Below are positions 1-57,863 of a stretch of 57,863 nt of DNA, piece after piece. A model generated the notes under the pieces. That model made no database searches and was not told where the DNA came from. It was given only the letters and a program-made list of their open reading frames with translations. A program made the position numbers and the translations under genes. The stretch comes from Opitutales bacterium (GTDB taxonomy: Bacteria; Verrucomicrobiota; Verrucomicrobiia; Opitutales; JAJFLR01), in assembly GCA_021772565.1 (NCBI GenBank), contig JAJFLR010000075.1, forward strand, positions 1 to 57,863, written 5' to 3'. Position 1 is the stretch's first letter. Every line of letters begins with the position of its first letter.

Positions 1-136
1 AGAATAGCAGAATAGCAGAATAGCAGAATAGCAGAATAGCAGAATAGCAGAATAGCAGAATAGCAGAATAGCAGAATAGCAGAATAGCAGAATAGCAGAA
101 TAGCAGAATAGCAGAATAGCAGAATAGCAGAATAGC
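1..136. repeat. 8-bp tandem repeat (AGAATAGC)x17
   Basis: The unit AGAATAGC is repeated 17 times without a single mismatch from the first base of the window and may extend beyond it. The period of 8 shifts the reading frame at each unit, so it is unlikely to be coding. The bases from 137 to 274 are AT-rich and hold no gene that I can see. Perfect identity between units suggests recent slippage expansion. Confidence 0.97.
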
Positions 137-274
137 CCAAAATTATAATATTAATTTACTAATAATCCAATATCAATTTCCCAATCCACACTCCAATCTC
201 CAATTGGAAGATGTCGCAGTTCCTGCTAGGTACCAAAATAAAATTTCCATTCTGCTATCTGCCATTGGCTATGC

Positions 275-296
275 ATTTTATTTTAAAAAATAAAAT
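275..296 (-). terminator. AT-only inverted repeat just after lipA, possible terminator
   Basis: Arms ATTTTATTTT and AAAATAAAAT are perfectly complementary with a 2-base loop, starting 2 bases past the lipA stop codon. A stem of A-T pairs only is weak, so termination here is a guess from position. Confidence 0.3.
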
Positions 297-298
297 GA

Positions 299-1174
299 TT
301 AAGCAGACTCCCTCCCTTGTGATATGCCAAAATGTTCTGACTGCTCTTCAGCGTGATACGATGAACGCACTAACGGCCCAGATTCAACAACTTCAAAACC
401 TATCGATAGCCCGTATTTTTTCCATTCTAAAAATTCTTCCGGCGTCACCCAACGATCAATCGGTCTGTGCTCCGGTGTAGGTTGTAAATATTGTCCGATG
501 GTGATAATACTAACGCCAACACTTCTCAAATCATCTAATGTTAGTTTGACCTCTTCTTTGCGTTCACCGATTCCCAACATGATTCCGGATTTAGTGACAA
601 ACCCTTTTTCTTTGCTGTGTTTTAATAAATTTAGTGTCCTGTCATATTGGGCTGTCTTACGTACAGGTCGTTGCAATCTTTTTACTGTTTCAATATTGTG
701 ATTGAGAATGTCAGGTTGAGCTTCAAGAACAATATCAAGTGGTTCAATGTGGCCGCGAAAATCCGGAATTAAAATTTCAATGGCAGTGTTTGGATTTCGA
801 TGACGGACTGCTCGTATTGTTGATGCCCAAACTGCAGCGCCACCATCTTGCAAATCATCACGTGCTACAGAAGTAATCACGCAATGTTTTAAATTCATTT
901 TTGCCACTGCATCCGCGACTCTGGCAGGTTCACCTATATCTATCCCTGTTGGTCGTCCGGTTTCTATTGCACAGAATGAACAGGCTCTTGTACAAATATT
1001 TCCCAAAATCATTACGGTTGCCGTTCCGCGAGACCAGCATTCTCCCATATTTGGACATTGAGCACTTTGGCAAACTGTATGCAAAGAGTTTGTCTCTACA
1101 AGTTGTCTTACTTTTTTATATGAAGGACTGGTTGGTAATTTTGATCTTAACCATTTTGGTTTTCTTAGATTCAT
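299..1174 (-). CDS. lipA: Lipoyl synthase
   Basis: Radical SAM enzyme that inserts two sulfur atoms into protein-bound octanoyl groups to form the lipoyl cofactor of 2-oxoacid dehydrogenases and the glycine cleavage system. The 291-residue length is normal for the family. The auxiliary cluster motif C-x4-C-x5-C is at residues 35, 40 and 46, and the radical SAM motif C-x3-C-x2-C at residues 61, 65 and 68 (ICTRACSFC). The family signature near the C-terminus (GPLVRSSYHAEE) is present. The upstream DUF1015 gene ends 16 bases before this start on the same strand, so the two are probably cotranscribed. No Shine-Dalgarno sequence is visible before the ATG. No lipB is seen nearby. Confidence 0.96.
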   Translation of the reverse strand: MNLRKPKWLRSKLPTSPSYKKVRQLVETNSLHTVCQSAQCPNMGECWSRGTATVMILGNICTRACSFCAIETGRPTGIDIGEPARVADAVAKMNLKHCVITSVARDDLQDGGAAVWASTIRAVRHRNPNTAIEILIPDFRGHIEPLDIVLEAQPDILNHNIETVKRLQRPVRKTAQYDRTLNLLKHSKEKGFVTKSGIMLGIGERKEEVKLTLDDLRSVGVSIITIGQYLQPTPEHRPIDRWVTPEEFLEWKKYGLSIGFEVVESGPLVRSSYHAEEQSEHFGISQGRESA

Positions 1175-1190
1175 GATTTAGTAATAAATT

Positions 1191-2408
1191 TTAAAAAGTA
1201 TGAACGATCAAACCTGAGCGAAGTTTCGGTTCAAACCAGGTGCTTTTTGGCGGCATAATTCTGTCTGCATCTGAAATAGCAATCAATTGCTCAATTGATA
1301 CTGGGAATAATGAAAACCCGACCGCGAATGATTCTGAATCTACTTCATTAACGATTGGATCAATACCTCGAATTCCTCCGACAAATTCTATTCTCTGACT
1401 GGTTCTAATATCTTCAATTCCCAATAGGGGTGTTAAAATATGATCCTGTAATTTGCTGACATCGAGAACAGATACCGGATCACAGTTATCAATATTATTA
1501 AAATCCAAACCGTACCAGATATTATTTAAGTACATACAAATTCGATTTGGCGAAGATGGAGTAGGGTCGACGTTTACTGTAACGGTGCACGAATTTTTAA
1601 TTTTATTTAAAAATTCTTCACTGCTCAATCCATTTAAGTCTCTAACGATACGATTGTAAGGTAATATTTTTAATTGCGATGCCGGAAATAATACGCAGAG
1701 AAACCAATTGTAATTTTCGTCGCCAGTATGAGCAGAATTATTGTCCCGTCTTTCTTTGGCAACTCGTGCAGCACTCGCAGATCGGTGATGGCCATCAGCA
1801 ACATAAAAACATGCAATATTTTTATAAGCATCAACCAACGGATTTGTATCTGAAATTTTCCAAACAGTATGCTTGATTCCATCCTCAGCAACAAAATTGA
1901 AAAGTGGTTCTTGTTGAGAAATTTTGTCGGCTAGCTCATCGATTGATGAATTATCTTTATATGTTAAGAAGACAGGACCGGGATTTGCGTTGAGGTCGTT
2001 ATTGAGTCGTGTGCGATCATTTTCTTTAACGGGTCGAGTCTTTTCATGTTTTTTAATTAAATTTTTTTCATAATCATCAATATGGCAAAGGGCGACCAAG
2101 CCTCTTTGAATATGATCGTTCATTTGCTGTTCATAAAGATACAAACACGGTTCTTCCTCTCTTATTAGATGACCTTCCGATTGCAGCCACTTTAAATTAT
2201 TGACGGCTTGAGCATAGACTTCATCTGAGTAAGGATCAACAGTATCGGGCAAATCGATTTCCGCTCTGATAACTCTTAGAAAGCTAAGTGGGTTACTCTC
2301 AGCTAAATTTTTAGCTTCTTGTCGAGTAACAACATCATAAGGTAGGGATGCAATTTTGTTTACAACGGACTGATTAGGTCTAAGTGGCTGAATTGATTTG
2401 ATTCTCAT
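1191..2408 (-). CDS. DUF1015 family protein
   Basis: A 405-residue protein of the DUF1015 family, whose biochemical role is not established; members are often found beside serine or phosphoglycerate metabolism genes. Recognisable features are the N-terminal LRPNQSVVNKIASLPYDVV stretch, the central KKHEKTRP segment and the hallmark FYVADGHHRSASAARVAKE segment, where a GHHR motif is typical of the family. Full length, no signal peptide or membrane segment. It lies 16 bases upstream of lipA in the same direction, and the start faces a 181-base divergent spacer that should hold its promoter and that of the gene at 2590. Confidence 0.9.
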   Translation of the reverse strand: MRIKSIQPLRPNQSVVNKIASLPYDVVTRQEAKNLAESNPLSFLRVIRAEIDLPDTVDPYSDEVYAQAVNNLKWLQSEGHLIREEEPCLYLYEQQMNDHIQRGLVALCHIDDYEKNLIKKHEKTRPVKENDRTRLNNDLNANPGPVFLTYKDNSSIDELADKISQQEPLFNFVAEDGIKHTVWKISDTNPLVDAYKNIACFYVADGHHRSASAARVAKERRDNNSAHTGDENYNWFLCVLFPASQLKILPYNRIVRDLNGLSSEEFLNKIKNSCTVTVNVDPTPSSPNRICMYLNNIWYGLDFNNIDNCDPVSVLDVSKLQDHILTPLLGIEDIRTSQRIEFVGGIRGIDPIVNEVDSESFAVGFSLFPVSIEQLIAISDADRIMPPKSTWFEPKLRSGLIVHTF

Positions 2409-2589
2409 ATTTGGCTATTTTGGATGAAATCATCGATGAATTTCAAGATTGATTATGTTATTTTTAAATTATAGCTTTTTGTGATACTCAATTGATTTTA
2501 TATATTGTAAAAATTTAAAAACTTAAATCGATTTGAGTAATCCCAATATTTTTTAAATGATATTTTGGAATTTTTTAAGTAAATAATTT

Positions 2590-3261
2590 ATGTTTACCCA
2601 AGACAAGCTAAGTCAAAATGATTATGCTTCCTTTTTAAGCAAGCACGATAACAGTCCTGCCAGTGGCTTCATCGAATTGGCAAAAAATATTATCGATCGC
2701 GTATGTGAGCAAAATAATAAAATGTATTTTGATCCAGAAATTTTAGAAAAATTTGCTAAAATAGTTTGGGATACGTGTATTGAATATGGGTTGCCGAATC
2801 CTGTACCTAAAGATCAGAAAGAGAAACCAAACCCAATAGATCCGGAAGAATTAACTGAATTGATGGTTAAAATCCTGGATAAAATGGAAGATCCTGAAGA
2901 ACGTATTGAGCTAGCTGTGCTTGGTATACAGCTAATAAAATCATTAGTACAACCTGAATTTCCAAAGTGTAGATTATCTTACTGCAAAAATAATGATGCC
3001 GGAGTCTGTGAAAGACAAAATTTACAACATTCCAAACAAAGAATAAGCGGTGCACATTGCGTAGACTGTCCACTGTTTGTTTTAACCAAACCCGCTAAGC
3101 ATCCCAAGGTATTAATTTCACAGTGGGATAAGAGTAAGCAGGATGAACTCAAAGATAATATAGATGTATTTCTGCCGGCTGATTTTCGTCAATTGCGATA
3201 TTTTCTCCACTTATATCACAATTTTGGCAAAGATATAAGTGCTAGTGAACAGAATAATTGA
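2590..3261 (+). CDS. Hypothetical protein with a C-terminal cysteine cluster
   Basis: I do not recognise this 223-residue protein. The first two thirds are charged and probably helical, with no signal peptide or membrane segment. From about residue 122 there is a cysteine array C-x4-C-x7-C-x16-C-x2-C (CRLSYC, GVC, CVDC) that could bind zinc or an iron-sulfur cluster. It is transcribed divergently from the DUF1015-lipA pair and ends 77 bases before the nucleotidyltransferase gene on the same strand. An iron-sulfur link to the neighbouring lipoyl synthase is possible but is only a guess from proximity. Confidence 0.8.
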   Translation: MFTQDKLSQNDYASFLSKHDNSPASGFIELAKNIIDRVCEQNNKMYFDPEILEKFAKIVWDTCIEYGLPNPVPKDQKEKPNPIDPEELTELMVKILDKMEDPEERIELAVLGIQLIKSLVQPEFPKCRLSYCKNNDAGVCERQNLQHSKQRISGAHCVDCPLFVLTKPAKHPKVLISQWDKSKQDELKDNIDVFLPADFRQLRYFLHLYHNFGKDISASEQNN

Positions 3262-3338
3262 TTTTTATATTGTCAATTTATAGATTCTAAAATTTATCTA
3301 ATCACAAAATTTTAGTTCTATAAACCTATATTTATTTC

Positions 3339-4247
3339 ATGAAACCAACATTGTTAGTTCTTGCTGCCGGAATGGGTAGTCGATACGGAGGTCTAAAACA
3401 AATTGATTCATTTGGTCCATTTGGTGAGACAATTCTTGAGTATTCAGTTTTCGATGCAATTCGAGCCGGTTTTGGTAAAATCTGTTTTGTGATACGACGG
3501 GATATTGAAGATGAGTTTAAACAAAAAGTTAGCTCTAAATTTGAAAAGATTATTCCGATTGAGTACACGTACCAAAGTTTAGAAGAATTGCCCTCCAATT
3601 TTACACTCAATGAAAATAGAGAAAAACCTTGGGGGACCGGTCATGCAGTTTGGACTGCAAGAAATGCTATTAAAGAACCTTTTGGGATGATAAATGCAGA
3701 TGATTTTTACGGAAAAAGTGCATTTGTCGTTCTTGCTGATTTCTTAAATAACATGTGTGACAGCGACCCTTTGACATATACTTTGATTGGTTATCATCTA
3801 AAAAATACATTATCAGATTACGGTATGGTTTCACGGGGAGTTTGTGAGGTTGATGAAAACAGTTTTTTGACGAGTATTATAGAACTTACAAAAATTGCAA
3901 AAACATCGGATGGGCCGAGGTTCAAAATAGATGAATTTAGATCTAAGCCTCTGAATGAAGATACTGTGACATCAATGAATTTATTTGGTTTTTCGCCTAA
4001 AGTTTTTGAATTTTTGGACAATCAACTGCATAAATTTTTAGAATCGAATATCAATAATCCGAAAATTGAATTTTATATTCCGGAAGCTATAGGGGCACAA
4101 ATTAGTGATGGTGTTGCACGTGTTAAAGTTATCTCTACTGATGAAAAATGGTTCGGTGTTACCTATACTGAAGATAAAGAAAATTTTAAAAATAAAATTT
4201 TGGAGTGTATTGAAAGTGGAGATTACCCGGAAAAGCTTTGGAGTTAA
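3339..4247 (+). CDS. Sugar-phosphate nucleotidyltransferase (NTP_transferase family)
   Basis: A 302-residue protein of the NTP_transferase fold that likely transfers an NMP group to a sugar phosphate. The N-terminal LVLAAGMGSRYGGLKQ matches the nucleotide-binding signature LAAGxGxRxGxxKQ, and the NADDFYG segment at about residue 126 supplies the metal-binding aspartates. The family is usually annotated only as nucleotidyltransferase, and the substrate is not known. It has no left-handed beta-helix domain, so no acetyltransferase fusion. The following 208 bases to the next gene hold nothing that I can support. Confidence 0.88.
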   Translation: MKPTLLVLAAGMGSRYGGLKQIDSFGPFGETILEYSVFDAIRAGFGKICFVIRRDIEDEFKQKVSSKFEKIIPIEYTYQSLEELPSNFTLNENREKPWGTGHAVWTARNAIKEPFGMINADDFYGKSAFVVLADFLNNMCDSDPLTYTLIGYHLKNTLSDYGMVSRGVCEVDENSFLTSIIELTKIAKTSDGPRFKIDEFRSKPLNEDTVTSMNLFGFSPKVFEFLDNQLHKFLESNINNPKIEFYIPEAIGAQISDGVARVKVISTDEKWFGVTYTEDKENFKNKILECIESGDYPEKLWS

Positions 4248-4455
4248 AGTGAATTTTATGCTACTGATCCTGATATCGTTTTAGATGAAATATGTGACGT
4301 AATTTTAATCACTATTAAATTCTCCCAATAAAATTGCCTCTAATTGTTCTTTTGTGAAATGATTTATGGGCAATTGCTATATTGTAATACTGTCATCTAG
4401 AAATGGCGATTGGCGGTCATCCAATTTCGAACGCCTTTAAACTTATACCTAATAG

Positions 4456-7206
4456 TTATTCCGTGTCCTTTTTCTCCTCATCTGCCTTCTCTCGATAAAG
4501 TTCCGGCTTAACGCACTTAATCATATCATCAACTTGATTGCTTAATGTTTCTTTGAGAAATTCTTTTACTTTATGTATTTCCTCAGACGAATTTGAAATT
4601 AAATCTGGATAATTAATTTTTAAGACATCTACATTCACTGCTTTTTCTAATAATTGCTGTGTTTCTAGTTTGTGACGGTCTAATATTTTGGCCATCTCAG
4701 CGGGATCTGATTTCGGCCGCTTGGGGTGCATACGTTCGAGCATTTTCCCTTGTGATTTTGAAACCTCTTCAACTGGCCTATCCATATAAATAACTTTGTA
4801 ACTATGTTCGCGTGGTAGACCTGGTAAAAGCATGGAAATAATTTTAATCACTTTTCCTTCAGCTTGTTCAATTAACTTTGGATCCTGTCGCAATTTTTTA
4901 ATATCCTGCCACTCAAAATACCCTTCAGGATTATTTTCATCAGCCAGACGTTTGTCGTCTTGAAGCGGAGGTATTCCGCCGGCGTTAAGAATTTGCATCA
5001 TGAGTGAAGTTCCTGAACGCGGTAATCCGGATACAATGGTAAATATTTTTCCACTTGAACCTGGCTTGACAGGCTTTTTTTCTTCAGCAGGTTTTTTATC
5101 ATCACCTTCTTTTGTTTCTTTGTCACCTTCTGTTTTCTTTGGGTTTGCTGGTGGATGTTTGGCTCTTTCTTCAGCTCGCTTATCACTGGCTTCACGAATT
5201 TGCTCTAACCGTTGTTCACTATTCTTACCAATTTCGATTATATCTCTGATTGCTTTTCGATGTTTTTCGGCAAGCTCAGTTTTTTCTGCTTTAGAGTAAA
5301 GTCGAATCAATGCACGATGGGCACCGACAAATCGTGGTGCATAAATAACGGCATTCTCAAAAGCCTGCAAAGATTCCGTATGGTATTCAAGTCTTTCCAA
5401 AGCCAGTCCGACATAAAAATGGGCTAACGGAGAATTGTGCTGAAAGCCAATTGCTTGTAGTGCCATTGATGCTGCCAAATCATAAAACCGTTTTCTTAAA
5501 TAAACATAAGCCAAACCCTGATGCGCCATCGCATCTTCTGCGTCTGTCTCTAATACTTTGTTAAACGCTTTTTCAGCATCATCAAATTTACCCAATCCAT
5601 TATAAGTTCTTCCGAGAGCCAAATGCAGACCACGAAATTTTTTATCAGCTTTTTCTACTTCTTTTAATAAACGTAAGCCTTCATCATAATCTCTTTGATC
5701 GAGTGCTAAATTTGCCTTTAAAAATGTTAATCGAGGTCCTTCTTCCAAACGGTCGACCACTTGTGCCATTGCAGCGCTTGCTTCTTCTGTTAATCCAAGA
5801 GATCGCTGACACTGAGCCAACATATGAATAAATTCCGGGTTGTCAGGATTGTCGTAATGAAAAGTTTCTAATATAGGTAATGCCAATCCAGCATAGCCGG
5901 CATCTAAATAGTCACGCGCAAGATTGAGCTGATTGGCTTTGCGAGTCTGATCAGCAGCTTTGTCTTTGTCGTTATCAAGTGGATCTATGTAACCTAGATC
6001 GACAAATTGTTGAATCAGCTGTTCGGCGTCAGCGGCTTCCATTTTTGTTCCTTCCGGATGCTTGCCACAATCTCCCTCTACAGTTTCCCACGACTGGATT
6101 GGTTTTATATCTGGAATCTCTTCAAAAATTTCAGATAACACACGGCCATCCATATCGAGTGCTGGCTCAAGGTCATTTAATTTCAATATTGTCGGTGTGA
6201 CATCGAGTAATCGGGCACCAAAAATTTCTTCATTCTTCCTGATTCCCGGACCGCTTGCCATAAATATTCCCTGTGGGCGATGCCAGGCTTCCGGATTAGC
6301 AAAAGGATTTTTATCAAAAGATGGGCGAAGGTGACCCGATTGAAATCCGTGATCAGATAATACAATGACTCGAGTATCTTCAGGAATCATTTGTAGATAA
6401 GCCGTCAACATCAGGTCATAATAGCCACATACATTGTAAACAACATGCTGATATAGTTCGGCTTCTTTCTCATCAACCCCTTCAATTGCCGGTGGGTGAT
6501 ATGGCATGAAATAATGAAAAAGCAAATCCGGTGTTCGCCAGTATACAGCTAGAAAATCCCAATCTTCATTATTTATTAGCCAGGTTGCTGCATTGTGAAT
6601 GCTATATGCTTTTGCTAATTCTCTTACGATAACATGTAAATGTTTGTCTTTTTCCTGATCAACCTCATTGGCTTTAGGGACAAACATTTGGACAATTTCA
6701 CCGGCAATTTCATCACCACTCATTCTCAATTCTTCAAGATGTTCTTCGAGCCTTTCCGGGTAGATTGTGCCTTTTTTCAATGGCCAGGGTTTATCGAGTG
6801 GTACCGCACCTTCGGGATAAAAATCTGATATACAAGAACCATTCAGCGGCTCTGCCGGGTGACTGGCGAACCAGTTAACAACATGGCATTTATAGTCGTT
6901 TTGCATCATGATATTCCAGATAGCTTTACACTTTCTGGAAATACTCGATACCGGCCGGACTATATTGTTTTCCTCATCAACTTCAGTAAAACCGTGGATA
7001 CCATGGCGTCCTGCTCGCTTGCCGGTTGCGATTGAGTTCCAGAGCATCGGGGAGAGTGTTGGGTTTAATGTAGTAATGTTTCCATAACAACCGATCTCCT
7101 TCAACTTTTTAAAACTGGTTAATGCGCCTTTTTCAATTAGAGGGTTAATTAACTGCCAGTCCATTCCGTCTAATCCGAGAAGTAATGTTTTAGTTTTTTT
7201 CGCCAT
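4456..7206 (-). CDS. AlkP-superfamily phosphodiesterase, TPR and sulfotransferase fusion
   Basis: A 916-residue protein with three regions. Residues 1 to about 370 are an alkaline-phosphatase-superfamily type I phosphodiesterase/nucleotide pyrophosphatase domain: LLGLDGMDW near residue 9, a probable nucleophile region NPTLSPMLWNSIATGKRAG, and a metal-binding LSDHGFQSGH near residue 285. Residues about 420-670 are TPR repeats. Residues about 715-900 are a sulfotransferase domain with the PAPS-binding P-loop GLPRSGTSLMM near residue 723, after a Lys/Glu-rich linker. There is no signal peptide, so it should be cytoplasmic. The combination suggests transfer or removal of sulfate or phosphate groups on a glycan or protein recognised by the TPRs; the substrate is unknown. 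Monocistronic. Confidence 0.9.
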   Translation of the reverse strand: MAKKTKTLLLGLDGMDWQLINPLIEKGALTSFKKLKEIGCYGNITTLNPTLSPMLWNSIATGKRAGRHGIHGFTEVDEENNIVRPVSSISRKCKAIWNIMMQNDYKCHVVNWFASHPAEPLNGSCISDFYPEGAVPLDKPWPLKKGTIYPERLEEHLEELRMSGDEIAGEIVQMFVPKANEVDQEKDKHLHVIVRELAKAYSIHNAATWLINNEDWDFLAVYWRTPDLLFHYFMPYHPPAIEGVDEKEAELYQHVVYNVCGYYDLMLTAYLQMIPEDTRVIVLSDHGFQSGHLRPSFDKNPFANPEAWHRPQGIFMASGPGIRKNEEIFGARLLDVTPTILKLNDLEPALDMDGRVLSEIFEEIPDIKPIQSWETVEGDCGKHPEGTKMEAADAEQLIQQFVDLGYIDPLDNDKDKAADQTRKANQLNLARDYLDAGYAGLALPILETFHYDNPDNPEFIHMLAQCQRSLGLTEEASAAMAQVVDRLEEGPRLTFLKANLALDQRDYDEGLRLLKEVEKADKKFRGLHLALGRTYNGLGKFDDAEKAFNKVLETDAEDAMAHQGLAYVYLRKRFYDLAASMALQAIGFQHNSPLAHFYVGLALERLEYHTESLQAFENAVIYAPRFVGAHRALIRLYSKAEKTELAEKHRKAIRDIIEIGKNSEQRLEQIREASDKRAEERAKHPPANPKKTEGDKETKEGDDKKPAEEKKPVKPGSSGKIFTIVSGLPRSGTSLMMQILNAGGIPPLQDDKRLADENNPEGYFEWQDIKKLRQDPKLIEQAEGKVIKIISMLLPGLPREHSYKVIYMDRPVEEVSKSQGKMLERMHPKRPKSDPAEMAKILDRHKLETQQLLEKAVNVDVLKINYPDLISNSSEEIHKVKEFLKETLSNQVDDMIKCVKPELYREKADEEKKDTE

Positions 7207-7394
7207 AAGTTTTAATTCTTCATATTCGTGAAATTGAAATTTGGAATGAGAAAGTCAGCATTTAATCCCAGATTTTACAAGTTTTTATATTATGGAAAAG
7301 TGGTTATATGGAGTTTACTCAATTCTTGGTTATTGTTACTATTTAATAACCTTTTCTTGCTTAGCTGGGTGATTTTCACAAATACATCTATTGA

Positions 7395-8402
7395 ATGGTT
7401 TTGATTAATAAATATATATCACAAGAGATTTATACTAGATTAACTTTTCTATTTTTTACAATTCTTGTAATCCTATCAGTCAGTTGTAAAAAATCTGAAA
7501 TTGTCGATGCTCAATCACACGGGGCAAATCTGATTAAAATTCGATTGCAGACTGACTGGTTGGCACAGCCTGAGCATGGAGGTTTTTATCAGGCATTGAC
7601 CAATGGGTATTACAAAGAAGTGGGGCTGGATGTTGAAATTTTACAAGGCGGCCCCAATGCCATGATCTCGCAAAAAGTTGCATTGGGCAGAGTTGAGTTT
7701 GCCATTAACAGTAGTGATAATGTTTTAATTCATGCCAGTAACGGCATGCCATTGCTGATTGTTGGATCATCGATGCAGCATGTTCCACAAGCAATAATGG
7801 TTCATGCAGAAAATAAGGCAGATTCAATTTCTGACTTGCATGGTAAAACTTTAAAAGCAGCGCCATCAATGAACTGGATTCCTTTTATCGAAAAAAAATT
7901 AAAGATAAAGTTAAATATTATTCCCCACGATTTTGGCATTGAGGAATTTTTATATGATAAAAAATTAGCTCAGCAATGTTATTTAACTAACGAGCCCTAT
8001 TATGTGAGCAAAAGAGGTGTTAAGGTGAAAACATTTTTAATTTCTGATTATGGTTACGACCCGTACAGTGTAATTTATACTAACAAGAAATTTGCCGAAC
8101 AAAATCCGGAAATTGTCAGGAAATTTGTAAACGCCTCAAATCGAGGCTGGCATGATTATCTTGAGGGTGATTCAGTGGAGGCTGATAAAATAATTTCTGC
8201 GCTCAACCCGAAAATGACAAGTGATTTCGTGAATTACATTAAACGAAAAATAATCGAATTCCATTTAGTTGATGGATTTGAGAAAAGAGGGGAGTCAATT
8301 GGACAAATACAAAAATCTAGAATTGAAAAAGAAATTAACCAATTGAAAAAATTAAATTTAATTAAGGGTGAGTTAACTATTCATGATGTAGTTGTTAATT
8401 AG
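7395..8402 (+). CDS. ABC transporter substrate-binding lipoprotein, NMT1/THI5-like
   Basis: A 335-residue periplasmic binding protein of the NMT1/THI5-like family, which binds pyrimidine precursors, riboflavin or related small molecules. A membrane segment at residues about 15-30 ends in a lipobox (LSVSC), so it is likely a lipoprotein. The binding domain starts at IRLQTDWLAQPEHGGFYQAL and continues with the typical GLDVEILQGGPNA stretch. No permease or ATPase gene is adjacent, so it is an orphan component or is cofactor-scavenging with a distant transporter. The most specific reading, a thiamine-precursor or riboflavin binder, is inference. Confidence 0.87.
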   Translation: MVLINKYISQEIYTRLTFLFFTILVILSVSCKKSEIVDAQSHGANLIKIRLQTDWLAQPEHGGFYQALTNGYYKEVGLDVEILQGGPNAMISQKVALGRVEFAINSSDNVLIHASNGMPLLIVGSSMQHVPQAIMVHAENKADSISDLHGKTLKAAPSMNWIPFIEKKLKIKLNIIPHDFGIEEFLYDKKLAQQCYLTNEPYYVSKRGVKVKTFLISDYGYDPYSVIYTNKKFAEQNPEIVRKFVNASNRGWHDYLEGDSVEADKIISALNPKMTSDFVNYIKRKIIEFHLVDGFEKRGESIGQIQKSRIEKEINQLKKLNLIKGELTIHDVVVN

Positions 8403-8486
8403 ATTAAGATCAGCTGAAATTAATTTTTAATTGAAATATATTATTTGACTAAACCTCTAAAACTGGTCTACATTGGACTACATTTA

Positions 8487-8762
8487 ATGAAATTAAAAAA
8501 CCAAGACGAATTGTGGACTGTTCAAGAAGCAAAAAGTAAGCTTTCTGAAGTAATTCGTCGTGCTCATACTAAAGGTCCACAATATATTGGAAAACTAAAT
8601 ACCTGTGTTGTGGTTTCTAAGAAGCAATGGGAATCTCAAACAAGGCCGAAAAAATCTTTTACTGTATGGTTAGTAGAAAAAACACCACATGGAGTTGATT
8701 TGGAACTTCCTGATCGAAATGACAACGAATTGCGAACGCGTCCATTTAGTGATATGGATTGA
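8487..8762 (+). CDS. Phd/YefM-type antitoxin
   Basis: A 91-residue protein (a TTG 42 bases further upstream would add 14 residues). The segment WTVQEAKSKLSEVIRRA is the classic Phd/YefM N-terminal DNA-binding and dimerisation helix, followed by a strand with VVVSKKQWE. The C-terminal tail is acidic and unstructured as expected for a toxin-neutralising tail. Its TGA stop overlaps the ATG of the PIN-domain gene by one base, the usual coupling in a toxin-antitoxin operon. The toxin is internally deleted, so this antitoxin is probably now solitary. Confidence 0.88.
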   Translation: MKLKNQDELWTVQEAKSKLSEVIRRAHTKGPQYIGKLNTCVVVSKKQWESQTRPKKSFTVWLVEKTPHGVDLELPDRNDNELRTRPFSDMD

Positions 8763-8974
8763 TGAAGCAATATTTGTTAGATACTAACGTGCTATCAGAA
8801 TTAGTACGACCAAAACCGAATACTAAAGTCATAAATTTTTTAAAAAATATTGAAGATTCATTGATTGCGGCAACAGCTGCTTTATATAATTTATTAATTG
8901 TAACTCGTAATACTAAAGACTTTGAAATTACCGGTATAGAATTATTTAATCCATGGGCAGATTTGAATTCTTAA
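8762..8974 (+). pseudogene. PIN-domain toxin (FitB/VapC type) with an internal in-frame deletion
   Basis: The 70-residue product keeps both ends of a FitB-like PIN ribonuclease: LLDTNVLSELVRPKPNTKV at the N-terminus and DSLIAATAALYNLLIVTRNT plus FNPWADL at the C-terminus. Family members have about 135-140 residues. The missing centre of about 65 residues normally carries the conserved catalytic glutamate in a GE-containing helix. The join falls at IEDS, where both sides would contain an Glu-Asp dipeptide, so deletion between short identical sequences is plausible. With one catalytic acid missing it should not be an active nuclease. Confidence 0.85.
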
Positions 8975-9023
8975 CCCAAATCGTTACTCCCACTAATCTA
9001 TAATCATATTCAAATGAAAGCAG

Positions 9024-9626
9024 TTAATCTGCTGGCCAAATTTGTTCTCGATCAAGGCGGATTCCTATAACCTGACTATTAACCATAAATTTCTGTGCAA
9101 TGCTTTGAGTAAATTGATCGCGCAGTTGATCATTTTTAATAAAGTTAGGAACCAGATTTTCGATCTGGTTAGCAAATTCATTAAAGAATTCTTCAAGCCG
9201 AAATTTTGGAACAAGGAGGTTTCCGGCAAATTCGTTAGCTTCTCTTTCAATTTCATATTTACGACCACGATAGTTTTGATTCCAAACGGCATATGATTTC
9301 TGTAAACTAAAATCAGCTTTACGAGGAATGTCCTGATGTAAAAAATAATGTGCCAGTTCATGTGCAATTGTGAAACGGAGGCGGTTTAATTTCCATACAG
9401 GCCCTTTCTCCATTAGTGAATATTGTTCTGCATCGACGTAAATGCTTTTAAAGTCAGCTGATATCGCTGCCTCTATATCATATTTTAATATCAGGTCGTC
9501 GAAAGGGATTGGTTCTAATTCCAAATCGATTTCAAAGAAAGTGAATATATCGATTGGAATATGCTTTCCCTGCAATACAGGGTACTGTTGCCGTAGCTCC
9601 TCTATTTTCTTGCAGATGTGCTCCAT
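9024..9626 (-). CDS. ImmA/IrrE family metallopeptidase
   Basis: A 200-residue zinc peptidase with the HExxH motif in FTIAHELAHYFLH (about residues 86-98) and a downstream REANEFAGNLLVP that supplies the third zinc ligand (E). ImmA/IrrE enzymes cleave a partner XRE repressor to relieve repression of phage, ICE or stress genes. The partner is the XRE gene 2 bases upstream on the same strand. In other systems such pairs act as toxin-antitoxin or as regulators of mobile elements; here they lie downstream of a broken restriction-like locus, which suggests control of that block. Confidence 0.92.
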   Translation of the reverse strand: MEHICKKIEELRQQYPVLQGKHIPIDIFTFFEIDLELEPIPFDDLILKYDIEAAISADFKSIYVDAEQYSLMEKGPVWKLNRLRFTIAHELAHYFLHQDIPRKADFSLQKSYAVWNQNYRGRKYEIEREANEFAGNLLVPKFRLEEFFNEFANQIENLVPNFIKNDQLRDQFTQSIAQKFMVNSQVIGIRLDREQIWPAD

Positions 9627-9628
9627 GT

Positions 9629-9997
9629 TTATTGGTCGGGGCGGTTGAGCTTTCGGATATCCTCGATAAGTTCGGTAAGCTTTTCGTCGGTTAATTCATG
9701 ACCGCGAGCAGCCCGAAAAAATGCCGGCAATGCATTTGCCAGCATATCATTATCGGCAATATCTTTTGGGAGTTCATTTCGGTCGATAGCCGCCGCATCC
9801 ATTAATTCAAGTTTATCTGCATCATTCATCTCAAAGAAATCAGCCAACTTTTCCAATATGGCAACATCGCCCGGCGGCGGATTGATCCCACGCTCAACTT
9901 TGCTCCAATTACTCGGATCAAGCTTAACCTGCTGGCAAAAATCACGCAGCGTCAAACGCTTTTCTAATCTCAGTGCTTTTACTTTTTCGTGAAACAT
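9629..9997 (-). CDS. XRE-family transcriptional regulator
   Basis: A 122-residue protein with an N-terminal Cro/C1 helix-turn-helix (LTLRDFCQQVKLDPSNWSKV, residues about 15-34, followed by ERGINPPP). The C-terminal half is acidic and helical. It is followed after 2 bases by the ImmA peptidase gene, its likely protease. The start is supported by an AAGAGGA ribosome-binding site 5 bases before the ATG, unusual in this window, where most genes have none. An inverted repeat and a TTGACA box lie just upstream, consistent with self-repression. Confidence 0.92.
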   Translation of the reverse strand: MFHEKVKALRLEKRLTLRDFCQQVKLDPSNWSKVERGINPPPGDVAILEKLADFFEMNDADKLELMDAAAIDRNELPKDIADNDMLANALPAFFRAARGHELTDEKLTELIEDIRKLNRPDQ

Positions 9998-10015
9998 AGT
10001 TATCCTCTTAGGTTA

Positions 10016-10043
10016 TGTGGTATTAATTTACCACACATGTCAA
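10016..10043 (-). promoter_or_regulatory. Operator candidate and -35 box upstream of the XRE gene
   Basis: Arms TGTGGTA (10016-10022) and TACCACA (10029-10035) are perfectly complementary around a 6-base centre. On the minus strand a TTGACA hexamer (10038-10043) lies immediately upstream of the palindrome, so a repressor bound there would cover the promoter. The -10 box is not obvious. Position directly before an XRE gene supports autoregulation. Confidence 0.6.
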
Positions 10044-10069
10044 GTGCGCGGCAATTATTTATTGTTCTA

Positions 10070-13000
10070 CTAATTCTCTAAAATCGGCTTTAAAATATAA
10101 GGGCTTTTTGTTGTAAAGCTTTTCATTCGTTTGACTATTTCACTGTTCGAGTCACTCCAGCGTTTATTGAGTTCTGTTATTACCTGATCTTTTTGAATGT
10201 TACTTATGGTATTAAACTCTTTGTTTTGCATTACTTCGGATATGTCATATTCTACAAATTGCAGGATGTCGATTTTTAGTTCTTTCATGTGGTCGGGAAA
10301 GTAGAGTTCAAAGACGAGGGCATCAATTATAGATTCAAAGATTCTTGCCTCCATTTCCATATCTTTCTCTTTTGCAAAGATGATACAGTCAGCTATCGTA
10401 GAAAATAATAACTGTAAAAGTTCTTCAGACTTAATAATTGGAATTTCTAAAATTGGCCCTTTATCAACTTGGTATGCGGTGCCTTGCATTTTACCTCTGT
10501 GCTTTAGCCAAAAGGCGGTTATTGAAGAGTTTAGTAATGCTGTAAAATACTTTAGGTTAATTCGATTAGATTTAATGATAAAAAATGTCTGTGATACATA
10601 ACAATCAAAATTAGTGTAAGTAAAAACTGGTTTTTTTGGACATTTACGCAGAGATATTATTTTTTCTCCCTGAAAGAATGATTCCTTTCTCGCTCTATGA
10701 AGACCGTAAGGTTTATTGTCAGATGTTATAATATTCACATATTTATCTAAGTGCTTTCTAAGATTAGGTTTAGACTTCATTGAGATTGTTCTTTTAAACT
10801 CTGAACTTGTATAAATGACCCATAAATCATTTTCTGAATTACCATAGTATCTTGATAAGTTTTTTGTTGTATAAAAAGGTTTTATCAATTTCAACTCATC
10901 AAAATTTAAGTTTAAACTACTTTTTTCCTCGTCTGTAAGATTAAATATTCCTGAGCCAACTGGATATCTATTATTTAATTTTTCTGCATTTTTTTTATTT
11001 AAAAAATCTTGGGGAGCAACAATTCCTTGAGCAACTTCTTTTGTTTTATCTAGGATGAAATCTCCTCTATTTTTAATAACTTTTAATACTGATTCAATTT
11101 TATTCTCAGTAAAGCCAAGACGTTTATCAAACCAGTTGTTTGGGAAGAACTCTAATTCAATGTATTGATGGGCCCCTTTTTTATTCAGTAATTCTTCTAT
11201 ATTATCTTTAGTAGATTTTTCTGAATTATTCTTACGATAATCAATTTTATAATTATCTGTTTTACATCTCTGAAGCAAATAAACCATCGTTTGAATTGAA
11301 GCACTTTCAAATATCATATAATCCCTAAAATCCAAAAACTGTCTTATTGCTGTGTTTTCAAGAACTTTATTTCTGAATTTTGAAGCTCCTTCATTAGTTA
11401 TCCAGTTATTGGTTGCTATAAATGTTGTTAGTCCGTTTTGTCTTAATAGTTCAATTGCCTTGTATCCAAACAAATACCATAAATCCATTTTACCTTGATA
11501 GCATTCCGATTCTCTTAATCCATCAAAAACACTTTTATCAGTATATTCTTTAACATACGGCGGATTTCCAATCACCACATCAAAGCCATCTTTAATATCA
11601 AACATCCATTCAGGATCAAAAAAGGAAGAAACTCCATTCTGATCATACGGATCCCAGCTTGCCAACTGTTCAGCAGATTTATTTCCCCAACCATTTTTCT
11701 TCAATTCACCTGCAATCTCATTTCTTAACTCTTCATCTCTTTTGCGGTATTTCACCTTGGTTACTTTGGTTTTTGCACCAAAGAGTTTATGCCGGATAGA
11801 TTTCAGTTCCTGTTCAAGTTTTTCAACCTCTTTTGAATTAAATATTAATTGCTCTTCTGGTTTCTCTATCCCAATCAGCGTATTTGCTGTAACAAATTTT
11901 GTCTCAAGATTAGGAAGTGGCCTTATCCCAAAATTATCTTTTTCATTATTTACCTTTTGCTCAACAACAAGAGAGATGAAAAATCTTAATTTAGAAATCT
12001 GAGTTGCAATTGGCTGAATATCCACACCATAAATACAGTGTTCTATCAAAAAAAGTTTCCGTGCATAGTCAGGATTGTTAATCGTTACATCAAAGGCTTC
12101 ATTTATCTCAAGTAAAAGCAGTTCTCTATCTTTTTTATCTCTAACAACAAACGCACCTTCGGTTTCTTTTATAGCCTTTTCCTGCTGCAAATCCTGCCAT
12201 TGTTTGTTGTTAGGATCAACTTTATGCAGAATATGCACCATCTTTTGTAGTATTCCCATTGGGAAAGCACCACTACCGCAGGCAGGGTCGAGTATTTTGC
12301 AACTGTCTAAAGAATGAATAATCTCCTTTGATAGCTCGTCATTATCTTCAAAGGGATTAATAGGCTCAAAAGAAACTAGTTGATGCAATTGAATATCTAA
12401 CTCTTTATCCTCCACATCCCATATTGAAACAGAGTTTTTAAGATGAGCAATCAGGCTTTCATCAACCATGTAGTTGACTATTTCTCTTGGAGTGTAAAAT
12501 GAACCAGTCTGTTTTCTGGCTGTTGTTTTTGTTTCGGGATTGTAACTGGCCAACAGATTTTCAAATACTTTGCCGAGAAGTTCGGGATCGAGTGCGACAT
12601 CCTCTTCAATCGGTGTATTCTCTGCGATGGTGAATTTATAAGATTTAAGGATATTGATTAACCCCTTTACCGCGGCTTCTTTAGTGCCTTTATTATTTAC
12701 TCCATAATCTGAGCTTAAATCTGTTTTTTCTTCCATACCAAAGAACAGATAATCAGGAACAATAAGGGAATGTCCCTTTGCCATATTATCGGAAAAGCCA
12801 TCAATATAAATGTTATTATCTTTGTCATCAAGACATTCAAAAAGACCACCGTTTAAAAATGGAACAACCTCATTGACCATTTCAAGGAAATCATCAGGAG
12901 CTTTAAAATGCATTTTATACCGCATCAGGTAATCAACCCCGCGATGCTTACCGTAACTTTCACTTCCCCTAAAACCTCTTTCTCTAGTGTCAATACTATC

Positions 13001-13567
13001 GGGTTTTATAGGACAGTTAAGAGTGGCAAAGAAAAGGTTCTGCAATATTGATTTATAGTAGATACTTTCTTTATTCGCTTCTTTGATTAGAGTGTTTGCA
13101 TCGTGATGCGGTGATATCTCGTTTAGAATATTATTTTGAAGCTCTTCTAAATCAAAAAACTCTTCGGGTATTAGTTTCTTTTCTTTGATAAACCAGACAA
13201 ACAGCAGACGGGTGAGCATCCGGATTACATTTTGGGCTTTGAATTCATGTTTCAGTGCTTCTAATTTATTATTGTCGTTTGACCCTGTTTCAGCAAATAA
13301 AGATTGTATAGTTGGTTCTGATGGGAAAGTGACATGTTTTATTGCCCAGAAATACCAGTTTGAAAGCTCGGAGTAGAATTTTTTACTGAGCAGGCTAACA
13401 CTAAAAACTTCCCGCCAGTATTGATAAAGTCCTTCATAGGAGTTTATGCCTTTTTTGCCTGAACGTGTAATCTTTAACTCTTCAAGTATCTTTAGATGAC
13501 CTGTGTGGGGATTGTTTATGTCAATATCACGAAGAATGGATACACTTTCCCGTCTTTTCACCTTCAC
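10070..13567 (-). CDS. Eco57I-type adenine-specific DNA methyltransferase, main part (frameshifted)
   Basis: This 1165-residue frame carries an N6-adenine methyltransferase of the type IIG/Eco57I-like class. GSFYTPREIVNYMV (near residue 355) precedes SAM motif I LDPACGSGAFPMG (near 425), and the catalytic motif IV is VIGNPPYVKEY (near 668). The C-terminal third is a probable target-recognition region. The natural N-terminus is in a different frame at 13527-14021: reading KWREGEKTGK there and joining to VSILRDIDINNPHTGHL here restores a continuous protein, which needs the removal of one base (extra T in AAGTGTA near 13550). As it stands translation of a full-length enzyme needs a frameshift. 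The upstream helicase gene is broken too. Confidence 0.85.
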   Translation of the reverse strand: MKVKRRESVSILRDIDINNPHTGHLKILEELKITRSGKKGINSYEGLYQYWREVFSVSLLSKKFYSELSNWYFWAIKHVTFPSEPTIQSLFAETGSNDNNKLEALKHEFKAQNVIRMLTRLLFVWFIKEKKLIPEEFFDLEELQNNILNEISPHHDANTLIKEANKESIYYKSILQNLFFATLNCPIKPDSIDTRERGFRGSESYGKHRGVDYLMRYKMHFKAPDDFLEMVNEVVPFLNGGLFECLDDKDNNIYIDGFSDNMAKGHSLIVPDYLFFGMEEKTDLSSDYGVNNKGTKEAAVKGLINILKSYKFTIAENTPIEEDVALDPELLGKVFENLLASYNPETKTTARKQTGSFYTPREIVNYMVDESLIAHLKNSVSIWDVEDKELDIQLHQLVSFEPINPFEDNDELSKEIIHSLDSCKILDPACGSGAFPMGILQKMVHILHKVDPNNKQWQDLQQEKAIKETEGAFVVRDKKDRELLLLEINEAFDVTINNPDYARKLFLIEHCIYGVDIQPIATQISKLRFFISLVVEQKVNNEKDNFGIRPLPNLETKFVTANTLIGIEKPEEQLIFNSKEVEKLEQELKSIRHKLFGAKTKVTKVKYRKRDEELRNEIAGELKKNGWGNKSAEQLASWDPYDQNGVSSFFDPEWMFDIKDGFDVVIGNPPYVKEYTDKSVFDGLRESECYQGKMDLWYLFGYKAIELLRQNGLTTFIATNNWITNEGASKFRNKVLENTAIRQFLDFRDYMIFESASIQTMVYLLQRCKTDNYKIDYRKNNSEKSTKDNIEELLNKKGAHQYIELEFFPNNWFDKRLGFTENKIESVLKVIKNRGDFILDKTKEVAQGIVAPQDFLNKKNAEKLNNRYPVGSGIFNLTDEEKSSLNLNFDELKLIKPFYTTKNLSRYYGNSENDLWVIYTSSEFKRTISMKSKPNLRKHLDKYVNIITSDNKPYGLHRARKESFFQGEKIISLRKCPKKPVFTYTNFDCYVSQTFFIIKSNRINLKYFTALLNSSITAFWLKHRGKMQGTAYQVDKGPILEIPIIKSEELLQLLFSTIADCIIFAKEKDMEMEARIFESIIDALVFELYFPDHMKELKIDILQFVEYDISEVMQNKEFNTISNIQKDQVITELNKRWSDSNSEIVKRMKSFTTKSPYILKPILEN

Positions 13568-14021
13568 GCCATTTCTGTTTGTATTTTAAGCGTTCTGCAT
13601 TCGCCAGAGATATGAAATTTTCATATCTAAAGACAACTACAACCGGGGTATAGTGGAATTCACGATTAAAGGCTCTAGTGATTTTCGCGAGTTGTGTGCG
13701 AGTTGGCAAGAGACAGTTTCCCCTTTTTTTAAGAGTGACACCAAAAATTAGAATCCCGTCATAATCTTTCCCTGAATTTTTGATTTCAAATATCTCTTCA
13801 CTTTTCTTGTTGTCAAAAGCGGCATCATCAACCAGCCCGAGTATATAAACATCATCCATGAGTTGATGGGCGGTATTATTATCCTTATAGGTTACCGCGA
13901 GAATGGTTTGAGCACGAGCGGGTTCTTCTGCCAAATAGTTTACCGGTAAATTTAACTGCTCAAACAGATTTTTAAGCGCCGTATAAAAGTCTGTTTCGTT
14001 TTTGAATAAATTGAGATTCAT
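13527..14021 (-). pseudogene. N-terminal part of the broken Eco57I-type methyltransferase
   Basis: A 164-residue frame that starts with ATG at 14021 and runs into the methyltransferase gene, overlapping its frame by 41 bases. Its last in-frame segment FISLANAERLKYKQKWREGE is typical of the part just before the RDID...PHTGHL stretch in this enzyme family, so I read it as the 5' end of the same gene. It holds an alpha/beta segment (DGILIFGVTLKKRG and TPVVVVFRY) of unknown function, found in the matching place in the intact enzyme at 50294. The final residues CIHSS are out-of-frame. Confidence 0.75.
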
Positions 14022-14064
14022 TTATTTATATCTGATTTGAGCGATAAGCATTTTGCATTCGATC

Positions 14065-16437
14065 TCAACTAACTATAAACCAAGTAATCAAGTCAAAGTT
14101 ATCCGGTTGGTATTTGTCGTTTGCTTTTATGTTTTGTTTAATCCGATTCGTGGCTGAGGCATCACCGGTTTTAAGTTTTGCAATCAAGTCTTTTGCTTCA
14201 TTGCCCATTCTTTTCTTCACGGCGCCATCTTCCTGTTTTTCTTCTTCTACAGCTTGAGCATTAAGCCACATTTTGATGGAATTTGATAATTTCTGTATAG
14301 TCTGCGTGTCGCCTTTTTCCACCTTATTGGCAACATGCCTTGGGTATTTTTTGTGATATGCCAATGTATCTAATACCTCTTTTTGATTAAATAATACTTG
14401 ATTTCCAGCCATATCAATGTAAATCAAATCGTAGTTCTGATATTCGTGATCAAGCAATTTTGGCGGTTTTGCAGGATATCCTAAAAGGGCGATTATCCCT
14501 TCACTACAACAGATATTTTTTTCGGCAATAAAGCCGGTGTAAACACCTTTGGGCATGGTTTTATACAAATTTTCATCCTTTTGCAATTCTTCAAGAAGGT
14601 CCTGCCTATAGTCTTCAAGCGAAAGGTTATCAAACCCAAGTCCGGATTCATGTACTTCAATTTCATCCCATGATGTCTGCATCTGCCTAAGCATCTTTTC
14701 ATTAAGTTTTTCTTCAAACTTCTCATCCGTCGCCATTTTCGAAAAAGTGTCAGAAAATTCCATATGCACTTCCGAGCCTGCCAGCTTCATCATAGCCATT
14801 CGCTCTTCAATACGCCCCTTTAAATTCAGATAGGAATTGATATTATCCGAAGGCCAGTAATTAATGCCAAATATTTTTTTATTGGGCGAGCATAAGCGGT
14901 CTATTCGCCCCATTCTCTGGATAATTCTTACCGGATTCCAATGAATGTCATAATTGATAACCATATCACAATCCTGGAGATTTTGACCTTCACTCAATGC
15001 ATCCGTAGCAATAAGAATATCGATGGGGCGCTTGATTTTTTGATAAACCTCTGGTTCGTTATCAATAACCCAATCCAGCCATTCAGAGTATGCTTGTTGT
15101 TTTGAAAGATTATCTGAACTCGGTTTAAATCGCCATTCTTTTTCCATAAACAGTTTGGTGTATGGAGTGAACCTTTCTAAAATCGGTTCAAAGCTTTTCG
15201 TTTCAGATTCAGAAGTGTCAGTTTTGGATGTGCCTCCACTTACAACGGCTATTTTATCAAAGCCGCGCGCCGTTAGCTGGTCGAATAAATAAAACGCTGT
15301 ATCTTTGTAAACGGTAAAAATAAGCGCTTTCGGATTGGCATCGTTATTGCCGACGATGCGCTTTTCATTGATTTTATTAATTAGAGAACAAAGTTTTTCA
15401 TCGCAGCTTTTTTGATTCCGGTCTCTTTTTATTTCCTGAGCAATCTCATCACTGAAGCGAATAAGATTTCTATTTAGAAGATCAAGTGCTTCTATGTCCT
15501 TTTTTAAATCTTTTTTTAAATTGTCCAGGTTGCCTGCTTTATCAATATCTTCAAGACTCACTTTCCTTTTTTTTCCAAGGGTAAAATCATCAGCTAATTC
15601 TTCAAATTCATCATCATTAAACAACTCCGGGTCAATTATGTCGTTTATGTAATATTTTTCTTTGTGATTTTCATAACGGTTAATTCTATCAAGCGCTGTC
15701 TGGTGGTGTTCTGAAATTTTTTTTATAGTTGAGTGAAATGAACACCAGGAGGATTCAAGTCGTTTGACAAGTAGTATATAGAGCATTTTGACAAGAAACC
15801 GATCGCGTTGTTTTTCATCATGCATTTTATCTACATCTTCAATTTGCTCGATATAAAATGTTGGCTGATAACCGGAGAGTAATGGGGGGAAGTGATCAAA
15901 CAGTTCTTCAAAACTGTCAAAGTTACCAATTCGTTTGGGTGACACAAAGATGTTTTCCGGTTTTTCCTTTTCAGGAAAGTGAAGACCTGTTTTCTGTTTC
16001 TCAATCATCAATCTTGTCCGGGATACGGTAAGGGAATCCGTAAGCTTGAAAAAAGCAGCCGGTAATTTTTTGATAAAATCACCAATTCTCGGATTATCTT
16101 CCTCACGCCATTCATTAAACGCACGTTGCGAATATCTAAAAGTGTAATCGATATTTTTAATACCAAGGCTTTCGTTAAATCCATCGACTCGGCCTTGTTT
16201 AATAAGCTTAAACTGATTCCTTATATCAATTAGGGTGTTGTTTATCGGTGTAGCGGAAAGCATTAAAACCTTCACATCTTCATTTTGCTTTAATATCTCA
16301 TTTATCAGAAATTTATATCTTTGTGATTTGCTGTTTCTTAAATTATGGCTTTCATCAATGACAAATAATTTTGGCTGATCGTTTTTGAAAAATTTATCTG
16401 CGGTGTCATTATATTTTTCCATTCTTTCCGTGTGCAT
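14065..16437 (-). CDS. SNF2-type helicase, C-terminal main part (5' end lost by frameshift)
   Basis: A 790-residue frame with the later helicase motifs of an SF2/SNF2 protein: the DEAH-like box VIDESHNLRN (near residue 26), motif III MLSATPINN (near 59), and motifs V-VI IATDALSEGQNLQD and IQRMGRIDRL in the second RecA domain. The Walker A motif is absent here because it lies in the upstream frame 16517-17092. The coding frame continues upstream of the ATG to about 16530, where a run of eight A residues in the CPKK region shifts the frame. Removing one A joins ILICPKK to LHYNWHRYLKHQN. It pairs with the methyltransferase 43 bases downstream, as in the intact copy at 46950. Confidence 0.85.
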   Translation of the reverse strand: MHTERMEKYNDTADKFFKNDQPKLFVIDESHNLRNSKSQRYKFLINEILKQNEDVKVLMLSATPINNTLIDIRNQFKLIKQGRVDGFNESLGIKNIDYTFRYSQRAFNEWREEDNPRIGDFIKKLPAAFFKLTDSLTVSRTRLMIEKQKTGLHFPEKEKPENIFVSPKRIGNFDSFEELFDHFPPLLSGYQPTFYIEQIEDVDKMHDEKQRDRFLVKMLYILLVKRLESSWCSFHSTIKKISEHHQTALDRINRYENHKEKYYINDIIDPELFNDDEFEELADDFTLGKKRKVSLEDIDKAGNLDNLKKDLKKDIEALDLLNRNLIRFSDEIAQEIKRDRNQKSCDEKLCSLINKINEKRIVGNNDANPKALIFTVYKDTAFYLFDQLTARGFDKIAVVSGGTSKTDTSESETKSFEPILERFTPYTKLFMEKEWRFKPSSDNLSKQQAYSEWLDWVIDNEPEVYQKIKRPIDILIATDALSEGQNLQDCDMVINYDIHWNPVRIIQRMGRIDRLCSPNKKIFGINYWPSDNINSYLNLKGRIEERMAMMKLAGSEVHMEFSDTFSKMATDEKFEEKLNEKMLRQMQTSWDEIEVHESGLGFDNLSLEDYRQDLLEELQKDENLYKTMPKGVYTGFIAEKNICCSEGIIALLGYPAKPPKLLDHEYQNYDLIYIDMAGNQVLFNQKEVLDTLAYHKKYPRHVANKVEKGDTQTIQKLSNSIKMWLNAQAVEEEKQEDGAVKKRMGNEAKDLIAKLKTGDASATNRIKQNIKANDKYQPDNFDLITWFIVS

Positions 16438-16516
16438 GTCCGTGTGAAAACGAATGAAATATTCAAACTGGTCTTTTTCAAATTTAGAGTTCTGATGTTT
16501 TAAATAACGATGCCAG

Positions 16517-17092
16517 TTATAATGAAGTTTTTTTTGGACAGATTAAAATTATTTGTCGTCCCTGAAGTTGAAAAAATTTCATAACAGCCAATGCGCTCCA
16601 AGTTTTTCCAAGACCAACAGCATCAGCAAGAATTGCGCCATCATATTTTTGCAGCATTTTGATTAAGCTCAAAACGCCCTTCTGCTGAAAATCATATAGT
16701 GAGTTATATATGGTCGTATTCTCCAGTCTGCCAACCTGCCGGTTAAACTCCGGGTTTTCCTGCTCTGTTAAAATCTGGTTTCCAAAAAGCTCAAAAAGCA
16801 CCTTGTAATAGAGCTGTTCAGGGGTATATCGATTAAATATTTTTTCAATTTCTTCTATTAAGTATTTTTTAAAAGGTTTTGTATGCTTGTTTCCATTTTC
16901 ATCAATTATTGTTTTTTCCCTGTGTGCTTGTTTCTTATTCCACAATTCATCGAACCATTCAGCAAGTTCAATGTATTGATTATTATTTCCGGTTTCGGCA
17001 ATATTAAGCTCAACGTTATTTGTTTGTTTAAGACCAATTCCTGCCTCTGTAAGGTTAGAACTTCCGGTGATGAAATAACTTGTGCCTTTCAT
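16517..17092 (-). pseudogene. Middle fragment of the broken PLD-SNF2 helicase (Walker A part)
   Basis: A 191-residue frame holding the second half of a phospholipase-D-like motif (ITGSSNLTEAGIG, residues 8-20) and the helicase Walker A motif (LADAVGLGKTWSALAV). It ends at CPKKTSL because of a frameshift in an eight-A run near 16535. Its 5' end joins the frame 17055-17456 after a one-base shift in a five-A run near 17090. Fused with both neighbours it would make a protein of about 1,130 residues, close to the 1,113 of the intact homologue at 46950. Confidence 0.8.
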
Positions 17093-17456
17093 CTTTTTCA
17101 GGGTTAAATAGATAGACTTTTGCGTGACAGAAATTCGGTTCCAAAGTTTTTGCTAAAACATTATCCTGTTTTAAAAAATCAACTGCTTCTTGTGCTAGGT
17201 TACTTAGTTTTAATGCCGCATCAACTGTAATATTCTCATTTAACAAATCAATGCTTCTATCATTAATCAGATCTACATTAACGATGTCACCAAGAATGAA
17301 CTTAAAGGACTTAATTTCTTTATTTACCTGCTTAGCAAAGTAAGCTAAAGCCCCTATTGTGAAATAACCTGTAACAATGCTAAAATTACCCAATTCAGTA
17401 TATCGAGTTATCCACTCGCTAACTTTTAGGTTTTCATTTTCATTGTCTAAAATCAT
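17055..17456 (-). pseudogene. N-terminal fragment of the broken PLD-SNF2 helicase
   Basis: A 133-residue frame with the N-terminal phospholipase-D-like region: SIVTGYFTIGALAYFAKQV and the first half-motif CHAKVYLFNPEKD. The correct reading then jumps by one base into 16517-17092, most simply by removing one A from the five-A run in the Pro-Glu-Lys codons; the last residues RHKLFHHRKF are out-of-frame. The start at 17456 has upstream only 45 bases before the end of the permease gene. Translation from this start would give only the isolated PLD piece. Confidence 0.8.
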
Positions 17457-17501
17457 ATCTTGGTCATTGCATTATTAAATTTCTGCTAATTTATGAAAAT
17501 G

Positions 17502-18401
17502 TCAATCCTTCGACGACTTAGGATCGAGAGCATCCCTCAGTCCATCTCCCAGAAAGTTTAATGAGAAAAGTGTTATCGAGAAAAACGCTGCCGGGAAATA
17601 TAAAAGCCAGGGGAAAATTGTCATACTCTCTGCTCCTTCTTTGATCAATGAGCCCCAGGAACTCATCGGCGGTTGGACTCCCAATCCTAAAAAACTCAAG
17701 ACTGATTCGAGTAACATAACGGCTGGTACGGTTAATGTAGAATAGACAATTACTGACCCCAAAACATTTGGCACAATGTGCTTTATAATTATTCTCACAT
17801 TGGACATGCCAAGAGAGATTGCTGCTTCGATATATTCCTGTTTCTTAATTGATAAAACCTGACCCCTGACAATTCTTGCCATCGTTAGCCATTCTACAGC
17901 ACCGATAGCAATAAATAATAACATGATGCTTCGACCAAAAATTACCATCAGTAAAATGACAAATATGGTGAAGGGTAGGGCGTATAAAATATCAACAAGA
18001 CGCATCATGAAAGCATCTGTTTTCCCTCCCATGTAGCCTGAAAATGCTCCGTAAAAAACTCCAATAATCAGTGAGACTGCAGTCGCCAAAAAACCGACAC
18101 CCAGTGAGATACGACCGCCATGCATAATTCTTGTAAGTTGATCACGCCCCAATTGATCAGTTCCTAGCCAATGACTGATACCTGGTTGAATTGCCCCGAG
18201 TTGACGATCTTGTTCCGAATAAGAATAAGGTGAAAATAAAGGACCGATAAAACTGAAAATTGTGATTGCAACAAAAATTACTAAACCAGTGATGGCTAAT
18301 TTATTTTTACATAAGCGATACCAGGAGTCCTTCCAAAGTGAAGAACCCTCTTCGACTTCCGGAAAATTTTTATTTCGTGTGTTGGTGATTACAGCATCCA
18401 T
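17502..18401 (-). CDS. ABC transporter permease, DppC/OppC family
   Basis: A 299-residue inner-membrane permease for peptides or similar solutes. Six membrane segments are visible, the first at about residues 36-54, and the EAA loop that contacts the ATPase is YIEAAISLGMSNVRIIIKHI. The N-terminal LGTDQLGRDQLTRIMHGGR is diagnostic of the DppC/OppC subfamily. No DppB, ATPase or binding-protein gene is next to it, only hemB 126 bases upstream on the same strand and the broken defence locus downstream. It may have lost its operon to the neighbouring insertion, or its partners lie elsewhere. Confidence 0.92.
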   Translation of the reverse strand: MDAVITNTRNKNFPEVEEGSSLWKDSWYRLCKNKLAITGLVIFVAITIFSFIGPLFSPYSYSEQDRQLGAIQPGISHWLGTDQLGRDQLTRIMHGGRISLGVGFLATAVSLIIGVFYGAFSGYMGGKTDAFMMRLVDILYALPFTIFVILLMVIFGRSIMLLFIAIGAVEWLTMARIVRGQVLSIKKQEYIEAAISLGMSNVRIIIKHIVPNVLGSVIVYSTLTVPAVMLLESVLSFLGLGVQPPMSSWGSLIKEGAESMTIFPWLLYFPAAFFSITLFSLNFLGDGLRDALDPKSSKD

Positions 18402-18527
18402 ATTTTATACCGCTCTATTTACTACGATTGCTCGCAAAACATTCAATATAAAATAATCTGTACTGTCGATTGTCACTTGTCGTTGATTGTTGGAAATAAA
18501 AATTGATTTCTGGAAATTGCATCAAAG

Positions 18528-19595
18528 TCAAATTCCCTCTCCAAAATCTTGATCGGGAAGATTTTCTAAAGTCGGTAAATTTATATTCTTAATCTTCTGT
18601 GCCACATCTTTTGCAAAATATGTTAGAATCATGTCGGCACCGGCTCTCTTGATTGACAGCAAAGATTCGTCTCTAGTTTTTTCCAGATCGAGCCAACCGA
18701 GTTTTGCTGCTGCATGTATTTGAGCATACTCGCCTGAAACCTGGTAGGCCGCGACGGGTAATGTCGTTTCATTTCTAAGTTCACGAATAATATCGAGATA
18801 CGGCCCGGCCGGTTTAACCATTAATATGTCGGCACCTTCAATTTCATCGAGTTCGGTCTCAATCATTGCTTCCAGTCGATTGGCCGGATTAAGCTGATAG
18901 GTTATTTTATCCAGTAAATTTGTTCCGGCCGCCGATGCACTTCCAACAGCATCTCGAAATGGGCCATAATACGATGAAGCAAATTTTGCTGAGTAAGCCA
19001 GAATACTTGTTTCATTATAACCTGCATTGTCTAATGAATTTCGAATTGCTTCTATCCTGCCATCCATCATGTCTGATGGTGCGACAATATCCACTCCGGC
19101 CTCTGCATGAAGCACTGCCATTTTAGCTAAAATTTCGACAGTTTTATCGTTATCAACATCTGTCTTTTTCTCATTTAAAACACCATCGTGTCCATGGCTT
19201 GTGTAAGGATCCAAAGCAATGTCAGTAATTATTGTCAATTCGGGGACAGCTTTTTTAACTTTGCGGACTGCTCGCAAAATTAATGTTTCTTTATTTAAAG
19301 CCTCATCACCATTTTCAGTTTTAAGAGAGGCCTCTAAAGACGGAAAAAGTGCGACTGCGGCAATTTCTAGTTGGGCGATTTCCAGGCATTCCTTGATTAA
19401 ATAATCGATAGTAAGACGTTTGCAACCGGGCATTGATTCGATCGGCTCAGATTTATTTTTCCCATCGATAACAAATAAAGGCATGATCAAATCATTTGTT
19501 GAAATAGTTGTCTCTTCGACTAATGCTCTGAGAGATTTTGATTTGCGCAATCTACGGGGTCGTCTTAAATGTGAAATCTTTGATTGAGCGTCCAT
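18528..19595 (-). CDS. hemB: Delta-aminolevulinic acid dehydratase (porphobilinogen synthase)
   Basis: Condenses two 5-aminolevulinate molecules into porphobilinogen in haem synthesis. The 355-residue length is slightly longer than usual. Two active-site lysines are in ILAYSAKFASSYYGPFRDA and ILMVKPAGPYLDIIRE. The metal-site segment reads DIALDPYTSHGHDGVL: aspartates replace the three cysteines of zinc-type enzymes, so this is the magnesium-dependent type. The start is the ATG at 19595, 54 bases from the divergent cysS start, so the two share a short promoter region. No ribosome-binding site is visible. Confidence 0.96.
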   Translation of the reverse strand: MDAQSKISHLRRPRRLRKSKSLRALVEETTISTNDLIMPLFVIDGKNKSEPIESMPGCKRLTIDYLIKECLEIAQLEIAAVALFPSLEASLKTENGDEALNKETLILRAVRKVKKAVPELTIITDIALDPYTSHGHDGVLNEKKTDVDNDKTVEILAKMAVLHAEAGVDIVAPSDMMDGRIEAIRNSLDNAGYNETSILAYSAKFASSYYGPFRDAVGSASAAGTNLLDKITYQLNPANRLEAMIETELDEIEGADILMVKPAGPYLDIIRELRNETTLPVAAYQVSGEYAQIHAAAKLGWLDLEKTRDESLLSIKRAGADMILTYFAKDVAQKIKNINLPTLENLPDQDFGEGI

Positions 19596-19649
19596 GAATT
19601 TTAATGTAGCAAATTATTAAATTATAACTCAGCTGTTTTGATTTAAACT

Positions 19650-21089
19650 ATGATTCATCTTTACGACACATTATCGCGCACAATCAAGGAATTAACATCG
19701 AGTGATGGAAAGTCATTCAAATGTTATTGCTGTGGGCCGACGGTTTACGGGCCGGCGCATATCGGAAATTTTCGCACTTTTTTGCTGCAGGATGTTTTGC
19801 GAAGGACAATGGAAATAGACGGGTTAAATCCTTATTCGGTGAGAAATATTACTGATGTTGATGATAAAACTATTCGTCAGAGTCGTGAAGATGGAATTTC
19901 ATTAATCAATTTTACTCAAAAATGGACAGAGCTATTTCACAAAGATTGTGAGGAGTTAAATATTTTACAACCGAATGTAGAGCCCAAGGCGACTGAGCAT
20001 ATTGAAGAACAAATTAATTTAATAACGCAATTAGTTGAAAATAATTATGCTTATGTTGCATCCGATGGTTCAGTTTATTTTAAAGTTTCTTCGTTTTCTG
20101 ATTATGGAAAATTAACAAAGCTCGATAAACGTGAGTTGCAAACTCAAACCGAAACGAGTGGGGGAGCAACAAATTTTTCTGATGAATACGATCGAGAATC
20201 TGTTGCAGATTTTGTATTGTGGAAATCTCGCAAACCGGATGATGGTGATGTGTTTTGGGTAAGCCCATGGGGCGAAGGAAGACCTGGCTGGCACTTGGAA
20301 TGTTCGGCAATGAGTATGCGTTATTTGGGAGAAACGTTTGACCTGCACGGCGGCGGTATTGATCTTTGCTTTCCGCACCATGAAAATGAGATTGCGCAGA
20401 GTGAAGCAGTTTCCGGAAAGCCGTTTGCTCATCATTGGTTTCACACTGCCCATTTGATGGTTGATGGGGGTAAGATGAGTAAAAGTTTGGGCAACTTATA
20501 CACACTTGAAGATATTAAGGATAAAGGATTTTCCGCAATGGTACTACGTTATTTGCTGATATCAGGTCATTACAGACAGCCGCTCAACTTTACTTTAGAT
20601 TCACTGCATGCGGCAAAAAGTGCGTTAAATAAAATTGAAAAATCTGTGCGTGATTTATTAAAAAATATCGGATCGAAAGAATCTGAGTTCCAAAAATTTG
20701 TTAATTCTGAAAGGCCAAAAGATTTGGGATTTTTTGAGAAAGCATGGGAAAGTATTTCGCACGATCTCAATACTGCCTCTTGCCTTGGACAAATTTTTTC
20801 TGGATTAAAAATCTTAGATGCAAAAATTTTTGCTGGAATTTCAGAATCAGATGCGATTATTCAATTGAAAGCGCTGGGATCTTTGATGTATGCACTTGGC
20901 CTCAATTTATTTGCTGAAGAAAAAATTAAAATTAGAATTCCAGAAGAAATTAAACAACTTGCTGAAAAAAGATGGCAGGCCAAAAAGAGTCGGGATTTTT
21001 CAACTGCAGATACTTTGAGAGATGAAATTCAGTCCAAGGGTTGGAAAATTCTGGATACGAGTGAATCGTACACTATTGAAGCATTGTAA
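19650..21089 (+). CDS. cysS: Cysteine--tRNA ligase
   Basis: Class I aminoacyl-tRNA synthetase that charges tRNA-Cys. The 479 residues contain the HIGH signature in [13 protein letters not shown], the KMSKS loop in [11 protein letters not shown], and the zinc ligands CCGPTVYG near the N-terminus and [19 protein letters not shown]. The C-terminal [18 protein letters not shown] is the usual tRNA-binding end. Divergent from hemB. The next gene is more than 500 bases away across a repeat-rich spacer. Confidence 0.97.
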
Positions 21090-21599
21090 TTCAAACTTGT
21101 CATATTATCTTCTAGCCCAATGGGCTTTAAATATTATAACGATGGGCAACGCCCATCGAAATCGGATAAATCGTTATAAGTCTGTAAGACTTAGACAAAT
21201 CACTAGATTCCATATGAATTTGTGCAAGCCATTCAGGTTTGATGTGTTTATAGCATCTGCCATAATAAATATCCGAAAAGAAGTTTAAAAAAAAGAAAAA
21301 AAGTCATGGATCGCCACGTCGCGCTGCTCCTCGCGATGACAAAGTAGAAACCTAATTGTCATTGCGAGCTCTGCAAAAGCAGAGTGCGGCAATCTATCTG
21401 ACTCACGTCTATTAATTGCATACACTAATTTATTATGGCAGACGTTCTATGCTAGATTTGATGGGCGTTGCCCATCGCTATAATATATGAGCCATTCAGG
21501 CTAAATAATGTCCAATTTCTATGTACCGGTCACACAACAACACAAAAAAATTTATTGAGATAGTTGACAGATAATTTCCGGCTGTCATTATTATGGAAA
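21090..21599. repeat. Repeat-rich intergenic region with inverted palindromic elements
   Basis: No gene is visible here. A palindrome CGATGGGC-AAC-GCCCATCG (21140-21158) recurs in inverted orientation as GATGGGC-GTT-GCCCATC (21460-21476); with flanking TATTATA bases the two copies match over about 26 bases and bracket 21132-21485. A small hairpin AGCCCA-A-TGGGCT is at 21114-21126. Two hairpin units of another family, starting GTCATGGATCGCC (21303-21340) and GTCATTGCGAGC (21357-21394), lie between. AGCCATTCAGG occurs at 21227 and 21490. The structure resembles REP or MITE-type elements. Confidence 0.8.
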
Positions 21600-22622
21600 A
21601 TGGATAAGCCACATTTAGTTTTGGAATTTGAAAAACCACTTCGCGAATTGGAAAAGCAAATGGAGTCCTTACGTCGTATGTCGAAGGAACAAAATATAAG
21701 TGTATCCAAAGAAGTTACTGCGATTGAAAAGAAAATCGCCAACACCAAAAAGGAAATTTTTTCAAATTTGACAGCTTGGCAAAAAGTGCAACTTGCACGT
21801 CATCCGTTACGACCGCACGCGTTAGATTATATTAAAACTATTTTTGAAGATTTTCAGGAACTGCACGGAGATCGTCGTTTTAGAGATGATAGAGCGTTAA
21901 TTGGCGGAACTGCTTTTTTCGAACAAAAGCCGGTCATGATTATAGCCGAACAAAAAGGTAGAGATACTAAAGATAAATTGGCTAACAATTTTGGCATGCC
22001 AAATCCTGAAGGATATCGAAAAGCAAACCGGTTGATGAAATTAGCCGAAAAATTTAATATGCCAGTAATCTGCATTATTGATACACCGGGTGCGCATTGT
22101 GGCATCGGCGCAGAGGAACGTCACGTTGCCGAAGCTATTGCTGTAAACTTAAGGGATATGAGCAGTTTGAAAGTCCCTATTATTGCAGTGGTCATAGGTG
22201 AAGGTGGCTCTGGAGGTGCTTTGGGAATCGGTGTGGCTGACAAAGTTTTAATTATGCAGTACGCTTATTATTCAGTAATTTCACCAGAAGGGTGTGCAGC
22301 AATTTTATGGAAAGATCGTGCCAATTCGCCTAAAGCTGCAGCAGCATTAAAAATAAGTGCGCAAGAATTAAAAGAATTGGGTGTGATTGACGAAATTATT
22401 AATGAACCGTTTGGCGGCGCTCATCGTGATCCTGCTGAGGCCGGTGAATTACTAAAAAATTCGATATCAAGTCACTTGAATTTATTGCGTGACATTTCTA
22501 CAAATATGTTGGTTGAGCAACGTTACCAAAAATTTAGAAATATGGGAGTCATCGAAAAATCTTCATCCAAAAGTAATAAATCGTCACGAACTGATAGTAA
22601 GAAAAAAGAGGCGACTGGGTAA
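21600..22622 (+). CDS. accA: Acetyl-CoA carboxylase carboxyltransferase, alpha subunit
   Basis: Alpha subunit of the carboxyltransferase that passes the carboxyl group from biotin to acetyl-CoA in fatty acid synthesis. The start is set at the ATG of MDKPHLVLEFEKPLRELEKQ; the frame is open further upstream to a TTG at 21564 but the family begins here. The carboxyltransferase core shows GYRKANRLMKLAEKFNMPV, DTPGAHCGIGAEERHVAEAI and GGSGGALGIGVADKVLIMQY. The C-terminal tail is rich in Ser and Lys. AccD is not adjacent. Confidence 0.96.
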   Translation: MDKPHLVLEFEKPLRELEKQMESLRRMSKEQNISVSKEVTAIEKKIANTKKEIFSNLTAWQKVQLARHPLRPHALDYIKTIFEDFQELHGDRRFRDDRALIGGTAFFEQKPVMIIAEQKGRDTKDKLANNFGMPNPEGYRKANRLMKLAEKFNMPVICIIDTPGAHCGIGAEERHVAEAIAVNLRDMSSLKVPIIAVVIGEGGSGGALGIGVADKVLIMQYAYYSVISPEGCAAILWKDRANSPKAAAALKISAQELKELGVIDEIINEPFGGAHRDPAEAGELLKNSISSHLNLLRDISTNMLVEQRYQKFRNMGVIEKSSSKSNKSSRTDSKKKEATG

Positions 22623-22666
22623 GTTGCCTAAATATAATTTGTCTGTAAAAGTCGCATTATTATAAT

Positions 22667-22867
22667 ATGGAGAATCTGTTTAAATTTGATTACAGTATTG
22701 TAAGAAAAAGATCTGCCAAAAGTGATAAACCAGATTGGCAGTATTGGATGAATGAATCTATCGAGAAGAGGTTTGCAGCAGTAGAATTTATTAGAGAATC
22801 TTATTATGGCGATGATTATGCTACACAAGGTATTCAGAGAGTTTATCGAATTACTCGAAAAAAATAA
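22667..22867 (+). CDS. Small protein paired with a nucleotidyltransferase (TA-like module 1)
   Basis: A 66-residue protein with the pattern PDWQYWMNESIEKRFAAVEF, then IRESYYG and QRVYRITRK. Small proteins of this type are known to me as upstream partners of nucleotidyltransferase genes, but their function is not established. The nucleotidyltransferase gene starts inside this one in another frame (overlap of up to 62 bases), which argues for translational coupling. The likely reading is a toxin-antitoxin-like pair in which this is the regulatory member. Confidence 0.8.
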   Translation: MENLFKFDYSIVRKRSAKSDKPDWQYWMNESIEKRFAAVEFIRESYYGDDYATQGIQRVYRITRKK

Positions 22868-23273
22868 TGTAAAATATCTGGTAGTTGGTGGTCATGCTGT
22901 TGCGGTTCATGGATATCCACGATTAACAGGTGATTTAGATATATTTATACAAATTGACCCAAATAATGCACGTCAAGTTTATCAAACTTTTAGAGATTTT
23001 GGCTTTTTAGATTTAGATATTTCTGAAAAAGATTTTTTGACCCCTGACACTATCGTTGAAGTTGGTAGAGAGCCTTTAAAAATCCAAGTGATAAATGATA
23101 TATCTGGTGTGACATTTGAAGAATGCTTTACTGATCATATAAAATTTAACATTGGTAATTGTGAAGTTCCAATGATATCGTTAGCAAATTTATTAAAAAA
23201 CAAAAAAGCTTCGGGGCGAAACAAAGATCTAACAGATGTTATTGAATTGAGAAAAAGAAATTCTCAAAATTAA
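22806..23273 (+). CDS. Nucleotidyltransferase fold protein (TA-like module 1)
   Basis: A 155-residue minimal nucleotidyltransferase with the GG...D-x-D signature: YLVVGGHAVAVHGYPRLTGD followed by LDIFI. Starts are possible at 22806, 22812 or 22818; MLHKVFREFIELLEKNNV from 22818 looks most like the family. The C-terminal ISLANLLKNKKASGRNKDLT helix is typical of the DUF6036/AbiEii-like branch. Such proteins act as toxins or their modifiers by transferring nucleotides to tRNA or proteins; the substrate here is unknown. It overlaps the 66-residue partner gene and precedes sucD, which is on the other strand. Confidence 0.88.
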   Translation: MAMIMLHKVFREFIELLEKNNVKYLVVGGHAVAVHGYPRLTGDLDIFIQIDPNNARQVYQTFRDFGFLDLDISEKDFLTPDTIVEVGREPLKIQVINDISGVTFEECFTDHIKFNIGNCEVPMISLANLLKNKKASGRNKDLTDVIELRKRNSQN

Positions 23274-23281
23274 TTTTTAAA

Positions 23282-24157
23282 TCAGCCTTTGTAAACTTTA
23301 AGCAAAGTATCTGCAATTTCAGATGGGGTTTCTGCAACTGCGATATTTGCATTTTTCAAAGCTTCTATTTTTGCATCTGCTGATCCACTACCTCCAGATA
23401 CAATTGCTCCGGCGTGACCCATCCGACGTCCGGGGGGAGCTGTCATTCCGGCTATAAATGCCGCGACCGGTTTTTTAACATTTTCTTTGATGTAGGCTGC
23501 TGCTTCTTCCTCTGCCGAACCACCAATTTCGCCAATCAATATTATCGCATCTGTATCGGGATCTTCATTAAATAATTTTACAGCGGCAGTATGGTTGGTG
23601 CCAATAATTGGATCGCCGCCTATACCAATGCAGGTACTTTGGCCATGACCACGACTAGTCAGTTGCCAAACAGCTTCATAGGTTAAAGTTCCAGATCGAG
23701 ATATGACGCCAACTTTTCCCGGTTTGTGAATATACCCGGGCATGATGCCGATCTTGCATTCACCCGGTGTAATTATTCCAGGACAGTTAGGGCCAATGAG
23801 TGTGCTATTACTATTATCGAGCATCGTTTTAACTTTAGCCATATCGTTGACTGGTATTCCTTCTGTAATACAAACAATGACTTCAATCCCTGCATCGATT
23901 GCTTCCATGACTGAGTCAGCGGCAAAAGCCGGTGGAACAAATATCATTGTGGCGTTCGCACCTTCTTTTTCAACAGTTTCGGCAACTGTATTATAAATAG
24001 GCACAGATTCCTGAAATTTTTGACCGCCTTTACCGGGTGTTACTCCAGCTACAATATTAGTGCCGTATTCGAGGCATTGACTTGCATGAAATCCGCCAGC
24101 CTTACCGGTAATGCCTTGAACAATTAATCGTGTATTTTTATTTACTAGTATACTCAT
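23282..24157 (-). CDS. sucD: Succinate--CoA ligase, alpha subunit
   Basis: Alpha subunit of succinyl-CoA synthetase in the TCA cycle, which makes ATP or GTP from succinyl-CoA. The 291 residues begin with the CoA-binding [20 protein letters not shown], contain [20 protein letters not shown], and carry the phosphohistidine in [18 protein letters not shown]. It follows sucC after 20 bases, so the two form an operon in the order sucC-sucD. No ribosome-binding site is seen. Confidence 0.97.
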
Positions 24158-24177
24158 GATTTTTTTGAAATTTAAAA

Positions 24178-25359
24178 TTATCCGGCCAGCTCGACAATTT
24201 TTTTAGCAGCATCACTTAAACTTTCGACAGTATTTATTGCTAAACCACTTTCAGATAAAATTTTTCTTCCCAGTTCAACATTGGTTCCTTCAAGTCTGAC
24301 AACTAACGGGACGGTTATTTCAACATTTTTGGCTGCTTCGATAATTCCGGTAGCAATAATATCACACTTCATAATTCCGCCAAAAATATTTACCAATATA
24401 CCTTTTACGTTGGGATCTTTTAGGATAATTTTAAAAGCTTCCGTGACCTGTTCAGTATTTGCACCACCACCGACATCGAGAAAATTAGCCGGATTGCCAC
24501 CAAAATGTTTGATGATGTCCATGGTAGCCATGGCCAGACCGGCGCCATTTACCAGGCAGGCAATATTTCCATCGAGCGCGATATAGCTTAAATTATATTT
24601 CGATGCTTCAATCTCTTTTGGATCTTCTTCGTTTAAATCACGTAGAGCTAAAATATCCTCGTGTCTAAATAGAGCGTTATCATCAAAACTAACTTTAGCA
24701 TCCAGTGCTAAAACATTTCCGTCGGGGTTGGTTATCAAAGGATTTATTTCTACTAATGACGCATCCTTTTCCATAAACATTTTATAAAGACCAAAGACAA
24801 TTTTGATGAGTTGTTTAATTTGATCACCAGTGAAACCGAGACGAAATGCAATTTCTCTGGCCTGGTAAGCTTGAATACCCAATGCAGGATCAATTAAAAT
24901 TTTTATAATTTTATCCGGTGAATTTTCTGCAACTTCTTCGATTTCTACGCCACCTTCGGTCGATGCAATAATGACCGGTTTTGAAGTTTCACGGTCGAGT
25001 AAAATTGCCAAATAATATTCTTTGGTAATGTCATTAGCTTCAGTGAAATAAATAGTCTGCACTTTGCGCCCAGCGTCGCCTGTTTGATGAGTAACCAATG
25101 TATTTCCTAACATAGCTTTGGCAGCATCCAGGGCATCCGATTTATTATCGACTACTTTGACTCCGCCCTTATAGCCGTCTGTAAATGTTCCTTTACCGCG
25201 CCCACCTGCATGAATCTGTGATTTAACCACGATTTCTCCATCCGGTAATTTAGCCAAAGCCAAATTCATTTCATCAACAGATTTGACAGCTATTCCTTGT
25301 GGAACAGGTATGCGATATGATTCGAATAACTTTTTTGCCTGATACTCATGAATATTCAT
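24178..25359 (-). CDS. sucC: Succinate--CoA ligase, ADP-forming, beta subunit
   Basis: Beta subunit of succinyl-CoA synthetase with an ATP-grasp domain. I place the start at the ATG of [20 protein letters not shown], which matches the family N-terminus and gives 393 residues; the open frame extends 29 codons further but covers repeat [32 protein letters not shown] and [14 protein letters not shown] are the expected ATP-grasp and succinate-site segments. The upstream spacer holds a hairpin and one copy of a dispersed repeat. Confidence 0.97.
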
Positions 25360-25419
25360 AAGGTGGGTTATGGGAATGGTTGCAAAATCTGCAATAATAA
25401 AATTGGAGTATAAGCGGCA

Positions 25420-25493
25420 CTCCACAAGTGGAGGCCCTACTTTCAAATTTTTAATCTAATAAATACCAGTAGGGCTCGAGCTTGTCTCGATGC
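25420..25493. repeat. Hairpin and dispersed repeat between sucC and rph
   Basis: CTCCAC-AA-GTGGAG (25420-25433) forms a perfect 6-bp stem. Next to it GCCCTAC (25434-25440) pairs with GTAGGGC (25469-25475). The segment GTAGGGCTCGAGCTTGTCTC from 25469 resembles the two copies at 32141 and 32201, so it belongs to a dispersed intergenic repeat family in this genome. Confidence 0.7.
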
Positions 25494-25518
25494 CATTTTT
25501 ATAATAAGTTGCAGTCGC

Positions 25519-26253
25519 TTACGCCTCAATCACACTTTTCTGAATTTCAGTTAATTGTGCTATTCCGCCTTTAGCTAATTTTATTAATCCATCCAACTGC
25601 TCCTGGTTGAAGGTTGCTTCCTCACCTGAACCTTGTACTTCGACAAATTGACCTTTACCGGTCATCACTACATTAAAATCTACAGACGCATCTTTGTCTT
25701 CGATATAATTTAAATCCAAAACTTCATGATCTTGAAAAATTCCAACACTGACGGCTGCTACAGAATCAGTAAACGGTTTTTCCTTTATTTCATTATTTTT
25801 AATTAATTTATCTACAGCTAACTTTGCCGCGACATAAGCACCGGTAATCGATGCCGTTCGTGTGCCACCATCTGCTTGTAAGACATCACAATCAATCCAC
25901 ATTGTGTAGCCGGGTAATTTTGATAAATCAGCAACGGCTCGTAATGATCGACCGATTAATCTTTGAATTTCTACTGACCTTCCGTCGAGTTTTCCACGTG
26001 AAGAGTCACGTCTTTTCCGAGTCAACGTGCTGTAGGGTAACATTGCATACTCGGCAGAAATCCAACCACCGCCAATTCCTTGTTGTTGCATCCATGACGG
26101 TACTTTTCTTTCCATCATTACTGCACATATCACACGTGTATTGCCAAAGCCTATAAGAACAGATCCGGTAGCGTATGGTGCATAACCGGGTTCAATAGTA
26201 ATTGGACGCAATTCATTTAATTTTCTATTATCGTGGCGAATATATTCTGTCAT
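25519..26253 (-). CDS. rph: Ribonuclease PH
   Basis: 3'-to-5' phosphorolytic exoribonuclease that trims tRNA 3' ends. The start is set at MTEYIRHDNRKLNELRPI, giving 244 residues, the normal length; an upstream extension of 28 codons in the open frame has no family match. GNTRVICAVM, RDSSRGKLDGRSVEIQRLIG and DCDVLQADGGTRTASITGAY are diagnostic. The gene stands 159 bases from sucC and 182 bases from the GxxExxY gene, both in the same direction. Confidence 0.97.
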   Translation of the reverse strand: MTEYIRHDNRKLNELRPITIEPGYAPYATGSVLIGFGNTRVICAVMMERKVPSWMQQQGIGGGWISAEYAMLPYSTLTRKRRDSSRGKLDGRSVEIQRLIGRSLRAVADLSKLPGYTMWIDCDVLQADGGTRTASITGAYVAAKLAVDKLIKNNEIKEKPFTDSVAAVSVGIFQDHEVLDLNYIEDKDASVDFNVVMTGKGQFVEVQGSGEEATFNQEQLDGLIKLAKGGIAQLTEIQKSVIEA

Positions 26254-26367
26254 GTTTTTATCTTGAAAAGAATTTGTTAGGAATTGGCAAGCTTGAGATT
26301 TTAAGAAGAATAATATTTTGGAACCACTACCGAGCAAGGCGACACCTCAACGAACGAAGTGAGAATA

Positions 26368-26386
26368 ACAAAGGCACAAAAGTACA
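26368..26386. repeat. Left inverted repeat beside the GxxExxY gene
   Basis: ACAAAGGCACAAAAGTACA on the plus strand. Its near-perfect inverted partner is at 26829-26848. Together they bracket the gene 26436-26810 at distances of 49 and 18 bases. Confidence 0.75.
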
Positions 26387-26435
26387 TAAAAAATTGTTTA
26401 TAAAATTAATATCTGATTCACGATTTTAAAAATTA

Positions 26436-26810
26436 CTATAATATTATTTTTTTGATCTGAATTTTTGGTGACCCAAAATTTATTAGCATACCATGTTTTA
26501 TTTTTGTTGCTTTCAGATATGCAAATAACTGGGCTAAATGGGTATCATCTAAATTTTTAACAGCTTTGAGCTCTACTAGAATATTTTTCTCAACTAATAG
26601 GTCTGCAATATAATCTCCTATAATCGTTTTGTCTTCATCATAAACTTTAATTTTAGATTGCTGGACAACATTTATTTTATCTTTGCGCAATCGATTGGTT
26701 AATCCATTTTCATACACCTTTTCTAAAAATCCATTCTTTAAGTAGCAATGGAGTGAAAAAGAATGTTCACGAATTCTATCTACTAATTTAAAAATCTTAT
26801 CATTATTCAT
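26436..26810 (-). CDS. GxxExxY family protein
   Basis: A 124-residue protein of the GxxExxY family, named for the motif seen here as GFLEKVYENGL. The family is predicted to have a PD-(D/E)XK nuclease-like fold: the DYIADLLVEKNILVELKAVK segment fits a D...ExK pattern. Members are scattered through genomes and often tied to repeats, as here. The biological role is not known. The gene has no operon partner, and ends 182 bases upstream of the rph start. Confidence 0.9.
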   Translation of the reverse strand: MNNDKIFKLVDRIREHSFSLHCYLKNGFLEKVYENGLTNRLRKDKINVVQQSKIKVYDEDKTIIGDYIADLLVEKNILVELKAVKNLDDTHLAQLFAYLKATKIKHGMLINFGSPKIQIKKIIL

Positions 26811-26828
26811 TTACTGCATTTATTTTTG

Positions 26829-26848
26829 TGTATTTTTGTGCCTTTTGT
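26829..26848. repeat. Right inverted repeat beside the GxxExxY gene
   Basis: TGTATTTTTGTGCCTTTTGT on the plus strand, the reverse complement of which is ACAAAAGGCACAAAAATACA. It matches the left copy at 26368 except for one base difference and one extra A. Confidence 0.75.
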
Positions 26849-26892
26849 GGTTTCGAATAGTTAACCAGAGATTTCACAAAAATTACACGTTA

Positions 26893-27612
26893 TTATTTGG
26901 GTGGTTTAGTTTCTTTAAAATATTCATTTAAATACCGCGGCTGCACGCGTGATGATCCTTCTCGGTAGGGTGGATAAAATAAAATCAACAGTCGCTGATT
27001 TGCTTTTACTTTGATGTCGCCGTCAAAGGCTGGGCGATAACCTTCCTTGTACAAAGATAATAATTTTACTTTGGCTACTTTGCCTTTTAAATTAAAAGCC
27101 TTACTCGGGCCGTGAGTGAGTTTGACTTTAGTCTGACCAACAAGTCCTTCTAAATCTTTTCCTGAAATATTAAAAAATGCGACATGTCCTTTCGGTAAAT
27201 TTTTGAAACTATCATTTAATGGAACTATTTGATAACGTTCTTTTGACTCTTCAGCTTTTTTATCAGGAAAAAATATCAACAGCAGTTTTTTCTGTCCATT
27301 AGGAATTTTTACCGAAGCCACTGGTAGACGTTTGACAGCCAGTGGGTCTTTTGTTGTCGGGGCTGCGATTTCTCTAAAAAATATAAGAGGATTCTGGCCT
27401 TCGTACTGATAACTATACGATCTGCCGCTGTAAAATTTTACGCTTTCAGACTTTTTATTGGCACTTTGAAAATGCAGGCCATCAAGCATCCTGAATGAGA
27501 AAACAGAAAACTCAGTACGTATAAATCCACCCTTATTTTGCTGGCCCAATAAGCCAGAAACTAAAATAAGTTGTAGAAAAAATAATATTAAATATCTGCC
27601 GCACTCAACCAT
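26893..27612 (-). CDS. Hypothetical secreted protein downstream of the Verru_Chthon protein
   Basis: I do not recognise this 239-residue protein. A hydrophobic N-terminus (YLILFFLQLILVSGLLG, residues about 7-23) looks like a signal peptide, so it is probably periplasmic or surface-exposed. The body contains repeated basic-aromatic stretches such as KKLLLIFFPDKKAEE and RLLILFYPPYREG. Its start overlaps the end of the 1005-residue pilin-like gene by 25 bases on the same strand, so the two are translated from one mRNA and likely act in the same surface structure. Confidence 0.82.
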   Translation of the reverse strand: MVECGRYLILFFLQLILVSGLLGQQNKGGFIRTEFSVFSFRMLDGLHFQSANKKSESVKFYSGRSYSYQYEGQNPLIFFREIAAPTTKDPLAVKRLPVASVKIPNGQKKLLLIFFPDKKAEESKERYQIVPLNDSFKNLPKGHVAFFNISGKDLEGLVGQTKVKLTHGPSKAFNLKGKVAKVKLLSLYKEGYRPAFDGDIKVKANQRLLILFYPPYREGSSRVQPRYLNEYFKETKPPK

Positions 27613-30605
27613 CGAAAACTAACTATTTTAAATTTACGCCCAAAAGGATAATTATCTTCGTCCGGATCAACGATGTCATCTGCCGTATCGACGGTTTCCG
27701 GAAAACGTTGAACAACCGCTTCGCACCAGGCCTTTCCATCGATCTCATCTGTAATAGGATTTTGCACTTCGCCATAAGCTCGAATTAAAAATGTGTCTGA
27801 ACGGGTGTTTACGAATGGAGCGATAGCTGTCATGATATCGGCTTGGGTTAGATAGCTGGCTGTTAGGTGATAAATGACTCGATCACGGCCATCTTGATTG
27901 ATAGTTGGCACTTCCACGATGGCTTGTTCAATAACGCTTCTAAATTGAGTCGGTTCCTCAGGAATCGGAAAAGCATTCTGCGGCTTTAAGAAATGCTCTA
28001 TCGAGCTAAATGGTTGATCGTCTGGAGCAGTAATTTTTCGGATATTTTCAACTATCTTTTTAGCTAAGGATCGGCACTGATCTGCAGATAGTTGTTTAAC
28101 ACCTTGACGGAAATATTCTGTTCTAGGTAAATCGCTGGTTATTGCTGTAGATTGAGATTCGTAAGTTTCTTGAGCACTTTGAGAGTAGCGGAAAAATGCA
28201 CTCTCCAATTTTTTACTATTAGTGGGTATTGTATCCTGATCTCCAAACTCATTTAGGTTAACATAATTCCATTTGTTTATATTCTGTGAAGTTAAAATAG
28301 TATTCCAAGCTTCTAATGAAGTTGAGTTTATATTGAAAGAACCATCGACTAAAAAATGCTGCCCTGAGTTTTTACCGTCAGCAGTTATTGTATCTAGATT
28401 TGTATTTTGTCTATTAACAACTTTTAAGCGAGAATTAGGGAATGCTGCGTTAGCAGAAATATCTGGTTCACTGCTTGATGATTTTAAACCCGAAAAAAAG
28501 TACTCATCAAACTTTTTATTCCAACGATCTACATTTCCCCAAGAATTTCCAATTGTATATGGTCGTGATTCATTAATATGTATGTGTTGTAATGAGCCGA
28601 CCGACAAAATTGGTTGTCTTATAATCTCAAATAATGGAACATCTTCATTGAAACTTTTACCACCTGCCCCCATCACTCTATCAAATAATTCTGAGTCATT
28701 TGATAGTTTATTAGTATATGTACCTGAAATATTATTATAATCACTAGGAGAATCACCATTAGGAAAATAGTACATTTTATTTTCATCTATCATTCCAACA
28801 GTCGAATTAATTTTTCTAGGATCATTTAGTCTTGCCCATTTCATACGATTCCACGTGTGATGTTTGTTGCTTTCATTTTCATCTAGCTCTAATCTTATGC
28901 CAAATTTATATGATGTTTTGTTATGGTCAAAATCATCAGGTTTGTAATCAAAATTTGACATTTTAATTTCACTAATTGTTTGTAATACATCATCAGAAGA
29001 ATTTTTTATGTTAATACTAAAATTGATCTGATCTTTATTTTTTAGACCAAAAGTTAGAGCAGTAGTCCCTGTTGAAATTGGGTATGTTTCACTAGTATCA
29101 CCCTCCCAATATGAGTCATCAAATGATTTTATATAAAATACTCCTGTGTTTTGAGTTGTTGTTTTAATGTTAACAGAACCTTTGTTTTTCGGTCCAGTCC
29201 AGTTGTAAACTCTTCCAGGTAGCCAAATTATATCATCATCGCCAGAATCATCTCCAAATGGTTCACTAAATTTTAAAATTGTAATTACTGGTGAACTACT
29301 ACTGCCTCCCAGTAATTCTTGAAGATTAAATTCTTTTGTTGATGTGTCAGAAAATGTCATAATTATATTGGGTAAGTTATTAATTTCAATTTTCAGATCT
29401 TCTGGTATAATAGCAGAACTATATGGATTCCAAAATTCAAAATTCATAACATATTTAATTTTAATTATATCACCTGGGGTTGATGCGTAAAAACTGAATA
29501 ACAAATAAAAATCTGTTAAAACCGGTGCCATACTGAATACTATGTTTTGATTAATTTCGGGAGCCGAAATATTATACACTCTCCTTAAATCACTTGATGA
29601 GGTAATAAAATTATCAGTGGCTTGCTCCTGCATATTTTTATTGTAGTCCACATATTGTTCAAAAGCATCACCAAGTAAATCAGGCGCTAACGACAAATCT
29701 TCCTTTAACCCACCTGTTGGATTAGACAATATTCCCATAGCTCGATTAGTGATATCGTGGAAATTTTTTTTTAATCTTAATTCGGTTAAATTTCCTAAAT
29801 TGAGTAGTTGTTTTCTGCTATAAACTTTATCTAACAAATTTATGTTTGCTGTTTCATCAGGATCAAAAGTGGTTTGATCACTCAAAAAACTTTCAGAGCC
29901 GTTGCGCATCGCCATCAATTGATTGAGACGTGTTTTTTCTGTTGGATCATAACTGCCCAGCCAATTGTTGTTTTGACTGAGTGTTTTATTAGTCAGAGCT
30001 ACACTCGCTTTGACACCTTCATCGCCTACCCAATAGGCATAGTTGCCAATTGTTGAAGTAGTTCCATATTGAGTCGATGCACTACCAGGGATTGCGATTT
30101 TTTTAACAACAACTAAATTTGTCGGATCAGTGTCATCGATGCTGTTACTACCAACCATCTGTACTTGATCAGCAGCAGGAACAGCTGTAGTCGGATCAGG
30201 AGTTACTCCAGATACTAACCATGTAGGATTGCCAGTAATTTGATTGTCAGGTGCAGTTAGCTGATTTGTGGTTATAGGCCAAACACCAGTCCAGTAGGGA
30301 TTCTCAATATTAGCATTATCATTGACTAAAATATTTGCTTGGGCAGTAGCCCGATTATCCTGGCCGGCATGTTCCTGTAGTTCACCAATGGCAATGTTCA
30401 GAGCGAACAGAGCATTCTGTCTGGCAATGTTAATATTGCGGAAAGCATTGGAGGCACCGGTTTCGACTCGGGTCAATGTCGATAGACTTAACAAGAGCAA
30501 GACCAGAAAAGACATTAGCGTAATTGTCAGGATTAGAGCAAAACCTGTTCGACGCTCAATGAGCGATTTGAATTTCTGTCGATTCTGAAATCGAATTCTT
30601 AACAT
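27588..30605 (-). CDS. Verru_Chthon cassette protein A (large pilin-like protein)
   Basis: A 1005-residue protein with an N-terminal pilin-like hydrophobic helix after a basic leader: RRTGFALILTITLMSFLVLL, then LLSLSTLTRVETGAS and RNINIARQNALFALNIAIGE. This pattern and length match Verru_Chthon cassette protein A, a family confined to Verrucomicrobia and found in multi-gene cassettes with pseudopilins B-D. Only this member and one downstream gene are present, no B-D. The rest is a large extracellular region without motifs I can name. It may serve a type II or type IV-pilus-like system. Confidence 0.83.
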   Translation of the reverse strand: MLRIRFQNRQKFKSLIERRTGFALILTITLMSFLVLLLLSLSTLTRVETGASNAFRNINIARQNALFALNIAIGELQEHAGQDNRATAQANILVNDNANIENPYWTGVWPITTNQLTAPDNQITGNPTWLVSGVTPDPTTAVPAADQVQMVGSNSIDDTDPTNLVVVKKIAIPGSASTQYGTTSTIGNYAYWVGDEGVKASVALTNKTLSQNNNWLGSYDPTEKTRLNQLMAMRNGSESFLSDQTTFDPDETANINLLDKVYSRKQLLNLGNLTELRLKKNFHDITNRAMGILSNPTGGLKEDLSLAPDLLGDAFEQYVDYNKNMQEQATDNFITSSSDLRRVYNISAPEINQNIVFSMAPVLTDFYLLFSFYASTPGDIIKIKYVMNFEFWNPYSSAIIPEDLKIEINNLPNIIMTFSDTSTKEFNLQELLGGSSSSPVITILKFSEPFGDDSGDDDIIWLPGRVYNWTGPKNKGSVNIKTTTQNTGVFYIKSFDDSYWEGDTSETYPISTGTTALTFGLKNKDQINFSINIKNSSDDVLQTISEIKMSNFDYKPDDFDHNKTSYKFGIRLELDENESNKHHTWNRMKWARLNDPRKINSTVGMIDENKMYYFPNGDSPSDYNNISGTYTNKLSNDSELFDRVMGAGGKSFNEDVPLFEIIRQPILSVGSLQHIHINESRPYTIGNSWGNVDRWNKKFDEYFFSGLKSSSSEPDISANAAFPNSRLKVVNRQNTNLDTITADGKNSGQHFLVDGSFNINSTSLEAWNTILTSQNINKWNYVNLNEFGDQDTIPTNSKKLESAFFRYSQSAQETYESQSTAITSDLPRTEYFRQGVKQLSADQCRSLAKKIVENIRKITAPDDQPFSSIEHFLKPQNAFPIPEEPTQFRSVIEQAIVEVPTINQDGRDRVIYHLTASYLTQADIMTAIAPFVNTRSDTFLIRAYGEVQNPITDEIDGKAWCEAVVQRFPETVDTADDIVDPDEDNYPFGRKFKIVSFRWLSAADI

Positions 30606-30935
30606 TCTTATAAAATATTTTGTTACTGCTGAAAAATCAATGTTAGTTTTCGTCTACGTTTTTCATTGAGGCGTATGCCTTTTTGGAATGCGGTGCTTCA
30701 TCACCGTTTTCGAACGATATGTCTTCGATATAAAAAATTTTCAAGTTTTAATACGAAAAATTCGTCATTTTAAATTTGTCCGAAAAGCGGCGTCATGCTG
30801 CCGCATTCCAAAGAAGCGGTGCTTCAAATATAAATTCGACCAGTCACCAATTTTTAATTTGTCATTGTGTGCTTCAAATTGTGAAGTGAAACAGACTCGC
30901 AGAAATTATAAATTTTGATACTTATCATTTGATAA
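30606..30935. repeat. Intergenic spacer with a 12-bp inverted and an 11-bp direct repeat
   Basis: A divergent spacer of 330 bases without a supported gene. TTTGGAATGCGG (30682-30693) pairs perfectly with CCGCATTCCAAA (30801-30812). GCGGTGCTTCA occurs directly at 30690-30700 and 30816-30826. The span has the look of a small non-autonomous palindromic element. Open frames across it use the repeat sequence and match nothing. Confidence 0.7.
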
Positions 30936-32051
30936 ATGAAAAAAAAACTAACAATTGTTCACACTGAAGCATCTGACGGGTGGGGTGGGCAAGAAATCAG
31001 GATTTTTACCGAGTGCCTCTGGTTGCGACAACAAGGACATAAAATAATAATTTTTGCACCGTCGCACAGTCAAATTTATCAGCGAGCGAAAGCTGAGGGG
31101 CTGGAAGTTTTTCATGTGCAATTCGCTAAGTCATCTCAACTGACCGATATTTTTAAAGTTTTTCGTCTGCTTAAAAAAATAAAACCTGATGTGATAGGAA
31201 CGCATAGCAGCGTTGATAGTTGGGTCAGTTTAATTGCCGGTTCATTGGCCGGGATAAGATGTCGATTGCGATACCGTCATGTTAGCACACCCGTTAGAAA
31301 CTCAGCTCTGAATCGCTGGCAATATCAAAAACTATGTCATCATATAATTACTACTGCTGACTGTATAAGTAATAGTCTGATAAAAAATTTAAATATTTCT
31401 GAAAAGAAAGTTTCAACTATACCTACCGGATTAAATCCACCTGATCAATTAATAGATAAAGACACGGCACGAATAAATTTAGCAAAAGAATTAGGTGTCT
31501 CAACTGATAGTCGATTTATTGGACAAATATCAGTTTTGCGAAGTTGGAAGGGGCACATATTTTTAATTGATGCTTTTGAACAGTTAGCTGATTCATTTCA
31601 GAGTTTACATTTAGTCTTGGTCGGCGATGGGCCTTGCATGCAAATTTTGACAAATCATGTTGCCAATTTAAAATCTAAAAATCGCATACATTTTGTTGGT
31701 CATAAAACGGATCCATATCAATATTTTCGAGCATTTGAAGGTGCAGTATTAGCCAGCACAAAAAATGAAGGGGTACCGCAGTCTTTGCTGCAAGCAATGT
31801 GGGCTGAGTGTCCGGTGATAGGAACTAATGTTGGAGGCATACCTGAAATTGTTTTAGATAAAACTACCGGGACGCTGATTCCTCCATCGGATTCGGTTTC
31901 ATTGGAAAATGCTATAACTGATAATTTACAGAATCAAGATTCTATTATCACAATGGTTGATAATGCTAAAAAGATGGTGGCTGAAAAATATTTGATTACG
32001 AGCATGGGTAAGCAGATTTTGGAAATTATAGAAACTAAGTTAACTATTTAA
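30936..32051 (+). CDS. Glycosyltransferase family 4 protein
   Basis: A 371-residue GT-B fold glycosyltransferase. The N-terminal domain begins KKLTIVHTEASDGWGGQEIR, with the GWGGQE loop typical of this branch, and the C-terminal group 1 domain shows LVLVGDGPCMQIL, FVGHKTDPYQYFRAFEG and the ENEGVP-like segment TKNEGVPQSLLQAMWAECPV followed by GTNVGGIPEIV. It likely adds a sugar from a nucleotide donor to a lipopolysaccharide or exopolysaccharide. It stands alone; no other envelope glycan genes are near. Confidence 0.93.
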   Translation: MKKKLTIVHTEASDGWGGQEIRIFTECLWLRQQGHKIIIFAPSHSQIYQRAKAEGLEVFHVQFAKSSQLTDIFKVFRLLKKIKPDVIGTHSSVDSWVSLIAGSLAGIRCRLRYRHVSTPVRNSALNRWQYQKLCHHIITTADCISNSLIKNLNISEKKVSTIPTGLNPPDQLIDKDTARINLAKELGVSTDSRFIGQISVLRSWKGHIFLIDAFEQLADSFQSLHLVLVGDGPCMQILTNHVANLKSKNRIHFVGHKTDPYQYFRAFEGAVLASTKNEGVPQSLLQAMWAECPVIGTNVGGIPEIVLDKTTGTLIPPSDSVSLENAITDNLQNQDSIITMVDNAKKMVAEKYLITSMGKQILEIIETKLTI

Positions 32052-32140
32052 AAATTATTATAGCCACGGATACACGCGGATTAAACACGGATAATTTAAA
32101 TTATTTATTTATTTTTTTAATTATTTGTTGTGGATTTTTT

Positions 32141-32223
32141 GTAGGGCTGTCAGCTTGCTGCATGCCGTTATATCGATTAATGATGTTCTCGCGAATTATG
32201 CATCGAGCAAGCTCGAGCACTAC
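32141..32223. repeat. Inverted pair of a dispersed GTAGGGCT repeat
   Basis: GTAGGGCTGTCAGCTTGCTG begins at 32141, and a degenerate reverse-complement copy (CATCGAGCAAGCTCGAGCAC) runs from 32201 to 32223. A third related copy is at 25469. The surrounding spacer 32052-32293 also contains GCCACGGATACACGCGGATT near 32063. The arms could fold into a hairpin of about 20 pairs with mismatches. I read this as a MITE-like non-coding element. Confidence 0.65.
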
Positions 32224-32308
32224 AATGTTTAATTTTTGAATTTGATAACTGTATGAAAAATTTATTTATACTTGCCACATATTCATTATAACATTGATGT
32301 TAATACTT

Positions 32309-33067
32309 ATGAGTAATCAAAAAATACCTGTTGAGAAATATTCTACACCTGAGATAGCAAGTAAAAGTGTCGCAAAAGAAGTAGCTGCGCTTATTCAAAA
32401 AAATAATAGTGATGGTAAAAATACAGTGTTAGGTTTGGCTACAGGGTCAACTCCATTACATCTTTATAAAGAACTTATTAGAATTCATAAAGAGGATGGA
32501 CTATCTTTTAAAAATACAATTACCTTCAACTTGGATGATTATTATCCAATTTCTCAGGATGATCCCGAAAGTTACTACTATTTTATGCAACAACATTTTA
32601 TTAAGCATATTGATATACTTCCTGAAAATTTTCATATTCCTGACAGTAATATGCCTAGAGAGAGTATTGAGATTGAGTGCGCTAAATATGAGCAGACTAT
32701 TAAAGATTCTGGTGGTATTGATATTCAAATTTTGGGGATTGGAAGAACAGGACATATTGGATTTAATGAGCCAGGTTCATCAAGAGACTCCAGAACACGG
32801 TTAGTTGAACTTGATAAAATAACTAGAGATGATGCATGTAGTAATTTTAATAGTCTGGAAAATACTCCTAAATACTCTTTAACAATGGGTGTGGCGACAA
32901 TAATGGAAGCAAAGAAAATTATCTTGATGGCTTGGGGTAAGTCTAAGTCTGAAATAATTGCAAAAGTGGTGAAGGGATCAATAACAAATGAAGCAAGTGC
33001 AAGTTTTCTTCAGAGTCATCCAAACGCAAAATTTGTTCTTGATAAAGATAGTGTTTCAAGATTATAG
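32309..33067 (+). CDS. nagB: Glucosamine-6-phosphate deaminase-like protein
   Basis: Isomerase/deaminase family that converts glucosamine-6-phosphate to fructose-6-phosphate and ammonia. The frame offers starts at 32294 (TTG), 32297 and 32309; the last gives 252 residues. VLGLATGSTPLHLYKELI, FNLDDYYPISQDDPESY and GIGRTGHIGFNEPGSS are the family motifs. The residue that is the catalytic Asp in E. coli (GNDGHIAFNE) is Thr here, a variant I recall from the long Bacteroidota-type enzymes. Histidine and Glu of the motif are kept. A 3' remnant of a second nagB lies at 36235, and the DNA between is more AT-rich, so this copy probably arrived with the cassette. Confidence 0.87.
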   Translation: MSNQKIPVEKYSTPEIASKSVAKEVAALIQKNNSDGKNTVLGLATGSTPLHLYKELIRIHKEDGLSFKNTITFNLDDYYPISQDDPESYYYFMQQHFIKHIDILPENFHIPDSNMPRESIEIECAKYEQTIKDSGGIDIQILGIGRTGHIGFNEPGSSRDSRTRLVELDKITRDDACSNFNSLENTPKYSLTMGVATIMEAKKIILMAWGKSKSEIIAKVVKGSITNEASASFLQSHPNAKFVLDKDSVSRL

Positions 33068-33075
33068 TTCAGTAG

Positions 33076-34161
33076 TTGAAATTACTATATTCGACGAAGC
33101 AAGGAGTTAAATATAGTTTATTTATTAATTCTCTAATGAAATCATTTTTCTCTCCACCTCATAGTTATTATACTGTTGGTATTATTACTACAATATATAT
33201 TGGTGCAGTCTTTATAGTTATAGAAGATTTACCATACGGAAATTATATTGTGATATCTATAATATTTTTATTTACTCTTTTAGGTTTTATCGCAATTGGG
33301 TATAGATTAATCGAATATTATGCTAGTAAAAGCAAAAAAATTCTCTCTAAAATAACAGAAGAAATTATTATAAATACAACAAAAAGTAATCTTGTTAAAA
33401 TTAATTCTCAATTAATAAGTTTAATAGAAATAGCTGAGTTAAGAAAATCAAATAGTAAAGAAACGCATTTTATAACCGATGGATTTATTGGTCTTCAAAA
33501 GAAATGTATTGAACTAGAAGGAATCAAAACAGATAAAGGTAAATCTCGTATAGGAATTTTTGGACATTTGCCCAGTCATATGCGGAATATTGATAACAGG
33601 CTAACAAAAGAGAGAGGAGATGTTTTATTTCAGGGACCAGGAGTTACATCTAACCAAATAAATAGATATGTTGATTTAGTCAATCAGCGAACACAGGCAT
33701 TGTATGATTTTTTGAATAGTGGTGGTAGTTGTATAGAAGTTTATTATGAATCATTTATTAGTCGATATGTAGAGGGTAATTTTAGATTTAATAAAAATAT
33801 GCCCGATATGCCTGAGGAAGTAAGAGATAGAATAAATGGATTATTATTCTTTTTAAACAAATTTGATTCTTATAAAATTAATATTATACCCAATGAGGAT
33901 AAAAGAAGAAAGGGACCATATTTTTTTCTCCGACAAGATGTCGGTCTTATTATCGATTTACGCACTTCAGAAATTGATCCTGATAGAGCAAGATATATTG
34001 ATGGTATATATACTACAGAAAAAAAAGTCATAGAAGAATTTATAGATAAACATCGTAGGTTATTAAAAGATGGGGATGGAGAAAATGAATTGCTAATTAT
34101 TAACCAAAATAAAGTTAAAGAAAAACTAAATAATTATTTAGAAATTTTAGAAAAAAGATGA
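33076..34161 (+). CDS. Membrane protein of unknown function
   Basis: I do not recognise this protein. The frame opens with a TTG (361 residues), while an ATG at 33136 would give 341. Two membrane segments follow (about residues 33-50 and 57-75 of the long form), then a coiled-coil-like stretch and a soluble C-terminal domain with GIFGHLPSHMRNIDNRLTKE, SCIEVYYESFISRYVEGNFR, and KGPYFFLRQDVGLIIDLRTS. That order of motifs faintly recalls phospholipase-D-like folds but lacks HxK. It starts 8 bases after nagB, so the two are likely cotranscribed in this AT-rich cassette. Confidence 0.75.
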   Translation: MKLLYSTKQGVKYSLFINSLMKSFFSPPHSYYTVGIITTIYIGAVFIVIEDLPYGNYIVISIIFLFTLLGFIAIGYRLIEYYASKSKKILSKITEEIIINTTKSNLVKINSQLISLIEIAELRKSNSKETHFITDGFIGLQKKCIELEGIKTDKGKSRIGIFGHLPSHMRNIDNRLTKERGDVLFQGPGVTSNQINRYVDLVNQRTQALYDFLNSGGSCIEVYYESFISRYVEGNFRFNKNMPDMPEEVRDRINGLLFFLNKFDSYKINIIPNEDKRRKGPYFFLRQDVGLIIDLRTSEIDPDRARYIDGIYTTEKKVIEEFIDKHRRLLKDGDGENELLIINQNKVKEKLNNYLEILEKR

Positions 34162-34244
34162 TTAAACCAGAAGAATCTACTAATTAGAACTTTTGAACTA
34201 TTAGGAATCAAATTTACTTATAATTTTTTCTAACTTGTAGCCTT

Positions 34245-34817
34245 TTACTGTTTTGTAGTTATCATGTCGCCCCAAGGGGTTATATATGGATGTTCTTTTG
34301 TTATATACACGTAATGCAAGTGACTATAATTTATTATTGAATCGTTGTTAAATAACTGATGTCCTGCGGTAATTGAGGCAAATTTAACTTCAATTTTTTT
34401 ACCTTCATGATTTCTTGTTTCTTGATTAATATGTTGCAAAGTAGAATTTATCGTATTTCCAGACATTACTACATCATCTACGATTAAAATTTTATTGTAT
34501 CGATGAATGTTATTGCGTGAAAAATCTTGAAATTCTCTCCTTTTTTCTATTTGTTTAAAAAAAGCAAATTCAAGTGGTACCATCCCTTTTAATTCTTGAG
34601 ATAACAAGTCACCAACTAACGCCCCACCTGCAATAATATCAACAGAGATAGCGACAATACAATCAGGTTCAAAATATTCAACTTTTTTAGCAAGTTTTTG
34701 TATTGAAATTTGAACTCCATCCCAAATTAATTCATTTTCGCCATGAAGTTCAGGATTTTTTAGTTTATCAAGTTTACTCTCTAATTGTTTAACTTTTTTA
34801 ATATTAAAAATATCCAT
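34245..34817 (-). CDS. Phosphoribosyltransferase-like protein
   Basis: A 190-residue type I PRTase fold. The PRPP-binding loop is ILIVDDVVMSGNTI near residue 109, with the two acidic residues and following MSGNT as in the family. Upstream, IVAISVDIIAGGALVGDLLS is the PPi loop region and EFAFFKQIEKR may be the flexible hood. Substrate is not predictable. It is downstream of the class III aminotransferase on the same strand, 41 bases apart, and converges with the membrane protein gene. Confidence 0.87.
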   Translation of the reverse strand: MDIFNIKKVKQLESKLDKLKNPELHGENELIWDGVQISIQKLAKKVEYFEPDCIVAISVDIIAGGALVGDLLSQELKGMVPLEFAFFKQIEKRREFQDFSRNNIHRYNKILIVDDVVMSGNTINSTLQHINQETRNHEGKKIEVKFASITAGHQLFNNDSIINYSHLHYVYITKEHPYITPWGDMITTKQ

Positions 34818-34858
34818 TTTGAAAATAGTTTAATGAGTATTTGGGTATATTGCTTATA

Positions 34859-36181
34859 CTAATGTTTAATAGATTTTATAATATTAGCATCGAATGAAAT
34901 TAGAAATTCATTAATTATTTTCCTAGTCAATATAACTGGTGGTTTTAAAATTATAGTATCACCATTACCTCTTTTGGACAATCTTACCAGCACACCGTTT
35001 CTCAAACATTTTTCATAAATGCTATTTGCTAGAGTTTGACTATTAAATTTAATACCCTGGATCAACCCCAACCCCTCGACCTTAGTGATTTCAGCATATT
35101 TGTCTTTAACAGAATTTATGGATTTATTTAAATACTCTCCTAAGTCGTTAGATTGTTTAAGTAAATTGCATTTAAAAATATAGCTTAAATTTTTTATACC
35201 TATTTCACAGACTAGAGGATTCATACCTGCGGTAAAAGCACCTTCTGTGTAATTCAATACATCATATTTTTTCTTTGTTAAAACTGCTGCTAATGGCCAA
35301 CCGGCTGTAAAGGCTTTCGCAAGTATTAAAATATCTGGAACAACCTGGAAATGTTCTGCGGCAGTGAATGAACCTAACCATCCTCCGCCCGTTTGAACTT
35401 CATCATAGATCAGGCAAATATCTTTTTCATCACAAATATTTCTAATCTGTTGCAAATATCTTTTTTCAAGAACAACTACCCCATCGTCAACAATTATAGG
35501 TTCGAGTATTAAAGCTACCGGGTTGAGTTCATTGACCTTGTTTTTAAAAGACTCTATATTATTCGGTTCTATCTGGTGAAACTGAATATTAGATAAATCA
35601 GATTTTTCATATTCTCTATGAGTAACTCTAAGGTTAAGGTATGTTTCGCCATGATAACTTCCTCTCATAGATAAGATTGGGAAATTTTTCTTCCCATTTT
35701 GTATGTGATAGGTAATCGCAGATCGCAATCCAAATTCGATAGCTCCGGCACCACTGAGTAATTTTAAATTAACTTTAGTAAGCTCATCAGGTGTATGTTT
35801 AATAAGTAGATCGGCAAATTCTAAAGCTGGAATATTGCTAAACATTGATGATGAAAAAAACGGTTGATCAGAAGCTAAATACTCGGAAATTGATTCTTTT
35901 ATTACCGGATGATTGTGGCCAAGATGTAAGTTATGAGTCTGAGAAGAAAAATCTAACCAAATTTTTCCATCTGCTGTTATAAAAACACACCCACTGCCCC
36001 AGACAACCGGAGGATACTCATTTCTTGATCCCTTAGTTAAGTTAGCCTTTGACCATTTCAAAGGAAAGTTTGCTTTCAAGTCTTGATCAATAAAATCAAC
36101 CTCAGAAATATTTTTTCCAATGTGTGGAAGCAAATCATCAGGTTTGAGTAATGTTAATAATTCTCTGTCGTTGATTGCCAT
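34859..36181 (-). CDS. Class III aminotransferase (PLP-dependent)
   Basis: A 440-residue PLP enzyme of aminotransferase class III. The cofactor lysine is in ILAKAFTAGWPLAAV near residue 288; LIYDEVQTGGGWLGSF holds the Asp that binds the pyridine nitrogen, and SMRGSYHGETY and SGAGAIEFGLRSA are the phosphate-binding and glycine-rich parts. Start at the ATG 36181, not the TTG at 36202. The close relative could act on omega-amino or 2,4-diaminobutyrate-type substrates; the exact reaction is unknown. It forms a two-gene unit with the PRTase. A remnant of a second nagB lies just upstream on the other strand. Confidence 0.9.
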   Translation of the reverse strand: MAINDRELLTLLKPDDLLPHIGKNISEVDFIDQDLKANFPLKWSKANLTKGSRNEYPPVVWGSGCVFITADGKIWLDFSSQTHNLHLGHNHPVIKESISEYLASDQPFFSSSMFSNIPALEFADLLIKHTPDELTKVNLKLLSGAGAIEFGLRSAITYHIQNGKKNFPILSMRGSYHGETYLNLRVTHREYEKSDLSNIQFHQIEPNNIESFKNKVNELNPVALILEPIIVDDGVVVLEKRYLQQIRNICDEKDICLIYDEVQTGGGWLGSFTAAEHFQVVPDILILAKAFTAGWPLAAVLTKKKYDVLNYTEGAFTAGMNPLVCEIGIKNLSYIFKCNLLKQSNDLGEYLNKSINSVKDKYAEITKVEGLGLIQGIKFNSQTLANSIYEKCLRNGVLVRLSKRGNGDTIILKPPVILTRKIINEFLISFDANIIKSIKH

Positions 36182-36234
36182 AATTAAATATAAATTGGAC
36201 AAGTATTAATACGGTATATTCAAAATACAATGAT

Positions 36235-36459
36235 TTTTTGAGTAGTTTTGTTCCGACCAGCGCAATAACAATGGGAGTAGGCAGTATAATGGCTGCCAAG
36301 CAAACAATCTTGTTTGCCTGGGGTGAAAAGAAAGCTGAAATTGTCAAAAAAGCAGTTGAAGGTTCAGTCAACGATATCGTGACTGCCAGCTTTTTACAGG
36401 AACACTCTAACGCACGTTTTGTTGTTGATGAAGCTGCGGGATCGCTGTTGGAAAAATAA
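36235..36459 (+). pseudogene. 3' remnant of a second nagB
   Basis: An in-frame segment of about 70 codons, ending in TAA at 36459, matches the C-terminal part of glucosamine-6-phosphate deaminase: FVPTSAITMGVGSIMAAK, ILFAWGEKKAEIVKKAVEG and ASFLQEHSNARFVVDEAAG. Against the complete gene at 32309 about half of the residues are identical, so it is not a recent duplicate. Its base composition is closer to the core genes than the cassette. The 5' two thirds are gone, replaced by unrelated genes. Confidence 0.83.
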
Positions 36460-36501
36460 CTTTATTAAGATTCAAACTGAAAGATATTCTGATGTATATC
36501 T

Positions 36502-36906
36502 TTATTTTTCATTCCACAACTTTATTGGAAGGTATTTAGAATATCTGTTAAAATCTTTATCGTTAGTCAATATACTCATTCTATTGCATGTAGACTGGGA
36601 ACATATCAAAAAATCGCTAAACGATCCCTGAATTCCTTTCAATCGACATGTATTAAAATATTTAGCTGCCTGAATATGATCATTATTTGTTGCAAGTAAT
36701 GGAGTAAATCCAGATAGAGCTAGATCAAGTTTTTTAAATTGTTTTACTTCTTTTATACCCGATAGTAATTCTTGTTTTACTATTCCCGGTAAGACTGCTC
36801 TACCTTGTAATATTAACTCTTTTAAGATTTTAATTTTCTTGCTGCTATTTGATTCTTTTCTTCGAAAATATTCTGACCAGATGGAGGTATCGATTACAAC
36901 ATTCAT
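36502..36906 (-). CDS. vapC: VapC-type PIN-domain toxin
   Basis: A 134-residue PIN-domain ribonuclease, complete. The four catalytic acids can be placed: D6 in VVIDTSIWSEYFR, E in VLPGIVKQELLSGI, D in GSFSDFLICSQS, and D in LTNDKDFNRYSKYL. Starts 2 bases after the vapB stop on the same strand. VapC toxins cut specific tRNAs or rRNA to arrest growth. Contrast with the deleted PIN gene at 8762. Confidence 0.93.
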   Translation of the reverse strand: MNVVIDTSIWSEYFRRKESNSSKKIKILKELILQGRAVLPGIVKQELLSGIKEVKQFKKLDLALSGFTPLLATNNDHIQAAKYFNTCRLKGIQGSFSDFLICSQSTCNRMSILTNDKDFNRYSKYLPIKLWNEK

Positions 36907-36908
36907 TG

Positions 36909-37103
36909 CTATTTCCTGAATTTTTTGTAGTCAAAATTATCCAGGTCTGTAAATACGCCTTCATAGTTTAAAACAAGTAACTGTTTTTTGTGAGAAATAA
37001 ATGTTTTAAGCGCTTCATTTACAGTCTCTTTTTTAGTTTTAAATTTACCCAACTTCAATGCTTCAGATAAAAGAGAGTCATCTATTTTTAAATTTGTATT
37101 CAT
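36909..37103 (-). CDS. vapB: VapB-type antitoxin
   Basis: A 64-residue ribbon-helix-helix antitoxin: NLKIDDSLLSEALKLGKFKT followed by KKETVNEALKTFI is the DNA-binding fold, and the C-terminal FTDLDNFDYKKF is a toxin-binding tail. It precedes vapC by 2 bases. A 9-bp inverted repeat overlaps its start codon, consistent with autorepression. Confidence 0.93.
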   Translation of the reverse strand: MNTNLKIDDSLLSEALKLGKFKTKKETVNEALKTFISHKKQLLVLNYEGVFTDLDNFDYKKFRK

Positions 37104-37121
37104 GTGTCAACTTTGACACAT
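37102..37121 (-). promoter_or_regulatory. Operator candidate of vapBC
   Basis: ATGTGTCAA (37102-37110) and TTGACACAT (37113-37121) are perfect inverted 9-bp arms around two bases. The palindrome includes part of the vapB start codon, so a bound VapB-VapC complex would block transcription or initiation. TTGACA in one arm could also serve as a promoter -35 box. Confidence 0.75.
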
Positions 37122-37180
37122 TTTTTTTGGTATGTCAATAAGCGATGAAATTATTATATTTCGTGAAGTGATTCACATCG

Positions 37181-37516
37181 TTAATAGATTACGGCATCTA
37201 AAATTGATAAAACTTCATTAAATATATTTTTTGAAGACTTACCAATAAATCGAGCTTTCCTTGCTTTATAATCGAGAGATTTTAATTGTTCCGTCATAAT
37301 GAATCCGGTAATTTTTTGACTTGAAGTAATAGAAACATGAAATGGAATTTCTCTATCAGTATTAGTTATTGGGCAAACCATAATCATTCCAGTAGACTTG
37401 TTAAACTGATATTTGCTGATTACTATAGCAGGTCTTTTTCCTCGCTGTTCATGTCCCGACTGGGGATTAAACGATAAAGCTACAATATCACCTTGTTTGG
37501 GTATATAAAGAGCCAT
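37181..37516 (-). CDS. mazF: MazF-type mRNA interferase toxin
   Basis: A 111-residue PemK/MazF endoribonuclease. PKQGDIVALSFNPQSGHEQR and GKRPAIVISKYQFNK carry the conserved beta-strand and basic loop, and MIMVCPITNTDREIPFHVSI is the family core. It cleaves mRNA at short sequence motifs. Starts 2 bases after the mazE stop. Intact. Confidence 0.94.
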   Translation of the reverse strand: MALYIPKQGDIVALSFNPQSGHEQRGKRPAIVISKYQFNKSTGMIMVCPITNTDREIPFHVSITSSQKITGFIMTEQLKSLDYKARKARFIGKSSKNIFNEVLSILDAVIY

Positions 37517-37518
37517 AA

Positions 37519-37764
37519 CTAAATTTCATTTCCTTGTGACTCTCCCCAGTCAACCTCGTTGAACTTTGTTTTTTTTGGAATTCTTTTAACTAACTCGTTA
37601 ATATTATATTTCCCACGTATTCGGTTGAGTGGCTTTATTTTTATGACTCCGTTTGATACTGCTATATCAATATCATCATCTATAGAAATCCCGGATTCAA
37701 CAAGTATACTTTTATTCAATCGTATGCCCTGACTGTTTCCCCATTTTTTAATTTTTGTAACCAT
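37519..37764 (-). CDS. mazE: MazE-type antitoxin (AbrB-like)
   Basis: An 81-residue antitoxin with a swapped-hairpin AbrB/MazE domain: VTKIKKWGNSQGIRLNKSIL at the N-terminus is diagnostic. The C-terminal tail with VDWGESQGNE is acidic and disordered and should bind MazF. Directly upstream is a 16-bp perfect palindrome. Confidence 0.94.
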   Translation of the reverse strand: MVTKIKKWGNSQGIRLNKSILVESGISIDDDIDIAVSNGVIKIKPLNRIRGKYNINELVKRIPKKTKFNEVDWGESQGNEI

Positions 37765-37772
37765 ATAAAATA

Positions 37773-37788
37773 GATATACATGTATATC
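37773..37788 (-). promoter_or_regulatory. Operator candidate of mazEF
   Basis: GATATACATGTATATC is a perfect 16-bp palindrome 8 bases upstream of the mazE ATG. MazE homologues bind such palindromes, so this is a likely autoregulatory site. Confidence 0.75.
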
Positions 37789-37816
37789 CGGATGTCAAAT
37801 AGTTTTACCTTGTAAT

Positions 37817-37925
37817 TCTCCGTGGCTTGCCACGGGGAGATAACTAATTCTGTCATTGCGAGGAGCATAGCGAGCCAACTCCGCCATAGTAGCCTATGGC
37901 TACGACGGCTGGACGTGGCAATGAC
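37817..37925. repeat. Two palindromic repeats between mazE and glyA
   Basis: A hairpin CCGTGGC-TT-GCCACGG (37820-37835) is followed by an element whose ends GTCATTGC (37852-37859) and GCAATGAC (37918-37925) are complementary. The second resembles the elements near 21303 and 21357 (GTCATTGCGAG start). These look like members of a dispersed REP-like family. The first stem might serve as a terminator of glyA, although no T run follows. Confidence 0.7.
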
Positions 37926-37982
37926 AATTTTTTAATTGAGGCAAAAATTTATTAAATAGAAAGTAAAGCAGTTGAAATCAAC

Positions 37983-39251
37983 TTAGTAAGGAAGTGGATA
38001 ACTGCTACAGAGATCGAGAGCTATCTCTTTTCCTTTGGTAACGTTATTTTCATCTTCCAGATTAGACAGGACCAACGTAATAGCCTCGGCAATTTTTATC
38101 ATTTCAGATTCTCCCATTCCTCTTGAAGTCACCGCCGGCGTTCCTAATCGAACGCCACTTGTTTGGAATGGACTGCGTGTTTCACCCGGGACAGTATTTC
38201 TGTTGGTGGTAATATTTGCTTTATCGAGGGCAATTTGCGCTTGTTTCCCTGTCATATCGGGATGGCTTTTTCTAAGATCCAAAAGCATTAAGTGATTATC
38301 TGTTCCGCCACTGCAAATATAAAATCCTTTTTCAGTTAACGATTTGGATAACGCTTTAGAATTATCGATAATTTTTTGCTGATAAGCTTTAAATTCAGGT
38401 TTGAGTGCCTCTGCAAAACAGACTGCCTTTGCTGCAATAATATGCATTAATGGGCCGCCTTGATTTCCCGGAAAAACTGACGAGTTAATTTTCCTGGCAT
38501 TTTCTTGACTGCACATAATTAATCCACCACGTGGGCCGCGGAGTGTCTTGTGTGTTGTAGTAGTTACAAAATCTGCATGAGGAAATGGAGAGGGGTGAAC
38601 ACCGGCTGCTACAAGTCCGGCGATATGAGCAATATCGGCAAGGAGATAAGCGTCACAACTTTTTGCGATCTGCCCCATTTTTTCAAAATCAATAATTCTA
38701 GAGTAGGCGGATGCTCCTACAGTAATCATTGCCGGTTTTTCTTTTGCAGCAACTTCGGCTAATTCATTGTAGTCAATTAAACCGTTATCTTCTCTGACGC
38801 CATAGTGAATAACTTCATATAGTTTACCACTAAAATTTACAGCAGCACCGTGGGTTAAGTGACCACCGTCGGAAAGTCTCATGGTTAGAATCTTTGCACC
38901 TGGTTCTAAAAAGGCAGTATAGACCGCAAAATTTGCCTGACTGCCAGAATGAGGTTGAACGTTCGCATGTTCAGCGCCAAATAATTTTTTGGCTCTTTCA
39001 ATTGCTAAACTTTCGGCAATGTCTACAAATTCACAGCCGCCGTAATATCTTTTACCGGGATATCCTTCGGCGTATTTATTTGTCAGGACACACCCTGATG
39101 CTTCCATAATAGCCGGCAGAGTGAAATTTTCCGAAGCAATGAGCTCGATATGATTTTGCTGCCGAGTTCTCTCTTTTTCGATCGCCTCAAAAATTTCAGG
39201 ATCAAGTTCTTTTAAATTTTTTGTGGAAAATGTTAATTTGGTATCTGACAT
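37983..39251 (-). CDS. glyA: Serine hydroxymethyltransferase
   Basis: PLP enzyme that converts serine and tetrahydrofolate into glycine and methylene-tetrahydrofolate. The start at the ATG of [16 protein letters not shown] gives 422 residues. [18 protein letters not shown] holds the cofactor lysine; [19 protein letters not shown] and [15 protein letters not shown] are the family motifs. Upstream (39252-39333) I saw no glycine riboswitch. No ribosome-binding site. Confidence 0.97.
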
Positions 39252-39333
39252 ATATTTCAATTTTGGAATTTTTCAAAAAAGGTTAATTTTAAAATTGCGG
39301 GGTAATAGTCGATAAAAAATTACTCAGCACTTA

Positions 39334-41709
39334 TTAAGACTTAATAAAGTCAGGCAAATCGACAATAAACTCCGCTCCCTTTCCAGCCTCACTCACTGCA
39401 TAAACTTCACCATTTTGCAACTCTACTAATGTTTTAACGATTGATAGACCGAGTCCAGAAGAATACTCTCCACCTGTTGGTCGTGCAGTTAATTTTTGAA
39501 ATTTACCAAATAATTTTTCTTTATCTTCATCTGTTAATCCGGGACCTTCATCCTTAACACTGAATCTAATAACTTTATTATTATTTTCAGATGCATGTTT
39601 AACAGAAACCCAAACTTTTTTTCCGGGTGGGGAGTATTTAACTGCGTTACTGACTAAATTATCCATTACTTCTCTCATTCTCAATAAATCGATCATAGCC
39701 ACACATTTATCACTATCGTCAAAAATTAATTCTATTTTTTTGCTTAGAGCCTGATTTAAATTTAATGAGACTACTTGTTTGGCAATTTCATTTAGACAGT
39801 ATTCCTGGCATTTAACGGTAATTTTACCTGTTTCCAGTGCTTCTGAATTCATGAGATGGTCAATAACCTCCAGCATATGTTTTGCTGATTCTTCAATGGT
39901 TTCAACCATTTCTAAATTGTTTTTTGCTGTAGTATCATCTTGATTACTCGCTTTCATTGACTCACCAGTTAATTCGGCAAGACCGGCTATGCCGCCTAAC
40001 GGATTTTTGAGGTCGTGGGCGGCAATTCCTAAAAATTCGCTTTTTTTGTGACTCAATCGTTTCAATTCGATATTTCCTTGATGAAGATCTCGATTAACAT
40101 TTTGTAAATCTTCATAAGCTTTTACGAGATCGTCAGTGCGTTGTTGTACTTTCAATTCTAAATTTTGATTGTACTCTTCGAGTTTATCTTTGCTCTCCTG
40201 AAGGTTGTGCAATAAAGCATTCTTTTTGAGTGCTTCTCCAATTTGGGACGAAATTGCTTTTATTAATTCGATATCTTCGGCATTAAAAACATCACCTTTT
40301 TTATTAATTGCCTGTGCAACTCCGACTACCTGATTGTCTCTATCTAAAACAGGTGAGGCTAATATACTTCTGGTTTGATATCCCGTTACTTTGTCAATTT
40401 CCGGATTAAATCGGTGGTCATTATACGCATCTTCAACATTTACAATTTCATTATATGTTGCTGCATAACCACCAATACCCTTGGCGGCGGAAAATCTGAT
40501 TTCTTTCATTCCATCACCAGAAGCTTTCAACGACCATAAATCATTAACTGCACGGTCATAAATAAAAAACGAAGCTCTTTCGCACTGCATGATTTCAATT
40601 GTTTTTTCAACAATCTTGCTAATGAGTGAGGGCATGTCAGAAGTTCTAGTCACTGAATCTAATACATCAAGCATGATAGCGAGTTTGTCGTTACTGGACA
40701 TGACCCGCCTAAATAGATAAAAATTTTCAACTGCTACAGCTGATTGATGGGCAAATGCTTTAAATAAATTAATATCCTCAGTATTAAATTCTCCCTTTAA
40801 TTTATTTATAACCTGTATGACACCAATAACTTTGCCGACAGGATTAACAATCGGGCCGCAAAGCATAGTTTTAGTTCTATAATTTGTAGCAATATCAATC
40901 GACTTGTTAAAACGAGAGTCTTTATAAACATCGTCAATATTAAGAATTTCTCTATGCAGTAAAACCCAGCCAGCGAGCCCGGTTCCTTTAGGGACAATAA
41001 TTTTTTTTGATACGATACCTTCAGCTACTTTTGACCATAAATCACCTGTGAGTTGATCAACTAAAAATAGTGACGCTCGATCAGCCTTCATAACTTTAGA
41101 TGCCATACTTACAATGCGCTCAATGAGACCCTCGCTTCCTTCATCGAGACATGACATGTCAGAGAGATCAAGAAATTCATTGAGATGTTTCAGAGAACGT
41201 TCAACAGTGCGTCTACGTTCAAGACTTTTTCTGAAGCGGCTGTCAGTTTCTTTTAATCTGATTGATAATATTGAATTATATAGACCCGGAATCTCATCAA
41301 ATAATTTAGGGAGTTCCTTGTAGTCAATTCGAAATGCCGTAATCTCCTCAATTGCACATACTGAAGCAGTGCGAACTTTATTCTCAAAATATTCAGATTC
41401 ACCAACGAGTTCACCCGGATGGATATCATCAAGAGTAAGTTCATCATCATCAATTGTAATATGTACATTAGCTCGGCCAGAAAGTATTATATAAAAAAAT
41501 GATGCAGGTTTATTTTGCTCAATAAATTGTTCATGAGCCGGTATAGTTATTGGTTTAACAATTTTTGCTATTTTCGCTAATTCGATGTCAGTATATTTTT
41601 GAAAAGCGACAACATGTTTAAGTTGATCTATCACATCATCAATGCTTGAAAACGCTTTAATATTTTTACATTGTGTCGGAGTTTTACTATCTGATTTTAA
41701 ATCTGACAT
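39334..41709 (-). CDS. Hybrid sensor histidine kinase with cNMP-binding and two GAF domains
   Basis: A 791-residue soluble sensor kinase. A cyclic-nucleotide-binding fold covers residues about 30-150 (GELVGESEYFENKVRTASV). Two GAF domains follow at about 185-340 and 350-505, each with a VSRKKI/KGxGxAG type core (GLAGWVLL, GIGGYAATY). A coiled coil at 510-560 links to the kinase: H-box HDLKNPLGGIAGL near 561, N-box NLVSNAVKYSPPG, G1 DEGPGLTDEDKEKLF and G2 GLGLSIVKTLVE. No response regulator is next to it. No membrane segment. It likely senses a small molecule or redox signal and signals to a distant partner. Confidence 0.93.
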   Translation of the reverse strand: MSDLKSDSKTPTQCKNIKAFSSIDDVIDQLKHVVAFQKYTDIELAKIAKIVKPITIPAHEQFIEQNKPASFFYIILSGRANVHITIDDDELTLDDIHPGELVGESEYFENKVRTASVCAIEEITAFRIDYKELPKLFDEIPGLYNSILSIRLKETDSRFRKSLERRRTVERSLKHLNEFLDLSDMSCLDEGSEGLIERIVSMASKVMKADRASLFLVDQLTGDLWSKVAEGIVSKKIIVPKGTGLAGWVLLHREILNIDDVYKDSRFNKSIDIATNYRTKTMLCGPIVNPVGKVIGVIQVINKLKGEFNTEDINLFKAFAHQSAVAVENFYLFRRVMSSNDKLAIMLDVLDSVTRTSDMPSLISKIVEKTIEIMQCERASFFIYDRAVNDLWSLKASGDGMKEIRFSAAKGIGGYAATYNEIVNVEDAYNDHRFNPEIDKVTGYQTRSILASPVLDRDNQVVGVAQAINKKGDVFNAEDIELIKAISSQIGEALKKNALLHNLQESKDKLEEYNQNLELKVQQRTDDLVKAYEDLQNVNRDLHQGNIELKRLSHKKSEFLGIAAHDLKNPLGGIAGLAELTGESMKASNQDDTTAKNNLEMVETIEESAKHMLEVIDHLMNSEALETGKITVKCQEYCLNEIAKQVVSLNLNQALSKKIELIFDDSDKCVAMIDLLRMREVMDNLVSNAVKYSPPGKKVWVSVKHASENNNKVIRFSVKDEGPGLTDEDKEKLFGKFQKLTARPTGGEYSSGLGLSIVKTLVELQNGEVYAVSEAGKGAEFIVDLPDFIKS

Positions 41710-42134
41710 AATTTCTTGAAATTCTAATTCTGAAATAATCCAATATTGTCTACTGTGTTAAAAATAATTTAAGAATTATAAATTTGTTAATGCTTTTCCG
41801 TGTGAGATCAACTATTGAATGAACAAATATTAAGCATATTTTAATGAGTTAAATAATTAATAATACATAATTTGTAGAATCTGCTAAAATGTCCATAATG
41901 AAATAATTTATGTTTGGTTACTTAATTTTGATTTCCTGATATATTACAAAAACTTTAATTATACTGAATGCCATATTAACATTAGCAAGCTGACTACTGA
42001 GTGACCAAGTTGCAGCATGATTACAATAAAATGACAACAAAGGTTAACTGTCATCGTCAAGTACAATGTGTTGTGATAACGCATGACAATTTTTTCCTTT
42101 TCGAACCAGTTTTGCCCAGCTAGATTTTAGTGAT
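41710..42134. other. Divergent AT-rich spacer, no gene seen
   Basis: These 425 bases separate the sensor kinase from the VanZ-like gene. I see no open frame with protein-like content, no strong palindrome and no tRNA. It should contain two divergent promoters. Confidence 0.6.
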
Positions 42135-42608
42135 ATGATAAATAATGATAGAAATAAAAATCCGGATACTTTACCGGAAATTGGATATCGATTGTTATTT
42201 CCAATTAGTTTGGCTTATACTATCACTGTCGCCTCGGGGGGGAGTCAGCCTGATATTCAAATTCCTACCTGGATTCCAAGTTTTGACAAAATTGCGCATT
42301 TTTTTGTTTTTGGATTGCTGGCAACATTATTCTGCCGCTACCGCAAATTAAATCGAATGAATGTTTATCAGGGGGTATTTGCAATAATTTGTACTACTTT
42401 ATTTGGTTTGAGTGATGAGTTACATCAGTTTTCAAACCCCGAACGTTTTTTTGAAATTGCTGATTGGATTGCTGATACACTTGGTGCTATAGTTGCAATA
42501 ATTGTCTATCAAAATTGGCATAAGTATCAAATTTTAATGGAGCTTCAGATATTAAATATTAGTAATTTGAGCATGAATCAAAAATCATTAACTCCGATAA
42601 AGACTTAA
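42135..42608 (+). CDS. VanZ family membrane protein
   Basis: A 157-residue membrane protein of the VanZ-like family. Four hydrophobic segments are visible, with the family core FDKIAHFFVFGLLATLFC, LFGLSDELHQFSNPERFFEI and the DWIADTLGA helix. VanZ gives low-level teicoplanin resistance in enterococci; for this branch the function is unknown. The last base of its stop TAA is the A of the ligA ATG, so the two genes are translationally coupled. Confidence 0.88.
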   Translation: MINNDRNKNPDTLPEIGYRLLFPISLAYTITVASGGSQPDIQIPTWIPSFDKIAHFFVFGLLATLFCRYRKLNRMNVYQGVFAIICTTLFGLSDELHQFSNPERFFEIADWIADTLGAIVAIIVYQNWHKYQILMELQILNISNLSMNQKSLTPIKT

Positions 42609-44620
42609 TGAGTGAAAACAATCTCATCAAAAGTAATTTGGAAAATCTTCGTAAGGAAATTATTAGACATGATTTGCTTTACTACAGAAACTCTGAACCC
42701 GAAATTTCAGATTTTGAGTATGATAAATTAAAAAAGCAACTGATTGATCTTGAAACTAAATACCCGGAATTAGAGATCACTGATTCACCCGCACAAAATG
42801 TTGGAGATGACCGTATTGATGGTTTTGATACTTACAAGCATCTTCAACTAATGTTGAGTTTGGATAACACATATAATCGTCAGGAGCTTAATGAATTTGA
42901 AAATAGACTTCGGCGTTTGTCGGACGACGAAAAGTTTAAATACATTATTGAGCCTAAAATTGATGGTGTGGCAATAAGTCTGACTTATGAAAAAGGAAAA
43001 TTAATTCGTGCTGTTACTCGAGGTAATGGAGTGGAAGGTGATGACATAACCGAAAATCTATTTGTCATAAAAAATTTAAAGCACGAAATTACAGGAGATA
43101 ATGTCCCCGATATTATAGAAATTCGCGGTGAAATTTATATGCTCTTAAGTGAATTTGACCGTCTCAATATTGACAGGGATTTATTAGAATTACCACGGTT
43201 TGCAAATCCACGAAATTTAGCATCCGGAACAATAAAAATGCTTGATCGAAAAGAACTTTCCAAACGCAAACTGGAAGTCGTTTTGCATGGATTAGGATTT
43301 TGTGAACCACCGATTTTTAAAAATCTTTCTGATTTTCACTCTGCAATTCGAGAATGGGAATTACCCTATATTGAGCGATATTGGAATGCAGATGGAATTG
43401 AAAATGCCTGGAATTGTATTCAGGATTTAGATGGTATGCGCAATAGTTTTAAATATGCCACTGATGGTGCTGTTATAAAACTGGATTCAATTTCCTCGCA
43501 ACTTGAATTGGGTGCAACTTCTAAAGCTCCACGCTGGGCAATCGCATATAAGTTTGCAGCTGAGCAAGCCGAAACACGCATAAATGAAATCACAATTCAG
43601 GTTGGACGAACAGGTGCGCTCACACCGGTTGCAGAACTCAAACCGGTTTTTCTATCAGGCACAACTGTTTCACGGGCTACATTACATAACGCCGATGAAA
43701 TTGAGCGTAAAGATGTTCGCGTTGGAGATATTGTGATAATTGAAAAAGCCGGAGAAATTATTCCGGCAGTCATCAGTGTAATAAAAGATAAAAGAGATGA
43801 CACTGTGATACCGTTTGTTTTTCCCAAAGAGTGTCCGGCTTGTAATACTGAAGTTGTAAGGCTACCCGATGAAGCGGCATGGCGCTGTCCAAATTTATCA
43901 TGCTCACCTCAAGTGCGTCGACGAATAATCCATTTTGCTTCTCGAGTAGCAATGGATATAGAAGGATTAGGAATTGCTGTTATTGAACAGCTTGTGGAGA
44001 AAGAATTAATTGAATCAATTGCTGATATTTATGAGTTAACTGTTGAAAATGTTTTGCCGTTAGAAAAATTTGCTCTAAAATCTTCAGAAAATTTAATTGC
44101 CTCTATTGCAGCCAGTAAGAAAAATGAACTTTGGCGACTAATTCATGGGTTGGGTATTCAGCATGTAGGAGCACAAGCATCAAAAGATCTCGCTAGTCAT
44201 TTTGGAAGTCTACAAACAATCAGAGAGGCCAATGAAGAAAAATTAATTGAAGTTGAAGGAATCGGGGAAACGATGGCAAAAAGCATCACTAACTTTTTTA
44301 CCAACGATAATAATAATTTGATTGTTCAAAGATTAATTGATTTTGGATTAAATATTATTGCTGCAAAAAAAGTAATTGATGACACATTGATATTGAGTAA
44401 CAAATCATTTGTTTTAACAGGAACTTTGCCTAATTTAAAACGTGAAGAGGCAAAAAAACTGATTGAACAATCCGGCGGAAAAGTTGTCAGCAGCATAAGT
44501 AGTAAGACTGATTTTCTGCTTGCAGGTGAATCTCCCGGTAGCAAATATTCAAAAGCACAAAAATTAAATATAGCAATTCTTGATGAGAAAACATTATTAG
44601 AAATTTTAAATAATAACTAA
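42608..44620 (+). CDS. ligA: NAD-dependent DNA ligase
   Basis: Seals nicks in DNA using NAD. The 670 residues contain the adenylated lysine in IEPKIDGVAISLTYE (about residue 117), the NAD-binding domain Ia at the start (DLLYYRNSEPEISDFEYD), the zinc finger CPACNTEV...CPNLSC (about 408-433), helix-hairpin-helix repeats, and a C-terminal BRCT domain (FVLTGTLPNLKREEAKKLIE). It overlaps the vanZ-like stop by one base and precedes the BI-1 gene by 13 bases. Confidence 0.97.
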   Translation: MSENNLIKSNLENLRKEIIRHDLLYYRNSEPEISDFEYDKLKKQLIDLETKYPELEITDSPAQNVGDDRIDGFDTYKHLQLMLSLDNTYNRQELNEFENRLRRLSDDEKFKYIIEPKIDGVAISLTYEKGKLIRAVTRGNGVEGDDITENLFVIKNLKHEITGDNVPDIIEIRGEIYMLLSEFDRLNIDRDLLELPRFANPRNLASGTIKMLDRKELSKRKLEVVLHGLGFCEPPIFKNLSDFHSAIREWELPYIERYWNADGIENAWNCIQDLDGMRNSFKYATDGAVIKLDSISSQLELGATSKAPRWAIAYKFAAEQAETRINEITIQVGRTGALTPVAELKPVFLSGTTVSRATLHNADEIERKDVRVGDIVIIEKAGEIIPAVISVIKDKRDDTVIPFVFPKECPACNTEVVRLPDEAAWRCPNLSCSPQVRRRIIHFASRVAMDIEGLGIAVIEQLVEKELIESIADIYELTVENVLPLEKFALKSSENLIASIAASKKNELWRLIHGLGIQHVGAQASKDLASHFGSLQTIREANEEKLIEVEGIGETMAKSITNFFTNDNNNLIVQRLIDFGLNIIAAKKVIDDTLILSNKSFVLTGTLPNLKREEAKKLIEQSGGKVVSSISSKTDFLLAGESPGSKYSKAQKLNIAILDEKTLLEILNNN

Positions 44621-44633
44621 ATTATAAAATAGT

Positions 44634-45377
44634 ATGAGAACAGCAAATCCAGCATTAACCAATAAAGCCTTTCAAGGGTTCACTGTTGCCGACACCAAGT
44701 CCGGCACAATGACCATTCAGGGAACTGTCAATAAAACAGCAATAATGCTAGTTTGTCTTTATATTCCGGCCTTATACGTCTGGAAACTTTTTTATTCGTC
44801 AGGTAATCCGGCAGTTGTCACACCATGGTTAATTGGAGGTGCTATCGGAGGGGTAATTGTTGCAATAGCCACAATTTTTAAAAAGGAATGGTCACCTATT
44901 ACAGCTCCAATTTATGCAGTGTTAGAGGGATTGGTTTTAGGCGGACTTTCGGCTCTGTTTGAATCGCGATTTCCGGGAATCGTTTTTCAGGCAGTCGGTT
45001 TAACTTTTTGCACACTCTTTGGGTTGTTAGCTGCTTATAAATCCGGCATGATAAAAGTTACAGAAAATTTCAAACTTGGATTAGTTGCAGCAACCGGCGG
45101 TATTTTCATGCTCTATTTTCTCTCTTTTATTCTTGGAATGTTCGGAGTTGGAATTCCATACATTCATGAAAGTGGATTGATAGGTATTGGCTTCAGTCTA
45201 GTGGTTGTTGTAATTGCTGCATTAAACCTGGTTTTGGATTTTGACTTTATTGAAACCGGTGCAGAAAGCGGAGCTCCAAAATATATGGAATGGTACGCTG
45301 CTTTTGGTTTAATGGTTACTTTGATCTGGCTCTATATTGAGATATTGAGATTATTATCAAAATTAAGAAGTCGGTAG
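44634..45377 (+). CDS. Bax inhibitor-1/YccA family membrane protein
   Basis: A 247-residue integral membrane protein of the BI-1/YccA-like family with about seven membrane segments. The N-terminal NPALTNKAFQGFTV and later EGLVLGGLSALFESRFPGIV, plus the C-terminal LDFDFIETGAESGAPKYMEW, match this branch. Members may leak protons or calcium or inhibit the FtsH protease; the role here is unknown. Probably in operon with ligA. Confidence 0.92.
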   Translation: MRTANPALTNKAFQGFTVADTKSGTMTIQGTVNKTAIMLVCLYIPALYVWKLFYSSGNPAVVTPWLIGGAIGGVIVAIATIFKKEWSPITAPIYAVLEGLVLGGLSALFESRFPGIVFQAVGLTFCTLFGLLAAYKSGMIKVTENFKLGLVAATGGIFMLYFLSFILGMFGVGIPYIHESGLIGIGFSLVVVVIAALNLVLDFDFIETGAESGAPKYMEWYAAFGLMVTLIWLYIEILRLLSKLRSR

Positions 45378-45450
45378 ATATGTTTCAATTTTTACTGTAT
45401 TAGGGTGGTGTTGTGCTCGTTGATGTATCGTTGTAATCAATAAAATAATT

Positions 45451-45870
45451 CTATTCACTGCTACGAAAAAATTTCAATGCATCACCAATGGGCATTTTTT
45501 GGAGATAGCTGATTTTTGGTTTTTTGAAAAATAATGTCAGATTTTCTGGTTGCTCACTAATCCAGAAACATTCCCATCTATCTTCACCCAGTTTGTTTAA
45601 CTGTTTTTCCAGATTAACAATTTCACTTATGTCAATTGCGACAATTTTATATTCCCAATCACCAATTCGGTTGAAATCATCTTTTGCCCAGTCTTTAGCT
45701 TCTTTGGGCAAATCACGATCACTTAATTTCGACTCGTCATAGAATTTTTTAGCCTTCTGCCAATAGGTTTCATCTGTTTTTTCTAGTGCTTTTTTTTCAT
45801 CTGCAGTTTTAGTTTCTCCAAACGACAATTGCGTGATAAAGAGTATAATTATTATATTTATGATTTTCAT
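45451..45870 (-). CDS. Small secreted protein, DUF4177-like
   Basis: A 139-residue protein started at the ATG of MKIINIIIILFITQLSFG, which is a clear signal peptide; an upstream extension of 31 codons has no support. The segment DWEYKIVAIDISEIVNLEKQ followed by GEDRWECFWISE resembles the DUF4177 pattern (DWEYKVV...LNELGxEGWE). I cannot assign a function. It converges with BI-1. Confidence 0.75.
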   Translation of the reverse strand: MKIINIIIILFITQLSFGETKTADEKKALEKTDETYWQKAKKFYDESKLSDRDLPKEAKDWAKDDFNRIGDWEYKIVAIDISEIVNLEKQLNKLGEDRWECFWISEQPENLTLFFKKPKISYLQKMPIGDALKFFRSSE

Positions 45871-45971
45871 TTTCTGTGAGCACTTTTTAATTAAGACTAC
45901 TGTTTTCTGATGAATATTCAAAATCCATCTATTGACATTGATACTTATAGGACTAGAAATCAATTTGAATT

Positions 45972-46202
45972 ATGATTGAAATAGAAGAAATTTGCTCGCC
46001 TGAATGGGCTGAATGGTATCGAATGACACCTGCCGAACGTTGGATGGAAAGTGCAAAATTATGGAATCATTATATATCAATAGGAGGTTCGCTTGACCCC
46101 GAACCCGATACACAAAGCCCTTTCTTTGATCCGGAGTTGCAAAGTGAAGTCGCTTCTGATGGGCGGTCAGGCATGCGTGTTATACGGCGCAGCGGAGTTT
46201 AG
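45972..46202 (+). CDS. Small protein paired with a nucleotidyltransferase (TA-like module 2)
   Basis: A 76-residue protein: MTPAERWMESAKLWNHYISI, then GSLDPEPDTQSPFFDPE and a C-terminal GMRVIRRSGV. Proteins of this pattern precede nucleotidyltransferase genes elsewhere. The downstream gene begins within this one in another frame (overlap 110 bases). The layout repeats that of the module at 22667, although the two small proteins share only a loose W...E.R...E pattern. Function unknown; possibly antitoxin-like. Confidence 0.82.
   Translation: MIEIEEICSPEWAEWYRMTPAERWMESAKLWNHYISIGGSLDPEPDTQSPFFDPELQSEVASDGRSGMRVIRRSGV
46081..46087 (+). promoter_or_regulatory. Internal ribosome-binding site for the module 2 nucleotidyltransferase
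   Basis: TAGGAGG lies inside the small upstream gene, 5 bases before the TTG at 46093. It is one of the few good Shine-Dalgarno sequences in the window and supports the TTG start and translation coupled to the upstream gene. Confidence 0.75.
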
Positions 46203-46845
46203 TCGTGATTTGGACTTGGCGATTCTAACCGATAAAAATAATTTTAAGAATTTCCAGAATGCATTAAATGTGCTTCAAGCGAGTCCGATAGCTATCCCGC
46301 AATTTGATAAAAAGTATCTTGAGCTGGGTTTAGCCATTCATTTTCGCTGCAAACATCCAGATGTAAATAATCTAAGGATTGATATCATGAGCAAAATGCG
46401 TGGAGTCGATGCATTTGAATTTTTATGGAAACGCAGAACAACTTTTTCTTTAGGAAATGATAATCCGTTAGACGTGCTTTCACTGCCGGATTTGGTAAAA
46501 GCAAAAAAAACGCAAAGAGAAAAGGATTGGCCAATGATATCGCGATTAATTGAAGTTAATTATTTTGAAAATCGTGATTCACCGAATGACGAACAATTGG
46601 AATTTTGGTTTACGGAAATGCGGACGCCTTCGATATTAATTGAATTAGCATCTCTTTTTCCCGATCATTGTAATAAATTTTTATCAACTAGACCATTATT
46701 GATATTTGCGTTAGATAACAATAATATTAAATTATCTGATGAACTGGATAAAGAAAGAAAATCTGAAATTGAAGCTGATCAAATTTACTGGAAACCACTT
46801 AAAAAGAAATTAATTGAATTAAAATCTCAGAGATTTAAAAAATAG
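46093..46845 (+). CDS. Nucleotidyltransferase fold protein (TA-like module 2)
   Basis: A 250-residue nucleotidyltransferase: LLMGGQACVLYGAAEFSRDL followed by DLAILTD is the GG..Y.....RDxD pattern, and LRIDIMSKMRGVDAFEFLW follows. The TTG start is supported by an internal TAGGAGG. The extra C-terminal part of about 100 residues is not found in module 1. In its genome context the pair precedes a large restriction-like block by 104 bases. Substrate unknown. Confidence 0.9.
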   Translation: MTPNPIHKALSLIRSCKVKSLLMGGQACVLYGAAEFSRDLDLAILTDKNNFKNFQNALNVLQASPIAIPQFDKKYLELGLAIHFRCKHPDVNNLRIDIMSKMRGVDAFEFLWKRRTTFSLGNDNPLDVLSLPDLVKAKKTQREKDWPMISRLIEVNYFENRDSPNDEQLEFWFTEMRTPSILIELASLFPDHCNKFLSTRPLLIFALDNNNIKLSDELDKERKSEIEADQIYWKPLKKKLIELKSQRFKK

Positions 46846-46949
46846 CACTTACATTATTTTTGCTATCTGAGATAGATAACTTGCAAAGGTAATGATGGGA
46901 ATGTAGTCGAAGAAGTTTAAATAGCGATAATTACATATGGTAAATAAAT

Positions 46950-49900
46950 ATGCCTAGAATTTTCGATAATATTGAGAATCATTTAGTAGATGCGTTAAAC
47001 CAGTCTCTTGAAGTATCTTGTCGTTCAGACTTTTGTGTTGGTTATTTTAATCTGCGTGGCTGGAAAGAAGTTGGAGATCACATCGATCATTGGAGTGGTG
47101 AGGAGAATAATCGCTGTCGACTTTTAATTGGGATGCAAAAGCTGCCACAAGAACTTATTAGGGATTTCTTTTCTCTTAAAAGAGAAGATATGATTGATAA
47201 TAAATTAGCTGTCGAAATACGCAATAAACTTGCCGAAGAATTTAAAGAACAATTAACCATTGGTATTCCAACTGACCGAGATGAAATAGGTTTACGAAAA
47301 CTATCAAAGCAAATAAAAGACAGGAAAGTTGTCGTAAAACTTTTTCTTGCTCATTCACTTCACGCCAAGCTCTATTTGCTTTTTCGCGATGACAAAATCA
47401 ATCCGGTTACCGGTTATCTTGGAAGCAGCAATCTAACTTTGGCCGGTCTTTCCAAGCAAGGTGAATTAAATGTTGATGTTCTCGACCACGATGCAACTGA
47501 AAAACTGGCGAAATGGTTTGAGGAACGCTGGAATGATAAATGGTGTATCGATATATCGAAAGAATTAGCTGAAATAATCGATACTTCCTGGGCGGCCGAA
47601 AGATTGGTCTCGCCTTATCATGTCTATTTAAAAATGGCCTATCATCTCTCTCAGGAAGCTATTGCCGGCATTACGCAGTTTAAGGTATCAAAAGAGTTTG
47701 AAAAGCAATTATTTGAATTTCAGCAAAAGGCAGTATTAATTGCTGCACGCCATTTACATAAACGAGGCGGCGTAGTTATTGGAGATGTGGTAGGACTGGG
47801 AAAAACATTTACCGCAACCGCGTTAGCTAGAATTTTTGAAGATGATTTTTTTCTCGAAACTTTGATTATCTGCCCAAAGAACCTTTGTAAAATGTGGGAA
47901 GATTATGCGCATAAGTATCGATTAAGAGCTAAAGTCTTATCTTATTCTTTGACCTTAAAAAAATTGCCTAATTTACGTCGTTACAGATTACTGATTTTAG
48001 ATGAGAGCCACAATCTGAGAAACCGTGAGGGAAAGCGGTATAAAGCTATTCAGGAATATATTCAATTGAATGACAGCAAAGTTATTCTTCTTTCCGCAAC
48101 ACCTTACAATAAATCATTTTTGGATCTATCCGCCCAATTACGTTTGTTTGTCGATGAAGCAACCGACATTGGTATCAGTCCGGAATCCTACATATCGGGT
48201 CTTGGCGGCAGGGTTGAATTTTCAGCAAGACATCAGGTCGGCATTCGCACGATTGCCGCATTTGAAAAGAGTTCTTATTCTGACGACTGGCGAGAGTTGA
48301 TGCGTTTGTATTTGGTCCGGCGTACTCGAAGTTTTATTAAAGGGAATTATGCGAAAACAGACTCGAAAAACAAACGAGAATTTCTCGAATATCCAGATGG
48401 CACGCGTTCCTATTTTCCTGATCGCATTCCTAAAAAAGTAGCATACCAATTTGATGTCGATGATCCTGACGATCAATATGCCCGGCTTTATTCCGAAGAT
48501 GTAGTTGACTTGATTAATGCGCTAAACTTGCCCCGTTATGGCTTGGGCAATTATCTCGATAAGAATTCACCGATTGTCCCAACTAAAAAGGAAACAGTTG
48601 TTATTGAAAATTTATCACGGGCCGGGAAACGACTAAAGGGCTTTAGCCGCACAAATCTCTTTAAGCGTTTGGAAAGTAGCGGTTATTCGTTTCTACTATC
48701 GATTCGACGGCAAATCCTGCGAAATTATATTTTCGTATATGCAATCGACGGCAATCACCATCTTCCTGTCGGCACGCAGGAGGCCAATGTATTAGATGCG
48801 ATTATAGAACAGGATATTGATACTGAATCATCTTTTAGTGAAAGCTTGTCCGATTCAATTTTAGATGCCGATGCTTTCTACGAAATAGCGGAAAATTTAT
48901 ATAAGTTGTTCTCAAATAAATATCGCAATCGTTTTGACTGGATAAACAGCGAGTTGTTTGAGCAATCTCTGAAGAAAGAGCTGATTGGCGACAACCATAA
49001 TCTCCTGCAAATCCTCAAGACAGGGAAAGACTGGAGTGCTGACTCAGACAGGCAATTAAATGCGCTTTATGATCTTTTAACGCAAAAACATAAAGATGAA
49101 AAAGTGCTTCTCTTTACTCAGTATGCTGATACGGCAAACTACCTGGCGCAGGAGTTACAAAAGCGTGGCGTAACACAATTAAAATGTGTAACCGGCGATC
49201 ACAATGATCCGACTTCGGTCGCTTATCAATTTAGTCCGGCCAGCAATGAACAGCATGGTATTGTTGGCACAGTAAATGAGTTGCGAGTATTGATTACAAC
49301 GGATGTATTAAGCGAAGGGCAAAACCTTCAGGACGGGCATATTATTATTAACTATGATTTACCGTGGGCGATTATCCGTCTGATTCAAAGAGCAGGCAGG
49401 ATTGATCGTATTGGCCAGAAATCGGCAGAAATTATCTGTTATTCATTTTTGCCGGAAGACGGTATTGAAAAAATAATTAATTTAAGAGGACGGTTGTCGA
49501 TAAGAATCTGTGAAAATGCCGAAGTGGTCGGAGCAGACGAAACATTTTTTGAAGGTGATCCGGTAAATATCCGCGACCTGTATAACGAAAAGTCCGGTAT
49601 TCTTGACGAGGATGATACGGAAATCGATTTGGCATCATACGCATATCAGATATGGAAAAATGCAATTGATGCTGATGCTAAATATAAAAAAATTATACCG
49701 GAAATGCCGAATGTTATTTATGGGACGCGAGCCATTGAGGCCGATGAAAATCGAGAAGCGGGTGTTATCGTTTATACTAAGACCGCAGATGAAAATGATG
49801 CTTTGGCTTGGCTGGATGAGCAGGGAAATTTAGTAACCCAGTCTCAATTTGCGATTTTGCAAGCAGCACGCTGCTTGCCGGATACCGAGCCGCAACGCCG

Positions 49901-50291
49901 TCTCGCCGATCATCACAAATTAGTGGAAAGCGGGCTCGAATTTATTAAAGAGAACGAAAGTAAAATAGGCGGCCAGTTAGGCCGGAAAACCAGTGGTCGT
50001 TACCGGGTATATTCGCGATTATCCAGCTTTTACAGCGAAAATCAAGAGACATTGTTTGTGAACGATAGCTTAAAAAAAGCGATAGAAGACATTTATAATT
50101 ATCCGCTGAGACAATATGCCAGAGATACTTTAACCCGCCAGTTAAAATCGGGAATTAACGATTATGACCTGGCCGATATGGTTGTTGCATTGCGTGAAGA
50201 GGACAAACTGAGCATTGTTGATAAGGAAGAATCAATGCATAAAGAACCGCGAATCATCTGTTCAATGGGATTAAGCAAAAGAGTAGATTAG
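46950..50291 (+). CDS. PLD-domain SNF2 family helicase of a restriction-like system
   Basis: A 1113-residue protein. Residues 1 to about 190 are a phospholipase-D-like domain with half-motif HAKLYLLFRDD near 137 and GYLGSSNLTLAGL near 155. Next comes an SF2/SNF2 helicase: Walker A GDVVGLGKTFTA near 277, DESH box LLILDESHNLRN near 350, motif III LLSATPYN near 380, and motifs V-VI ITTDVLSEGQNLQDG and IQRAGRIDRIGQ near 812. The PLD part could be a nuclease or DNA-binding domain. Two bases separate it from the methyltransferase gene. This is the intact relative of the broken gene at 14065-17456, although the sequences are divergent. Confidence 0.92.
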   Translation: MPRIFDNIENHLVDALNQSLEVSCRSDFCVGYFNLRGWKEVGDHIDHWSGEENNRCRLLIGMQKLPQELIRDFFSLKREDMIDNKLAVEIRNKLAEEFKEQLTIGIPTDRDEIGLRKLSKQIKDRKVVVKLFLAHSLHAKLYLLFRDDKINPVTGYLGSSNLTLAGLSKQGELNVDVLDHDATEKLAKWFEERWNDKWCIDISKELAEIIDTSWAAERLVSPYHVYLKMAYHLSQEAIAGITQFKVSKEFEKQLFEFQQKAVLIAARHLHKRGGVVIGDVVGLGKTFTATALARIFEDDFFLETLIICPKNLCKMWEDYAHKYRLRAKVLSYSLTLKKLPNLRRYRLLILDESHNLRNREGKRYKAIQEYIQLNDSKVILLSATPYNKSFLDLSAQLRLFVDEATDIGISPESYISGLGGRVEFSARHQVGIRTIAAFEKSSYSDDWRELMRLYLVRRTRSFIKGNYAKTDSKNKREFLEYPDGTRSYFPDRIPKKVAYQFDVDDPDDQYARLYSEDVVDLINALNLPRYGLGNYLDKNSPIVPTKKETVVIENLSRAGKRLKGFSRTNLFKRLESSGYSFLLSIRRQILRNYIFVYAIDGNHHLPVGTQEANVLDAIIEQDIDTESSFSESLSDSILDADAFYEIAENLYKLFSNKYRNRFDWINSELFEQSLKKELIGDNHNLLQILKTGKDWSADSDRQLNALYDLLTQKHKDEKVLLFTQYADTANYLAQELQKRGVTQLKCVTGDHNDPTSVAYQFSPASNEQHGIVGTVNELRVLITTDVLSEGQNLQDGHIIINYDLPWAIIRLIQRAGRIDRIGQKSAEIICYSFLPEDGIEKIINLRGRLSIRICENAEVVGADETFFEGDPVNIRDLYNEKSGILDEDDTEIDLASYAYQIWKNAIDADAKYKKIIPEMPNVIYGTRAIEADENREAGVIVYTKTADENDALAWLDEQGNLVTQSQFAILQAARCLPDTEPQRRLADHHKLVESGLEFIKENESKIGGQLGRKTSGRYRVYSRLSSFYSENQETLFVNDSLKKAIEDIYNYPLRQYARDTLTRQLKSGINDYDLADMVVALREEDKLSIVDKEESMHKEPRIICSMGLSKRVD

Positions 50292-50293
50292 AT

Positions 50294-53200
50294 ATGTTAA
50301 TCAACCGCGCAAAATTTGACCAACGCATCAAAAAGTTTCAATTCACTGAACTCTTTAATGATCTCGGCTGGGATCATGTCGATAATGAACAGACCATAAC
50401 TGTCAATGATCAAATCTTTGAATTAAATGCGGTAGCTCAAAAGCGAGATTTTATGATATTTGTCTGTTCGCCCCAAAACAGTGGAAAAATCCCGGATGCA
50501 ACGGTGCGCAAAAAAATCGACCGCAGTATCACCAAACTTTTTTTTGAGCATTTGATTATTTTTATCAATGAGGAAAAGGCTGCTCAAATCTGGCATTTAA
50601 GTGTTCGGGAACCCAATAAACCTATTATAACCCGGGAGACAACTTATTATACAAATCAAAGACCGGAATTACTTTATCAGCGATTGCGCGGACTATTATT
50701 TACTATTGATGAAGAGGAAAATATCGGGTTGGTCGATGTCACACAACGGATATCCAAGAGCTTTAATACTAACGCCGATAAAGTCACTAAACAATTCTAT
50801 GATAAATTCAAAAAAGAACATGGCGCATTTCTCGAATTCATCAAAGGCATAAGCGATGTGGTGAACAAGGAATGGTATGCTTCGTTAATGCTCAATCGTC
50901 TCATGTTTATCTACTTTATCCAGAAAAAAGGATTTTTGGATAACAATAAAAACTACTTACAGGATAAACTGAAAATTACGCAGCAAAAGAAAGGTAAAAA
51001 TAAATTCTATTCCTTTTATCGTGATTTTTTATTAGTCTTGTTCCACAAAGGCTTAGGGTCGTCGGCAAGAGGTGAGGCGCTGCTGCAGGAGATCGGAGAT
51101 GTGCCGTATCTGAACGGCGGATTGTTCGATATTCATCCTCTTGAAAAGAGACATGAAAATATTCAGGTTGACGATGATGCTTTCGACAGAGTCTTTGAGT
51201 TTTTCGACAAGTTCCAATGGCATCTCGATACTCGAATTACCGCTTCAGGAAATGACATCAATCCCGATGTGATCGGCTACATATTTGAGAAATATATCAA
51301 TGATCGCGCATCCATGGGTGCTTATTACACTAAAGAGGACATTACCGAATACATTGGAAAAAACACCATCATTCCCCATCTGTTTGATGCGGCAAAAAAG
51401 GAATGCGCCAATGCTTTTCGTGAAGAGAGTGGACTATGGAAAATACTGCAGGATAATCCGGATCGTTACATTTATGATGCCATGCGTAAAGGCACGGAAT
51501 TAGACCTGCCTGCGGAAATTGAAGCCGGAATAGATACTGCCAAAGCAGACTTGCTCGAACGCCGCAAAGCATGGAACAAACCAGCGCCGTCAGAATACGC
51601 ATTGCCGACAGAAATCTGGCGGGAAGTGGTCGAACGAAGAAAGCGTTATTTTGAGATCAAAGCCAAAATAACCAATGGCACTATTAATGATATCAATGAT
51701 TTTATTACCTACAACCTCGACATTCGTCAGTTTGCCCAAGATGCCGTGCAACAATACGAAGGCGCCGATTTCATCAATGCTTTTTACAAAGCAATTACCG
51801 CTGTAACCATTCTCGATCCTACTTGTGGCTCGGGCGCTTTTTTATTCGCCGCCTTGAATATTTTAGAGCCGCTTTACGAAGCCTGTATTCAGCGAATGCA
51901 GGAATTTGTAAGTGAAGACGATAACAAAGACGGAAAACGCTTCTCTCAATTTCGCAAAATATTGGATGATACCAAACGTCATCCTAACCTCAAATACTAC
52001 ATCTACAAAACGATTATTTTAAACAATCTTTATGGTGTTGATATCATGAATGAGGCGGTCGAGATCGCCAAGCTGCGCCTGTTTTTAAAACTGGTGGCAG
52101 AAGTCGATAACAGCAACGATTTAGAACCGCTGCCCGATATCGATTTTAATATCCGCGCCGGTAATACACTGGTCGGATTTGCCAGTTATAAAAAATTACA
52201 GGAGTCGGCAGTAATTGAAATGGATTTTGACAACGATGCTGAAAAGTGTCGCGAGGAAGCAGAAAAAGTCGGCACGGCATATTCGCGGTTTAAAGATGTT
52301 CAATTAATAGAAGATCAGAGTAGCGCCGACTTTCGTATGGCTAAGCACAATTTGCAGGAACGTCTGAGCAGTTTAAACGAAAAGCTGAATGTATATCTCT
52401 CAAAATCTTATTTACAAGGTAGGCAAATGGATAAAAAGAAATATGCAGCGTGGAAACTCTCCCACCAGCCTTTTCACTGGTTTGCTGAGTTTTATGAGAT
52501 CATACATAACAGAGGCGGGTTTGATGTGATTATTGGGAATCCTCCGTATGTGGAGTATTCTAAGATCAAAAAATCATATAAGCTACTTGACTACATAACA
52601 TTGGAGTGTGGAAACCTTCACAATTTCATTTTAGAAAAGTGTCTTGGGCTGAAGAATCAAAAAGGAGCGATTGGGTTGATAGTACCTCTCTCACTAATTA
52701 GTACTCCCCGAATGAATAATGCCATAGAACTACTTAAAATTCAAAGTAACAGAAGCTATATTTCAAGTTTTGAATGTCGCCCTGGAAAGTTGTTCGTCGG
52801 AGCTGATATTAGACTTTGTATAGTTTTAGTGCTTCCAAGTAGAAGCGATAGGAATGAACTCTATACCACAAAATTATATAAATTTCCTACATTGCAACGG
52901 GAGATTCTCTTTTCGATTTTAGAGTATTGTAATTTGATGAAAATAAATCATCATTTTAATTTAATTCCAAAAATAAGCAGTGAAAGAGAGCTGTCGATTT
53001 ACAACAAACTCTTCGGTGAAAAAAATAAGATTATTTCCTATGTACATGAAAATGGAACATCGAAAATGCTGTATTATTCGTATGGATTTAGATATTGGGC
53101 AAAAGTGCTAACAAAACCGACATTCTTTGAAGGACAAAACGCTTCAGTGTCTACAGGGGAAAAACACTTATCGTTACAAGAAGAAGTTAATAAGAACCTA

Positions 53201-53563
53201 ATTGGCGCTGTGTTATCTTCATCATTATTCTATTGGTATTATGTCGTCACGAGCGACGCTCACAATTTCACTAAACATATTATATATGGTTTTCCTCTTG
53301 ATCTATTTTGTGCGCCATCTATTGAAGAACTCTTTTTGCAATATCAAGATGACTTAGAAAAAAATTCAAAGCTGAAAACAGTAACTTACAAAACAACTGG
53401 AAAAATTACCTATAGAGAGTACTATGTAAAGCGTTCTAAAGGACTGATAGACAAACTGGACTTGCTTATAGGGAAACACTATGCGATTAGCAATGAAGAA
53501 ATCGATTTCATTTTAAATTACGATATAAAATTTCGATTGAGTGATGACCTATCAAGCATATGA
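50294..53563 (+). CDS. Eco57I-type adenine-specific DNA methyltransferase with a likely swapped C-terminus
   Basis: A 1089-residue protein. GAYYTKEDITEYIGKNTI near residue 337 precedes motif I LDPTCGSGAFLFAALN near 507; motif IV is IIGNPPYVEYSKIKK near 747. The N-terminal 150 residues are similar in position to the split domain at 13527. The C-terminal part after NPPY (52560-53563) is clearly more AT-rich than the N-terminal two thirds and presumably contains the target-recognition domain. Just after the stop there is an orphan copy of the C-terminus in the base composition of the upstream part. Works with the helicase upstream; the methyltransferase likely marks self DNA and could cut unmodified DNA. 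Confidence 0.92.
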   Translation: MLINRAKFDQRIKKFQFTELFNDLGWDHVDNEQTITVNDQIFELNAVAQKRDFMIFVCSPQNSGKIPDATVRKKIDRSITKLFFEHLIIFINEEKAAQIWHLSVREPNKPIITRETTYYTNQRPELLYQRLRGLLFTIDEEENIGLVDVTQRISKSFNTNADKVTKQFYDKFKKEHGAFLEFIKGISDVVNKEWYASLMLNRLMFIYFIQKKGFLDNNKNYLQDKLKITQQKKGKNKFYSFYRDFLLVLFHKGLGSSARGEALLQEIGDVPYLNGGLFDIHPLEKRHENIQVDDDAFDRVFEFFDKFQWHLDTRITASGNDINPDVIGYIFEKYINDRASMGAYYTKEDITEYIGKNTIIPHLFDAAKKECANAFREESGLWKILQDNPDRYIYDAMRKGTELDLPAEIEAGIDTAKADLLERRKAWNKPAPSEYALPTEIWREVVERRKRYFEIKAKITNGTINDINDFITYNLDIRQFAQDAVQQYEGADFINAFYKAITAVTILDPTCGSGAFLFAALNILEPLYEACIQRMQEFVSEDDNKDGKRFSQFRKILDDTKRHPNLKYYIYKTIILNNLYGVDIMNEAVEIAKLRLFLKLVAEVDNSNDLEPLPDIDFNIRAGNTLVGFASYKKLQESAVIEMDFDNDAEKCREEAEKVGTAYSRFKDVQLIEDQSSADFRMAKHNLQERLSSLNEKLNVYLSKSYLQGRQMDKKKYAAWKLSHQPFHWFAEFYEIIHNRGGFDVIIGNPPYVEYSKIKKSYKLLDYITLECGNLHNFILEKCLGLKNQKGAIGLIVPLSLISTPRMNNAIELLKIQSNRSYISSFECRPGKLFVGADIRLCIVLVLPSRSDRNELYTTKLYKFPTLQREILFSILEYCNLMKINHHFNLIPKISSERELSIYNKLFGEKNKIISYVHENGTSKMLYYSYGFRYWAKVLTKPTFFEGQNASVSTGEKHLSLQEEVNKNLIGAVLSSSLFYWYYVVTSDAHNFTKHIIYGFPLDLFCAPSIEELFLQYQDDLEKNSKLKTVTYKTTGKITYREYYVKRSKGLIDKLDLLIGKHYAISNEEIDFILNYDIKFRLSDDLSSI

Positions 53564-53580
53564 AAACCTAACATATAATA

Positions 53581-53685
53581 GACAAAATTGATAAATTACT
53601 ATGCCAAGCTTACAATTTCACCGAAGAAGAACTCGACTTCATCATCAACTACGACATTAAATACCGGATGGGAAAAGAACTTTAA
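53581..53685 (+). pseudogene. Orphan C-terminal end of an older methyltransferase allele
   Basis: The plus-strand frame from 53581 reads DKIDKLLCQAYNFTEEELDF and then IINYDIKYRMGKEL with a stop at 53685. The end of the preceding gene reads IDKLDLLIGKHYAISNEEID and FILNYDIKFRLSDDL. The two are clearly homologous over about 34 codons. The orphan has no start codon near its 5' border and the GC-richer codon use of the N-terminal part of that gene, so it looks like the old 3' end left behind when the current C-terminal half was inserted. Confidence 0.88.
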
Positions 53686-53795
53686 AATTACGATAATAAA
53701 TAAACACGAATGTATTTAGTGTATGTCGATAAGAGTCGGGGATCTTGGAACTGAGAACATCCTGACAAGTTATTAATCCTGGAAATAGTTTATAA

Positions 53796-56700
53796 ATGTC
53801 TAATCGCAAAAAAGAGGAGATTAAAACACAACTGCAAAAGTTTGGTTGTCCCTCTCCTGTTATTTTGGACAAACGTATTACTAAGGATGCCTATCGGCTT
53901 ATTCGTTATTTAGATATTTTAGACTCCAGGCAATTAGAGAATATCAAACCGGTTGCAGTAGTTGAGTTTCAAGATAGACCGTTAATGTATGTCGTGGACT
54001 CAATGTCATTATCGGTAGATCCTGATAAAAAGACTGATCAATTAGAAATGCTGCGTAGGGCGCTTGCATGCCGTGGGGAAGCTCCATTTTTAGCAGTTTC
54101 AAAATTAGGCCAATTAGAAATTTATCAACTTCACTTAATTCAAAGTCTTGGAAATTGTAATATTGTAAAGGATACTAGTGATAATGCGAGTGGGCTAATT
54201 CCATCTCTTAGTCTATACGGCAAATTTAGAAGTAAAACATTAATTGAGTTATCAGAAGAACAACCTCTCAGTGATTATATTTTTGACTTAATGGAGCACA
54301 CCATCAAAAAAATAACGTCACTAGGTATAAGCGCGAGTGATGCTTTATCTTTGAGTGGTCGAGCGTTATTTTTCCGTTTTTTAATAGATCGTGAAATTGT
54401 CGATGCTGTTAACGATTTATCCAGTATTTGTAAGGATGCAAACAGCTATGTAGATTGTTTTGCTAACATTAAAAATACTATACTTACTTTTAAATGGCTT
54501 GATAAAACATTTAACGGTGATTTGCTACCTTTATCTGTAGAAGATGAATCTAATTATCATTCATATTTTGATAAACTGGATAAACCGGCACAGAAATCAT
54601 TACTGTATCACCTTAAAGCCATCATTGAAAAACTTGAACCTACAGGTAATTCCTATCAAGAAAGACTTGATGCTAATCCGGAATGGGGTTGGGGGTATTT
54701 AGACTTTGGGCATGTTCCAGTTGGATTGCTCAGTCAAGTTTATGAAAGGCATATGCATACACATGCTAAACAAGAGGCCAGTGAGACAAGTATTCATTAC
54801 ACCCCGCGTAATATTGCCGAATATATGGTTGACGAGGCATTTCATGGATTATCAGATGAGATGCGCCAGCGAATAACGATTCTTGAAAATAACCCTTTTA
54901 AAATACTTGATCCTACTGCAGGCGGCGGAGTGTTTTTAGTAATATGCTTTCGACGGTTAGTGGCAGAACATTGGGTGGCAACAGGTAATCGGCCAGATAC
55001 TAAAACTATTCGAGAAATTCTCAATAAACAATTAGTTGGATTTGATATTAACCAAACTTCTTTGAATATCAGTGCGTTGGCTCTATATTTAACAGCTTTA
55101 GAATTAGACGGTGATCCTCACCCTTATGAAAAATTAAAATTTGATTATCTTTGTGCTCCTAAAGGGAATGTACTATTTTTATCACGCACAAAGAATGATC
55201 CAAAAAAGGGATTTATTGCAGGAAGTCTAAATTCTAGTTTTGCGGCGAGACACAAAGATGAGTTTGATATAGTAATAGGAAATCCTCCCTGGAAAAAATT
55301 TAAAAAAAGTGACTACGAAGACGAGGAGTTTAGTAAAAAATTAAACGGAATGTTTTCAGCCAATGCTAGGCAGATTACAAAAGATCGTGGTCTTAAAGAA
55401 ATTTCTAAAACATACGTTAATCCCGATAATGTTACCGACCTGCCATTTGTTTGGCAGGCTATGCAATGGTGTAAAGATAGTGGACTGATAGTTTTTGCCT
55501 TATCAGGCAGAGTTCTTTTTAAGAATAGTCACAATGGTCGTTTAGCAAGAGATGCTATATTTTCTGCGGCAAAAGTAACGGGAGTATTAAATGCAGCAGA
55601 ACTTCGTTTTACTAAAGTATGGCCTGATATGGATCACCCGTTTTGTTTGTTTTTTGCTAAAAACCAAATACCTGAATTAAATTCTACGTTTTCTTATATT
55701 AGCCCAGTATTGGAAGATAAAATCAATAATCAATATAGGCAAATACGTATTGATGCTTCTGCCTCTCAATCGGTCAATATTTCTCAAATTAAAAAAAATC
55801 CCTATTTATTAAAAACTTTATATAAGGGAAATACTTTCGATGCTACAATTATTGAAAAAATTTTAAGCTACAAATTTAAACCATTAAAGGAATATTGGCC
55901 TAAATCAAAAGCATCGACAGGATATATAGTTGGTAAATGTAATAATTCTGCGTCGAAATATGAAAGGTTTCCTAACTTAACACCTGATACTTATACAACA
56001 TTGCCAAATCCCTATTTTATTAAACCGACTGAGTTACCATTATTTGATGGTTCTAACTTAGAAAGACCTAGAGAATCCTTTGGGTTTAATGGACCTATGT
56101 TAGTAATCAAGAAAGGCATACCTTACGATCGTTCAAGAGTTAGAGCAATACTGTGTAAACAAAATCTAATTTTCAATGAATCATACTATGGTTATTCCGG
56201 TTATGAATTAAATGAAGGTGAACTAAAAATCCGATACCTTTTCCTATTATTACATTCGAATCTATTTTTGTATTGGACTATATTGAGTAGTGCAAAATTT
56301 GGTGTTGAACGAGATGTAATCCAAAAGTTTGATATCGATAATTTTCCATTTTTTCTCCCTGAAAATTTAAATGATGAAAATAAAAAATTAGTATATGACC
56401 TATCAGAACAGCTTGCTCATTCTCAAGCCAAACCGTGGGGAATGATAGATAGTTTTTTCTTTAAGTTATATAGTTTAACGAAAATTGAACAGGAGGTTGT
56501 TAGTGATACTTTAAGTATTGCATTACCTTTTCCACAAACAATTAAAAGAGCTCAGGCTGCGCCATCCAAGACTGAAATAGAGAAATATGTTAATCGTTTG
56601 AAAAAATTACTGGCTCCTTTTTTTGAAATATCAAATCAATCATTGGATATTTCAATTTGTGCTAAAATTTCACTAAATCAACCTTGGGAGTTACTTCAGT

Positions 56701-56939
56701 TAAGATTCAAATCAGAAGAAACACCAATAAATCAAATGCATTTGGATAAGATTATGGAGATCGCTGACGAACAGAGCGCAAGTCGAATTATAGATGCAAG
56801 CCAATCCAATTGCTTAAACATAGCAATACTTAGAAATTATCGTTATTGGACGATGACTCAAGCAAGACTTTGTGCATTGGAAATAAGCGATAATTGGCTT
56901 GACCATTTTTCATTAGGAACAGTTGAAATTGCATCGTGA
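53796..56939 (+). CDS. Large N6-adenine DNA methyltransferase, class with NPPW motif
   Basis: A 1047-residue protein. Residues 1 to about 300 are a helical region without a known motif. SIHYTPRNIAEYMVDEA (about 332) precedes motif I LDPTAGGGVFLVICFRR (about 370) and motif IV IVIGNPPWKKFKKSDYED (about 496). The C-terminal half probably contains target recognition and has LFGL-type repeats only weakly. It lies 110 bases after the remnant at 53685 and overlaps the nuclease gene at its end. It is not closely like the methyltransferase at 50294 in sequence. Probably the modification and specificity subunit of a two-gene system with the next gene. Confidence 0.9.
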   Translation: MSNRKKEEIKTQLQKFGCPSPVILDKRITKDAYRLIRYLDILDSRQLENIKPVAVVEFQDRPLMYVVDSMSLSVDPDKKTDQLEMLRRALACRGEAPFLAVSKLGQLEIYQLHLIQSLGNCNIVKDTSDNASGLIPSLSLYGKFRSKTLIELSEEQPLSDYIFDLMEHTIKKITSLGISASDALSLSGRALFFRFLIDREIVDAVNDLSSICKDANSYVDCFANIKNTILTFKWLDKTFNGDLLPLSVEDESNYHSYFDKLDKPAQKSLLYHLKAIIEKLEPTGNSYQERLDANPEWGWGYLDFGHVPVGLLSQVYERHMHTHAKQEASETSIHYTPRNIAEYMVDEAFHGLSDEMRQRITILENNPFKILDPTAGGGVFLVICFRRLVAEHWVATGNRPDTKTIREILNKQLVGFDINQTSLNISALALYLTALELDGDPHPYEKLKFDYLCAPKGNVLFLSRTKNDPKKGFIAGSLNSSFAARHKDEFDIVIGNPPWKKFKKSDYEDEEFSKKLNGMFSANARQITKDRGLKEISKTYVNPDNVTDLPFVWQAMQWCKDSGLIVFALSGRVLFKNSHNGRLARDAIFSAAKVTGVLNAAELRFTKVWPDMDHPFCLFFAKNQIPELNSTFSYISPVLEDKINNQYRQIRIDASASQSVNISQIKKNPYLLKTLYKGNTFDATIIEKILSYKFKPLKEYWPKSKASTGYIVGKCNNSASKYERFPNLTPDTYTTLPNPYFIKPTELPLFDGSNLERPRESFGFNGPMLVIKKGIPYDRSRVRAILCKQNLIFNESYYGYSGYELNEGELKIRYLFLLLHSNLFLYWTILSSAKFGVERDVIQKFDIDNFPFFLPENLNDENKKLVYDLSEQLAHSQAKPWGMIDSFFFKLYSLTKIEQEVVSDTLSIALPFPQTIKRAQAAPSKTEIEKYVNRLKKLLAPFFEISNQSLDISICAKISLNQPWELLQLRFKSEETPINQMHLDKIMEIADEQSASRIIDASQSNCLNIAILRNYRYWTMTQARLCALEISDNWLDHFSLGTVEIAS

Positions 56940-56947
56940 GAGGTTTA

Positions 56948-57649
56948 ATGATAAATAGTAATTCTGATTTAGGATTACCTTTTAAAGATGTTCCTCAAAG
57001 AGCAAAACTTATTATTCACAAAACATTAAGCAATGCATGGAAAGAATTGCTTGATCGTGATAAGAAAAATCAGCTATCAACAGCTCTTGAGCCTCAAATA
57101 ACAGAAGCATTATTTGTAATAATCTGTGAGTTCTGGAATAAGTCTCGCATACCGGGATTTGATGAGTATTTATTTGGCTCACCTCAATCAGGCCCAAATA
57201 TACGAAATTATAATGGGGAGAAGTTAGAAAAAGAAATTGATATAAGAATACCATCTTACCGACTAGCTTCAGGACGCGACCCTTATAACGGGATTTTTAT
57301 AGAATGTAAACCGGTTGATAAAAAACATTCGATTAAAAGAGACTATTATGAGGAGGGTATTAAACGATTTCTAGACGGCGATTATGCATGGGCTATCCCA
57401 TCTGCAATGATGATCGGTTATGCAAGAGAAGGTCGTAAACTAAAAGATAACTTTATTCCTTACATTCTCGAAAATAGAACACAATTGTTTCTAGTAGAGC
57501 ACACTGCTCCAAGTGAAAAGTTTTTTGATGGGTCAATTTGTGAAACTATTCACGACAGAAAGTTTATACTGCCTGATCACTCCAATAAAGTTGGGAAAAT
57601 ATCAATTCAACACCATTGGTTGCAGCTCAATAAAATCCAGCAAATATGA
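56948..57649 (+). CDS. PD-(D/E)XK-type nuclease, partner of the methyltransferase
   Basis: A 233-residue protein. LEKEIDIRIPSY (about residue 95) and GIFIECKPVDKK (about 117) give the D...ExK pattern of a restriction-endonuclease fold, with ALEPQITEALF upstream as a likely additional acidic helix. I have not seen this protein before under a specific name. A GTG at 56936 overlaps the methyltransferase stop by 4 bases; an ATG at 56948 follows GAGAGG with 4 bases spacing, so I take the ATG. Overlap indicates translational coupling and a common role. The neighbouring methylase has no visible own nuclease domain. Confidence 0.83.
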   Translation: MINSNSDLGLPFKDVPQRAKLIIHKTLSNAWKELLDRDKKNQLSTALEPQITEALFVIICEFWNKSRIPGFDEYLFGSPQSGPNIRNYNGEKLEKEIDIRIPSYRLASGRDPYNGIFIECKPVDKKHSIKRDYYEEGIKRFLDGDYAWAIPSAMMIGYAREGRKLKDNFIPYILENRTQLFLVEHTAPSEKFFDGSICETIHDRKFILPDHSNKVGKISIQHHWLQLNKIQQI

Positions 57650-57863
57650 GCATATCCTTGTTATCACTTTCCTGTATTGTAGTAAAAATTGACGCTCCAA
57701 CAATAGTCGCCAAAATTCCTAAACTGAAGTTTGAGGCGATAATTACATAAGCCATTGTTACTCAATATATCGACAAAAAAAAGTGCTTCACTTCTGTCTA
57801 CATTTGACTAAATTTCTACCAAAAACGTTTTATGCCTAAGAGTTTGAATGCCTGTTTTTGAAG
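57650..57863. other. Window end, no supported gene
   Basis: No supported gene is seen in these 214 bases. A 42-codon minus-strand frame (57627-57755, beginning MAYVIIASNFSLGILATIVG) has a possible membrane helix but overlaps the nuclease gene end and has no other support. Confidence 0.4.

What the first reader, a model, noticed from the sequence alone, without database searches (positions are those of the whole stretch)
10070..17456. Second copy of the helicase-methyltransferase system is broken by three single-base frameshifts
The helicase is divided into three frames and the methyltransferase into two. All three joins are repaired by removing one base: an A in a five-A run near 17090, an A in an eight-A run near 16535, and a T in AAGTGTA near 13550. 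No other long gene in the window shows a frameshift. This suggests true decay or, for the homopolymer runs, phase-variable switching of a costly restriction system; errors of long-read sequencing are the third option.
Basis: seen in the sequence. Interest (0 to 1): 0.55.

Follow-up and report, generated by a model that had tools for sequence, protein, structure and literature searches.

The report
Recently broken bacterial phage-defence gene pair
A two-gene bacterial restriction system that relatives carry whole is cut by three reading-frame breaks here; it looks like the recent, ordinary loss of a defence system, although a sequencing error is not ruled out.

Summary
A helicase gene (14065-17456, minus strand) lies in three frames and the adenine methyltransferase gene beside it (10070-14021) in two. 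The pieces abut on single-frame homologues from other bacteria. No homologue that spans a join is broken there: 25 loci at join 1, 26 at join 2, 33 at join 3. One join was misplaced: the window keeps matching relatives in the upstream frame beyond the five-A run, so that break lies at about 17073-17081, in no run. Only one of three breaks is in a homopolymer (eight A), and that run is not conserved. Phase variation is unlikely; programmed frameshifting is unsupported. A frame scan of 342 kb more of the genome gave two clear breaks and four unresolved sites, so three in 7.4 kb is a local excess (P about 1e-5 to 1e-2 by what is counted). The pieces show no other decay, so the breaks are very recent or a local assembly error. 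Another related helicase in the genome has an in-frame stop. Best reading: recent inactivation of a horizontally acquired HKD nuclease-Snf2 helicase plus Eco57I-type methyltransferase system. "Second copy" is loose: the intact pair in the window is only a distant homologue.

The parts
17055..17456 (-). Helicase piece 1 (133 aa): N-terminal nuclease-like region with the HxK motif HAKVYLF
   Evidence: aligns to residues 1-128 of the intact L023 helicase
17073..17081 (-).
   Evidence: interval set by hand from the alignment
16517..17092 (-). Helicase piece 2 (191 aa): GSSNLT motif, start of the Snf2 ATPase with Walker A GLGKT
   Evidence: aligns to residues 127-309 of L023
16528..16535 (-). Join 2: frame break in a run of eight A (coding strand); relatives have at most seven there
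14065..16437 (-). Helicase piece 3 (790 aa): DESH box, Helicase_C, motif QRMGRIDR
   Evidence: aligns to residues 308-1132 of L023, its frame being open upstream of the ATG
13527..14021 (-). Methyltransferase piece 1 (164 aa): N-terminal domain
   Evidence: aligns to residues 1-160 of L023
13541..13547 (-). Join 3: frame break (net gain of one base against relatives), not in a homopolymer
   Evidence: interval set by hand from the alignment
10070..13567 (-). Methyltransferase piece 2 (1165 aa): Eco57I / N6_Mtase domain (DPACGSGAF, NPPY) and TaqI-like specificity domain
9629..9997 (-). Helix-turn-helix regulator directly downstream; not part of the conserved core
   Evidence: Pfam HTH_31; no tblastn match (E 1e-5) in the 38 homologous loci
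9024..9626 (-). ImmA/IrrE-type peptidase gene (Peptidase_M78); not part of the conserved core
   Evidence: no match in the 38 homologous loci
46950..50291 (+). First system in the window: intact HKD-Snf2 helicase (1113 aa), distant homologue
50294..53563 (+). First system in the window: intact Eco57I-type methyltransferase (1089 aa)
   Evidence: full-length match to PADLOC PDLC03628

Best explanation
The locus is a horizontally acquired two-gene restriction-modification system that has very recently been inactivated. When whole, the first gene encodes an HKD (phospholipase D-type) nuclease fused to a Snf2-type helicase/translocase, the second an Eco57I-type N6-adenine methyltransferase with its own target-recognition region. 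The likely mechanism (inferred from domains and from characterised relatives) is that the methyltransferase recognises and marks a DNA site, and unmarked sites recruit the helicase, which uses ATP to move on DNA and lets the nuclease cut. Here two frame breaks cut the helicase and one the methyltransferase: the HKD motif half-sites, Walker A and DESH box fall on separate pieces, so restriction should be off; the methyltransferase catalytic domain stays on one long piece without its 160-residue N-terminal domain, so residual methylation is possible but unproven. The breaks are shown in the sequence; that they exist in the living cell, and that relaxed selection let them stay, is inferred.
For: Pieces abut on intact homologues; no homologue spanning a join is broken there. 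Break clustering: three in 7.4 kb against two clear and four unresolved sites in the other 325.7 kb of coding sequence scanned; Poisson P 1.5e-5 with two others, 3.8e-4 with six, 0.006 if all 16 flagged sites are counted. Error at homopolymers is not general: 84 A/T runs of 8 or more lie in coding segments, and of the nine flagged break sites checked only join 2 has such a run within 60 nt. A related HKD-type helicase on contig C2 is cut by an in-frame TAA, while homologues read through, so two of the four such helicases I recognised in this genome are broken. Homologues elsewhere also show broken methyltransferases (clear in 4 of 38 loci: L024, L029, L054, L059) and one broken helicase (L056, of 29 loci with a helicase match). 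[quoted passage not shown]
Against: No reads were available. Apart from the breaks the genes look fresh: no in-frame stop in 2443 codons, departures at invariant columns 9 of 384 (helicase; 11 homologues 0 to 14) and 6 of 338 (methyltransferase; 10 homologues 1 to 15), which fits a sequencing error as well as a young pseudogene. All three breaks are gains of one base, whereas bacterial decay is usually held to favour deletions (recalled), and insertions are typical of some long-read errors (recalled). The locus was picked after the fact, so the P values are optimistic. The broken relatives are themselves draft genomes.
Confidence: 0.58

Rival explanations
1. Sequencing or assembly error: the gene pair is whole in the organism and the three added bases come from a locally poor stretch of the assembly.
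For: All other marks of decay are missing; all three breaks are single-base gains; two clear frame breaks elsewhere in the genome sample show that breaks occur in this assembly.
Against: Clustering in two adjacent genes, none found in the other about 43 kb of coding sequence of the same contig; only one of three breaks in a homopolymer, and three other runs of eight in the same two genes are in frame.
Confidence: 0.31
2. Phase variation: slipped-strand change at the homopolymer switches the system on and off.
For: Join 2 lies in a run of eight A; restriction systems are known to phase-vary, including type IIG (PMC4889913, listing with start of abstract) and frameshifted gonococcal systems (PMC6789123, passages).
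Against: Joins 1 and 3 are not in repeats, so a change at the run alone would not restore either gene; the run is eight where PhasomeIt used a poly-A/T cut-off of 10 (PMC6321876, passages); no listed relative has eight or more A there: 2 of the 26 loci have seven, the rest six or fewer.
Confidence: 0.05
3. Expression across the breaks by transcriptional slippage or ribosomal frameshifting, so that some full-length protein is made.
For: Slippage on runs of nine A or T, and rescue of endosymbiont genes at long A runs, is reported (PMC5009743, passages).
Against: Only join 2 is in a run, of eight; the homologues are in a single frame and need no shift.
Confidence: 0.03
4. The methyltransferase survives as a separate, working orphan enzyme (piece 10070-13567) after loss of restriction.
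For: Catalytic motifs and specificity region are all on the long piece, which has a GTG start.
Against: It lacks the N-terminal domain that the homologues keep; no promoter or expression evidence was sought. PMC4176335 (passages) argues that solitary genes seldom arise by decay of complete systems.
Confidence: 0.03

Closest known systems
PADLOC candidate family C3a139 (HKD+Snf2) with a type IIG-like methyltransferase
   Same: Best PADLOC match of both larger helicase pieces and of the intact helicase at 46950-50291; the methyltransferase matches REase_MTase_IIG models
   Different: Broken into frames here; the PADLOC entry is a candidate family without tested mechanism as far as its label shows
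Type-2 BREX-related (BR) systems (PMC12839542, passages)
   Same: Helicase with an N-terminal HKD nuclease and a Swi2/Snf2 core, beside an N6 methyltransferase
   Different: BR systems are centred on a DUF499 ATPase and carry DUF3780; no DUF499 match in this genome, DUF3780 search inconclusive
CglI / NgoAVII restriction systems (PMC4267653, passages)
   Same: PLD-type nuclease coupled to an SF2 ATPase, with a methyltransferase
   Different: There three genes, nuclease with a B3 domain separate from the ATPase, and a C5-cytosine methyltransferase; here nuclease and helicase are one chain and the enzyme is of the N6-adenine type
DISARM (DrmD helicase, DrmMI methyltransferase)
   Same: Partial matches to DrmD and DrmMI models
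   Different: DrmD score 125.7 bits against a cut-off of 610; no DISARM core was identified here

Membership tests
HKD-Snf2 helicase plus N6-methyltransferase restriction system (PADLOC C3a139 type) | HKD/PLD nuclease motif fused to a Snf2 helicase | tested here: met
   HAKVYLF and GSSNLT at homologous places, Walker A, DESH, QRxGRxDR; C3a139 E 5.8e-44 and 1.4e-22 for two pieces. Pfam found no PLD domain in the N-terminal piece itself, so the nuclease label rests on motif and homology
HKD-Snf2 helicase plus N6-methyltransferase restriction system (PADLOC C3a139 type) | Adjacent Eco57I-type adenine methyltransferase | tested here: met
   PF07669 118.2 bits, PF02384 61.9 bits, TaqI_C 36.9 bits
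HKD-Snf2 helicase plus N6-methyltransferase restriction system (PADLOC C3a139 type) | Both genes in one open frame | tested here: not met
   Three and two frames: a broken member
Type-2 BR system | DUF499 ATPase | tested here: not met
   No PF04465 match in the genome; the control rang in one named genome; the genome is a draft of 95% completeness
Type-2 BR system | Standalone DUF3780 | tested here: inconclusive
   No match, but no control rang either
DISARM | DrmD above the curated cut-off | tested here: not met
   125.7 bits against 610
CglI/NgoAVII | Separate PLD-B3 nuclease, Z1 ATPase and C5 methyltransferase | tested here: not met
   One-chain helicase and N6-type methyltransferase
Phase-variable (contingency) locus | Breaks in hypermutable repeats conserved at the site | tested here: not met
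   One of three joins in a run, of eight A, not conserved in length
Phase-variable (contingency) locus | Mixed tract lengths in a population | not testable with these tools
   No reads
Pseudogene by relaxed selection | Further decay beyond the first lesion (stops, loss of invariant residues) | tested here: inconclusive
   Three frame breaks, but no stop and no excess of departures at invariant columns

The most novel reading that the evidence does not exclude
Inactivation of this family of restriction systems is driven by selection against its cost: three lesions gathered in both genes within less than about 1% neutral divergence, a related helicase in the same genome is also broken, and several distant bacteria have broken the methyltransferase gene while the helicase stays in one frame, which would mean that the helicase-nuclease is harmless without the methyltransferase and that switching off starts there.
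Probability: 0.15. Interest if true: 0.4.

Novelty: new member of a known kind. Interest (0 to 1): 0.2.

Why it matters
Broken restriction systems are common knowledge, so the case itself changes little. It is useful as a clean young example: homologues fix where the breaks lie, and a genome-wide frame scan separates a local loss from general assembly noise. It also corrects an over-reading of homopolymer runs as switches. If the breaks are real, the organism has recently given up one of several related systems.

Tried and rejected
Programmed frameshifting: rejected because homologues read in one frame. Homopolymer reading of join 1: rejected from the alignment. Cross-assembly of the two systems in the window: rejected because they are too dissimilar and the 2373-base helicase piece has no other long DNA match in the genome (one further match of 49 bases). 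HTH and ImmA/IrrE genes as part of the core: no support in 38 homologous loci. Relatives from the same order: one search covered 132 genomes; apart from the window's own genome the listed matches were partial and mostly in the helicase motifs, so the useful homologues came from the species collection. The organism was not identified. Five of the 16 flagged frame switches outside the locus (start codon 11-13 nt inside the previous gene) were taken as ordinary overlaps without looking at their products; of the 11 looked at, two were clear breaks (confirmed by matching Pfam halves), five were judged by eye to be ordinary neighbouring genes, four stayed unresolved. L027's helicase match begins only at residue 280, so its N-terminal part is missing or unmatched; L050, L052 and L054 start late because their contig starts there. 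The list at each join holds only homologues whose single-frame match spans it; those left out were checked for where their match begins, and none of them shows a break at the join. L060's methyltransferase match spans join 3 but fell under the listing's score limit.
Full report
What is there. On the minus strand at 10070-17456 lie five consecutive open frames of 133, 191 and 790 aa, then 164 and 1165 aa. The first three belong to one helicase, the last two to one adenine methyltransferase. Pfam finds Helicase_C and SNF2-related domains in the helicase pieces, and Eco57I, N6_Mtase and a TaqI-like specificity domain in the methyltransferase. PADLOC's best match for the two larger helicase pieces is C3a139, 'HKD+Snf2'. 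The HKD-type half motifs HAKVYLF and GSSNLT, the Walker A GLGKT, the DESH box and QRMGRIDR are all present, but spread over three pieces; the methyltransferase motifs DPACGSGAF and NPPY are on the long piece.

Homologues. A scan of the species collection with the long methyltransferase piece gave 38 loci, from Desulfobacterota, Bacteroidota, Spirochaetes and others by their record titles. In L023 (Desulfamplus magnetovallimortis), L025 and L026 both genes are single open frames of about 1130 and 1280-1320 aa. The window's pieces fall on the L023 proteins end to end: helicase residues 1-128, 127-309, 308-1132; methyltransferase 1-160 and from 141 on. Identity is 68-85% for the helicase pieces and 58-69% for the methyltransferase pieces against L023, much more than to the other pair in the window, which shares only 31-48% in patches of the helicase and 27% over 282 residues of the methyltransferase. 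So the locus is not a duplicate of the other pair but an independently acquired member of the same broad kind.

The three joins. Of the 38 loci, 29 have a helicase match; 25 span join 1 and 26 span join 2 in one frame, and 33 are listed as spanning join 3. The loci left out begin after the join, or score below the list's limit, and none has a break at a join. The alignment moves join 1: after the five-A run at 17094-17098 the window still reads PEKDERHK in the upstream frame, as relatives do (PEQDDRHK, PEKDDRHK), and only then shifts, at about 17073-17081, where there is no run. Join 3 lies at about 13541-13547, also without a run. Join 2 is in a run of eight A at 16528-16535. The relatives encode a conserved Pro-Lys-Lys there with at most seven A (seven in L030 and L039), many with AAG codons that interrupt the run. 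At each join the window has one base more than the relatives' frame needs.

Phase variation and recoding. Two of three joins are outside repeats, so no change at the run alone could restore either gene: the helicase has a second break and the methyltransferase has no run at all. PhasomeIt used cut-offs of seven for poly-G/C and ten for poly-A/T in Campylobacter (PMC6321876, passages). Slippage on runs of nine A or T and rescue of endosymbiont genes at long A runs are described (PMC5009743, passages), but would reach only join 2. Three other runs of eight in the same two genes are in frame.

Error or real. I trained a codon model on long open frames of the window (without this locus) and of 20 stretches, 342 kb, of the same draft genome, and let it choose frames. 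It made 51 direct same-strand switches; 32 fit an ordinary gene junction, 19 did not: the three joins and 16 elsewhere. Of those 16 I looked at 11. Two are clear breaks: a hybrid histidine kinase (L073 near 5111) whose halves carry HisKA and HATPase_c, and an asparaginase (L063 near 6894) with both halves matching Asparaginase_2, the second just under its cut-off. Five I judged by eye to be ordinary neighbouring genes, four are unresolved, and five more with short overlaps were not looked at. The scan notices 158 of 200 simulated losses of one base. With two, six or all 16 sites counted as breaks elsewhere, three or more in these 7.4 kb has a Poisson probability of 1.5e-5, 3.8e-4 or 0.006, without correction for the locus having been picked because it is broken. 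Of nine flagged sites checked, only join 2 has a run of eight or more nearby, against 84 A/T runs of eight or more in coding segments. A uniform error rate is therefore a poor explanation; a locally poor stretch of assembly is not excluded.

Age. The pieces hold no in-frame stop in 2443 codons. If they had drifted neutrally by 1% per site about 3.2 stops would be expected (probability of none 0.04); at 0.2% about 0.65. At columns invariant in all other aligned homologues the window departs at 9 of 384 (helicase; the 11 homologues 0 to 14) and 6 of 338 (methyltransferase; the 10 others 1 to 15, one of which, L024, carries a stop). So the genes were under selection until very recently, or still are.

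Wider pattern. On contig C2 of the same genome a related helicase is cut by an in-frame TAA; ten homologues match the part before it and many the part after it in the same frame. Of the four HKD-type helicases I recognised in this genome (two in the window, one on C39, one on C2) two are broken. Among the 38 homologous loci the methyltransferase is clearly broken in four (L024 in-frame stop; L029 frame change and stop; L054 frame change at a repeat-rich insert; L059 frame change) and the helicase in one (L056); a stop in the L054 helicase and one in the L056 methyltransferase lie in weakly aligned stretches and are not counted; stops in L037, L039 and L058 lie at the end of the genes. In L024, L029 and L059 the helicase is in one frame while the methyltransferase is broken.

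Mechanism when whole (inferred). HKD nuclease and Snf2 translocase in one chain beside an N6 methyltransferase with a variable recognition region (31-42% identity to homologues in the best matches of the last 385 residues) suggest an ATP-dependent restriction enzyme that cuts unmarked sites. CglI and NgoAVII show that a PLD nuclease can be coupled to an SF2 ATPase for cleavage (PMC4267653, passages), and type-2 BR systems pair an HKD-Snf2 helicase with an N6 methyltransferase (PMC12839542, passages), but the DUF499 ATPase of those is not found here. In the window's present state restriction should be off.

Verdict. A real and well-defined observation with one misplaced join; most likely the recent, ordinary loss of a restriction system. 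Reads are needed to exclude error. [quoted passage not shown] I made no claim of absence from the literature for this kind of decay.

Noticed in passing
L045:1771-2481 and L050:2067-2834: In two Bacteroidota-type MAGs the homologous methyltransferase gene carries, at the same place, an in-frame insert with a Y1 (IS200-like) transposase domain flanked by repeated short hairpin-like sequences; the frame stays open through the insert. It looks like a REP-type mobile unit read in frame inside a host enzyme; one literature search (listing only) showed nothing that names this.
   Followed up: partly
L054:4006-4058: A repeat-rich insert (runs of C and G) at the same methyltransferase position (about residues 519-525 of L023) that changes the frame: the site may be a favoured insertion point.
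   Followed up: no
L027:4379-5524, L029:4410-5543, L043:4657-5538, L051:4613-5527: Between helicase and methyltransferase the relatives carry different extra genes: DUF1016/YhcG nuclease (L027, L029), KilA-N (L043), Abi_2 (L051). The window has none. It looks like a cargo slot inside the system.
   Followed up: partly
L025:9411-10793, L026:9487-11187, L043:9300-11030: An SMC/RecN-like ATPase gene follows the methyltransferase; L027:9379-11106 has a similar start but was not scanned. In the window an HTH gene and an ImmA/IrrE gene stand there instead.
   Followed up: partly
L062:5786-8887 (contig C2 of the window's genome): A related HKD-type helicase is cut by an in-frame TAA at L062:6359-6361 and is followed by a DUF4391 gene.
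   Followed up: yes
L073 near 5111; L063 near 6894; L079 near 10225 and 10860: Other frame breaks in the window's genome: a hybrid histidine kinase and an asparaginase (clear), and two unresolved sites in one stretch without Pfam match.
   Followed up: partly
window 46093-57649: A defence cluster: intact HKD-Snf2 helicase and methyltransferase, a further type IIG-like methyltransferase at 53796-56939 and a small gene after it.
   Followed up: no
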